Part shown: in pieces, positions 1 through 35,080 of the stretch
Layout of the letters: every line of letters begins with the position of its first letter
Numbering within the stretch: position 1 is the stretch's first letter
DNA from: a virus
IMG/VR virus record: IMGVR_UViG_3300008113_000708
Span: 1-35,080 of that record
DNA length: 35,080 bases
Direction: 5' to 3' (one strand)
Notes under the pieces: generated by a model
Database searches by the model: none
What the model was told of the DNA's origin: nothing
Seen by the model: the letters and a program-made list of their open reading frames with translations, nothing else
Made by a program: the position numbers and the translations under genes

Positions 1-1
1 G

Positions 2-92
2 TTATGCACAGGTTATACATAGAATTCTGTTGTATTCCAGCACAGTCCACAGCAATTGTGGATAACTGGCCATTTGGCCTGTGGATAACTGG
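2..92. promoter_or_regulatory. DnaA-box cluster
   Basis: TGTGGATAA, the complement of the consensus DnaA box TTATCCACA, occurs at 57-65 and again at 80-88. Both copies sit inside a longer direct repeat TGTGGATAACTGG (57-69 and 80-92) with a 23-bp period. TTATGCACA at 2-10 has one mismatch to the box, TTATACATA at 13-21 has two, and a partial TCCACA lies at 46-51. Such clusters are bound by host DnaA in bacterial, plasmid and some phage origins. Binding here is inferred. Confidence 0.5.
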
Positions 93-165
93 GGATTCGG
101 GCGGTCGAATTTGGCTGGCCAAGAGAAAAAGATGAAAGAGTCAGATGGTGCATTTTGGCTATACC

Positions 166-244
166 TTAGGTTTTGACTATCGACTTTAAACATCCGATTG
201 ACTGAAACTAATTAGGTTTTGACTATTGACTTTAACAAACCGAT
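166..244. repeat. Pair of 33-bp direct repeats (46-bp period)
   Basis: Copies at 166-198 and 212-244 both begin TTAGGTTTTGACTAT and end CCGAT, with 29 of 33 positions identical. Each copy also contains two GACT units. The spacing and position next to DnaA boxes resemble iterons or tandem operators. No protein is known to bind them. Confidence 0.6.
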
Positions 245-262
245 AGTCATTGCAAACATTCG

Positions 263-544
263 TTAAGAAGGATCGAGGTCAGACAGACTGCACATATGCC
301 TCTTATTCTTCTTAAAACGGGCTACAAGCCTCTGATCTGACTCGTCTGTAGCCAGACTAACCTCAAGGGATTGGACGGGCATCCAAGGTCTGTAGCCGAA
401 TTCGTAGAAATGTCGGTAAAACTCCATTACAGCGACAAAGCCATTAGATATGTTCCCATCACCAGCGGCCAAAAGGATTGTCCGTTCCGCATCACCTAGA
501 ACCCTGCGGAACTGGACAGTATGTTTGCTTGGTGGGCGAGGCAT
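263..544 (-). CDS. Hypothetical protein, 93 aa, last gene of the leftward early operon
   Basis: I do not recognise this family with certainty. The protein is basic at its C-terminus (RFKKNKRH at about residues 75-82) and has a hydrophobic central stretch with no signal peptide or membrane segment. The start is strongly supported: an exceptionally good Shine-Dalgarno, GGAGGTGAT, lies 5 bases upstream of the ATG. It starts one base after the stop of the RusA-like gene, so it belongs to the same transcript as the replication genes. A role in replication or recombination is suggested only by that context. Confidence 0.75.
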   Translation of the reverse strand: MPRPPSKHTVQFRRVLGDAERTILLAAGDGNISNGFVAVMEFYRHFYEFGYRPWMPVQSLEVSLATDESDQRLVARFKKNKRHMCSLSDLDPS

Positions 545-545
545 C

Positions 546-881
546 CTAAATCACCTCCAACTCAACAGCATAAACCTTAGCACCACCGCTTCTTTGCCTG
601 TACTGCCAATCCAGCTGCTTATGCCCATCATCAACGCCAAGCCAATCAGCGACACCATCACGGGTTGCTTTAAACGCCGACTGCAAGTTGTCACCATCTA
701 ACTGGCGAGGCGCAATCCTCGTTAGCACCAAGGTCAAGGGTAACGGCGGCGGAACGGCCACAGATGCCAAGGCGTTAAACGCCTTTTGCCTTTGACTTTT
801 CGCCAATCTAGCCTTAACAGCCCAATGTAGTCTTAAGTTCGCAGTTGAGACAATCTTCATTTCTATCCTTATTTCAATCAT
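546..881 (-). CDS. RusA-like Holliday junction resolvase
   Basis: At 111 aa the length fits the RusA endodeoxyribonuclease family, which acts as a dimer to cut four-way DNA junctions left by recombination or replication. The family signature is visible at residues 60-85: QLDGDN, then K71, D75 and a D84-D85 pair, matching the acidic metal-binding residues and conserved lysine of RusA. The start codon overlaps the stop of the preceding 85-aa ORF as ATGA, implying translational coupling. Alternative in-frame start at Met8 is possible. The gene lies downstream of the primase-helicase, where phages often place a resolvase. Confidence 0.8.
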   Translation of the reverse strand: MIEIRIEMKIVSTANLRLHWAVKARLAKSQRQKAFNALASVAVPPPLPLTLVLTRIAPRQLDGDNLQSAFKATRDGVADWLGVDDGHKQLDWQYRQRSGGAKVYAVELEVI

Positions 882-1135
882 TTCTTACCCTCTTCACCAA
901 ACAACAGCCCAATCCCCAAATCCCGTATCCGATCCTGATCATCCGATCCGTCCGCCATCCGATCCTTCCTTAGTCTATAGACTAAGGAGGAAGGATTCGG
1001 ATGATTGGCAGGACGGAAGGCGGATGGTTTCGGATGGTTTCGGATGACTTCGGATGATGATTCGGATGATATCCTTATTATCCGAACCATCCGAATCGGA
1101 TGCACTTCGGATGGTTTCGGATGCAAATCAATCAA
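878..1135 (-). CDS. Repeat-encoded 85-aa ORF (uncertain protein)
   Basis: The translation is low in complexity (HPKPSE, RMVRIIRIS, NHPKPSA, NHPNPSS) because the DNA is built from CGGATG/CATCCG repeats and a hairpin. Two things favour real translation: the ATG lies 3 bases inside the end of the primase-helicase gene, and its stop forms an ATGA overlap with the RusA-like gene. Against it, the sequence resembles no family I recognise and may simply be an open frame through a cis-acting repeat region. If translated, it may serve mainly to carry ribosomes across the repeats to the next gene. Confidence 0.45.
   Translation of the reverse strand: MIDLHPKPSEVHPIRMVRIIRISSESSSEVIRNHPKPSAFRPANHPNPSSLVYRLRKDRMADGSDDQDRIRDLGIGLLFGEEGKK
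940..1123. repeat. CGGATG/CATCCG hexamer array with helical phasing
   Basis: CGGATG occurs on the plus strand at 998, 1021, 1031, 1041, 1051, 1063, 1097, 1108 and 1118. The inverse CATCCG occurs at 940, 956 and 1088. Four consecutive copies are exactly 10 bp apart and others 10-12 bp, so they face the same side of the helix. This spacing is typical of cooperative protein-binding arrays and iterons. The array overlaps the short 85-aa ORF and the very end of the primase-helicase operon segment. Confidence 0.75.
962..996. repeat. Perfect 20-bp palindrome with extended arms
   Basis: CCTTAGTCTATAGACTAAGG at 968-987 is perfectly self-complementary. The flanks ATCCTT (962-967) and AAGGAT (991-996) also pair if a 3-base bulge (988-990) is allowed. 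It could form a cruciform or RNA hairpin, or bind a dimeric protein. It sits in the middle of the CGGATG repeat array. Confidence 0.8.
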
Positions 1136-3164
1136 CTTTCACCTCACTTGGCTGGCTATTTTTGCTCTTGTAACCACCATCCACCTCAACCACCATATCC
1201 TTGGATATCATACTTTTTACTACTTCCCAGAATCTGTTGTTCTTAACTCCATGCTCCTTGGCTGAGTCTCTCCACTCATCGTATCCAACTGGCCGTAACT
1301 GGTGATTCTGAAACAAACTGACCTCTAGCATCACCAAGCATTCCATCACTTGCTTTTGGTTTGGCGATAGGTAGGTCTTCTTTTGCACTTGGCTAACCAG
1401 ACCGCTGATGTCTACCGCTGTCAGGTATGCACCTTTGACTGGCATCCCGTTTTTGTTATTGATGGGTAGATCGACTTGGGTGATCTGGAAGTTCTTAGGG
1501 GATGGCATTTCCGCATCCTTCATCTTCTTGGACTCGAAAGCTATGGTTTTGGTGCCTGAATCCAACTGGCACTTGTACTCAGCATCCAATGCACCCTTTA
1601 GGGCTGTTGACCCTCTGGAGCGATCCTTGTCTGCCACTCCGCTGTGGTGAACCACCATGACACAGCATTTCCAAGGTTGTCTGAGGTAAACATCTAAGTG
1701 CTGGATGAACGCATTCATATCCTGAGTCGAGTTCTCATCGCCGCCGTGATTTCTGGCTAGGGTGTCAATCACAATCATGCTTGGTATGCAATTAGCCTCC
1801 GCCGACAGCTCTTTAATCGCTTCCGCCACAACTGCCGCCTCTGTTGCGTCATACAACTGCGCTGCACGATGGGACTTGTACAACGGGACACCAGCCAGAC
1901 TTGTCCCGTTACCAATCTGCCATGCCTTCAGTCTTCTGGCTAATCCGTTGTGCCCTTCACCAGCGATGTAGAACACACTTCCCTGCTTAACGTCATGCCC
2001 ATGCCAAGGTTTGCCAGTTGCAACGCAACAGGCTAAGTCGATGGCCACGAATGACTTCCCACCGCCAGGATCGCCAAAGACCTGTGCCAAGGAGTCTGCC
2101 TCAATGTAATCATCTACCACCCACTTAATCTCTGTGAGTTCCAAACTATCTGCTCTGGTGAACTCGAATGCTAGTTTGTCTATGGCAGGCAACGCCACTC
2201 TCTCGATCTGCTCCTTGACCGCATCTATGCCTTGCAGTACATGAAGATCGTTGAAGTCTGTTGGTTTGGAAGACAAATCAGACTCCGCAAAATTAGGATA
2301 CACAATCTCACCAAACACCAGCTGCGCTGCCGCCCTTCCCTTGGTCACTCCAGCATTGCCCTCTGTGAACTGGTCATTGTCAGCACAGATCACAATCCTT
2401 GACCCTAAGAACATTTCCTTGGCACTCTTGGCCACCTTCGCCAAGTTCCCACAATCAAACGCCACCAAAGTTGTGAACCCTGTCGCTTGGTGAATGGACG
2501 CACAAGTTGCGAACCCTTCACCAATGAAGATCACCTTTCTGTTACCACGCAGTTCATAGAAACCACCCTCGATCTTGCCACCCTTCAAGAACCGCTTGTT
2601 TCCATCCGCATCGATGGTTTGATACGACAGTATTTCCCCAGAAGAATCACTAACAGGCACAACGAGCCTGCCTGCACGATCAATCTTTATCCCGTTTGGT
2701 GCTATACGTTTCCTCACCAAATAAGGATGGTCTGCTGACGCATCAGCATAAGTTGAAACCTCATCCTCTGCTTGTGTCGCAACCTCTGCCTGAGTTGCCA
2801 ACCTTTCAGCCTCCCTCTTGGCTCTGATCTCAGCGATCAACTTGTCATGCTCTAACCTCTCTGAGAAGGTCATGGCTCTACCAGTATCTGCCACCCACTT
2901 GGACTCAAAGCTAGGCTCCTTCCAACAGCCACAAACACCAACTGGAATCTTTCCACCAGTATGAAGGATGTACCAACCATCAACTGCACCCTTCTTGGAA
3001 GAGATGTGGGCCACCCTGTGAATCTGCCCATCTGGTATCAAGTCTTTAATCAACAGCCCTTGCGCCTCACAATGTCTGGTAAACGCCGTAATGGGATCAA
3101 TGAGGTCTTGGCTCTCAGTAGCAACGGCAAAGCCGTTGGGGAAAATGCTTGTTAAGTTACTCAT
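1128..3164 (-). CDS. Primase-helicase (Toprim domain plus RepA/AAA_25-type helicase)
   Basis: This 678-aa protein combines two replication activities. Residues about 210-310 form a Toprim-type primase core, with GEG around E216 and ADND at 261-264 as the acidic metal site. Residues about 345-560 form a RecA-fold hexameric helicase of the RepA/AAA_25 type, with Walker A GDPGGGKS (364-371), Walker B MIVIDT (463-468) and a HHSG motif near 506-509. An N-terminal region with C78 and C80 probably contributes to DNA or zinc binding. The C-terminal ~100 residues look like a small winged-helix. The ATG overlaps the methyltransferase stop as ATGA. It would prime and unwind the phage replication fork. 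Confidence 0.9.
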   Translation of the reverse strand: MSNLTSIFPNGFAVATESQDLIDPITAFTRHCEAQGLLIKDLIPDGQIHRVAHISSKKGAVDGWYILHTGGKIPVGVCGCWKEPSFESKWVADTGRAMTFSERLEHDKLIAEIRAKREAERLATQAEVATQAEDEVSTYADASADHPYLVRKRIAPNGIKIDRAGRLVVPVSDSSGEILSYQTIDADGNKRFLKGGKIEGGFYELRGNRKVIFIGEGFATCASIHQATGFTTLVAFDCGNLAKVAKSAKEMFLGSRIVICADNDQFTEGNAGVTKGRAAAQLVFGEIVYPNFAESDLSSKPTDFNDLHVLQGIDAVKEQIERVALPAIDKLAFEFTRADSLELTEIKWVVDDYIEADSLAQVFGDPGGGKSFVAIDLACCVATGKPWHGHDVKQGSVFYIAGEGHNGLARRLKAWQIGNGTSLAGVPLYKSHRAAQLYDATEAAVVAEAIKELSAEANCIPSMIVIDTLARNHGGDENSTQDMNAFIQHLDVYLRQPWKCCVMVVHHSGVADKDRSRGSTALKGALDAEYKCQLDSGTKTIAFESKKMKDAEMPSPKNFQITQVDLPINNKNGMPVKGAYLTAVDISGLVSQVQKKTYLSPNQKQVMECLVMLEVSLFQNHQLRPVGYDEWRDSAKEHGVKNNRFWEVVKSMISKDMVVEVDGGYKSKNSQPSEVKVD

Positions 3165-3960
3165 CAGTTTCTTTCGCTAAGAATTCGCCACGCTGTGGCT
3201 GCACAAAGTGGGACTTGTCCATTTCCAATGGCTTTAAGTCTGTCCACCCTAGAGGCCATCCCATCAACCACTCGGTCCAAGTTGGACTCAACTTTCCACC
3301 AACTGCTTTGTTTTTCTTTTTCTCTTCGTACAGGATCGCGTCCGAAAGCTTCGCACCATAAGTCATATTCGGTTTGTTGAGTTTTCTCAGGATGTAACCT
3401 CCTGATTGCGTCTCCTCCACCCTGTCCGACTGCTCCCCGCCCTCGACACAAGCCACCGTCGGTGTTGGATACATTTTCTGCAACGATCCAGATTCTTTCC
3501 CTCTGATGGTTTGCGCCAACATCGGAAGCTCCCAGCACTCCCCATTTCGCATCAAACCCCATTGAGGCCAAGTCTCCGAGAACTCTTCCAAGTCCCCTAG
3601 AAGTGAGCATTGGTGAGTTCTCCACGAAGACGAATCTGGGTTGTACTTCGTGAATGACCCGTACCATTTCTCTCCACATTCCAGATCGCTCTCCGTCGAT
3701 TCCTTCTCCCTTTCCTCCTGCTGAGATGTCTTGGCATGGAAAGCCTCCAGATACGACATCAACAATTCCTCTCCAAGGTTTTCCGTCAAAGGTTTGAACG
3801 TCATCCCAAATCGGGAAAGTTTCGAGAAGACCGTCATTTTGCCTGGCGCACAATACGCTTGCGGGATAGGCTTCCCACTCGACAGCGCAGACTGTTCGCC
3901 ATCCGAGAAGTTTTCCCCCAAGTATTCCGCCACCAGCGCCGCTGAATAAAGCCAACTCAT
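3157..3960 (-). CDS. Overlapping 267-aa protein encoded inside the methyltransferase gene (+1 frame)
   Basis: This ORF lies almost wholly within the methyltransferase gene, starting 4 bases after its ATG and running 7 bases past its stop. The protein has 10 tryptophans and clear motif-like segments: WPQWGLMRNGECW (131-143), YPTPT (164-168) and a C-terminal WLMGWPLGWTDLKPL (231-245). From memory, the segments WP..G..RNG and LNP.W.EWLMG.P.GWT recur in phage and bacterial proteins found with cytosine methyltransferases, annotated as hypothetical or methyltransferase-like. Chance survival of 267 codons without a stop is roughly 3 in a million by a simple 3/64 estimate. No start-proximal SD separate from that of the methyltransferase is evident. 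Function unknown. Confidence 0.6.
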   Translation of the reverse strand: MSWLYSAALVAEYLGENFSDGEQSALSSGKPIPQAYCAPGKMTVFSKLSRFGMTFKPLTENLGEELLMSYLEAFHAKTSQQEEREKESTESDLECGEKWYGSFTKYNPDSSSWRTHQCSLLGDLEEFSETWPQWGLMRNGECWELPMLAQTIRGKESGSLQKMYPTPTVACVEGGEQSDRVEETQSGGYILRKLNKPNMTYGAKLSDAILYEEKKKNKAVGGKLSPTWTEWLMGWPLGWTDLKPLEMDKSHFVQPQRGEFLAKETDE

Positions 3961-3964
3961 TCAT
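3164..3964 (-). CDS. C5-cytosine DNA methyltransferase (Dcm-like)
   Basis: This protein transfers a methyl group from S-adenosylmethionine to cytosine C5 in DNA. The ordered family motifs are visible: motif I LFSGAGGG (6-13), motif IV GGFPCQDIS with the catalytic Cys77, motif VI FVENSP (113-118), motif VIII QRERIWI (154-160) and motif X AIGNGQVP (245-252). At 266 aa it is short for the family, with a small target-recognition region between motifs VIII and X. It starts as an ATGA overlap with the HTH gene and ends as an ATGA overlap with the primase-helicase. Likely role: protecting phage DNA from host restriction. A second complete frame covers the same DNA. Confidence 0.92.
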   Translation of the reverse strand: MNELALFSGAGGGILGGKLLGWRTVCAVEWEAYPASVLCARQNDGLLETFPIWDDVQTFDGKPWRGIVDVVSGGFPCQDISAGGKGEGIDGERSGMWREMVRVIHEVQPRFVFVENSPMLTSRGLGRVLGDLASMGFDAKWGVLGASDVGANHQRERIWIVAENVSNTDGGLCRGRGAVGQGGGDAIRRLHPEKTQQTEYDLWCEAFGRDPVRREKEKQSSWWKVESNLDRVVDGMASRVDRLKAIGNGQVPLCAATAWRILSERN

Positions 3965-4176
3965 GCCTCCACCAGTTCAGGCCAAATCGCCTGCCAACTA
4001 CCCTGACAGAGCATCTTTCTGGTGATCTTGCCACCAGACTCTTGCTCAACCCAGACAGCCTGCCAAGCAGACATTTCTCGCCTTCCTGTCAGGCATTGGT
4101 AGATATATTGTTCTGAGAGTCCAACCTTCTCGGCCAGTTCTCTCCTCTCTTCGGGAGTGATATTAAGTGTGTTCAT
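3961..4176 (-). CDS. YdaS/Cro-like helix-turn-helix regulator
   Basis: A 71-aa protein with a predicted HTH at residues 14-36 (LAEKVGLSEQYIYQCLTGRR), typical of YdaS/Cro-type phage regulators, followed by a segment mentioning E-Q-E-S-G-G before the C-terminal tail as in YdaS relatives. It is the first gene of the leftward operon and probably controls the divergent promoters beside it, perhaps through the palindrome at 4227-4237. The ATG has no purine-rich SD and only a ~14-nt predicted leader, so translation may be nearly leaderless. Its stop overlaps the methyltransferase start. Confidence 0.8.
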   Translation of the reverse strand: MNTLNITPEERRELAEKVGLSEQYIYQCLTGRREMSAWQAVWVEQESGGKITRKMLCQGSWQAIWPELVEA

Positions 4177-4196
4177 AGGGGAGCGAGTCTAGCAGA

Positions 4197-4225
4197 AAGA
4201 TAGAACTCTGTTGATATAGGTGCAA
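4197..4225 (-). promoter_or_regulatory. Candidate sigma70-like leftward early promoter
   Basis: On the minus strand, TTGCAC (4220-4225) and TATCTT (4197-4202) are separated by exactly 17 bases. Matches to consensus are 3/6 and 4/6. Transcription would start near 4190, about 14 bases before the HTH gene. Confidence 0.4.
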
Positions 4226-4226
4226 A

Positions 4227-4237
4227 CCCTATTAGGG
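4227..4237. promoter_or_regulatory. Palindromic operator-like site
   Basis: CCCTATTAGGG is a perfect inverted repeat (5+1+5) next to the candidate leftward -35 element. It is the most symmetric site in the divergent region and a reasonable binding site for the adjacent HTH protein. Binding is inferred. Confidence 0.4.
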
Positions 4238-4296
4238 ATACCGATAGCAATTATTTTCAATTATTTCTATCAAACCGCTAGAAACCTCTAGTTTTT

Positions 4297-4305
4297 TGCT
4301 AGAAT
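4297..4305 (+). promoter_or_regulatory. Candidate extended -10 rightward early promoter
   Basis: TGCTAGAAT matches the extended -10 form TGnTATAAT with one mismatch. No good -35 is present 17 bases upstream. Short GCTAGAA/CTCTAG repeats at 4277-4305 surround it. A start near 4312 would give a leader of about 60 nt to the first rightward gene. Confidence 0.4.
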
Positions 4306-4372
4306 TCTGGTCATGGGCAGGGAAATAGGTTCTCTGCACATCACGCCGCAAGGTCAACACAAAGGAAACGAA

Positions 4373-4552
4373 ATGAAAATTGTAGAAATTTATTGCCAAA
4401 AGGAACGCTTTAATCCACGCCTTAATTGCACAGTATCAGGTGCATGGCTTGTGGTGTACGACAACGGCGTTGAGGTTGCGGTCTGCCGTGACTATGAGGC
4501 ATCTAGCGCAAAAGAAGTATTAGCCATCTTGAATAAAGAGGCAACAGCATGA
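4373..4552 (+). CDS. Hypothetical protein, 59 aa, first gene of rightward early operon
   Basis: An upstream in-frame ATG at 4313 lies on top of the predicted promoter, so I prefer the ATG at 4373, which has AAAGGA 6 bases upstream. The product (MKIVEIYCQK...) has no membrane segment or recognised domain and ends in a predicted helix with AKEVLAIL. Its stop overlaps the next start as ATGA, so the two are probably coupled. As the first gene behind a divergent promoter it would be expressed very early; an anti-host or regulatory role is possible but not shown. Confidence 0.65.
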   Translation: MKIVEIYCQKERFNPRLNCTVSGAWLVVYDNGVEVAVCRDYEASSAKEVLAILNKEATA

Positions 4553-4812
4553 GAGTAATGCACTTAAACAAATATGGTTCTGGAATGACATCCAAAACCG
4601 CTTGTGGCAGAAACATTCTACGCACACCAATGTCAGGTAATTGGTCTGAGTTCAAGGCAGATCAGTATCAATGCGTGAAGTGCGAAACCAGCAAACAAGC
4701 AGACTTATTCAAACGCATCGATGCCAAGAAAGAGGTGGCATGGAAACATGATGCCCCATTTAACCCACAGTTCTTAGGCGCACAACCCGCACGGGCTGGT
4801 CAAGATTATTAA
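4549..4812 (+). CDS. Small protein with a possible zinc-binding CxxC pair, 87 aa
   Basis: The protein has His5, Cys19, Cys42 and Cys45 (QCVKCETSK), a spacing that could hold one zinc ion. Similar small phage proteins with a central W.EFK segment before a CxxC are familiar from early regions, but no function is known to me. It starts in an ATGA overlap with the preceding gene. A GC-rich stem-loop follows its stop. Confidence 0.7.
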   Translation: MRVMHLNKYGSGMTSKTACGRNILRTPMSGNWSEFKADQYQCVKCETSKQADLFKRIDAKKEVAWKHDAPFNPQFLGAQPARAGQDY

Positions 4813-4818
4813 TCCCAC

Positions 4819-4832
4819 GGGGCGCAAGCCCC
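4819..4832 (+). terminator. GNRA-capped stem-loop after the 87-aa gene (processing/attenuation hairpin)
   Basis: GGGGC (4819-4823), GCAA loop (4824-4827) and GCCCC (4828-4832) form a compact hairpin. There is no U-tract, so it is not a standard intrinsic terminator. It may stabilise or separate messages between the first two genes and those that follow. Confidence 0.35.
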
Positions 4833-4862
4833 ATCCCTTTCAACCTTTACAGGACAATTGAA

Positions 4863-4949
4863 ATGAACCAAACCCTCAAAGACATCCTCGCCGCCACGCT
4901 GGTAGCTGTTGGCTTTGCATGGCTCCTAGTGGCATGGTGGGCAGCATGA
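4863..4949 (+). CDS. 28-aa single-span membrane microprotein
   Basis: The ATG at 4863 is preceded by AGGA with 8-base spacing. The translation begins MNQTLKDILAAT and continues as a hydrophobic stretch ending WLLVAWWAA, one clear transmembrane segment. The stop TGA overlaps the next ATG. Such tiny membrane proteins are common in phage early regions; this one is unassigned. Confidence 0.55.
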   Translation: MNQTLKDILAATLVAVGFAWLLVAWWAA

Positions 4950-5194
4950 CCCACATCACTCGACTGCAAGAGTTCTGCGCCGAGCCACGCACGATCAAAG
5001 AAATCATGGCAGAAGGCTTTACGCCCAACGCCGTATACATGGCAGTTCGCCGAGGCCAACTGGTCAACCACAACGCTAAAGACGCATGGGGCAGACCCAC
5101 CCACAGAACCGCTGGCTCTTTTCAATCAGCAGTTGAAATTCAACCTGTCTATGATGCCAAACCTTTATACAACGCTTGGGGGATCAGAGCATGA
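4946..5194 (+). CDS. Small putative HTH DNA-binding protein, 82 aa
   Basis: The start at 4946 is chosen because it forms an ATGA overlap with the 28-aa membrane protein; a start at 4919 would add nine residues but lacks this arrangement. Residues about 15-42 (RTIKEIMAEGFTPNAVYMAV then RRGQLVNH) read as a helix-turn-helix followed by a wing, similar to winged-helix domains. It ends by overlapping the start of the next gene. Regulation of early genes is possible but inferred. Confidence 0.65.
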   Translation: MTHITRLQEFCAEPRTIKEIMAEGFTPNAVYMAVRRGQLVNHNAKDAWGRPTHRTAGSFQSAVEIQPVYDAKPLYNAWGIRA

Positions 5195-5430
5195 CCCCAG
5201 ACCTCTATCAATTTAACTGCGAGGTTGAAGGTGTCGAACTCCAATGCAAGTTGGAGTATGAGCCAGCAGAAGAAAACTACCCAGACGCACCCGACATAGA
5301 CGAGTGCATGAACCTTGTTAACGCCTTCACCAATGGCGTTGACATCGCCCACTTGCTTATGCAATCCCTTGTGGATCACATTTGCGAAATCGCCCTTGAA
5401 GATTTAAAGGAAAACTCAAATGATTACTAA
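5191..5430 (+). CDS. Hypothetical acidic protein, 79 aa
   Basis: The ATG at 5191 overlaps the previous stop (ATGA) and is preferred over 5176. The protein is acidic (EYEPAEENYPDAPDIDE) with no recognised domain and a helical C-terminal half. It overlaps the next gene by 11 bases. Small acidic phage early proteins sometimes act as DNA mimics or inhibitors, but nothing here shows that. Confidence 0.65.
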   Translation: MTPDLYQFNCEVEGVELQCKLEYEPAEENYPDAPDIDECMNLVNAFTNGVDIAHLLMQSLVDHICEIALEDLKENSNDY

Positions 5431-5794
5431 ACTTGTTGCGGAACTCAGAGCCGCAAAGCTGGCAGAAGAAACGGCCAAGAAGAACCGCTTAGATGTTGAG
5501 AATAAGATTCTTGCCCTCTATGTCACGCCAGATGGTGGCGAGGGCACACACAATGACGAGGATTTCTCCATCTATTGGAAACTGACTCGCACAGTCGATG
5601 CAGAGGCTTTGTCTGCCGAGTTTGAATTGCTTGGTGCCAATGTGCAAAAGGCATTTCGCTGGAAACCAGAAGTTGATCTTCGCCAACTCCGTGCATTGCA
5701 AGACCTCGATGCTGCTGCTTATGCAGAAGCTGCCAAATTCTTCACCTCAAAACCCGCAAAACCATCCGTAAACCTGAAAGAAAAAAATGTTTGA
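5420..5794 (+). CDS. Hypothetical phage protein, 124 aa, preceding the Sak4-like ATPase
   Basis: An N-terminal predicted coiled coil (about residues 3-32) is followed by a compact domain with the line FSIYWKLTRTVDAEAL. From memory this resembles a family (DUF7173-like) regularly found just upstream of Sak4-type ATPases in phages. AAAGGAAAACTCAA precedes the ATG, a good SD. The gene overlaps the ATPase by 8 bases, suggesting that the products are made together and act in the same recombination module. Confidence 0.75.
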   Translation: MITKLVAELRAAKLAEETAKKNRLDVENKILALYVTPDGGEGTHNDEDFSIYWKLTRTVDAEALSAEFELLGANVQKAFRWKPEVDLRQLRALQDLDAAAYAEAAKFFTSKPAKPSVNLKEKNV

Positions 5795-6530
5795 TCTCAA
5801 ATCCATCACCAAAACCCGCCGTGTACGTGCGCCCAAGATAGTCCTAGTTGGCGCAGGCAAGATCGGCAAAACCACCTTTGCATCACACGCACCCAACGCC
5901 ATTGGCATCTTGACCGAGGATGGTGCAGACGCTGTAGACACAAACGCATTCCCGCTGGCATCTAGTTTGGCAGAGGTCTACTCAGCTATTGAAACTCTGA
6001 TTACCAATGAGCATGACTTCAAGACGCTGTTCATTGACTCGCTCGATTGGCTGGAGCCACAGGTGCAGGATCATGTGTGCAAGCAGAATGGGTGGAAGAA
6101 CATCGAACAGCCAGGCTTTGGGAAGGGCTATGTTGCCGCCGCTGAAGAGTGGCGCAACCTCTTAACTGGTCTGGAAGTCTTGCGATCCACCAAGCAGATG
6201 GGAATCATCCTGATTGCCCACGACAAGATCAAACGAGTGGAAGACCCGCTAACTGAGGGTTATGACTCCCATGTTCTAAAACTGCATGACCGAGCCGCTG
6301 CTCTGGTGCAGGAATGGGCAGATGTGATTGGCTATGCAGGCTACCGCATCTACACCAGTAAGACAGACGCTGGTTTCAACAAGAAAGAAACCAAGGCAAC
6401 TACAACGGGTGAACGCATCTTGCACGTTGAGGCTCACCCAGCCCATTGCGGTGGCAACCGCTTTGGCTTATCCAATATGCCGCTTGATTGGGCGGTATTC
6501 CAAGACGCTTTGACAAAAGCACAGTCTTGA
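5787..6530 (+). CDS. Sak4-like RecA-fold ATPase (AAA_24), single-strand annealing/recombination
   Basis: The 247-aa protein has Walker A VGAGKIGKTT (21-30), Walker B LFIDSLDWL (81-89) and a later ILIAHDK strand, all typical of AAA_24/Sak4 proteins. These are small RecA-core ATPases that assist annealing of single strands bound by a partner SSB. The next gene is a DUF669 protein, the usual partner, followed by a RecB/Cas4-like nuclease and a helicase, which together make a complete phage recombination set. Length agrees with the family. Confidence 0.85.
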   Translation: MFDLKSITKTRRVRAPKIVLVGAGKIGKTTFASHAPNAIGILTEDGADAVDTNAFPLASSLAEVYSAIETLITNEHDFKTLFIDSLDWLEPQVQDHVCKQNGWKNIEQPGFGKGYVAAAEEWRNLLTGLEVLRSTKQMGIILIAHDKIKRVEDPLTEGYDSHVLKLHDRAAALVQEWADVIGYAGYRIYTSKTDAGFNKKETKATTTGERILHVEAHPAHCGGNRFGLSNMPLDWAVFQDALTKAQS

Positions 6531-6571
6531 TCTTTCAATCCGTAACTTTATTAACTTTAGGAATCTAAAAA

Positions 6572-7063
6572 ATGGCCAATTTTTCTTTTGACGCATCTTC
6601 TGTCGCTCCACAGGTAACAAATGGAGTCTTACCCGCTGGCACTTATCTGGCGCACATCACCGAGTCTGACATCCGCCCATTGGCCTCTGGCAATGGCCAA
6701 GGTTTAAAGCTGACCTTGGAGATCATTGATGGCCAGCACAAAGGCCGCCGAGTTTGGGACAACCTGAACATCCAACACACCAGCGAGACTACCCAACGCA
6801 TTGCACAGGCGCAGTTGTCTGCCCTTTGCCACGCCGTGAATGTCATCAAGTTGGAAGACACTTCTGCGCTGCACTTCAAGCCTGTGCGAGTCAAGGTCAC
6901 AGTCCGTGAGGCTGATGGCAAGTATCAGGAAAGCAATAACATAAAAGGTTATGAGTCTGCCTCTGGTGCTACACCCACACATTCAGCACAAGTTGCTGAT
7001 GTAACACCAACTGCACCAGCTGCTGCACCTTCTGCCAAAGCCCCTGCTTGGGCTAAGAAGTAA
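6572..7063 (+). CDS. DUF669 single-stranded DNA-binding-type protein
   Basis: The 163-aa protein begins with FDASSVAPQ and contains LPAGTYLAHI, GLKLTLEI and GRRVWDNLN, features of DUF669 proteins that coat ssDNA in phages carrying Sak4-like ATPases. The N-terminal ~125 residues are the likely OB-type domain. The C-terminal tail (about 128-163) is rich in Ala, Pro and Thr and is probably disordered, ending basic rather than acidic as in E. coli SSB. A 41-base gap with TTAGGAATC precedes the ATG. Confidence 0.82.
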   Translation: MANFSFDASSVAPQVTNGVLPAGTYLAHITESDIRPLASGNGQGLKLTLEIIDGQHKGRRVWDNLNIQHTSETTQRIAQAQLSALCHAVNVIKLEDTSALHFKPVRVKVTVREADGKYQESNNIKGYESASGATPTHSAQVADVTPTAPAAAPSAKAPAWAKK

Positions 7064-7064
7064 T

Positions 7065-8150
7065 ATGGCACAACTACCAACTGCGGTAGTTGACCCTGTA
7101 TCAGATGCCATCTTTGCTTATTACAAGGCAAAGTATGGCTCTGAGTTACAGCGTCCATACCTTGGAGCCTCTACCATTGGCAAGCCTTGTTTGCGCCAGC
7201 ATTGGTATTCTTTCCGCTGGTCTAAGGCTGCACAGTTCTCAGGCCGCTTGTATCGAGTGTTCCAATCTGGCCACTTGCAAGAGCCAAGGGTCTACCAAGA
7301 CTTGGCAAGCATTGGTTGTACTGTTTACCAAAACAATCCAGCTACTGGCAAGCAATGGTCTTTTGTTGAAGAGTCTTCTGGTGGCCACTTCCAAGGCAAC
7401 TGTGATGGCATCATCACGGGTCTGCCACAGGCACCCAAGTCACCGCATATCTTGGAAATTAAGACTGCCTCGTACAAGATGTTTCGGGATATGCAAAAAA
7501 ATGGAGTAAAGAAGTCCAAGCCAGAACATTGGGCGCAGATGCAAATATACATGAAGTGGTCGCAAGACGAGTTTGGTGAAGATGGTTGCAAACGAGCTTT
7601 GTACTTTGTAGTCAACAAGGATAACGATGAAATCTATACAGAGCGAATCGAGTTTGACGTGCAAGAGGCTCAAGCCATCATTGACAAGGCCATTGCGGTC
7701 ATCACAGCTGCCGAGCCTCCTGTTGGTGTCTCTGCTGATCCTAGTTGGTATGAGTGCAAGTTCTGCGACTACCACGCAATTTGTCATGGCACAGATACAC
7801 CAGCCGCATCTTGCAGATCATGCGCCCATGCCACCCCAGAAATGGATGGAGAGGCGAGATGGAGTTGCCAAACGCACCAAAAGGATTTGTCGGTTAGTGA
7901 CCAGCGACAAGGTTGTGCAGACCACAGGATCATTCCAATTCTGTTGGCTAAGACTGCCCACCCTATTGACACAGATGGAGATGGTGTTGTCTACCAAATG
8001 GCAGACGGAAAACGCTTTACCAATGGTGATCCCAGCAAGAACCCAGACCACTTAACTAGTCAGGAAATCCACGCCTGTGCAGACAAGACTATTCTGGTGG
8101 ACGAGCAATGCTTGGAAATACGCAAGCAACATGGAGGCAAATTTGTATGA
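7065..8150 (+). CDS. Cas4/RecB-like PD-(D/E)XK nuclease with probable Fe-S cluster
   Basis: The 361-aa protein shows the RecB-family nuclease core: GH69 with E73, D114 (NCDGII), E131-I-K133 (ILEIKTAS) and Q158/Q160 with Y162. Cys42 near the N-terminus and Cys231, Cys234, Cys240 (YECKFCDYHAIC) match the four cysteines that hold an iron-sulphur cluster in Cas4, AddB and related nucleases. A second group (Cys250, Cys253 and two later Cys) may bind another metal. It begins one base after the DUF669 gene and is probably the exonuclease of the recombination module. There is no CRISPR nearby. Confidence 0.85.
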   Translation: MAQLPTAVVDPVSDAIFAYYKAKYGSELQRPYLGASTIGKPCLRQHWYSFRWSKAAQFSGRLYRVFQSGHLQEPRVYQDLASIGCTVYQNNPATGKQWSFVEESSGGHFQGNCDGIITGLPQAPKSPHILEIKTASYKMFRDMQKNGVKKSKPEHWAQMQIYMKWSQDEFGEDGCKRALYFVVNKDNDEIYTERIEFDVQEAQAIIDKAIAVITAAEPPVGVSADPSWYECKFCDYHAICHGTDTPAASCRSCAHATPEMDGEARWSCQTHQKDLSVSDQRQGCADHRIIPILLAKTAHPIDTDGDGVVYQMADGKRFTNGDPSKNPDHLTSQEIHACADKTILVDEQCLEIRKQHGGKFV

Positions 8151-8311
8151 CAGTACCGATCCAAGACATAAACCTGAGAGACTATTTCGCCGCACAAGCA
8201 ATGCAAGGCTTACTGAACAATGGGATGCACCCCAATGTTTATCAGCTTTCTGCTGATGCTTATAGAGTGGCAGACGCAATGCTTGAGGCCAGAAAAAATG
8301 ATCCTGCGTGA
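8147..8311 (+). CDS. Small hypothetical protein, 54 aa
   Basis: The ATG at 8147 overlaps the nuclease stop as ATGA; the upstream ATG at 8108 lies inside the nuclease gene and is less likely. The product contains RDYFAAQAMQGLL and YRVADAMLEARK, a helical small protein of a kind often seen in phage early regions (name unknown to me). It overlaps the helicase gene start by 14 bases. Confidence 0.7.
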   Translation: MTVPIQDINLRDYFAAQAMQGLLNNGMHPNVYQLSADAYRVADAMLEARKNDPA

Positions 8312-9920
8312 GTATCAGAACCGCACAGTCAGCGATCTGTTTGATTGGTGGACAAAACACCAAGAGGTGACGGACATTCCCTTGCTGGTGCTACCAACGG
8401 CAGCAGGGAAATCCATCATCTGCGCTGAAGTTGTGCGCCAGATGTGGGATCAATGGCCAGACTTCCACCCTCGAACTGTTGTGCTGGTGCCTAGTAAGGA
8501 ACTCGCAGAGCAGAACGCCGAGAAGTTACAAGCCTTGCTACCGCCAAGCATTAAGGTTGGCTTTGTGAGTGCGAGTTTGGGCAAGAAACAGCATGATGCA
8601 GATGTCATTGTGGCCACCATAGGATCGATTGCTAAGTCTGCCCACAAACTTGGAGACATCAAGGCAGTCATCATTGATGAGGCGCATCTGGTGGACACCA
8701 AGGCGCAGGGGATGTACCGAACATTCTTGGCCAAGCTGTCAGACCTGTGCGAATTTCGCACAGTTGGCATGACCGCCACGCCCTTTAGGGGTAATGGAGT
8801 CTGGCTCACAGATGGGGATGATCCGCTGTTCACAGGCTTTGCTAGTCGAGTCACCATGCGTGAGTTGCTCGATGCAGGATTCATTGCGCCATTAGTCCCG
8901 CCACCTTATGGAGTTGTCACCCGCATCGATGCCAGTAATGTTGGCATCTCCAACGGAGATTACAAGATTGGTGAGTTGTCCATCGAGGTTGAGAAATACC
9001 TCGACAAAGTAGCCACAGAATCGATTAAAACCGCCCAAGAACGCAAGAAATGGATTGCGTTTACACCAAGTGTGATTAACGCAGACAGCCTCTGTAATCG
9101 CCTAAATTCCCTTGGTGTTTCAGCAGCTGTTGTTTGTGGCGAGACACCCAAACTCATAAGGGAAAACCTCATTAGGGATTTCCGCAATGGTGAGATTCGT
9201 TGCTTGGTAACTGTCTTGGCTTTGTCAACTGGCTTTGATGTGCCAGATGTGGATTGCATCATCTGGTGCAGGCCAACGCAATCGCCTGTTCTGTACGTCC
9301 AAGGCATGGGCAGAGGCACCCGCATTGCAGATGGCAAGCTAGATTGCTTAGTTCTTGACTTCACCGACACAGTTGCAAGGATGGGTACTGTGGACACAGT
9401 AACTGGCAGAGCCAAACGCATGACCAGTAATCAGGAAGCCCCATTCTGCATCTGCCCAAACTGTGGTGAACGCAACCATGCAACTGCCCTGACTTGCACA
9501 GCTTGTGGCGCAACCATCCGAGAGGAAGAGGTTAAGCCCCTCGATGCCAAGTTATCTTATGCAGCACTCCTGTCTGCCCAATCCAAACAAGTGGTGGTCT
9601 GGCACGACATCTCTAGGGTGGAATATCACGCCCACAAGAAGGAAGGCAAGCCAGACTCTCTGAGGGTTGACTACTATTCTGGAATCTTGAAAACTGCCTC
9701 AGAATGGGTCTGCCTAGACCATACAGGTTACGCAGGACAGAAGGCTGTTGCTTGGTGGCTTAGACGCAGTTCCCCAAATACTTCGCTTAGTTATCCAACA
9801 AGTGTTGAGTATGCAATCAATGCTTTGCTTTTCGATCCAAACTGCATTAAAAAACCATCCCGCATTGCAACTCGCCAAAACGGAAAATATACGGAAGTGA
9901 GAGATTATGAATTTAGTTGA
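8298..9920 (+). CDS. SF2 DEAH-box helicase with zinc ribbon
   Basis: I place the start at 8298 (MILREYQ, the usual Q-motif-like beginning), giving 540 aa; the longer frame from 8220 overlaps the preceding gene. Helicase motifs are LPTAAGKS (32-39), IIDEAH (125-130), TATPFRG (159-165) and VQGMGRGTR (334-342). After the two RecA domains, Cys386, Cys389, Cys400 and Cys403 form a zinc ribbon. This is the type of ATP-dependent helicase found in phage recombination and replication modules. It would unwind or remodel DNA alongside the nuclease and ssDNA-binding protein. Confidence 0.9.
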   Translation: MILREYQNRTVSDLFDWWTKHQEVTDIPLLVLPTAAGKSIICAEVVRQMWDQWPDFHPRTVVLVPSKELAEQNAEKLQALLPPSIKVGFVSASLGKKQHDADVIVATIGSIAKSAHKLGDIKAVIIDEAHLVDTKAQGMYRTFLAKLSDLCEFRTVGMTATPFRGNGVWLTDGDDPLFTGFASRVTMRELLDAGFIAPLVPPPYGVVTRIDASNVGISNGDYKIGELSIEVEKYLDKVATESIKTAQERKKWIAFTPSVINADSLCNRLNSLGVSAAVVCGETPKLIRENLIRDFRNGEIRCLVTVLALSTGFDVPDVDCIIWCRPTQSPVLYVQGMGRGTRIADGKLDCLVLDFTDTVARMGTVDTVTGRAKRMTSNQEAPFCICPNCGERNHATALTCTACGATIREEEVKPLDAKLSYAALLSAQSKQVVVWHDISRVEYHAHKKEGKPDSLRVDYYSGILKTASEWVCLDHTGYAGQKAVAWWLRRSSPNTSLSYPTSVEYAINALLFDPNCIKKPSRIATRQNGKYTEVRDYEFS

Positions 9921-10107
9921 ACTAAACGCCATCAAAATGCATTTAAAGAAGCAATTGGCACAGATAAACATTATTCCTGTCAACTGCCAAAGTTGCACCA
10001 AACTCAGTTTCAGCAAGTGCCAAGAGTTTGATGCGCCTCCACCAGATGATTGGATTACTGGTCTTGTTGACTGTTCATCTTGGGTTTGGGACGGGGTGCC
10101 ATTTTGA
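9907..10107 (+). CDS. Cysteine-containing small protein, 66 aa
   Basis: The sequence has NCQSC (26-30) and later Cys38 and Cys55, with a PPPDDWI segment and a C-terminal WVWDGVPF. This pattern is familiar from small phage proteins and suggests zinc binding, but the function is unknown. It overlaps the end of the helicase gene by 14 bases. Its stop overlaps a possible TTG start of the next gene. Confidence 0.65.
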   Translation: MNLVELNAIKMHLKKQLAQINIIPVNCQSCTKLSFSKCQEFDAPPPDDWITGLVDCSSWVWDGVPF

Positions 10108-10331
10108 AGTGTCCTAAGTGCGAGGGTGACAAGATCGCAATCACCGAAACAATCCAGAATGAAGAATTCACTTATCGCCGCAGATACTGCAAACTTTGTT
10201 TCTGTATATTCAAAACAAAAGAAGAAGTGTTCACAGGAGTTGTGCCTCAGAAAAACAGGCTAACTACTCCCAAAGAAACTGAGTACCAAAAGACATTTTC
10301 AACCGACAACCTTAAAAGATTTTGGAGATAA
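10104..10331 (+). CDS. NrdR-type zinc ribbon protein, 75 aa, probable TTG start
   Basis: CPKCEGD at the N-terminus and CKLCFCIF about 25 residues later form a four-cysteine ribbon with the RRRYC line seen in NrdR-like zinc domains; the ATP-cone of NrdR is absent. I prefer TTG at 10104, which overlaps the previous stop as TTGA and starts right before the ribbon. The alternative ATG at 10080 lies within the previous gene. Likely a nucleic-acid-binding small regulator; unproven. Confidence 0.6.
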   Translation: MKCPKCEGDKIAITETIQNEEFTYRRRYCKLCFCIFKTKEEVFTGVVPQKNRLTTPKETEYQKTFSTDNLKRFWR

Positions 10332-10333
10332 CA

Positions 10334-10483
10334 ATGCCAACATTTGAGTCATGGAGCCAAGAGAATCTAGCCAACTTTGCCAAAGAGTCTTATATTAAGA
10401 TGCAAGAGCAACAGGACTATATTGAGCAGCTGCAAAACGATCTGAAAGACGCAATCAACGCTTACAGGAGTTTAATAAAATGA
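10334..10483 (+). CDS. Small coiled-coil protein, 49 aa
   Basis: The ATG at 10334 follows TTTGGAGATAACA, a good SD. The translation starts MPTFESWSQENLANFAKE and continues as an amphipathic helix ending NAYRSLIK. Very similar small proteins are familiar to me in phages of freshwater betaproteobacteria, without known function. The stop overlaps the next ATG. Confidence 0.65.
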   Translation: MPTFESWSQENLANFAKESYIKMQEQQDYIEQLQNDLKDAINAYRSLIK

Positions 10484-10689
10484 TGCAAGAAGAAGTTGAA
10501 GAAAGCCACCCAACTGTGCGAATGTTTCCACGCACCATGCAAGAGGCATGGCCTAAAGACTATGTGAATGAAGACATCTTCACAGGTGCTTATCGTGAAC
10601 CGCAGATCAGCGACTTCGCCATCCTTTGTGCGTTGATTGCCATAGTGTGGTTCTTCTTTTATATGTTTAGCAAATATATTTGGAGTTGA
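10480..10689 (+). CDS. Single-span membrane protein, 69 aa
   Basis: The N-terminal 43 residues are soluble and acidic. Residues about 46-66 (AILCALIAIVWFFFYMF) form a transmembrane helix near the C-terminus, giving an N-in, tail-anchored layout. Two ATG codons in tandem (10480, 10483) are possible. An early membrane protein could act in superinfection exclusion, but there is no direct evidence. Confidence 0.65.
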   Translation: MMQEEVEESHPTVRMFPRTMQEAWPKDYVNEDIFTGAYREPQISDFAILCALIAIVWFFFYMFSKYIWS

Positions 10690-10690
10690 T

Positions 10691-10921
10691 ATGCGTAAAC
10701 CAATTGGTATCACATATCCATTACGCATTCTTACGGAGACTCCAGAAGAAGCTGAAGTCTTTAGCGCAATGGAGCAAAGTTCTGTCAGGAAAGAGGCAAT
10801 TCGCCATCCTAGTAAGGAGGCCAAGCTAGTTGCTGAAGTAACAGTATTGACCGAGTTGGTTCGTGTACTGTCTGACAGGGTTACTGAACTGGAGGCAAAG
10901 TATGAAACCAGCACCAACTAA
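10691..10921 (+). CDS. Small protein with C-terminal coiled coil, 76 aa
   Basis: Residues about 46-72 (LVAEVTVLTELVRVLSDRV) have a leucine/valine heptad pattern typical of a coiled coil. The N-terminal part is unrecognised. TTTGGAGTTGAT precedes the ATG. The gene overlaps the next 45-aa ORF. Confidence 0.6.
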   Translation: MRKPIGITYPLRILTETPEEAEVFSAMEQSSVRKEAIRHPSKEAKLVAEVTVLTELVRVLSDRVTELEAKYETSTN

Positions 10922-11039
10922 AGACTATTGTCTAAAAATGGCAAAGTACTACCATGACGGGAACTGCCCTAATCTAATGTGGGATTGGCTGGTTGTGTGG
11001 GCATTCCACGAAATGTATTTGGAGACAAGATATGTATGA
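10902..11039 (+). CDS. Hypothetical 45-aa protein rich in aromatic residues
   Basis: The ATG at 10902 has GGAGG with 6-base spacing, the best SD in this part. The translation reads MKPAPTKDYCLKMAKYYHDG, then CPNLMWDWLVVWAFHEMYLE. It contains two cysteines and three tryptophans and overlaps genes on both sides. No family is recognised. Confidence 0.5.
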   Translation: MKPAPTKDYCLKMAKYYHDGNCPNLMWDWLVVWAFHEMYLETRYV

Positions 11040-11142
11040 TGTCACGCTTTTTATTCTTGGTATGTTGGCACCCTCATTCCTGAGTGCGGTATTCACTTTG
11101 ATGAAGTGTTTGGAAGACTTAATTAGGAGCAAGATCAAATGA
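11032..11142 (+). CDS. 36-aa membrane microprotein
   Basis: GGAG at 11021-11024 precedes this ATG. The product begins MYDVTLFILGMLAPSFLSAV and has one hydrophobic segment followed by a basic end (RSKIK). The stop overlaps the next ATG. Confidence 0.5.
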   Translation: MYDVTLFILGMLAPSFLSAVFTLMKCLEDLIRSKIK

Positions 11143-11249
11143 TTGAAAACATCCTTACCTTAATTGTTGTACTCCTATTAGGAGTCTGCATAGGCGTTTC
11201 AGTTCTTGTGGCAGTCTTTTACCTTGGGTGGGAAAAAGACAAAGACTAG
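11139..11249 (+). CDS. 36-aa membrane microprotein, last rightward gene
   Basis: Starts as ATGA overlap with the previous microprotein, with AGGAG about 10 bases upstream. A single transmembrane helix (LTLIVVLLLGVCIGVSVLVA) is followed by a charged tail WEKDKD. Its TAG stop and the stop of the opposing endolysin gene share the four bases CTAG (11246-11249), so the two operons meet tail to tail without a gap. Confidence 0.5.
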   Translation: MIENILTLIVVLLLGVCIGVSVLVAVFYLGWEKDKD

Positions 11250-11857
11250 CCCAAGACCTCAAGCGCGTGGTTTGTGTGCTTGACCCTATCTTCATACCCG
11301 ATAGTCCCGCCATTTATCCGTTTGGTTAAGGCTAACCAATCTCCAGACTCAGCGATTTGATTGCAGTTATGGGTTGCCCAATACCAGCCAGCACTTATAG
11401 CAGCATATTGGGCAGTTCTCACTAGGTCTGGTTGCATTACAAAGTCAACGCCACAAGCCTTGCCTGCGTGGTAGAAATTATCGTGTCCCGTCAACTGTAA
11501 CCAACCTGATCCACGAAACCGATATCCGTCACCAGAGGATTCATCCCTGTTTCCCATGCGATTGCCGTAAATCCTATTGGCAATGCGTTTAGGCTGTCTT
11601 TCGTATGCTTTGGCTTCTTCAGGCGTAAATCCCCATGCCCTTTTTGGCGTTTTGGGAAACAACTTGAGTAATGTTTCAGCCCGATACATCAAGTTTTCTT
11701 CAAGGGTTTTGAAGTTGTTGCACTCATGCCCGCATTGAGCAATGAAAGCCGCCCGCTGTCTGAGTGTGGTTATATTCCACTTTTGGAATGTCTCTTTAAA
11801 AACACTTTCCAAACTAGGATCAATGTGTAGTTTTACTAATTGGTCAGCGTTTACCAT
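11246..11857 (-). CDS. Endolysin, glycoside hydrolase family 19 (chitinase/muramidase-like)
   Basis: The 203-aa enzyme cuts peptidoglycan to release progeny. AAFIAQCGHECNNF (37-49, catalytic-type E45), a second acidic site at E53-E54 and the GYRFRGSGWLQLTG segment (111-124) are GH19 phage lysozyme hallmarks. No signal peptide is visible, so a holin is needed for access to the wall. GGAG lies 7 bases before the ATG. It overlaps the Rz gene by 14 bases in a holin - Rz/Rz1 - endolysin lysis cassette. Confidence 0.88.
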   Translation of the reverse strand: MVNADQLVKLHIDPSLESVFKETFQKWNITTLRQRAAFIAQCGHECNNFKTLEENLMYRAETLLKLFPKTPKRAWGFTPEEAKAYERQPKRIANRIYGNRMGNRDESSGDGYRFRGSGWLQLTGHDNFYHAGKACGVDFVMQPDLVRTAQYAAISAGWYWATHNCNQIAESGDWLALTKRINGGTIGYEDRVKHTNHALEVLG

Positions 11858-12308
11858 TTGATTTCTCCATTACTGCTTGGTAGGCATCGATGCAGGCGTT
11901 GAGTTGGTTGATTGCCCTGTCTCCGTCTGCGGCGATTTGAGCAATAAGTCGGAGAGTCTCTGTGTCAGATTCGCTTGCCGCTTGGTTGCTATTTCCGCTG
12001 GCAGCGGGGGGATTTCCATTGGTTTGTACGCAACTTGCGGACGGGAGGCGCACCCGACCAGCACGGATAGCACGATCAAGAGAAGACTGTTTTTCAGATA
12101 TGGCATTGTTGGCCTCCAAAAGTTTTGATGATTGTTCATTTAGTTGTTTGGCAAGTTCTTGCTCTTTGGTTCTGGATTCTTCATTCTTGATGGCAATCTC
12201 TGCTTGCATCTCAGCATCACGCTCATCCCAACCTCTATGGTGGCCATAGAAATAAACGCTGACAGCTACAAAAATAGCACCCAAGATAACCCAAGGATTA
12301 GGAATCAT
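11844..12308 (-). CDS. Rz: Rz-like inner-membrane spanin
   Basis: The 154-aa protein has an N-terminal transmembrane segment (about 6-24, VILGAIFVAVSVYFY) and a long periplasmic coiled coil (about 30-85) rich in Glu, Lys and Gln, the i-spanin layout. It would pair with the lipoprotein encoded within the same DNA to fuse inner and outer membranes at lysis. Its start overlaps the stop of the holin candidate as ATGA. Confidence 0.8.
   Translation of the reverse strand: MIPNPWVILGAIFVAVSVYFYGHHRGWDERDAEMQAEIAIKNEESRTKEQELAKQLNEQSSKLLEANNAISEKQSSLDRAIRAGRVRLPSASCVQTNGNPPAASGNSNQAASESDTETLRLIAQIAADGDRAINQLNACIDAYQAVMEKSNGKR
11870..12106 (-). CDS. Rz1: Rz1-like outer-membrane lipoprotein spanin, nested in Rz
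   Basis: This 78-aa frame lies wholly inside the Rz gene in a different register. I choose the ATG at 12106, which has GGAGG seven bases upstream, rather than the ATG at 12139. A signal peptide (LKNSLLLIVLSVLVG) ends in the lipobox LVGC, followed by a short mature protein with PP and PPLP segments, as in o-spanins. A fully embedded Rz1 is known from lambda-like phages. Confidence 0.82.
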   Translation of the reverse strand: MPYLKNSLLLIVLSVLVGCASRPQVAYKPMEIPPLPAEIATKRQANLTQRLSDLLLKSPQTETGQSTNSTPASMPTKQ

Positions 12309-12811
12309 TGTTCAGCCTTTGCTAAAGCCCGTTCATTGGCTATTTCTTCCTTGGCAGGATCAACATAGTCTGGTGGAGTAGTTGGGGGTGGTGGTGCCCG
12401 CCACTCTTCATCCAAGACAGGGTTTATCCATGCAGGCAATGCACCAGATGGAGATGTCCAAGTTGAGGTGTTAGCTGACGGGGCTGGTGGAGGAGTGCTA
12501 GGAGGCGTTGGAGGTGGCGTTGTAGGCGTTGCCATCTTCTCGGCCACAGTCTGAACGCCCTTGCGACTCATCACCCCACCAATGCCGCCAACTATCAATA
12601 ACACGATGTCATTGAGCATCTTGGCAAACGCCTGATCAATGGGTGCCATGCTCTTGATTGGCTGCACAACGAAAGCCAAGCTGTAGAGCATAAAAATCAC
12701 TATGCCAGCAAGGATGATTGTTACGATTAGGACTACGCAAGCCCAAACTCGTATCTCAATTTCCTCTTGGGTCAGAAGCCGATTGACTTGGAATTTGTGA
12801 GGGTTGGACAA
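12305..12811 (-). CDS. Holin candidate with proline-rich tail, 168 aa
   Basis: Two hydrophobic segments (about 23-48, VLIVTIILAGIVIFMLYSL, and about 69-82, IVLLIVGGIGGVM) are followed by a long proline-rich cytoplasmic-type tail (about 95-155) and a charged end. This topology and its place directly before Rz suggest a holin, though the tail is long. It overlaps the small lipoprotein gene by 56 bases. Function is inferred from topology and neighbours. Confidence 0.6.
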   Translation of the reverse strand: MSNPHKFQVNRLLTQEEIEIRVWACVVLIVTIILAGIVIFMLYSLAFVVQPIKSMAPIDQAFAKMLNDIVLLIVGGIGGVMSRKGVQTVAEKMATPTTPPPTPPSTPPPAPSANTSTWTSPSGALPAWINPVLDEEWRAPPPPTTPPDYVDPAKEEIANERALAKAEQ

Positions 12812-12977
12812 CTTGTTTCTCCAATATAGGTGCTACGAGGTAATCAGGACAGTCTTGGGTGAATTGGCAGTCAGGACGTTGACAGCGTTTGGCAGAAAAG
12901 TGCTTTGGGTCTTGGCAATAATACCGATAGCGGTCATCGCATCCCACTAGCAATAACAGCAACAAGACATACTTCAT
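12756..12977 (-). CDS. Small cysteine-rich putative lipoprotein, 73 aa
   Basis: MKYVLLLLLLVGC gives a short signal sequence with a lipobox cysteine at residue 13. The mature part has four further cysteines (YYCQD, KRCQRPDC, QDC) that could form disulphides outside the cytoplasm. Its ATG overlaps the stop of the 55-aa membrane protein. Its 3' end overlaps the holin candidate by 56 bases. Possible host-envelope or lysis-timing role; unproven. Confidence 0.6.
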   Translation of the reverse strand: MKYVLLLLLLVGCDDRYRYYCQDPKHFSAKRCQRPDCQFTQDCPDYLVAPILEKQVVQPSQIPSQSASDPRGN

Positions 12978-13141
12978 TTGGTTTCTCTCAGTTCTTGTTT
13001 CAATTTACGCAATTCTTTTATCTCTCTTTTCAGTTGTGCTTTCATGTAAAGAGTCTCCACATAAGCCATTGAGGTTGCGCCAACAACAACACAGAGCATC
13101 ACTCCAATTAAAACCCACCAGATAAGTTTTGCAGTTGCCAC
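12974..13141 (-). CDS. 55-aa membrane protein with GTG start
   Basis: Reading from GTG at 13141 gives (M)ATAKLIWWVLIGVMLCVVV, one transmembrane helix, then a charged coiled coil LKREIKELRKLKQELRETK. The stop overlaps the next gene's ATG as ATGA, which supports it as real, and it begins within the 3' end of the upstream gene. Layout resembles a small i-spanin or holin accessory, but no family is recognised. Confidence 0.5.
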   Translation of the reverse strand: MATAKLIWWVLIGVMLCVVVGATSMAYVETLYMKAQLKREIKELRKLKQELRETK

Positions 13142-13809
13142 ATTAGCCACCCAAAGATCAATGAAATAAACCCAACAGCAACCAACCCACTTACCATCTC
13201 AATCTGGCGAATCTCCCTTTGTTCTTGTCTCCAACGCTGTATTCTTGCTCTACGGATCATCTCTGATCTTGCCCATTCCTGTTCTTGCTCGATTTTTGCA
13301 TACATCTTCAAGAATCTGCTGTATAAATCCTTCAATTCTGCTGGTGCATAGACCATCGCCTCTCGCACTTGCTCTAGCAACTTCTCCATCTGTAACTCAA
13401 TCAGAGTTCTTTCAATGGCCTTTTTACTACTGTTTTGCTCTGGATCGTAGACAGTTTTGGACTCTTCCTCTAATGCACGATAGTAATTGTTGATTTGTTG
13501 TTGTGTATCGAATAGCAACCCAAGGCGTTCCCCGATGTCCTTAATAAGGAGAAGTTCCATTTCCTCATAAGTTTGTTGCTTCTTGGAGGCAGTTTTCGCT
13601 TTCGCCAAAGACTTTGGGGCTTCTTCTGTTGACTTGGACTTTGGCTTTCCACTAAGTAAGCCAATGAGCCAGTTCCAGATGTTTTTGATGGCCTTGACAT
13701 CTGCAATAACCCCTTCAACAGTTTTCTTTGCCCCTTCCAGTTCCATCCTGCCCTCATGGAGCATCGCACAGCCTTGCTTGATAAAGCTAACTGCACCCTG
13801 CGCCAACAT
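13108..13809 (-). CDS. Late membrane-anchored helical protein, 233 aa (possibly 240 aa from an ATT start)
   Basis: The N-terminal part has a hydrophobic helix (NIWNWLIGLLSG, about 43-54); the middle is highly charged and helical (EQEQEWARSEMIRRARI), and the C-terminus has one transmembrane helix (VAVGFISLIFGWLMW). The ATG at 13809 has no SD. Seven codons upstream an ATT (13828-13830) sits 6 bases after GGAG (13837-13840), directly beyond the previous stop, so translation may begin there (IDPFSLLM). It lies after the internal protein genes; a virion or lysis-region role is possible. Confidence 0.7.
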   Translation of the reverse strand: MLAQGAVSFIKQGCAMLHEGRMELEGAKKTVEGVIADVKAIKNIWNWLIGLLSGKPKSKSTEEAPKSLAKAKTASKKQQTYEEMELLLIKDIGERLGLLFDTQQQINNYYRALEEESKTVYDPEQNSSKKAIERTLIELQMEKLLEQVREAMVYAPAELKDLYSRFLKMYAKIEQEQEWARSEMIRRARIQRWRQEQREIRQIEMVSGLVAVGFISLIFGWLMWQLQNLSGGF

Positions 13810-13839
13810 GAGGAGAGAGAAAGGATCAATGGGTAACTC

Positions 13840-15744
13840 CTATTGAGAACTTTCAGCCTTGTTAAGAGCCTGAGCAATCCTCGCCTTTGTCTTGTTGTTT
13901 TTCATTTGCTGATTAACTGCTCTCAATATACTAATTGCAGGAAGAGGTAATCCAGTTAATGCGCCAGTAGTAGCCGCTTCACCCATTGCCGCCAACAAAA
14001 CACCAGCCGTTCCGCTGTTGTTGACCAGAGTGCCAGGCGGGACTGTTGTTACATACTTTGCCACTTCATTCAAATCACGAACAATTTCGGCATTTTTCTT
14101 TCCAAGAATAATGTCCAATCTTCCGTTGGAATCCAATTGGTTAATGGCAGAGTTAAGTTTTGCAGTTGATACCAATGCACGGCCTTGCGAATCTGTTCCA
14201 ACTCCAGCTGTAGAAATATCTTCTAAATGCTTAACAGTTGCACCTTGTAACTCTTTAAATGCTTGTTGACCATCTTTTCCACTTGTCAACAAAACACGTT
14301 TTAGGAATGTAATCTCTTCTGGCGAGGCATTAAGAATAGACTTCTGAAATGCTTCACTTGCAACAATCTTTGGATCATCTTTGCCCTTAACTGTTGTAAG
14401 CAAGTTGGCAACAATTGCACGACCTTCATATTTTCTAGCCTGTTGCTCACGCAATTTTCTGGCTTGCTTGTAAAGTTCACCACCTAAACCTTCTGTGTTT
14501 TGGTCAATTAACTTCTTTAATTCACTACTAAATAGTCTATTAGTTGGATCAAAACCAGTTGTATCACTAATTGACCTTCTTAATAACTCACTATTTTTAA
14601 GAGTTGTTGGTAAAGCCTGAACAGACCCATCAGGTAATTGCTCTAATGCTCCAAGTTGAATGCCTTTTTGTCTTGCAACATTAAGAACTGGCGCAACAGT
14701 AGACTCTGGCAATTTATCATTTATGTATTTAGCCAAATCTTCAAGATTCAACAAAGCATCAAGTTCGCCTTGTGCTTCAGCATTCTTGTAAGCAGCTCTT
14801 GTTTTTGCTTTTGCGCCTTCCCATCCAGTTGACAATGCGTTAATAACTGAATTACCAGTTGCAGCAAGTCCGCTTCTAACTTGTTCTGCTCCTGTCAGAT
14901 CAACAATTGCATCAAAGTTTTGCAATAGTTGTAAGTTGTTTTCTTCAGCCCGTTGTCGCAAAGGCTGCCCCAACTGACCTTTCATTTGCTCTTTTTCAAA
15001 TGCCAACTGTTCTGCCTCACGACTAGCCGCACCTTTTGTCAATGTAACAGGAACAGGTAATGCTTCCGCAGTTGTCATGCGTTGTAATTCTGCTGGAGTA
15101 GCCATAGCACCGCCACTCGCTCTGCCAGTTGTTCCTGCTGGTGCTGGAGTCTCAACGCCAAAAACATCACGCACCATTTGAGTTCCTCTTTGCACAGGAA
15201 TCATCGCCATTTCTTGAGCCGCAGTAGCACCCCTTCTGATGTTTGCCTCCACAAATGGAGCCGCTTGTCTAGTTGCTTGAGTAAGCATTGATGGCGCACC
15301 AATAACTGGAATAATTGGCGGGACTACATCGCCAATAAACCTACCAACTGCCTGAGTTTGTTCTTGACCAGCCTCAGTCCTTGGAGCATAAGTAAATTGT
15401 TGCGCGCCTTGAGCTATGGCTTGCTCAAGACCCCTAGTTGCCTGCGGATCACGAATCTTGCCTTCTCTAGCCTGTTGAGCCGCATAACCAATGCCGCCTC
15501 GTAAACCGCCAACAGTACCGCCAAATAGACCAGTAGTTATAGCCAAACCAGTTTCACCAGCACCAATCAACTTCTCAACAATGCCAACCTCTTTAGGCTT
15601 TGGCGCAAGTTGAGCAGTTGTTGTTGCTAAATTTTCACTTTGTTTTTTAACCTCATAGGCTTTTGCAACAGTTTCAAACTCAGGAGTTCCTTGCAAATCC
15701 TTGTTTTGAACTATCCAAGTTGCGTATTCTTGTGCTGTTGCCAT
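13840..15744 (-). CDS. Large internal virion/ejection-type protein, 634 aa
   Basis: The N-terminal ~30 residues (ATAQEYATWIVQNKDLQGTP) form a short module I recall from structural proteins of related podoviruses. A glycine/alanine-rich hydrophobic stretch (GLAITTGLFGGTVGGLRGG, about 65-84) could interact with membranes, and the rest is helical. Position among the other Q/A/G-rich late proteins, downstream of the tail genes, suits a protein carried in the capsid and ejected with DNA. Starts as TAATG overlap with the preceding gene. Exact function not identifiable. Confidence 0.65.
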   Translation of the reverse strand: MATAQEYATWIVQNKDLQGTPEFETVAKAYEVKKQSENLATTTAQLAPKPKEVGIVEKLIGAGETGLAITTGLFGGTVGGLRGGIGYAAQQAREGKIRDPQATRGLEQAIAQGAQQFTYAPRTEAGQEQTQAVGRFIGDVVPPIIPVIGAPSMLTQATRQAAPFVEANIRRGATAAQEMAMIPVQRGTQMVRDVFGVETPAPAGTTGRASGGAMATPAELQRMTTAEALPVPVTLTKGAASREAEQLAFEKEQMKGQLGQPLRQRAEENNLQLLQNFDAIVDLTGAEQVRSGLAATGNSVINALSTGWEGAKAKTRAAYKNAEAQGELDALLNLEDLAKYINDKLPESTVAPVLNVARQKGIQLGALEQLPDGSVQALPTTLKNSELLRRSISDTTGFDPTNRLFSSELKKLIDQNTEGLGGELYKQARKLREQQARKYEGRAIVANLLTTVKGKDDPKIVASEAFQKSILNASPEEITFLKRVLLTSGKDGQQAFKELQGATVKHLEDISTAGVGTDSQGRALVSTAKLNSAINQLDSNGRLDIILGKKNAEIVRDLNEVAKYVTTVPPGTLVNNSGTAGVLLAAMGEAATTGALTGLPLPAISILRAVNQQMKNNKTKARIAQALNKAESSQ

Positions 15745-17234
15745 TATCTTCCTCCACGAGGTCTAGCCAAAATTTGATCTGCTTGATTCAAAATGTTTGT
15801 TCCAGTTGATGGCCGCTCTCCTGTTGTTGGAATTTGGCTTACTAGACTTTGCACTCTTTCTCTCTCGCCAACGCCAGAATATCTTGAATTAACATCTTTA
15901 GCAATGCGGTTTGAGAAGTCAACAAAAGTCTCACCTTGTTTCGCCGTGTAATCGCCAGCCACAAATGTCTTGTTGGCTCTTGTAAGAACACCATTGTTTT
16001 GAGTAACCCAATCAGTTTTTGCATTAGCAACTGCTGCATCGATCTCTTGGAGTTTTGCCATACCACGCAAGAAGCTGGCAAGAGTTCTGGCATCTGCTGT
16101 CTCAGTTGGGAAGCCACTCAATGCAAGTGAAATGTCCTGACGCAAATCGTAAGTTCCGTTTTGGAATCCACCAACCTTTGTTAAGTAAGAGTTAAATGTT
16201 GATAATCCACCATATCCACCACCAGAAGACTCAATCCTAGATGCCAAATCATTAAACTGGTTAGCCGCTTGTTTTGATGTTGCAGCAACAACTGCGCTGT
16301 CGTTGATAATTTTTCTAGTTGATTCTGGAATGTCAGTATTGAGTTTATTGATCTGAGCCAACTTTTCCAAAATAGCGACTTGTGTAGTTTGTGTATCCAA
16401 ACCAAGTTTGGCACCACGAACACCAATTTCGCTATTGATATTTTTAATCTCAGCAACTGTTTTAGCGTAGCCAATGGCTTTTACTTTATCTTCCCAATTT
16501 GCATCAATTGCCGCTTTTTGTGCATCAGCAGATTCTTTGATTAATTTTGCTTTTTGTGATTCAGGAGCATATCTAGCCTCAACAATTTTGATATTTGCTT
16601 CTGCCTGCGCTTTATCTGCCTCACTACCAGATTTTTGCGCCTTGTAGAAACCTTCAAGAACTGCTTGTCCTTCTGGTGTAACACTTAATTGCTCAACAAC
16701 TCTTTGGTTAATCATTGTTGGAGTTGCTTCTTTCTTTGTTGCTGGTTGCAAATAAGAAGTGTCAGCAGCCTCATCAACAATAACCTTTTCAGGTGTTACT
16801 TGTTCTGGAGTGCCTTGCACTAATATGCTTGGCAACAAACCTTGAGCCTGTTGCATTCTTTGCTGAGATTGCAAAACTGCTTGTCGCTTCATTGCGTCAT
16901 CACGAACAGCCAACAACTTAAATGCCAACTCAGGTATTCCTGCTTGTTGCGCTCTTTCAATACCACTAGCAATTGATTGTGGATTAGTTATATCTAATCC
17001 TTGCAATATCTGATTCTGTGCAGAAATCTTCCGCAACATTGGGTCTTCAGCACCCAATGCGCCACCGATAGCACTCCCTAACTGTCTACCACCATAGATA
17101 AGGCTAGTACGAGCAGATGCAAAAGGATCGAGTTGAGCCAATTGCGCTGATTGTGCTAATGCCTGTTGATTTTGTTCTGCTTGGTATGCTTCAGGAGTTA
17201 TTCCAAACAAACCGCTCATTATTGATTCTGCCAT
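15744..17234 (-). CDS. Internal virion-type protein, 496 aa
   Basis: I choose the ATG at 17234, preceded by AAGGAG with good spacing; the longer frame from 17258 overlaps the upstream gene. The product is Gln/Ala-rich and predicted mostly helical (QNQQALAQSAQLAQLD), with no enzyme motif. It lies between two similar Q/A-rich genes in a three-gene set reminiscent of the P22 gp7/gp20/gp16 or T7 gp14-16 ejection proteins by position, not by recognisable sequence. Confidence 0.65.
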   Translation of the reverse strand: MAESIMSGLFGITPEAYQAEQNQQALAQSAQLAQLDPFASARTSLIYGGRQLGSAIGGALGAEDPMLRKISAQNQILQGLDITNPQSIASGIERAQQAGIPELAFKLLAVRDDAMKRQAVLQSQQRMQQAQGLLPSILVQGTPEQVTPEKVIVDEAADTSYLQPATKKEATPTMINQRVVEQLSVTPEGQAVLEGFYKAQKSGSEADKAQAEANIKIVEARYAPESQKAKLIKESADAQKAAIDANWEDKVKAIGYAKTVAEIKNINSEIGVRGAKLGLDTQTTQVAILEKLAQINKLNTDIPESTRKIINDSAVVAATSKQAANQFNDLASRIESSGGGYGGLSTFNSYLTKVGGFQNGTYDLRQDISLALSGFPTETADARTLASFLRGMAKLQEIDAAVANAKTDWVTQNNGVLTRANKTFVAGDYTAKQGETFVDFSNRIAKDVNSRYSGVGERERVQSLVSQIPTTGERPSTGTNILNQADQILARPRGGR

Positions 17235-17245
17235 TTGATTACTCC

Positions 17246-18319
17246 TTAAATGCCCCACTCAACGGATGTTGGAACTGTTCCTTGTCCGCCATAACCATAC
17301 ACATTTTCTGCGCCATATTGATTCATTTGTTGTTGAGCATTTACATATGGCTGTCTGTATTGCGTAATTGCTTGTCCTAAATACGGGTTAGTTCCCACAC
17401 CTTGTAAAACATTAGCCAATGGGTTGTAAGCATTAGCGGCTTGTGCAGTCTGTGCGGCACTTAATCCACCTCGTAGTAACGATTGACCAACATTAGCACC
17501 AGCGTTAGCGGTGCGACCACCCAATTCACTACCAATTTGAAGTCCTTGTTGTCCCATTTGCTCAATAGTTCCACCCAAGCCAAGGGAAGTTTGGAATGGT
17601 GACAATGCGCCAACTTGACCAGCTTGATATTGACCAAGCAATTGCGATCCACTTCCCAACAATCCAGCACCAAATGCGGTTTGCCGTTGACCAGCCTCTT
17701 GTGCTTGAGCCGCAAGTTGTAAGTCTTGTTGTGCCAATGCGTTGTAATAGGCTTCCATCTCAGGATTAGCCGCACTAAGTCCCATTCCGCCGCTTGGACG
17801 CAATCCTGTTGCGCCTACTGACAAACCACCACGACCTGTATTAAACAGTTGGTTTTGTACTTGTGCATACTGTCTTTCACGGCTAGGAGCAATCAAGTTT
17901 TGTTGCTGTTCAATGTATTTCTGAGCCGCTTGTTCAGGAGTTTGAGCCAAGTACTGTTGACCAAGACTAAATAACCCACCAGCCGCACCTTGTAAAGGGG
18001 CGTACTGCTGTGGAGCCATTAAGCCCTGTTGTATTTGTTGTTGCGATAGGGCTTGTAACTGATCCTGATATTGTTGTAGTTCAGGAGATACTGTGTAACC
18101 AGCACTTGTTAATTGGCCAGTCGGATCAAACCCAAACTGAGATGAGCCAAAACGAGTTGTTGTCCCAATAGGGCGAAAACGAGCCGCATCAGCTGCTATT
18201 CGTGCCGCTTCTAGTTGTGCTTGTGCAGAGGTGTTAGCCGCACTTTTGGCGGCATCACCCGCCATCACGCCACCAACTATGTTTGCACCACCTAAAACTA
18301 ACGCCGCTGAGAATGGCAT
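17246..18319 (-). CDS. Gly/Gln/Ala-rich internal virion-type protein, 357 aa
   Basis: An N-terminal hydrophobic stretch (ALVLGGANIVGGVMAG) is followed by long Gln- and Ala-rich helical regions and a Tyr/Gly-rich tail. These features resemble small DNA-ejection proteins of podoviruses that assemble in the membrane. GGAG sits just before the ATG. No catalytic motif is visible. Assignment rests on composition and its place as first of three similar genes. Confidence 0.65.
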   Translation of the reverse strand: MPFSAALVLGGANIVGGVMAGDAAKSAANTSAQAQLEAARIAADAARFRPIGTTTRFGSSQFGFDPTGQLTSAGYTVSPELQQYQDQLQALSQQQIQQGLMAPQQYAPLQGAAGGLFSLGQQYLAQTPEQAAQKYIEQQQNLIAPSRERQYAQVQNQLFNTGRGGLSVGATGLRPSGGMGLSAANPEMEAYYNALAQQDLQLAAQAQEAGQRQTAFGAGLLGSGSQLLGQYQAGQVGALSPFQTSLGLGGTIEQMGQQGLQIGSELGGRTANAGANVGQSLLRGGLSAAQTAQAANAYNPLANVLQGVGTNPYLGQAITQYRQPYVNAQQQMNQYGAENVYGYGGQGTVPTSVEWGI

Positions 18320-18320
18320 A

Positions 18321-18749
18321 TTAAATCTCCTTTGCTACCGCTACATGAGTAGCATTAAAACCGAGTTTCTCGTAAAACATTTCTAAAGACTCTTTCAAGT
18401 TATAACTCGTAATAAGTCTTTTACAACCATTGTTCTTTGCAGTTTCTTCAACAAGATCAAACATTTGCTTTCCTATCCCATTTCCTCTGCATGATGGAGT
18501 CAAAAAGAACATATCTATCTGACACCATGTTTCATCGTAATAGGGGCTTTTGAAGAACCCATAAAACGCATACCCAATTGTCTTTCCTTCATCCTTGGCT
18601 ATTGCAACACGCAACTTACCAAGATACTCCTTGTTGAACATTGGCTTTTTATTCTTGAAATACTCCCAATGCTCCAACGCAATCTCGTCAAAGTTTTCAA
18701 TGTCATCCAATGTTCCATCAATGACTTGTATAACTTCTTCTGCAATCAT
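18321..18749 (-). CDS. GNAT-family N-acetyltransferase
   Basis: Motif A of the acetyl-CoA-binding fold is clear at about residues 80-95 (MFFLTPSCRGNGIGKQ, the RGxGIGxQ loop) and a C-terminal FYEKLGF segment (motif B) is present. I take the ATG at 18749, which forms an ATGA overlap with the tail gene stop, giving 142 aa; a start at 18764 is less likely. Acetyltransferases are often found in phage structural clusters, where they may modify virion or host proteins. The substrate is unknown. Confidence 0.85.
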   Translation of the reverse strand: MIAEEVIQVIDGTLDDIENFDEIALEHWEYFKNKKPMFNKEYLGKLRVAIAKDEGKTIGYAFYGFFKSPYYDETWCQIDMFFLTPSCRGNGIGKQMFDLVEETAKNNGCKRLITSYNLKESLEMFYEKLGFNATHVAVAKEI

Positions 18750-19450
18750 GCTGTGCGTTTCCACATATAAACAGTTATGTACGGCTGATAGTTAGCATTT
18801 GTGCCACTAGAGCCAGCAGATGCAACTGTTGTTGTAGATGAAATACTAGCGGTGGCTGTTGCTGTTGTATTTGGTCTGCCAAAGTTTAGGTTATTACCGC
18901 CTGCCAATTGCTCACTACCACCATTAGAAATAAAACCACTACCAACAGTAGAGCCGTGGCTGTGACCTGAGTCCGTTGATGTTGTTGTAGCCGTGTGGGT
19001 ATGGCTTACAGTAATAGCATCTGCACTACCACCAGTTTCTTCTGCCGCATCAAACAAAGAGTTGCCAGAGTCAAAGCCAACCATGACACGCCCTGCGCCA
19101 AATGCTGTCCAAGTACCAAAACCGAGCAAAGTAGCAGGATTGGTGCTGACACTTGCATTTGTATAGACCGAGCCAACAGGGTAAAGCAAAGCAATAGCCG
19201 CCTGAACAAACGCAGTAGTTGCTATCGTAGTTGTATTGCTTCCAGAACTCTGAGTAACCGCAATCGTGCCTGTTGGCAATGTAGGCGTACCAGTAAAGGT
19301 AGGAGATGCTAAATCTGCCTTGGTTGCAACAGCTGTAGCAATGTTGTTGAACTCTGTATCAATCTCAGTACCCTTGACAATCTTTAAAGGATTGCCAGAA
19401 GATAGGTTATCTTTGGTAGCAAAGTTCGTGCTTTTTGTGTAATCAGACAA
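18746..19450 (-). CDS. Tail fibre/collar-like protein with His-rich receptor-type tip, 234 aa
   Basis: The N-terminus (FATKDNLSSGNPLKIVKGTEI) resembles a virion-attachment segment common in phage tail proteins. A middle ALLYPVGSVYTN and FGTWTAFGAGRV region matches tail-collar-type domains. It is followed by SHTHTATTTSTDSGHSHG, the HxH repeats of fibre tips that bind metal ions in trimers. The C-terminus (NYQPYITVYMWKRTA) is the usual ending of such domains. Probably a trimeric adhesin or tail tip. Confidence 0.75.
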   Translation of the reverse strand: MSDYTKSTNFATKDNLSSGNPLKIVKGTEIDTEFNNIATAVATKADLASPTFTGTPTLPTGTIAVTQSSGSNTTTIATTAFVQAAIALLYPVGSVYTNASVSTNPATLLGFGTWTAFGAGRVMVGFDSGNSLFDAAEETGGSADAITVSHTHTATTTSTDSGHSHGSTVGSGFISNGGSEQLAGGNNLNFGRPNTTATATASISSTTTVASAGSSGTNANYQPYITVYMWKRTA

Positions 19451-19461
19451 GATAATCTCCT

Positions 19462-20394
19462 TTAACTTACTTTGCCACGCTTGGCTTGAATCTCAATTTT
19501 CTGTATAGACAAGGCTGTACCATTGATGTCAGCCTCATACCCTGTTTGTACAACCTTACCCGCACCAGACGCAGAAACATTCAATGTCTGCAAAGCAACA
19601 CCATCAGAGTAATACGCAACAGTAGTCGCATTTGCACCATACTCAGCAATGCCATAGTAGTAAACATCTTGCTCTGGAATACTTGCGTTGTCTGACAAAT
19701 AGTTGGTCTTAAAGTCAAAGCCCCACTTAAATGTCACATCTTGGTTTGTTCCACCAATCACCACAATCGACAACTTCTTCAAAATAGAAGTTACATTCTG
19801 ATCACCAAGGTCTGCATGGTTTGTGTAGTACAAAAAGCGATACGCTTCGTTGTAATCTTGGTAAGTGTTATATAAGCCGATATAACCATTCTGTCCAACC
19901 AACAAACTACCATCTCTCTTAGATAAAAAAGATTTTGGCGTGATAGAGTCCCAAGTCGTAACCCTCGCCGCACCATCTGGCAAGAAAGCCTTTGTATCAA
20001 AACACCATGTAGTGTCAATGCTTGGGGTTACCAACAAGTAAAACGCTTGTCTCTCAGAGTAAACAGACTTAATGTTGGCTAACGTCTCACCCGCCACAGT
20101 TCCCATCAAGTCATTACGTATATTCTTAGATAAGTCCCTCTCAGGCGCAGACTTCTCTTGGATTGTTCTCATCAACGATCTGACACCAGAGTTAGACAAG
20201 AACAACACATCTGTACTCGTTGTTTGAATACTGTCTCTAGCAATACAACCTATGCCCTCAATTGTGTCGCTCAAGGTCATTGTGGATGGAGTGGTTGCAT
20301 TGGCATAAACCAAGATTTGACGCTTACCAAAGATAAACAAGAATCCATTGTGTGCCGCCAAACCCGTAATCTCATCTGAGCCGTTAGGCCACAC
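19462..20394 (-). CDS. Tail stabilisation-type protein, C-terminal part (frame-broken)
   Basis: This frame continues the protein started at 20921 in a different register. It is open upstream of its nominal GTG start, to about 20460, and that extension reads HIWATGTAGSLDVSRVWPNG, which matches the expected continuation of the tail protein. Strand-rich segments (NGFLFIFGKRQILVYAN) and the C-terminal IEIQAKRGKVS agree with a beta-propeller or beta-rich tail component. It lacks its own SD, so is unlikely to be made separately. Confidence 0.75.
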   Translation of the reverse strand: MWPNGSDEITGLAAHNGFLFIFGKRQILVYANATTPSTMTLSDTIEGIGCIARDSIQTTSTDVLFLSNSGVRSLMRTIQEKSAPERDLSKNIRNDLMGTVAGETLANIKSVYSERQAFYLLVTPSIDTTWCFDTKAFLPDGAARVTTWDSITPKSFLSKRDGSLLVGQNGYIGLYNTYQDYNEAYRFLYYTNHADLGDQNVTSILKKLSIVVIGGTNQDVTFKWGFDFKTNYLSDNASIPEQDVYYYGIAEYGANATTVAYYSDGVALQTLNVSASGAGKVVQTGYEADINGTALSIQKIEIQAKRGKVS

Positions 20395-20405
20395 CCTAGA
20401 GACAT

Positions 20406-20921
20406 CTAGACTACCAGCAGTACCAGTAGCCCAAATATGCCCCGCAGTACATAACCACTTTTCTCAGACACACGCCTATAAGTAGTAGTACTCACAGCGG
20501 GGTCGTATATCAATGGGTTATACCCAGATTGGAAAAAGTATGTGATTTGATTTAAGGATACACATTGCCAGTTGCTTGCCGTGATGGTAGGAGCAGACCC
20601 CCCTCCCCCATAGGTCAATTCTGTAACAACATTGGATGCACCTAGTTTGAATAACTTGTTGTTGCCAGCGAACAGCACAGTTAAAGAGCCATCTGCTTGG
20701 ATTAACTCATGTATTACCTTGACATCATTAGCACCTAAATTGCCACTAGATGCGTTGACCCTAGACCACCCTTGACGTGAACCGATGCGTCCGTATTGGT
20801 CAATGATGCAATTGGTGGCAACAAGCGCAAAACCTTGATTCAAGTCCAAAGGCGAATCTTGGGTGTTCAGCCCGTAGAAGCCTGGCGCTGAGATGCTAGA
20901 GGTTTGTATTGCTTGGCTCAT
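20406..20921 (-). CDS. Tail stabilisation-type protein, N-terminal part (frame-broken)
   Basis: The frame begins SQAIQTSSISAPGFYGLNTQ and continues through FALVATNCIIDQYGRIGSRQG, a signature I associate with podovirus tail stabilisation/tail tube-type proteins. After SEKSGYV the reading frame diverges (LRGIFGLLVLLVV then stop), while the true continuation appears in another frame at about 20438. Homologues as I remember them have roughly 30-45 more residues here, so a frame-shifting internal deletion is likely. The start overlaps the upstream tail adaptor gene. Confidence 0.78.
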   Translation of the reverse strand: MSQAIQTSSISAPGFYGLNTQDSPLDLNQGFALVATNCIIDQYGRIGSRQGWSRVNASSGNLGANDVKVIHELIQADGSLTVLFAGNNKLFKLGASNVVTELTYGGGGSAPTITASNWQCVSLNQITYFFQSGYNPLIYDPAVSTTTYRRVSEKSGYVLRGIFGLLVLLVV

Positions 20922-21565
20922 ATTGCCACAAACTCCCCTGTCTCAGGATAACGAGTACCCTCAAGAGCAATATAGTCTGACAGCATTGATCTGTATAGCC
21001 CATAAGCCTCTGAAGAGGTTAGTCCACCATCTTCACCACGCTCAACCAATGCACGGGCATAGGCATTTTGTGCCACCAAAACATCAGGCACTTTCACCAC
21101 AGTACCATCCGCAGACAAAGTGGCTTGTGGGACAACCAAGGAAAACTTGATTGTGTATACACCATTAGGGATTGGGAACAGGGTGACTTTAGTATCGTAA
21201 GAGCCATCCACGCCATCAAAGGCAAACTCTGTTGGAATTGCGTTCACCAATGGGAGAAAGTTTTGCTTGCGATTCATGTCCACAAAGTTAATGTTTGTGA
21301 GACTTATGTTGCTTGTTGTGTTGATAACATCTTGCACTTGGAACTTTTGGCCAGCCCCCGTAAGGGAGTAGGAAGCAGTACTAGCTGCCGTGGTTACTGT
21401 GATGGTTTGACCCAAGATATTCCAACCAAATGCATCTTCTACTTGACGCTTGGCATCATTGACAAACTTGCCAATCAGAGTGGAATAGGAGGTTTCTGCG
21501 TTAGTAGAGACTGTTGTCTCACGCAACCGAACCAAGACATCGTTAATCAGTTCTAAGTAGGTCAT
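20918..21565 (-). CDS. Tail adaptor / head-tail connector protein, 215 aa
   Basis: The N-terminus (MTYLELINDVLVRLRE) and residues such as FVNDAKRQVEDAFGWNIL are typical of gp4/gp11-like adaptors that sit between portal and tail. The second half (NAYARALVERGEDGG) is helical as in that family. Length agrees with family. It overlaps genes on both sides by 4 bases, in the order expected for head completion followed by tail stabilisation protein. Confidence 0.82.
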   Translation of the reverse strand: MTYLELINDVLVRLRETTVSTNAETSYSTLIGKFVNDAKRQVEDAFGWNILGQTITVTTAASTASYSLTGAGQKFQVQDVINTTSNISLTNINFVDMNRKQNFLPLVNAIPTEFAFDGVDGSYDTKVTLFPIPNGVYTIKFSLVVPQATLSADGTVVKVPDVLVAQNAYARALVERGEDGGLTSSEAYGLYRSMLSDYIALEGTRYPETGEFVAI

Positions 21566-21897
21566 TGTCTTGTCAATCCTATTTCTTCAAAGGTTGCTAT
21601 AAAACTGAATGTACTGCCCGACTCAGTAGTTATTTTGATTTTGTCATCTTCTTCAAGAACAATATACGCACCACCATCAAATTGAAGATAGTTTTTTGAT
21701 GTGAAAGTGTATTGAGTCAATATATCAAGAGTGCTACTAGCACTTGCGTCAAACCATTGAACAGTTATGTGTTTGGTAGAGCCGCCTGTATTGTGAATGT
21801 ACATTACAGTAAATTTGGCGTAGTAGCCCTTGGGACAGGTATAGACTGTTGTGTCTACTGCCGCTGTGGGACTAATACCAACCGATAATGCTCTCAT
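21562..21897 (-). CDS. Small beta-rich structural protein, 111 aa
   Basis: Mostly beta-strand prediction with VYTCPKGYYAKFTVMYIHN and a tight hairpin LEEDDKIKITTESG. It resembles small decoration or fibre-base proteins of phages, but no family is certain. Four-base overlaps with both neighbours place it in the head/tail completion cluster. Confidence 0.65.
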   Translation of the reverse strand: MRALSVGISPTAAVDTTVYTCPKGYYAKFTVMYIHNTGGSTKHITVQWFDASASSTLDILTQYTFTSKNYLQFDGGAYIVLEEDDKIKITTESGSTFSFIATFEEIGLTRQ

Positions 21898-22196
21898 TTT
21901 GCCTTTGCCTTATTTCGTTCGGAAATAGACTTGGCTTTTGCCTTTGCGTCAGCCTTTGAGGATGCACCCCATGCTTTAAGCGAAAGAAGCAGTCTTGTCG
22001 GTTCACCATTCTTGTACTCAGCACCAGCCATATTGCCCATACGAGCCAAGAAACTTGCTCTGCGGGGGTTATCCCCCGATTTAACTGGTGCTTTTAAATT
22101 ACCACCAGTTTCACTATTATAAGACGCTCTTCCCTTGGCATTCAAGCCGCCTTTTGGATTTTGACCAGCTTTTGTTTGCCAAGTTGGAGATTTCAT
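21894..22196 (-). CDS. Basic DUF6321-like phage protein, 100 aa
   Basis: The N-terminal SPTWQTKAGQNPKGGLNAKG and the central PRRASFLARMGNM match a small phage family I recall as DUF6321. It is strongly basic with a Lys/Ala-rich tail (ADAKAKAKSISERNKAKAK). This composition suggests nucleic acid contact. It is followed by the adaptor genes and preceded by more Lys-rich small proteins. Confidence 0.7.
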   Translation of the reverse strand: MKSPTWQTKAGQNPKGGLNAKGRASYNSETGGNLKAPVKSGDNPRRASFLARMGNMAGAEYKNGEPTRLLLSLKAWGASSKADAKAKAKSISERNKAKAK

Positions 22197-22355
22197 CTAC
22201 TTCACCTTTTTTGGCTTCTTTGCGGTTTTAGCCGATTGTCTAAATGCTTCAGCAGTTGGCGCACCTTTGCTACCAACCTTACGCATCTTCTCGCCAGAGC
22301 CTGCTTTAATTCTTGCTTGTTTGGCATTGATATTGGCATAGAGTCCTTGTTTCAT
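22197..22355 (-). CDS. Basic 52-aa phage protein
   Basis: The frame from ATG 22355 reads MKQGLYANINAKQARIKAG, then SGEKMRKVGSKGAPTAEAF, ending AKKPKKVK. Closely similar short proteins (GLYANIN.K..RI.AGS.EKMR) are familiar from many phages of unknown function. The start overlaps the upstream stop as ATGA. Net charge is highly positive. Confidence 0.7.
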   Translation of the reverse strand: MKQGLYANINAKQARIKAGSGEKMRKVGSKGAPTAEAFRQSAKTAKKPKKVK

Positions 22356-22507
22356 TTCTTCTTCGCCTTTCCAGCCTCTGATAGGGCAATTGCGATGGCT
22401 TGTTTCTGAGACTTGACAACCTTGCCACCCTTGCCTGAGTGCAACTCACCCGCCTTGTACTCACGCATGACTTTGCTAATCTTGGCTTGTGCTTTGGTCT
22501 TTTTCAT
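22352..22507 (-). CDS. DUF6496-like basic protein, 51 aa
   Basis: ATG 22507 begins MKKTKAQAKISKVMREYKAG and continues ELHSGKGGKVV, then KQAIAIALSEAGK. The segments KVM.E.K.G.LHSG and KQAIAIALSEAG match a short family I recall as DUF6496, common in phages and bacteria. It overlaps neighbours at both ends by 4 bases. Function unknown; a DNA-condensing or packaging role is only inferred from charge. Confidence 0.72.
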   Translation of the reverse strand: MKKTKAQAKISKVMREYKAGELHSGKGGKVVKSQKQAIAIALSEAGKAKKK

Positions 22508-22689
22508 TTACCACGACCTGTTTTCTTCATCATGTTCGTAGCAGTACGTTGACCACGTTGGGGCATAGCCCTTTGTTTGCCAACAGCAACCACAATGGTC
22601 ACAGGCATACCCTTTTTCTTGCCATACTCTTTAGCCTCTTTCTCGCCCTTTTCAGAGTAAGCAAATTTCTTTTTTCCGACCATAGGCAT
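22504..22689 (-). CDS. Lysine-rich small protein, 61 aa
   Basis: The sequence MPMVGKKKFAYSEKGEKEAKEY followed by GKKKGMPV resembles short phage proteins seen next to the capsid genes. AAGGGG lies upstream of the ATG with acceptable spacing. It is very basic, with 14 or more lysines, and ends KKTGRGK. No domain is assigned. Confidence 0.68.
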   Translation of the reverse strand: MPMVGKKKFAYSEKGEKEAKEYGKKKGMPVTIVVAVGKQRAMPQRGQRTATNMMKKTGRGK

Positions 22690-22700
22690 AGGATTTCCCC

Positions 22701-22904
22701 TTATCTAAGTAGTTTTCCAGCAACAAAAGTGATTACGCCACCAGCCATAGAAGCGATGGTCATACCCATCCAAAATCCACCTTTTGACTTGTTTGCCAAC
22801 TCAAGGAGTGCCTTGACATCATTGGCCAGCTGGTGAACCTCAGTCTGCAAGGAGGCAACCTGTGCCTCTAACTTGCCAAAATCTCTAGCATCAATATCAC
22901 TCAT
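22701..22904 (-). CDS. XhlA-like coiled-coil membrane protein, 67 aa
   Basis: A coiled coil (LEAQVASLQTEVHQLANDV, about 12-30) is followed by one transmembrane helix (FWMGMTIASMAGGVITFVAG). This is the layout of XhlA/hemolysin-type phage proteins that associate with holins, though its position among head genes is away from the lysis cassette. It overlaps the upstream gene by 4 bases. Confidence 0.65.
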   Translation of the reverse strand: MSDIDARDFGKLEAQVASLQTEVHQLANDVKALLELANKSKGGFWMGMTIASMAGGVITFVAGKLLR

Positions 22905-23101
22905 ACCAGTAATTCCTTACGGGGTCTACCCATAGGTTTCTTCAAAGTTAATGTCTGCTTTGTTTCATCAACTTTTACCACCTCAATAGCAGCAGAAGTA
23001 TCAACCTCTGTGTATTCGGAATTGGTTTTCATGGTTTTAATGTCGTAGTCATCTCTGAACTCTACAACTGTCCCACTTTGATTGCATCTGAACAAAGCCA
23101 T
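22901..23101 (-). CDS. Hypothetical 66-aa protein
   Basis: The N-terminus MALFRCNQSGTVVEFRDDYD suggests a small beta structure. The C-terminus has KKPMGRPRKELL, an AT-hook-like GRP core. AAGGAA precedes the ATG. It follows a stem-loop terminator and may be expressed at a reduced level compared with the capsid gene. Function unknown. Confidence 0.62.
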   Translation of the reverse strand: MALFRCNQSGTVVEFRDDYDIKTMKTNSEYTEVDTSAAIEVVKVDETKQTLTLKKPMGRPRKELLV

Positions 23102-23121
23102 TTAATTCCTTAATGAAGAAA

Positions 23122-23139
23122 GGGGGGACAAGTCCCCCC
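23122..23139 (-). terminator. Intrinsic terminator after the 107-aa gene
   Basis: GGGGGGA (23122-23128) and TCCCCCC (23133-23139) form a 7-bp stem with a CAAG loop. In the minus direction the stem is followed by TTTCTTC, a modest U-tract. It separates the 107-aa structural gene from the small basic gene cluster. Confidence 0.6.
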
Positions 23140-23144
23140 GATCT

Positions 23145-23468
23145 TTAGACCATACGAACTACAACAATTCGCATAGTGGTGGATGCCAAGTCAGCGGTTG
23201 AGCCAGACTCGTTTTGGATACGGAATTTGACAGTATCTGCGGCTGAGACATAACCTGTCACAGTCAAACCTACCAAATCAACGCCTAAAGATGCACCGAT
23301 AACCATGTCACCCAAGGCAACGCCTGGGATCGTAATGTCATCAGTCTCGCCTGCGCCATCAACCAAAGAACCAGCGTTCAAAGTTGCTGTTACAGCCCAT
23401 GTATCGCTGAAAATGCCACGGAATTGGTCATTTCCTCTGCGACTTGTTACTGCGGATGCGGTTGCCAT
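23145..23468 (-). CDS. Head decoration-like or capsid-associated protein, 107 aa
   Basis: This small beta-rich protein (TDDITIPGVALGDMVIGAS and DTVKFRIQNESGS) lies directly after the major capsid gene and resembles decoration or stabilisation proteins in related phages by size and location. AGGAG lies 7 bases before the ATG. It is bracketed by two terminators, suggesting its own expression level. Identity as a decoration protein is inferred. Confidence 0.65.
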   Translation of the reverse strand: MATASAVTSRRGNDQFRGIFSDTWAVTATLNAGSLVDGAGETDDITIPGVALGDMVIGASLGVDLVGLTVTGYVSAADTVKFRIQNESGSTADLASTTMRIVVVRMV

Positions 23469-23488
23469 GTATTTTCTCCTAATTAGTT

Positions 23489-23519
23489 AAAAAAGTCCCC
23501 CTACCACTAGGGCAGGGGG
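23489..23519 (-). terminator. Intrinsic terminator after the major capsid gene
   Basis: In the minus direction CCCCCTGCC pairs with GGTAGGGGG (9 bp, one G-U) around a CTAGT loop, followed by ACTTTTTT. This is a textbook rho-independent terminator just 12 bases beyond the capsid gene stop. Confidence 0.8.
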
Positions 23520-23530
23520 CGCAACTGCAA

Positions 23531-23839
23531 TTAGGCTGGTACTGCCAAAGCAAACGCAGATGAAGACAAAGCCGCACCAGTAGTAGCTGCTGTACGAACT
23601 GCCTTCACTCCATACAAAGTGTCAGAAGTGAACAATGTGGCAAGGTATTCTTGCTTGTATTGCACTTGTGAACGAACAGCAATTTGCTCAACCAAAACCA
23701 TAGCATCGCGGTGACCCATCAAGCAGATACGATCAGCACCAGAGTTACCAGCACCAGTATCAGCATTTGAAGTGGTAAACACAGGGATACCATAGAGTTG
23801 ACCAATTTCACCATTGCGGATTGCATCTCCATTACCCAC
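23531..23839 (-). CDS. Major capsid protein, C-terminal part (frame-broken)
   Basis: This frame, open upstream to about 23867, reads TEQAFVGNGDAIRNGEIGQL and continues YGIPVFTTSNADTG to ALAVPA. It clearly completes the coat protein started at 24438 but in another register. The nominal start is a GTG without an SD. The sequence TEQAFVG before NG.AIRNG is the usual loop of this coat family as I recall it. Confidence 0.78.
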   Translation of the reverse strand: MGNGDAIRNGEIGQLYGIPVFTTSNADTGAGNSGADRICLMGHRDAMVLVEQIAVRSQVQYKQEYLATLFTSDTLYGVKAVRTAATTGAALSSSAFALAVPA

Positions 23840-24438
23840 AAATGCTTGCTCTGTATAGGAGTGTCATTGTCATCAAGGCGTTGGATGGTTCTGCGGATAG
23901 CGGCATCTGTCAATGCAGAAGCATTGCTACTTGTGCTGTTATAAGCAGTAGTGCCATCACCACCAATGAAAGCCTTAGTAGTTGTATTGCTTGTCGCATA
24001 GTCATTTGTTCCCACAGTTGCGCCATTGAAAGCACGACCCAATTGGATCAAATCAGTATCGACTTGCTTGGCTAAGGCATAGCCAGCGTCTGCTGTGTAG
24101 AAGTTACGCAGGCTGTTTAAGGCTTGGGCTTCTACGATGTCTTCGATCAAACGGCTATATTCATAGTGTTTGTTGATAGACACTTGCACTTCAGTCTCTG
24201 TGGCGGCAATCAAAGTGACTGCTGTCTCAGCGGCTTTTAGTGAGGCTGAACCACGGGTAGGTGCAGGGATATGAACCACATCACCCTTCTTGCCCTTGAA
24301 GTTCATCTTCATTACCGCATTTGCGACAACGAGGTTCTTTTTGTAGGCGGCAATAATCTCATCACTCCAAATTTCAGGAATGAACGTTGCCGAGGTGGTG
24401 GTTGTGACCGAATTGGTCGGGCTAAATGCTGTTGCCAT
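23719..24438 (-). CDS. Major capsid protein, N-terminal part (frame-broken)
   Basis: The frame begins MATAFSPTNSVTTTTSATFI followed by PEIWSDEIIAAYKKNLVVAN, then GKKGDVVHIPAP and VSINKHYEYSRLIEDIVEAQ, all characteristic of HK97-fold coat proteins of podoviruses. After RRTIQRLDDNDTPI the frame turns to out-of-frame sequence, ending in VLVLIVSA. The continuation appears in another frame from about 23857. Combined length is near 300 aa, about 20-30 residues short of what I remember for the family, so a frame-shifting deletion is likely. Confidence 0.82.
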   Translation of the reverse strand: MATAFSPTNSVTTTTSATFIPEIWSDEIIAAYKKNLVVANAVMKMNFKGKKGDVVHIPAPTRGSASLKAAETAVTLIAATETEVQVSINKHYEYSRLIEDIVEAQALNSLRNFYTADAGYALAKQVDTDLIQLGRAFNGATVGTNDYATSNTTTKAFIGGDGTTAYNSTSSNASALTDAAIRRTIQRLDDNDTPIQSKHLWVMEMQSAMVKLVNSMVSLCLPLQMLILVLVTLVLIVSA

Positions 24439-24466
24439 GTTAAATCTCCAAAAAACGATAGGTTAA

Positions 24467-25231
24467 TTACTTAACCCGTCCATCTGCGTATGCTTGCATG
24501 ATTTCCTCACTCAAAGCATCGTATCTGTTCGGGTCTGTCATCTTCAGCCGAATAAGGTCAGCCCTTCGATAAACTCTCTTTGAACTCTCCCCAGAACCGC
24601 CTACATCCACAGTTGCCGCCTTCAAGTTATTCTTACGGGTTGTCTCTCCAGACTCACTCGCTTGCTTAACCTTCACGCCCCTCAACTGCTTAAATGTTGA
24701 CAACAACTCGTTAGCACTATCGTAGTCAAATGCACCATCTGCCTTCGCAAACAAGTCTAGGCGAACAGGTGAGGATTTCACCCAATTCACAAAGTCTTGG
24801 TCTTGAACAATCTGCACATAGTCAGGATGTTCTTGCGTTAACTTCTGCTGTATCTGCATCCTCTTGAAGTCGTTTGCCGCTTGGCGACCCGCAACTACAT
24901 CGGGATGTTGGTCTACTGTCTTACGAATTGCCTCTTTAGGATTCTCAAAGAAATCTACTTCAGGCTCATCTTTCTCAATAGGTTGTTTGTTAGAACTAAG
25001 GTTTTGCTTTATAAGTTCATCTGCCAGTTTACGAATCTCACCGACTTCCTTACCTTGCCTCTCGATTAACTTTTCAGCCTCAAGGTGCATTTTGACCACA
25101 TCTTCCAAAGACTTTTCCCGATATTTGTCGGGTATTTGGGCGAGTGGCTCTGTTTCAGGGAGTTGGGTTTGTTTTTGTTCCTCAACTGCGTCTAACTCAC
25201 TTAGCGTCTCATCTTCTTTGTCAATCAACAT
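24467..25231 (-). CDS. Scaffolding protein, 254 aa
   Basis: Acidic N-terminus (DKEDETLSELDAVEEQ), then KYREKSLEDVVKMHLEAEKL and IERQGKEVGEIRKLADEL, a helical core with the RQGKEVGE signature I recall from podovirus scaffolds. The C-terminal YRRADLIRLKMTDPNRYDAL is basic, the typical coat-binding tail. It lies immediately upstream of the coat gene, as expected. It would assemble inside the procapsid and leave before packaging. Confidence 0.85.
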   Translation of the reverse strand: MLIDKEDETLSELDAVEEQKQTQLPETEPLAQIPDKYREKSLEDVVKMHLEAEKLIERQGKEVGEIRKLADELIKQNLSSNKQPIEKDEPEVDFFENPKEAIRKTVDQHPDVVAGRQAANDFKRMQIQQKLTQEHPDYVQIVQDQDFVNWVKSSPVRLDLFAKADGAFDYDSANELLSTFKQLRGVKVKQASESGETTRKNNLKAATVDVGGSGESSKRVYRRADLIRLKMTDPNRYDALSEEIMQAYADGRVK

Positions 25232-25285
25232 ATTTTTCCTTTTTCCTGCGTTTTGATCGTTCTCAGGACATTTAACTCGCGCTTG

Positions 25286-25513
25286 TTACGAGTTTTGCTT
25301 ACGTTCAGACTTCAACTTGTCGAGATGGCTTTTCTCGAACTTCCCATGCGCTGATGGGAAAGAACCAGACCACCCCTCCAACCTAAAGGCTGGCGCACTT
25401 AATATGCGGTTGGCTGTATCTCCGCACTCGCACCTAAAATTCTGTGTCTCATAATCACAGAATCTTTCGGTTTTATGCCCGTTTTCACAGGCAAATTCAA
25501 ATATTCTTCTCAT
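25286..25513 (-). CDS. FmdB-type zinc ribbon protein, 75 aa
   Basis: Cys9 with GHK, Cys19 and the CECGD pair (28-30) form a zinc ribbon like that of the FmdB regulatory-type family. It is followed by RLEGWSGSFPSAHGKFEKSH, familiar from phage versions next to scaffold genes. It overlaps the next upstream gene by 17 bases. Role in head assembly or regulation unknown. Confidence 0.72.
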   Translation of the reverse strand: MRRIFEFACENGHKTERFCDYETQNFRCECGDTANRILSAPAFRLEGWSGSFPSAHGKFEKSHLDKLKSERKQNS

Positions 25514-25736
25514 TCAATTCCTCGTATGCTCTTTCGCTGACCTCTTTCAAGGTTCTCAGCCATGTCAGAATTGACAACTCGCCCTTTTTAAAGTGCAAAG
25601 TCGCTTCGTCAGGGATTGTACTGATATTGTTCAATGATGCAATCATGTTGTCAATATCTTCCATTAAGTCAAGCCACCCATCAGTTCCCATCGTAGAGAA
25701 CCGATTTTCGTAGTACTTTTGCAGCTCTGGGGTCAT
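25497..25736 (-). CDS. Hypothetical 79-aa helical protein
   Basis: The product begins MTPELQKYYENRFSTMG and is mostly helical with a WLDLMEDID segment and KKGELSILTWLRTLKEVSE. I recall similar short proteins in this position in related podoviruses, without known function. It overlaps genes on both sides. Confidence 0.68.
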   Translation of the reverse strand: MTPELQKYYENRFSTMGTDGWLDLMEDIDNMIASLNNISTIPDEATLHFKKGELSILTWLRTLKEVSERAYEELNEKNI

Positions 25737-25999
25737 TTCGGATACTTTTCCTTAACCGCTTGGCAGTCGGCTATGTATTTGTCAATCTGTGCTTGGTCAC
25801 CTTTGGCTATGCCATCCAAATAATCAGTAAACGGGGGATATTCCGCTTGGCGTTTGGCTATGTAGGCATGAGCATCAATGTAGGCTTGAACTGCTGTTTC
25901 GTCATAGGTAACGGGGTTGCCATCAGCATCAAAAGCATCGTCACCACGGATAGTAACGACAGAAGAATTGACTGCACGAATTGCTTCATGTTTGTTCAT
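25733..25999 (-). CDS. Tail-assembly-like small protein, 88 aa
   Basis: Contains EYPPFTDYLDGIAKGDQAQI and DCQAVKEKYPK, a pattern seen in many small phage tail-region proteins (YP.F.DYLD...KGD...Y...C..VK..YPK). It sits right after the tail fibre genes. Such proteins are often annotated as fibre assembly or hypothetical. The start overlaps the neighbour by 4 bases. Confidence 0.68.
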   Translation of the reverse strand: MNKHEAIRAVNSSVVTIRGDDAFDADGNPVTYDETAVQAYIDAHAYIAKRQAEYPPFTDYLDGIAKGDQAQIDKYIADCQAVKEKYPK

Positions 26000-26490
26000 G
26001 CGGCTATCTCCATAAGTGTCATTGTTGCGGTTGTACTGCCGTGTTGACTAGTTACTGAAACTCCTGAACTTTTAAACCCTAATGTGTAAGTTGTTGCAGA
26101 GGTTGTTGCGGGGGAATCTAAATAATTAATACTAATTCCAGTAACAACAGTACTAGAACCAGCCGTTGCTGTTCCATAAACAAAATATCCTGAACTCGCT
26201 AAATTTGTTCCTGATACAGTACCTCTAAATACAGTCCAATTACAATCGCCCAAACTATTTGCTCGAATTACATTGCTAACAATTATGAAAACTTTGCTTG
26301 TTGAACTAGATGGCGTTATGGTTGCAGTTAACCCTGTCGTTACATAACTTGTGCTTGTTGTGTCAACTTGTGTTGCATAGGTTGCTTGCACCACTTGCAA
26401 CACCCTACCAGAAGATGCTTGCACCGCAGAAGCACTACCCGCTGTTACTGGGAATGTGACTCCCAAACTTCCATCTAAGACGAGTGCCAT
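25996..26490 (-). CDS. Short tail fibre-type protein, 164 aa
   Basis: I take ATG 26490 (MALVLDGSLGVTFPVTAGSA), which follows the stop of the preceding fibre gene directly; the frame from 26514 would overlap that gene. The sequence is Ser/Thr/Ala-rich and beta-like throughout, ending STTATMTLMEIAA. It resembles receptor-binding domains in phage fibre tips. It is one of several fibre-like genes in a row. Confidence 0.65.
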   Translation of the reverse strand: MALVLDGSLGVTFPVTAGSASAVQASSGRVLQVVQATYATQVDTTSTSYVTTGLTATITPSSSTSKVFIIVSNVIRANSLGDCNWTVFRGTVSGTNLASSGYFVYGTATAGSSTVVTGISINYLDSPATTSATTYTLGFKSSGVSVTSQHGSTTATMTLMEIAA

Positions 26491-26491
26491 A

Positions 26492-27445
26492 TTACTGCCC
26501 TTCGAGTGCCACAATTCGGGCGGTTAGTGCGTTGATTGTTTCGGCTTGTGTGTCGTTTATAGCCTTGAGTTCTTGGATTGCTTTGACAAGAACTGGAATT
26601 AAGGCGGATGGGCCAACAGTTTTGTAAGTTGTTTCTTCATCTTTGTTAATTTGCCATTCACTAACGGATTCTGGAAATACAGTTTCTATTTCTTGAGCAA
26701 TAAAACCAAGTTGATTTTTTTGGTCATTTCCATACCCTTTTTTCCAGTCGTAACGAACAGGGCGCAAAGCATTAACTACAGCCAATCCATCCGATGAATC
26801 ACGGATATTTTCTTTTAGCCTTTGGTCTGAAATTGATTGAACGGATGTATTTTGGGCATAAATTACACCATTTCCGCCTACACGGAACTGTGCAGTCGAA
26901 GTTCCATTAGTGTACATTCCAAGAAAGTCAAAATTAGAACTTGATGCTCTTGATGTAGAACCGCAAATTACTGTTGCGGAATAACTAGCATTTGATGCGA
27001 GAACACCTAAGCCACCAGTGTTTGCAGATTGTGTTGCGCTTAATATTGAATCGTTAACTCGTGATGTACTCCCCACCATTACATTACCGCTGGAGTCAAT
27101 ACGCATACGCTCTGAACCAGAACTTCCTGAGTCTGCACCTGTAAAAACTTTTACATTATTTCCTTCTAAAATCATGTCCCTAATATTATTATTGGTAGCG
27201 TGTTGACTACGAATAACTAAAGAATCATCAACCCCTGGGTCACGGACATAAAAGTCCATTCTGCGAATAGAAGTAGGCAAAATAGATAGTGTTTTTACAG
27301 GCGTTCCACCTATGCCAACTTGCTGACTAGCATCAACAGTAATCGCAGTAGTCTCGTTTGTCTGTATGTTTAGGATGCCCGAATCGTCACCCTGCGTTAT
27401 CAACCCGCCATTTCCTGTGGACGTGGCATTTATCACGTTAGGCAT
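26492..27445 (-). CDS. Tail fibre/spike with C-terminal S74 intramolecular chaperone
   Basis: The N-terminal ~200 residues are Ser/Thr/Asn-rich fibre sequence (NATSTGNGGLITQGDDSGI). From S206 the sequence SDQRLKENI begins the peptidase S74 chaperone domain, with FIAQEIETVFPES and a C-terminal coiled coil (VKAIQELKAINDTQAETINA). In this family the Ser/Lys pair (here S206, K211) cleaves off the chaperone after the fibre trimer folds. It overlaps the homing endonuclease gene by one base. Confidence 0.85.
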   Translation of the reverse strand: MPNVINATSTGNGGLITQGDDSGILNIQTNETTAITVDASQQVGIGGTPVKTLSILPTSIRRMDFYVRDPGVDDSLVIRSQHATNNNIRDMILEGNNVKVFTGADSGSSGSERMRIDSSGNVMVGSTSRVNDSILSATQSANTGGLGVLASNASYSATVICGSTSRASSSNFDFLGMYTNGTSTAQFRVGGNGVIYAQNTSVQSISDQRLKENIRDSSDGLAVVNALRPVRYDWKKGYGNDQKNQLGFIAQEIETVFPESVSEWQINKDEETTYKTVGPSALIPVLVKAIQELKAINDTQAETINALTARIVALEGQ

Positions 27446-28098
27446 TATTGTTTTCCTTCAATTTGCATTAGTTTTTCTGCTTTTCGTTTTACGTTATAAG
27501 CAAGCAAAGTTTTTCTTATTTTTTCTTTTACTTCATCGTTCATAGTGTACGGACACTTACCCATCCTGTCGGCAGACATCTTGGCTTTTGTTTCATCAGA
27601 ATGCAAGATGCCACGCCTTGATTCGCTCATCTTTTTTTTAGTCTCTTCCGACCATTTCTTTCCCTTGTTCCATGCAACTTGCATTCCAACTTGTCCTTTG
27701 TTTGATGGGGACTTTCCAAGGTGGGACTCGCTGAGTTTCTTGCAATGTTCTTCTGAAAGATTCTTCCCCTTCCACACGCCAGGTATACCGAGTCGGTCTT
27801 TGTTGCCATATCGTGCTGGCGGTTTACCACCTCCACAAATAATATTCCAACCAATTGCTTCGCTTGGACGTAGTTTTGCTTCAATGTCAAGGCAGTAAGA
27901 CTCATCGGCTATCAATATAGTTTTCTTCACTAAGTTGTCCCAGCCATGCTTCTTAATTGCAAAGTTAAGATGTCTATTTTGTTTTTTGCGTAAATGCTCT
28001 GTAAAGCGTCTTTCTGTATCATTAGACACACCAATGTATCCCTGACTGAACATATCAGTATGGTCAGGGTGGTGAATCCAATAAACGCTAGTAGCCAT
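27445..28098 (-). CDS. GIY-YIG homing endonuclease with NUMOD3 repeats
   Basis: The N-terminus carries the GIY-YIG nuclease fold: VYWIHH as the GIY-type strand, GYIGVSN as the YIG strand, R30/R31 and E74 (LDIEAKL) as catalytic-type residues. Residues about 109-181 contain three NUMOD3 DNA-binding motifs (KGKNLSEEHCKKLSESHLGK, WSEETKKKMSESRRG, HSDETKAKMSADRMGK). Such free-standing endonucleases spread by cutting alleles lacking them. Here it lies between fibre genes with TAATG overlaps, and is not within an intron that I can see. Confidence 0.88.
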   Translation of the reverse strand: MATSVYWIHHPDHTDMFSQGYIGVSNDTERRFTEHLRKKQNRHLNFAIKKHGWDNLVKKTILIADESYCLDIEAKLRPSEAIGWNIICGGGKPPARYGNKDRLGIPGVWKGKNLSEEHCKKLSESHLGKSPSNKGQVGMQVAWNKGKKWSEETKKKMSESRRGILHSDETKAKMSADRMGKCPYTMNDEVKEKIRKTLLAYNVKRKAEKLMQIEGKQ

Positions 28099-28256
28099 TA
28101 TTGTTCCTCTGCTGGTTCTGGCTGATTGCCTTCAGCCACCCATGCTAAATATTGCTCATCATGTTCTGTGCAAGTCACACGGCAAACATTGTCATCGTCA
28201 ATACGGGCAAGTATTTGCACACCACCAGTAGTTTTTTGAAGTAATTTGTAAATCAT
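28098..28256 (-). CDS. Hypothetical 52-aa protein between fibre genes
   Basis: ATG 28256 overlaps the upstream fibre stop as ATGA, and its TAA overlaps the ATG of the endonuclease gene. The translation begins MIYKLLQKTTGGVQILARID and ends WVAEGNQPEPAEEQ. Similar short proteins following phage tail fibre genes are familiar to me, and some act in fibre assembly, but this one is unassigned. Confidence 0.6.
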   Translation of the reverse strand: MIYKLLQKTTGGVQILARIDDDNVCRVTCTEHDEQYLAWVAEGNQPEPAEEQ

Positions 28257-29359
28257 AATTCAGCACTCCATCCAAGATATGCAGAGGAAGTATTAGCCCT
28301 TAACATACTCCCCTGCCCACCTGTTAAACCCGATGCAACAGTAAAAGTTGCGGATGCTCCAAATACTGTACCAGAATCAAATGTAGGGACGCTACTACAA
28401 TTCGTAGAGGCTGTAGAGTAAAAAACACGATAATCAGTAGCAGTTCCACTTTGTTCTAATGCAGTTGGATTGGTTCTCATATCTACGGGAAATTTGATAT
28501 ATCCAATTGCACTTGTAGTGCCGTAATTAAAAGAACTACCAAATAGTGTTGACCCATCAACTGCTTTTATTCTGTAATAGTACCTCTGGCACATAGCAAG
28601 TTCCGCAGAATAAGGTCGGTAATCAAAACTTGTTGCTGTTGAGCCTTTTTCTAGCATTACCCCCGTCAGATAGAAGGTTGCACCTGATGTTCCTACGACT
28701 GAAACTGCGCCTGTCGCAGAAACTTTATTTCCAGCCGCCCAAGCCCCCGCAGTTCCACTATATGTTGTTCCTACACCCAATCCAATATTTACTTGTATGC
28801 CAACGCCATTAGTAGTAAGCCAAGTTCCTGAAGTATCGCCAGTAATAGTGATTGATTTTTGTTCCCATGTATTAGCAGAACTAATTGTGTAAGTGAAAGG
28901 ATAATTTCTTGCTGAACCGCTATTATTCAGAGCACCACCGAATGTGCCTGTTAACGAACTACGCACCCAAAATGATATTGTGATTGTTTGTGCGTTTGCA
29001 GTTCCCCAGTTTAAGTCTGCTGTGTTGTAACCTTCAATCAATTGCACTATAGCAAAATAGTCGTTAGTTCCAACCGAATAAGCAGAAGATGAAGTTACGC
29101 CTAAATAATTTGTAAAACCTACTGGCGGGGTAACTGAGCCAGCATTTTGTTGAACTGTGTATTTAGATGTTTGGGAAGCAAAACCTTTCCATCTGTCTAA
29201 AGTGTATTGTCCATCTGTAGGAGTAACACTAGCCCCCGCATTACGCTGGTCTATCACCATCTGGCCGTTCAGAATTCTATTTTTAAACCCATACAAACCA
29301 GACGAACTTACTCCGTCTGAAGTGGTCATCAAGTCTGCATTTACAACGCCATAAGCCAT
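28253..29359 (-). CDS. Tail fibre/receptor-binding protein, 368 aa
   Basis: The N-terminus MAYGVVNADLMTTSDGVSSS continues FKNRILNGQMVIDQRNAGAS and TLDRWKGF, a common entry segment of phage tail fibre or appendage proteins. The centre resembles a carbohydrate-binding jelly roll (TITISFWVRSSLTG, TGVMLEKGSTATSFDYRPY). The C-terminal part is variable and beta-rich. Probably a receptor-binding fibre. GGAAC precedes the ATG. Confidence 0.8.
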   Translation of the reverse strand: MAYGVVNADLMTTSDGVSSSGLYGFKNRILNGQMVIDQRNAGASVTPTDGQYTLDRWKGFASQTSKYTVQQNAGSVTPPVGFTNYLGVTSSSAYSVGTNDYFAIVQLIEGYNTADLNWGTANAQTITISFWVRSSLTGTFGGALNNSGSARNYPFTYTISSANTWEQKSITITGDTSGTWLTTNGVGIQVNIGLGVGTTYSGTAGAWAAGNKVSATGAVSVVGTSGATFYLTGVMLEKGSTATSFDYRPYSAELAMCQRYYYRIKAVDGSTLFGSSFNYGTTSAIGYIKFPVDMRTNPTALEQSGTATDYRVFYSTASTNCSSVPTFDSGTVFGASATFTVASGLTGGQGSMLRANTSSAYLGWSAEL

Positions 29360-29368
29360 TCTTGTTCC

Positions 29369-31147
29369 TTAAAGTATTAGCCAACGCTGGCCTGAGGCAA
29401 CAGTTACCGCTTGACCACTTGCAATTGTGATTGCCCCAACAGAGAATCCGTTTGTGCCAGATGCTATCGTGTAACTTGTGCTTACTGTTGTTGAGTTCAC
29501 CATGATGCCGTTGCCAGCAACAGGCACATCTACCTTTAACTCACCCGTACTTGGTTTATACAAATACTTTGCATTACTTGTATAAACTGTTGAGGGAGTA
29601 CCAGAGGTAGCTGCCGCAAACAATGGATATAGGTTAGTCGATGTAGTTGTATCGTTGCTAATGCTTGCGCCAGCCGTACCATTTGCCGCAGAAGTAATGC
29701 GCCCATAGGTATCCACAGTAATGTTGGTTGCTGTGTAACTACCCGCAGTCACTCCACTTGTTGCCAATGCAACAGTTCCACTCGTTGTGATCGTGCCACC
29801 AGTTAAGCCTGTGCCAGCAGTTACAGATGTAACAGTTCCCGTATACGCATCATTGGAAGTAACTGTAAAGTTGGGATATGTTCCCGTAATGCTAGTTGTC
29901 CCTGCTCCCGTCAATGCAACAGTCTGATCTGGTGCAGAGTTAGTGATCGTAAAGTTAGGATAAGTGCCACTTGTACTAATTCCTGTGCCAGCAGTCAACG
30001 CAACTGTTTGGTCAGGCGCAGAGTTGGTGATAGTGAAGTTAGGATAAGTTCCTGATGTGCTGATACCAGTACTAGCAGTCAGGCTCACAGTCTGATCTGG
30101 TGCGCTATTGGTAATCGTGAAGTTGGGGTATGTGCCACTCGTTGAGATGCCTGTGCTTGCAGTCAACGAAACAGTCTGATCAGGAGCAGAGTTTGTAATG
30201 GTCAGAGTGCCACTTGATGTGATTGGGCTACCTGTAATGCTGATGCCTGTGCCAGCCGTAGCTGCCACACTTGTCACAGTTCCAACCGATACCGCACCAG
30301 TTTGTCCGTTAACAGAAGTAACTAGGTTGCTCTGGTCAATCTTTTGCCAATTAGTCCCATTAAACAGTAACCAATCGCCAATTTGCCAATCAGTTATGCC
30401 GTCAAGGTTAGTAGAACCAGCCGTTGCAACTATGTAGTAATAGCCATTTACACCCACTCCACTCGCCAATGTAGGTGTATTAGTAGATGCGTTCCAAGTG
30501 CCTTGGTAACTTAGACCACCAGCAACAGATGCCCAAGAAGTTGATGTTCCATTGGTAGTTAGGAACTTGCCTGCATTTCCTGTTTGACTAGGAATCAGGT
30601 TTGTTATCTGTGTTTGTAGGGAGGCTAGAGTATCAAGGACAGACTGAGAAGTGCCGCCACCATTAGTAATGACTTTGATGCGTTCCGCAAGATCAGGAGC
30701 AACAACTTCACCAACATTGAGTTCAACACCACTAGACAAGCCAATGACAAGGCTACCATCAAAATCGATACGAGCAAAGGAGACACCAATACCATCATTA
30801 CCATCGATTCCATCACGCCCATCGCGTCCATTCTCGCCTTTAACTCCTTGAACGCCTTGTTTTCCATCACGTCCATCTTTTCCATTCTTGCCATCCCTTC
30901 CATCTTTTCCGTCTTTTCCGTCTTTAATGGAGGCAACTCGCTTCTCTAGTGTGTTTCCCACTAAGTCATAACGAGATTGGATGTCGGCTTCAATTTTCTT
31001 TAAGGCATCAATAACTAGGTTGACGTTCTCACCAATGCGTTGCTTTTGAACCTCTTTTGACTTGGCAATAGATAGCTGAATAGCGTCAAGTGCCGCCTTC
31101 TTCTCAGCATCCGTCATGTCTTCTAGGTTTGGAATGATGTCACTCAT
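29369..31147 (-). CDS. Long tail fibre with collagen-like and 28-aa repeats, 592 aa
   Basis: Residues 1-70 form a helical, coiled-coil attachment region. Residues about 76-119 are collagen-like G-X-Y repeats (GKDGRDGKNGKDGRDGKQG), which form trimers. Later a 28-residue unit (SAPDQTVSLTASTGISTSGT then YPNFTITN) is repeated four times in tandem. The C-terminus is a beta-rich tip ending VASGQRWLIL. The portal gene ends as a 4-base overlap with this start. It is the first of several fibre genes and probably the main adsorption fibre. Confidence 0.82.
   Translation of the reverse strand: MSDIIPNLEDMTDAEKKAALDAIQLSIAKSKEVQKQRIGENVNLVIDALKKIEADIQSRYDLVGNTLEKRVASIKDGKDGKDGRDGKNGKDGRDGKQGVQGVKGENGRDGRDGIDGNDGIGVSFARIDFDGSLVIGLSSGVELNVGEVVAPDLAERIKVITNGGGTSQSVLDTLASLQTQITNLIPSQTGNAGKFLTTNGTSTSWASVAGGLSYQGTWNASTNTPTLASGVGVNGYYYIVATAGSTNLDGITDWQIGDWLLFNGTNWQKIDQSNLVTSVNGQTGAVSVGTVTSVAATAGTGISITGSPITSSGTLTITNSAPDQTVSLTASTGISTSGTYPNFTITNSAPDQTVSLTASTGISTSGTYPNFTITNSAPDQTVALTAGTGISTSGTYPNFTITNSAPDQTVALTGAGTTSITGTYPNFTVTSNDAYTGTVTSVTAGTGLTGGTITTSGTVALATSGVTAGSYTATNITVDTYGRITSAANGTAGASISNDTTTSTNLYPLFAAATSGTPSTVYTSNAKYLYKPSTGELKVDVPVAGNGIMVNSTTVSTSYTIASGTNGFSVGAITIASGQAVTVASGQRWLIL
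29860..30200 (-). repeat. Four tandem 84-bp coding repeats in the long fibre gene
   Basis: Related units with the TCTGATC-type junction recur near 29921, 30005, 30089 and 30173, an exact 84-bp period, encoding the 28-residue fibre repeat. Copies differ at mainly synonymous positions. The number of copies could vary by recombination. Confidence 0.8.
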
Positions 31148-33198
31148 CTTCTTAGGCTCCCAGATAACTCTTCAAGAAAGTCATTCTCGACTTTTGCAAG
31201 GTTTTCTTGTTTATTCGCCATCTGTAACTCAACAATTTTGCTCTTATTCTTGATGTCTGCTTCTTTGAGCATCAATTCAGCAATCTTAACCCTTTTATCA
31301 AACTCTCTTTGGTTAGCATCTGCCTCACTTGGCAAATTCTTAGTCAAAGATGCACTCATTTTGGCTTGCACCTCTTGTGGCATCAACTGAGCCTCAACAG
31401 ACAACTTGGTAGCCTCTGCACGATTCTGTTCTGCCTGTGTAGTGTTGACCGCAATCTGCGCTTGAGCTGCTTGCAAAGCTAATTGTTGCTTAACTTGCTC
31501 CATCTCTTGTGCTTGTGGGTCAGGTTGGCTCATCTTGTCCAACATCTGTATCAACTCATACCTGTTAGATAGGCTTGAATTGGTCAAAATTCCTTTCAAG
31601 ATGATTGGCAAGACAGGGGTGTTCGGGCCAAGCGTCTGCAACAGCCCAATAAACTGCTGTTGCTCGTACTCTCTAGCAATAATTCCAAGCGTAGCCGTAG
31701 GAATGAAGTTCATATCGACAGAAGGATAACGCTCTGGGTCGAACTGCATATAGCGGAAAGCCGCTTTTTGGATAAACGGGATCAAGAAATCCTCTTGGAA
31801 GTTCACCAAAGTGCGTTTGTACTTCTTGATGATAGAAGCGACAGCCATAGACATACCGCCTTGGCCACCATCTCTAGCCACATTGCTAATCATGCCTTGG
31901 GAATCAAGAGTTCCAGTTGCTTGCAACAACATACGCTCAAAGTCTTTGGCAGTAGCCAAGTTGTTGGGGTCGCTTTGACCAAACTTGAAGGGATAGAGAA
32001 TCTCTGAAGGTGCGCCATTGGTGAGGATCGCTTTGCCTGGCTTTACCTCAAACTTCATCCCTCTTGGGAGTCTGGTTGCGTCCATCGCAATCATGGGGCT
32101 GGTGGTCAATGCCAAGGAATCTAAGTGGCTACGGGTCTGAGCATCAATAGCCTTTTGCATATTGAACGCCTTCTCTACTGTGCCTCTGCCAAGTAAGCGA
32201 TTCGGTACTGTGTCATCCTGATAACTTAGAACAGGCCGATCCTTCATCATGTACGGGTTTTCTTCTGCTTTGAGCAGCTGCCCATCATTGGCAATCACAA
32301 CAATCGCTTCCACCATGTCTGAGTAGTCTTCAGCCACAGAGTTCTCAGGAAACAACTCAACAATGTCTTTGTTTTCCTTGAGATTGTTCAAGTACTCTCT
32401 TGGGACTAAACCATAGTAAGTCAGCAGAAGAACCTTCTCGTCCTGATACTGGCTAACCTCTTGGGTAGGCTCTAAGTCTGTATCCTCGCCAGCAGTACCA
32501 ATATCAACCTTGCGATAGATACCACGCTCTATGCCTTGGACAATCTTGTGAATCGAGATGTACTTCTCGATAGCCACTCCCATACAGTCATCAATGGATG
32601 TGCCATTTGGGTCAAACAAGAAGTTCTTGGGATTGATAGGCATGATCTTCACGCCAATGCGGTCTTTTTCCATGACACCGATAGCTGCTTGCCCTTGCAT
32701 ATTAGGAATGGCTTGGGTGGCAGGGACGTATTCTTTCTCAGTCTTGACAACAATCTCGCCTATGCCTGTGCCATAGATTTCAGCCATCAACTCAATTTGA
32801 TCAATGGACTTCCTGATTTTGTCTTTCTTGAAGTCTTCCATCAGTTGAGCCTTAATTATCTCAACATCTATGGGGTTGCCGTTGTAGTCTCTAATGTCAT
32901 CTTCAATGTCAAAGAACTCGCCTTGACCAAAGATTGCTTCCATGATCTCAGCATGGCGTGTCTCTACTGCTTGTTGGGTGGCAGGGGTAACGATGCGTGA
33001 ACGCTCAGATTCACGGGTTTTGTCTTCAGAAGCCCATTGACCACGGAAGATGCGCTCGTACTCTAGGTATTGTGGGAGAAAGTTGGTATCTCTGTATTCA
33101 CGCCAACGATTGCAATGGTCTGTCACAAAAGCCGTCAACTCTTTATCAGCCTCAGTTGGCTCATAAAATTCGTTTTGCTCTAGTTTGTCTGTTGCCAT
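31144..33198 (-). CDS. Portal protein (P22-type, large), 684 aa
   Basis: The N-terminal region (LTAFVTDHCNRWREYRDTNF and PATQQAVETRHAEIMEAIFG) and the central VLSYQDDTVPNRLLGRGTVE segment match large podovirus portal proteins. The C-terminal ~150 residues are a long Gln/Ala-rich helical barrel (EQVKQQLALQAAQAQIAVN). The portal forms the 12-part DNA entry ring and binds terminase. Placement between terminase and fibres/scaffold supports this. Intact and of family length. Confidence 0.9.
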   Translation of the reverse strand: MATDKLEQNEFYEPTEADKELTAFVTDHCNRWREYRDTNFLPQYLEYERIFRGQWASEDKTRESERSRIVTPATQQAVETRHAEIMEAIFGQGEFFDIEDDIRDYNGNPIDVEIIKAQLMEDFKKDKIRKSIDQIELMAEIYGTGIGEIVVKTEKEYVPATQAIPNMQGQAAIGVMEKDRIGVKIMPINPKNFLFDPNGTSIDDCMGVAIEKYISIHKIVQGIERGIYRKVDIGTAGEDTDLEPTQEVSQYQDEKVLLLTYYGLVPREYLNNLKENKDIVELFPENSVAEDYSDMVEAIVVIANDGQLLKAEENPYMMKDRPVLSYQDDTVPNRLLGRGTVEKAFNMQKAIDAQTRSHLDSLALTTSPMIAMDATRLPRGMKFEVKPGKAILTNGAPSEILYPFKFGQSDPNNLATAKDFERMLLQATGTLDSQGMISNVARDGGQGGMSMAVASIIKKYKRTLVNFQEDFLIPFIQKAAFRYMQFDPERYPSVDMNFIPTATLGIIAREYEQQQFIGLLQTLGPNTPVLPIILKGILTNSSLSNRYELIQMLDKMSQPDPQAQEMEQVKQQLALQAAQAQIAVNTTQAEQNRAEATKLSVEAQLMPQEVQAKMSASLTKNLPSEADANQREFDKRVKIAELMLKEADIKNKSKIVELQMANKQENLAKVENDFLEELSGSLRR

Positions 33199-34458
33199 TT
33201 AAACCCCACTAATTATGTCCACAGGCTCCCACTCATCTTCTTGGTCATCTACAAAGTAAGAGGTGACAGCCATCTGATCTATATATGACAAAGCATCTGG
33301 CAAATCATCATGCACTCCAATGGCGGGAAATAAAAGAAGTTGATCTTTAAATTCATCCCAATCCTCCTCAGAGTTCAGCACAATACGCCCATGCTCAAAC
33401 CGCCCTTGGAGACTCCAGATAATTCTGTCAGCCTTTTTCCTGTTGCCGTGAGTTAAGTCAACTATGTGCGAATATACATTATTTTTACGCATTAAGTCAG
33501 ATAAATATGGCAAAACTGCGTTTTTTAGCGCACCTTTCTCAATTCCTACAGATAGCGGTCGGTACTCCCGCATCTTCAATAGGATCGTTGCCGCAGTCTC
33601 ACGGATGTCCCAACGGCCAAAGACTATCTCTTTTACAAACCACTTCCCATCATCCGTTACCTTCACAACAGCAATAGCTGTCTGATCCAACCTTTTCTTG
33701 GAATTCGCTGCTTGCTTGGCAACTTCCTCAAAGCCTGCCAAGTCACAGGCTATGTAGTAACTGCCATATTCAGGCTCTTCGCCGTACTTGATCCATTCTT
33801 CCTTGAAGATATTGCTACCAGCATTGGTGAAACTCGCCATATATTCTTGCTTGAAAGCAAAGGTAGACAGGGTTTTCTTGGCTGACTCAATCTCAGTAGG
33901 GTCAATCAAAGGATTGTCTTGGGTGGTGAAGTGCCAAGACTTCCAATCAGAATCTTCCTCAATCTCGCCAAGTTTGAAAAGGTCATAGAACCAATTCCTA
34001 CCCTTCGGAGTGCCTATAAACATCGCTCTACCCTTGCGGTCTGAGAGCGATGCCCTAATAACTTGCTCCCACGCCTCTGGCTTAATGTCTGCCACCTCAT
34101 CCAGTACAGCGTAAGTCAGAGACACACCACGTAAGGTATCAGGTCTGTCTGCACCTCGGACATAAATCTTTGCACCATTGATCATGGTGATGTCCAAGTT
34201 GTTTACATGACTACCTTGGATCACCTCTCGACCAATATCCAACAACAAATCCCAAATAATCTGCCTAGACTGCCCCATCGTAGGACTCACATACAGCACC
34301 GCCGAACCCTGCGGACACTTCAACGCCTCAATAATCAATGTCGTTGCCGCCAACCTAGACTTGCCACACCTTCGGCCAGCCGCCACAACCTTAAACCTCG
34401 TCTTGTCAGCAAAAACATCCTGTTGCCAAGGGAGAAGGGAGAAGTTTAGATCACTCAT
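33199..34458 (-). CDS. terL: Terminase large subunit
   Basis: The packaging motor: an ATPase with Walker A AAGRRCGKS (26-34) and Walker B VLDEVA (118-123), then a nuclease domain with ACDLAGFE and a C-terminal HDDLPDALSY bearing the conserved acidic residues. Length of 419 aa is usual. It overlaps the portal by none and starts 4 bases inside the upstream gene. With the portal it drives DNA into the procapsid and cuts concatemers. Confidence 0.94.
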   Translation of the reverse strand: MSDLNFSLLPWQQDVFADKTRFKVVAAGRRCGKSRLAATTLIIEALKCPQGSAVLYVSPTMGQSRQIIWDLLLDIGREVIQGSHVNNLDITMINGAKIYVRGADRPDTLRGVSLTYAVLDEVADIKPEAWEQVIRASLSDRKGRAMFIGTPKGRNWFYDLFKLGEIEEDSDWKSWHFTTQDNPLIDPTEIESAKKTLSTFAFKQEYMASFTNAGSNIFKEEWIKYGEEPEYGSYYIACDLAGFEEVAKQAANSKKRLDQTAIAVVKVTDDGKWFVKEIVFGRWDIRETAATILLKMREYRPLSVGIEKGALKNAVLPYLSDLMRKNNVYSHIVDLTHGNRKKADRIIWSLQGRFEHGRIVLNSEEDWDEFKDQLLLFPAIGVHDDLPDALSYIDQMAVTSYFVDDQEDEWEPVDIISGV

Positions 34459-34883
34459 TTGATAGTCAAGAATGGGTCTTGGTAGTTAAGGTTTTCAAAT
34501 TGCTGATATGGTTGCTTTAGGCGTTCTTGCTCAAAGTATTGAGCCATGTCTTTATCCATGATCTGATGCAACCAAGCATCCCTAGCGTTTAGTTTTTCAG
34601 CAGTTTCGTACACAGGCCATTTGCCACTTTGGATATCTTTCTTCCAAATGTCGTATAACTGATCTTCGTCCGTAACAATGCGACCACCCACATAGCCAGG
34701 GACGGACACAAACTTACCCTTATCTTTGCCTTCAGGAATCTGAATCCCCGTGGCATAGATGGTCATTGGGTTACCCTCTTGGTTTATAAAAGGGTTTCCA
34801 AGGTTTTGCCGATGGTAGGCAACTTTGTTAATTTCCTGTGGGGTAAGCCCCATTCCCTGCAAATCACCAAACATATCAGCCAT
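34455..34883 (-). CDS. Packaging-region protein, 142 aa
   Basis: I choose ATG 34883, preceded by GGAGG with 6-base spacing, over the longer frame starting at 34937. The product (MADMFGDLQGMGLTPQEINK; YATGIQIPEGKDKGKFVSVP; GYVGGRIV) is compact and lies directly upstream of terL. I recall similar proteins beside terminases in related phages, but no function is known. Overlaps terL by 4 bases. Confidence 0.68.
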   Translation of the reverse strand: MADMFGDLQGMGLTPQEINKVAYHRQNLGNPFINQEGNPMTIYATGIQIPEGKDKGKFVSVPGYVGGRIVTDEDQLYDIWKKDIQSGKWPVYETAEKLNARDAWLHQIMDKDMAQYFEQERLKQPYQQFENLNYQDPFLTIK

Positions 34884-35080
34884 TTTTATCCTCCACATCT
34901 TCAGCTTCAATCGTATGGGCATGGTTGACCTCACCAATGCCCGTGATGTTAATCGTTACCGCATTCCTTTGCTTGGCTTCCTTGTCAAACAAGGTGATCG
35001 GTAGCGTCCGATCCAAACACATCTTCAAGGCGGCCATTTGGCCTGGGTGGTCATCATTCAGCGCAATCTCTATCACCTTC
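34876..35080 (-). CDS. Partial gene: C-terminal part of a probable terminase small subunit-like protein
   Basis: The frame is open to the window edge, so its beginning is missing; a GTG at 35076 is unlikely to be the real start. The visible part (IEIALNDDHPGQMAALKMCL then DRTLPI) is a helical segment of the type found in DUF5681/terS-related phage proteins, ending in NITGIGEVN and an acidic tail. It overlaps the next gene by 8 bases. Confidence 0.6.
   Translation of the reverse strand, partial: KVIEIALNDDHPGQMAALKMCLDRTLPITLFDKEAKQRNAVTINITGIGEVNHAHTIEAEDVEDKNG

Follow-up and report, generated by a model that had tools for sequence, protein, structure and literature searches.

We identified two genes, here called frames A and B, that overlap almost entirely in a virus record of 35,080 bases (the whole stretch of DNA analysed, hereafter the window). 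Together they very probably encode a C5-cytosine methyltransferase made of two polypeptides, in which B is the specificity (beta) subunit and supplies the target-recognition domain (TRD) and motif IX. The analysis demonstrates coding constraint on B, alternation of the constrained frame along the gene, a conserved B start, a match between the modules of B and the TRD position, and exchange of module cassettes.

A first-pass annotation, made from the sequence of the window alone, had reported two same-strand frames open over the same DNA, and the coordinates bear this out. B is offset by +1 relative to A; 4 nt separate the two starts and 7 nt the two ends. The features of the locus are as follows, with the supporting evidence in brackets.

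3961-4176, minus strand: upstream YdaS-like HTH gene; its TGA overlaps the ATG of A (ATGA) and lies just before the ATG of B
3966-3970, minus strand: GGAGG, a Shine-Dalgarno-like site, 5 nt from the ATG of B and 1 nt from the ATG of A
3164-3964, minus strand: frame A, 266 aa, predicted catalytic (alpha-like) subunit of a C5-cytosine DNA methyltransferase (PF00145, phrog_363, Foldseek)
3455-3964, minus strand: A residues 1-170, motifs I-VIII, constrained in the A frame; B open and only partly constrained (pLDDT, substitution classes)
3239-3454, minus strand: A residues 171-242, pass-through region, open, amino acid constraint not detectable (pLDDT <50, identity)
3167-3238, minus strand: A residues 243-266, motif X (core GNGQVP, 247-252), constrained in the A frame (identity, pLDDT)
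3157-3960, minus strand: frame B, 267 aa, overlapping gene for the proposed specificity (beta) subunit (phrog_1008, ATG in 212/212 loci)
3958-3960, minus strand: start codon of B, an ATG within A codons 2-3 (AATGAG; A Asn2 is AAT in 202/202)
3526-3675, minus strand: B residues 96-145, conserved segment KW..SF.KY...SSSWRTHQC..FSETWPQWG.MRNGECW over A motifs V-VIII (alignments)
3298-3471, minus strand: B residues 164-221, a single 'PTP' target-recognition module, YPTPTVACVEGG...YGAKLSDAI (B-frame constraint, module families)
3232-3297, minus strand: B residues 222-243, motif IX equivalent, GKLSPTWTEWLMGWPLGWTDL (identity 0.83 in B, 0.66 in A)

The likeness of the upstream gene to the YdaS HTH family (1.8e-6) is slightly below Pfam's cut-off. 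Given the position of its TGA, overlapping the start of A and just before that of B, coupled re-initiation is possible.

Frame A matches PF00145 in Pfam (9e-30) and phrog_363 in PHROG (1e-63), and contains C5-methyltransferase motifs I, IV (PCQ, residues 76-78), VI (ENS), VIII (QRER) and X (GN, within GNGQVP), including all those recognised in the first pass. An AlphaFold model built with 50 relatives has a confident core (pLDDT mostly 80-96 over residues 1-170) and a confident motif X helix (pLDDT ~80-87 beyond residue 250); residues 171-242 have pLDDT <50 and are predicted to be disordered. A Foldseek search with this model finds a SAM-dependent methyltransferase fold, with hits to M.HaeIII and M.HhaI (5e-13, ~172 columns), and the resemblance to HhaI and HaeIII is confined to the core. 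Judged from these matches and the predicted structure, A is a C5-cytosine DNA methyltransferase. We did not identify a TRD and motif IX of its own within the A chain, where residues 171-242 are predicted to be disordered and are constrained for openness only.

The frame under constraint switches along the gene, from A in motifs I-VIII to B in the variable region and motif IX, and back to A in motif X. Within motifs I-VIII, 3,989 A-synonymous changes were reconstructed by parsimony on a tree of 170 unique sequences. Only 23 of them create a stop in B, where mutation type alone predicts 221 (0.10), and 315 are silent in B, against 136 expected. A primase control gene lacks comparable stop depletion (SX/SN ~0.67, 47 alignment blocks). 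The excess constraint at methyltransferase synonymous sites that a genuine overlapping gene should impose is therefore present. It is uneven within B, however. Most of the first ~95 residues are, beyond their openness, conserved little better than the third frame, and the segment around THQC...ETWPQWG, with invariant G96, G135 and G140, is conserved better than these residues. Why B starts so far upstream remains unexplained by constraint on its first ~95 residues.

Following motif VIII, the variable region was aligned at the nucleotide level without regard to frame. Differences at A codon positions 1:2:3 number 7988:2041:1531, and thus fall mostly on the third position of B. Mean identity over independent pairs is 0.88 in B, against 0.59 (A) and 0.58 (third frame), and B identity exceeds A identity in all 57 of these pairs. 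The rates in this region are 0.548 (NS), 0.562 (SS) and 0.068 (SN), and stops in A are avoided (0.069). Thus, we infer that B is under purifying selection here and that the amino acids of A change as if neutral, save for the avoided stops. Out-of-frame blocks are absent from the alignment (0/508). Over the motif IX stretch B remains the conserved frame, whereas over motif X it is A (identity 0.83 vs 0.59 for B). The pairwise rates pool related sequences, and the tree-based counts and independent pairs correct for kinship only in part.

The start of B is more strictly conserved than that of A. The ATG of B is present in every one of 212 loci; the codon at A's position in these loci is ATG in 139, GTG in 32, TTG in 25 and another codon in 16, and in most of the last group A could start a few codons upstream. 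Codon choice in A follows the needs of B at two further sites. Asn2 is always AAT (202/202), as the ATG of B requires, and the Asn of ENSP is AAC in 214 of 219, as required for Thr115 of B. Shine-Dalgarno spacing over 164 loci peaks at 8 nt to B and 4 nt to A. The start arrangement, ATGAATGA, combines one ribosome site with two frames, and offers a testable route to two subunits from one message.

These observations bear on whether B is a gene at all. The first-pass annotation had left open that B is a ghost, a meaningless +1 frame held open by conserved methyltransferase codons. Such an origin would be compatible with the fact that the pair is seen only in overlap (all of 240 loci examined carry A motifs I-VIII) and that much of the N-terminal half of B is conserved no better than the third frame. 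It does not account for the tenfold depletion of changes that create B stops, the invariant B ATG, or a variable region in which B is conserved and A is unconstrained. Nor does it explain two loci (L177 and L181) where A terminates beyond motif VIII and its frame is riddled with stops in the module region, and B stays open across the modules, motif IX and motif X. We reject the ghost frame on the grounds of start conservation, stop depletion and constraint on B in the variable region, and consider it almost certainly wrong. The true overprinted pair, the other possibility raised in the first pass, is the one supported.

Relatives of the pair are numerous. We identified 448 by scanning IMG/VR with B, 138 phage records and six plasmid records by tblastn, and 400 in a motif-based scan of one-genome-per-species data; the best 80 of those 400 are spread over Proteobacteria, Verrucomicrobia, Spirochaetia and other groups. 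The same two-frame layout is repeated in hundreds of genes of phages and prophages, usually with one frame annotated, and public records give A alone in some cases and B alone in others. Intactness was scored with small HMMs: for A, motifs I-VIII and motif X; for B, the conserved segment and motif IX. A and B each form one uninterrupted open frame in 77 of the 80 viral loci that were sampled through B and in 72 of 80 loci from bacterial genomes. The pair is equally intact (77/80) in viral loci sampled through A of Acinetobacter phage ABMM1, which were not selected for B. Over the same length in relatives, the third frame contains 10-24 stops and B contains none or one in 76 of 81, so the openness of B is beyond chance.

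The first-pass annotation had held that B stops in relatives with an intact methyltransferase would count against B. They are rare. B has an early stop beside an intact A in two loci that are probably the same virus (L023 and L025), and the reverse, A interrupted and B open, occurs in two others (L117 and L152). The first pass had also proposed a search for copies of B away from any methyltransferase; none was found in the 240 loci, and B was never seen apart from A. In an Escherichia coli prophage (strain 23CRST032) the family A gene is annotated as a pseudogene with an internal stop. The Seabastian locus was considered as a further variant of the arrangement and rejected, as its A has a frameshift.

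What B might be is less clear from direct searches. B matches phrog_1008 in PHROG (1e-24), and the match includes the conserved segment at residues 96-145. Pfam, NCBIfam and PDB sequence searches returned no useful relative, and comparison of the B and A profiles gave no match. The AlphaFold model of B alone is poor (pLDDT 56, pTM 0.25) and too weak for a fold search; thus, it has not been shown that B has the small-domain fold of C5-methyltransferases. The segments WPQWGLMRNGECW, YPTPT and WLMGWPLGWTDLKPL pointed out in the first pass are indeed present in B, and RVDRLKAIGNGQVP and GWTDLKPLEMDKS are encoded by the same DNA, as that annotation stated. Two things escaped it: the alternation of the conserved frame, and the correspondence of the B sequence EWLMGWPLGW to methyltransferase motif IX.

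Across the family, the variable region of B consists of one to five modules (median 35 aa), each starting with a PTP-like motif; the B of the window has a single one. We identified 434 modules, which fall into 30 families and 64 singletons. Among 296 locus pairs whose motif I-VIII DNA is at least 90% identical, 218 share under half of the variable region. The modules therefore undergo cassette exchange among loci with near-identical cores. In an uncultured marine phage (KM23-C739) the module region is ~49% identical to that of the window in the B frame, and the phage is otherwise distant; this likeness suggests that B modules move between phages.

The position of these modules was traced through linking proteins. 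Gordonia-phage enzymes and their relatives are single chains in which one frame encodes motifs I-VIII, at least two PTP modules, EWMM..P (motif IX) and GNGVCP (motif X). One of these proteins, gp5 of Phinally, has hits to phrog_363 as well as to phrog_1008; in Phinally, two modules lie in frame +1 and five in frame 0. Gp78 of Mycobacterium phage Pharaoh, encoded by a separate overlapping gene, matches phrog_1008 (1e-80); over 184 aa it shares 46% identity (2e-36) with the C-terminal half of a single-chain enzyme (L280). From the single-chain order, gp78, and the L177 and L181 arrangement, we infer that the modules occupy the TRD position of C5-methyltransferases, between motifs VIII and IX. 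When window-type B is compared directly by hhalign with the single-chain family, the match is weak (E 0.011, probability 3.9%, motif IX only), so the link rests on phrog_1008 and gp78 as intermediates. In L085 and L096-L110, all mycobacteriophages, two adjacent genes are each labelled 'DNA methyltransferase' (they overlap by ~180 nt in L085). These look like a split enzyme, with motifs I-VIII in the first gene and modules, IX and X in the second.

The absence of a Pfam or PDB relative leaves room for B as an independent protein, such as a regulator, nuclease or counter-defence factor, whose gene simply happens to overlap that of a methyltransferase. We consider this very unlikely. B is never found without A, proteins of the B type align with the TRD-IX-X half of single-chain enzymes, and A has no folded TRD or constrained motif IX of its own. 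Because EWLMGWPLGW corresponds to motif IX, B is most probably the half of the enzyme that A lacks. The suggestion of the first pass that B is perhaps a partner of the methyltransferase thus holds as to the pairing, but not as to a merely associated protein.

If B is that missing half, two chains are not the only way in which it could be supplied. Ribosomes might leave A for B once motif VIII is translated, possibly return ahead of motif X, and in this way make a single-chain product. The order of I-VIII in A, TRD and IX in B and X in A would then describe one enzyme with two frame changes, and some actinophages have the same order within one frame; in Mycobacterium phage loci there is no B start near the start of A. 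However, the B frame has its own invariant ATG at good Shine-Dalgarno spacing and is free of stops from that ATG onward, and A is kept open through the TRD, which would be unnecessary if ribosomes left A. Programmed frameshifting is possible, though we regard it as unlikely.

We therefore return to the two-polypeptide enzyme. A would be the catalytic subunit, with motifs I-VIII and X forming the SAM-binding and catalytic large domain and its middle merely read through. B would have its own start, an ATG lying 4 nt further downstream in the +1 frame, and would supply the small domain (target-recognition module and motif IX) in trans. The two would assemble into one active enzyme, and swapped or added B modules would direct methylation to other DNA sequences. 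Translation of B, the A-B complex, methylation activity, specificity and an anti-restriction role are all inferred, in the absence of expression or methylation data. The enzyme probably protects phage DNA from host restriction, a role inferred from the lack of a recognised restriction enzyme alongside. Beside two enterobacterial copies no endonuclease was recognised as a restriction partner; both lie in phage-like contexts (NinX, MT-A70, DndB, exonuclease).

Two-subunit C5-methyltransferases are known. The beta gene of M.EcoHK31I (YGGCCR) is reportedly nested in the alpha gene in another frame. According to the published description, the large subunit of this enzyme has motifs I-VIII, X and the predicted TRD, its small subunit has only motif IX, and both are needed (PMC3404938, citing Lee et al. 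1995). The frame-resolved constraint in the window pair likewise places I-VIII and X in A and IX in the second polypeptide. Unlike the predicted TRD of M.EcoHK31I (PMC3404938), the region at the TRD position is conserved in B and unconstrained in A. The literature placement of the M.EcoHK31I TRD runs contrary to the B-borne TRD that we infer. The window family also differs in consisting of orphan phage enzymes with one to five exchangeable modules per B protein. In M.AquI (CYCGRG), motifs I-VIII are in alpha and IX-X in beta, and the variable region is divided, with its distal part in beta (PMC3404938). This split resembles the L177, L181 and Pharaoh variants. The window pair differs from it in keeping motif X in A and in genes that overlap over nearly their full length, and part of the M.AquI variable region is in alpha. 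The multispecific C5-methyltransferases of Bacillus phages are single chains, unlike the window family, in which the module array is in a separate overlapping protein. These enzymes (SPR, phi3T and others) have tandem target-recognition domains and several specificities (PMC8936443).

No description of phage A/B pairs was found in the literature searched. Relative to the motif distribution of M.EcoHK31I, the apparent novelty is the TRD in B; tandem TRDs themselves are already known. We somewhat favour a broader reading, in which a TRD and motif IX encoded in trans are overprinted in the enzyme's own gene under A-B-A constraint, with each protein reading through the stretch that is functional in the other, and are widespread in phages and prophages, with M.EcoHK31I an isolated known example whose TRD would also be in beta.

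Selection on both frames of overlapping genes has rarely been demonstrated in dsDNA phages. With ~240 natural replicates and three clear zones, the trade-off between overlapping frames becomes directly measurable. The results also suggest that many of the phage proteins annotated as 'DNA cytosine methyltransferases' represent only half of an enzyme. Gene callers drop one frame, and expression of the annotated ORF alone would yield an inactive or non-specific protein. The phrog_1008 family, labelled 'DNA methyltransferase', holds TRD-IX-X halves such as Pharaoh gp78; the label hides the absence of catalytic motifs I-VIII, and such proteins, if active at all, would serve as a partner subunit. 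The arrays of modules would represent a large and so far unexploited reservoir of methylation specificities that can be exchanged.

Some actinobacterial phages depart from these layouts. Rhodococcus phage ReT1v-2 has a third arrangement, in which B consists of modules only and ends before motif IX, and the A frame carries EWMMGLPAGWVTD (IX) and GNGVCPQQA (X). Two actinophage contigs related to Gordonia phage Phinally (L283 and L284) have a long in-frame insertion in A after motif VI (ENVRGLLSATAH) and before motif VIII. This insertion recalls the ShiLan type, in which an HNH endonuclease is hidden out of frame (PMC11855218).

Follow-up and report, generated by a model that had tools for sequence, protein, structure and literature searches.

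Organization of the coat gene

The window, which is the whole stretch of 35,080 nucleotides (nt) analysed here, carries a late module of tailed-phage type on the minus strand that includes genes for the terminase large subunit and the portal, tail-fibre-like genes, a scaffold-like gene, the coat gene and tail genes. The coat gene, encoding the major head protein of family phrog_267, lies at 23531–24438 on the minus strand and is split by an internal deletion with its junction at 23857|23858. On the N-terminal side of this junction (23858–24438, minus strand) codons 1–194 are intact, and frame 1 of the gene translates into a genuine head-protein N terminus as far as ...RLDDNDTP, followed by a foreign tail that runs to a stop at nt 718. 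The C-terminal half of the protein (TEQAFVGNGDAIRNG...; from TEQAFVG onward) is encoded by 23531–23857 of the same strand, in a frame shifted by −1 from that of the N-terminal half.

Relative to two near-identical contigs described below (G001 and G006), 64 nt are absent at the junction, which shows a 3-nt microhomology. Alignment to near-identical relatives reveals that the loss corresponds to codons 195–216 (22 codons) of a 323-residue protein, and because 64 nt are missing the two halves are out of frame. The two reading frames share the stretch between the junction and the stop at nt 718. The continuous reading frame of about 317–331 residues seen in near relatives is thus not found in the window copy, which is split instead. 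The initial annotation, made from the letters of the window and its open reading frames, had proposed a frame-shifting internal deletion in the major capsid gene, placed it near 23850–23858 and estimated that 20–30 residues were missing. The alignment agrees with it on the nature of the lesion, on its position and on the size of the lost segment.

The two halves of the gene match consecutive regions of the phrog_267 profile (positions 15–212 and 235–323 of 410, with E-values of 1.9e-25 and 1.3e-15, respectively). Neither half has a match in Pfam, where PF19821 (Phage_capsid_2) was matched by an intact relative only; for this relative, L003, the match values are 2.1e-51 with phrog_267 and 2.8e-11 with PF19821. 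As judged from these profiles, the family of the broken gene is that of an ordinary major head protein. An AlphaFold model of an intact coat relative has a mean pLDDT of 34, too poor to judge an HK97-type fold or to place the lost segment.

Conservation of the missing segment

Related coat loci were collected by retaining 80 of 598 confirmed loci and adding 22 from pattern scans, giving 102 loci on 99 distinct contigs (L091, L092 and L093 repeat L003, L002 and L001). All 102 encode exactly 22 residues with no stop at codons 195–216, leaving the window as the sole exception. Within the segment, 19 of the 22 positions are invariant across 46 aligned relatives picked from 81 non-redundant open reading frames. 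Within the limits of the search, a stop closes the coat reading frame in 86 of 99 loci; 85 of these frames are 317–331 residues long, and the remaining one, at a locus edge, has 281 residues. A deletion shared by homologues, which the initial annotation had named as one observation that would speak against its reading, was looked for and is absent throughout this set. Going by the related loci, the absence of the segment from the window is not due to chance, nor is a broken coat gene the state of the lineage.

Near-identical contigs and the genome map

Three contigs from other samples are near-identical to the window. The first, G001 (IMGVR 3300008110_001206; 11,496 nt), shares 11,226 nt with the window at 99.85% identity (17 mismatches). 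The other two, G005 (23,122 nt) and G006 (12,857 nt), both come from metagenome 3300031784 and jointly span the whole window at 99.8–100% identity per block. The coat gene is whole in both G001 and G006. Across the whole window, the substitutions relative to these contigs amount to about 0.1%, and small indels are lacking altogether, as no gap occurs within any block aligned to G001, G005 or G006. A megablast search with window positions 18000–35080 found no near-identical cultured phage.

G005 links the end of the window (35080) to its start (1) through just 339 nt. The map therefore closes, as either a circular or a permuted genome, of which the window represents nearly the whole length. G005 and G006 overlap each other at one end by exactly 127 nt. 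At 22504–22507, within a run of small lysine-rich reading frames, about 280 nt present in the relatives L097 and L098 are absent from both the window and G006.

G001 continues past the missing 64 nt for a further 99 nt that are identical to the window, and it terminates exactly there (locus L082:1–99), 99 nt beyond the coat junction. This end may reflect chance, a nearby strain boundary, or a branch in a k = 100 assembly graph caused by reads that bear the junction. If the assembler of G001 used k = 100, the coat junction is possibly also present in the reads of sample 3300008110.

Two further deletions in the window

The coat gene is not the only site of loss. Compared with G006, the window is shorter at three places within 12.6 kb, lacking 64, 66 and 100 nt. 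The second junction lies at 20448|20449 on the minus strand, where 100 nt are absent relative to G006; it shows no microhomology and is out of frame. The gene affected (19462–20921, minus strand) encodes 519 residues in G006, with PHROGs matches to amidase, head closure and internal virion proteins, and the deletion leaves it as two reading frames of 171 and 310 residues. The 100-nt stretch is kept in all eight loci that span this site (seven distinct contigs).

The third junction, at 16138|16139 on the minus strand, marks the absence of 66 nt relative to G006. It has a 4-nt microhomology and is in frame, so that a gene at 15744–17258 (minus strand), for which no PHROGs match was found, encodes 504 residues in the window instead of the 526 in G006. 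The 66-nt stretch is present in 3/3 non-window loci, which represent only two distinct contigs. Scans of IMG/VR viral contigs for the exact patterns of all three junctions, including a 26-mer spanning the coat junction, matched no contig, although these scans may have omitted records that closely resemble the window.

Strain variation around the deletions

The three sites differ with regard to the strain variation that surrounds them. The window differs from G006 by 12 single-nucleotide polymorphisms (SNPs), and 7 of them fall within 100 nt of the 100-nt deletion, a clustering matched by none of 20,000 random placements. At these seven SNPs the window carries the alleles of another strain, L098, in 7/7 cases and those of strain L106 in 3/7, and both L098 and L106 possess the 100-nt segment. 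G006 differs from L098, and also from L106, at both the first and the last of the missing bases. Among 801 possible placements of the deletion, only 6 would put both edges on variable sites for L098, and only 1 for L106.

Around the coat and 66-nt deletions the flanks of the window belong to the same strain as G006, with the nearest SNP to the coat junction 254 nt away, so no strain switch is seen at these two sites. In 10 relatives, the 110 nt adjoining the coat junction contain 0–2 strain differences, followed by 12–15 differences in 74 nt. This jump in divergence around 23747, toward the 3′ end of the coat gene, is likely a recombination boundary between strains. A pocket of strain-variable sequence at the coat site was also considered. 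The 64-nt segment, which lies between two nearly invariant flanks, covers 10 strain-variable sites, where the average 64-nt tile has 4.6; with 14.6% of the tiles in the gene equalling this richness, the pocket is suggestive, not exceptional. At the 66-nt site the sole relative available for comparison, L117, differs at 3 of 66 positions inside the segment and at 12 and 15 of 100 positions in the flanks. Since there are fewer differences inside than outside, there is no strain-variable pocket at that site.

Elsewhere, two allele sets occur inside metagenome 3300031784 at 12987–13031, where G005 and G006 overlap, indicating that mixed strains are real in this virus. In a tail-protein-like gene at 30798–30860, 11 SNPs relative to the near-identical contigs are packed into 63 nt, and at 11/11 of them the window agrees with L197 and L099, making this a second patch of switched strain.

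Origin of the break

The break in the coat gene is probably a technical artefact of one assembled consensus sequence. We base this judgement on the intact near-identical copies of the gene together with the two like gaps in other genes of the window; the sharp divergence of strains beside the coat junction and the invariance of most of the lost residues also count for it. The underlying phage, near-identical in two other metagenomes, would carry an intact coat gene, and the source sample would have held several very similar strains. The assembler would have joined blocks shared between strains at a few places, dropping the 60–100 nt that lay between them, and the joining would thus belong to the assembly rather than to library molecules or to nature. 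Earlier methods are reported to smooth genomic variants (PMC6710874).

Within a technical cause, mis-joining during co-assembly of co-occurring strains is the most likely route. A join at strain-shared blocks is favoured because the edges of the 100-nt deletion fall on strain-variable sites, where a natural deletion has no reason to end. The unchanged strain identity of the flanks at the coat and 66-nt sites counts against it. The initial annotation had offered three options for the break. An assembly or mixed-population artefact is the one supported, in view of the near-identical intact contigs, the two further deletions and the local strain switch at the 100-nt deletion. The other two, a defective prophage and an unusual mode of expression, are disfavoured, for reasons given below.

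A less likely technical route is that the deletions arose in laboratory molecules, by template switching or slippage of the polymerase during library amplification, and were then assembled; we assign to it a minor share of the probability placed on a technical cause. The 3- and 4-nt microhomologies at two of the three junctions have a probability of about 0.006 under random joins. As they are commoner than random joins would give, molecules that were copied or recombined fit better than graph joins at these two junctions. Against a laboratory origin speak the lack of microhomology at the 100-nt deletion and the position of that deletion's edges on strain-variable sites. Moreover, chimeric reads are usually a minority and are not expected to win the consensus, which counts against library chimeras.

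Secondary structure bears on the same question. The coat segment folds more stably than most stretches, being equalled by only 9 of 320 tiles on one strand and 27 of 320 on the other, and this would suit slippage or switching by a polymerase. Neither of the other two segments stands out in this respect: 44/320 and 179/320 tiles fold as stably as the 66-nt segment on the two strands, and 146/319 and 63/319 as stably as the 100-nt segment. Deletion driven by hairpins was accordingly rejected as a general cause, since only the coat segment is fairly structured.

An unlikely alternative to a technical artefact is that the window represents a real defective genome, either a minority or a locally fixed lineage, sustained by coat protein from intact co-infecting siblings. 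Illegitimate recombination leaves short deletions with microhomology, which counts in favour of such a genome, and the stop of G001 at 99 nt past the coat junction could mean a graph branch in another sample. However, three deletions with no small indel at about 99.9% identity do not form an ordinary mutation spectrum, and the two split genes would both require complementation. In the scans described above, none of the junction patterns was recovered from another viral contig, and the bounding of the 100-nt deletion by strain-variable sites likewise argues against a natural origin. In its broader form, a natural population in which a defective genome with several short late-gene deletions is common and shares virion proteins with intact co-infecting siblings, the idea is more doubtful still.

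A decaying or defective prophage is highly improbable. Two split genes and one shortened gene within a single contig would suit decay, but the window has no host flanks, its ends being joined through only 339 nt in G005, and the remainder of its sequence is about 99.9% identical to contigs that have an intact coat gene. Programmed −1 frameshifting or translational bypass, which would yield a working coat protein from both frames, is barely credible, even though the C-terminal frame is shifted by −1 and overlaps the N-terminal one between the junction and nt 718: a scan of the coat gene for X_XXY_YYZ found a single canonical −1 slippery heptamer, which lies well upstream of the overlap, at nt 65, and is not in the right frame, the largely invariant codons 195–216 are missing whatever the ribosome does, and the split is not conserved, as the related loci all read through without a stop.

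Implications

With a technical artefact as the preferred reading, the break in the coat gene is of low biological interest and is useful as a quality warning. A near-full-length metagenomic phage contig without ambiguous bases can hide several gene losses of 60–100 nt, and gene calling, searches for marker genes and claims of defective phages would all be misled by such losses. Near-identical contigs from other samples expose them without recourse to reads. Real deletions, by contrast, would hint at defective genomes that share coat protein in nature.

Comparison with known systems

Among phage records, the best listed matches of the coat family include capsid proteins of cyanophages such as Anabaena phage A-4L and Pf-WMP3. 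The identity of the intact relative to phage records is low, 34.7% in the best of the 50 listed. By sequence, the closest coat protein of solved structure is chain 9jwb_A, whose alignment shows no gap over the segment that the window coat gene has lost. Compared with the proteins of phrog_267 and PF19821, the window copy lacks codons 195–216 and is out of frame.

The coat gene of T7, as mentioned in the Phage Annotation Guide (PMC8785237), is a known case of a programmed frameshift, giving the 10A and 10B products of gene 10. It resembles the window in having two frames in the coat gene, whereas the window gene has no slippery heptamer in the overlap of its frames and is missing residues. Another parallel comes from the same guide, which warns of frameshift-type assembly errors in phage genomes (PMC8785237). 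In those errors, as in the window, a single consensus has an essential gene split while the homologues are whole; the lesion in the window differs in being a 64-nt loss accompanied by two others of like size.
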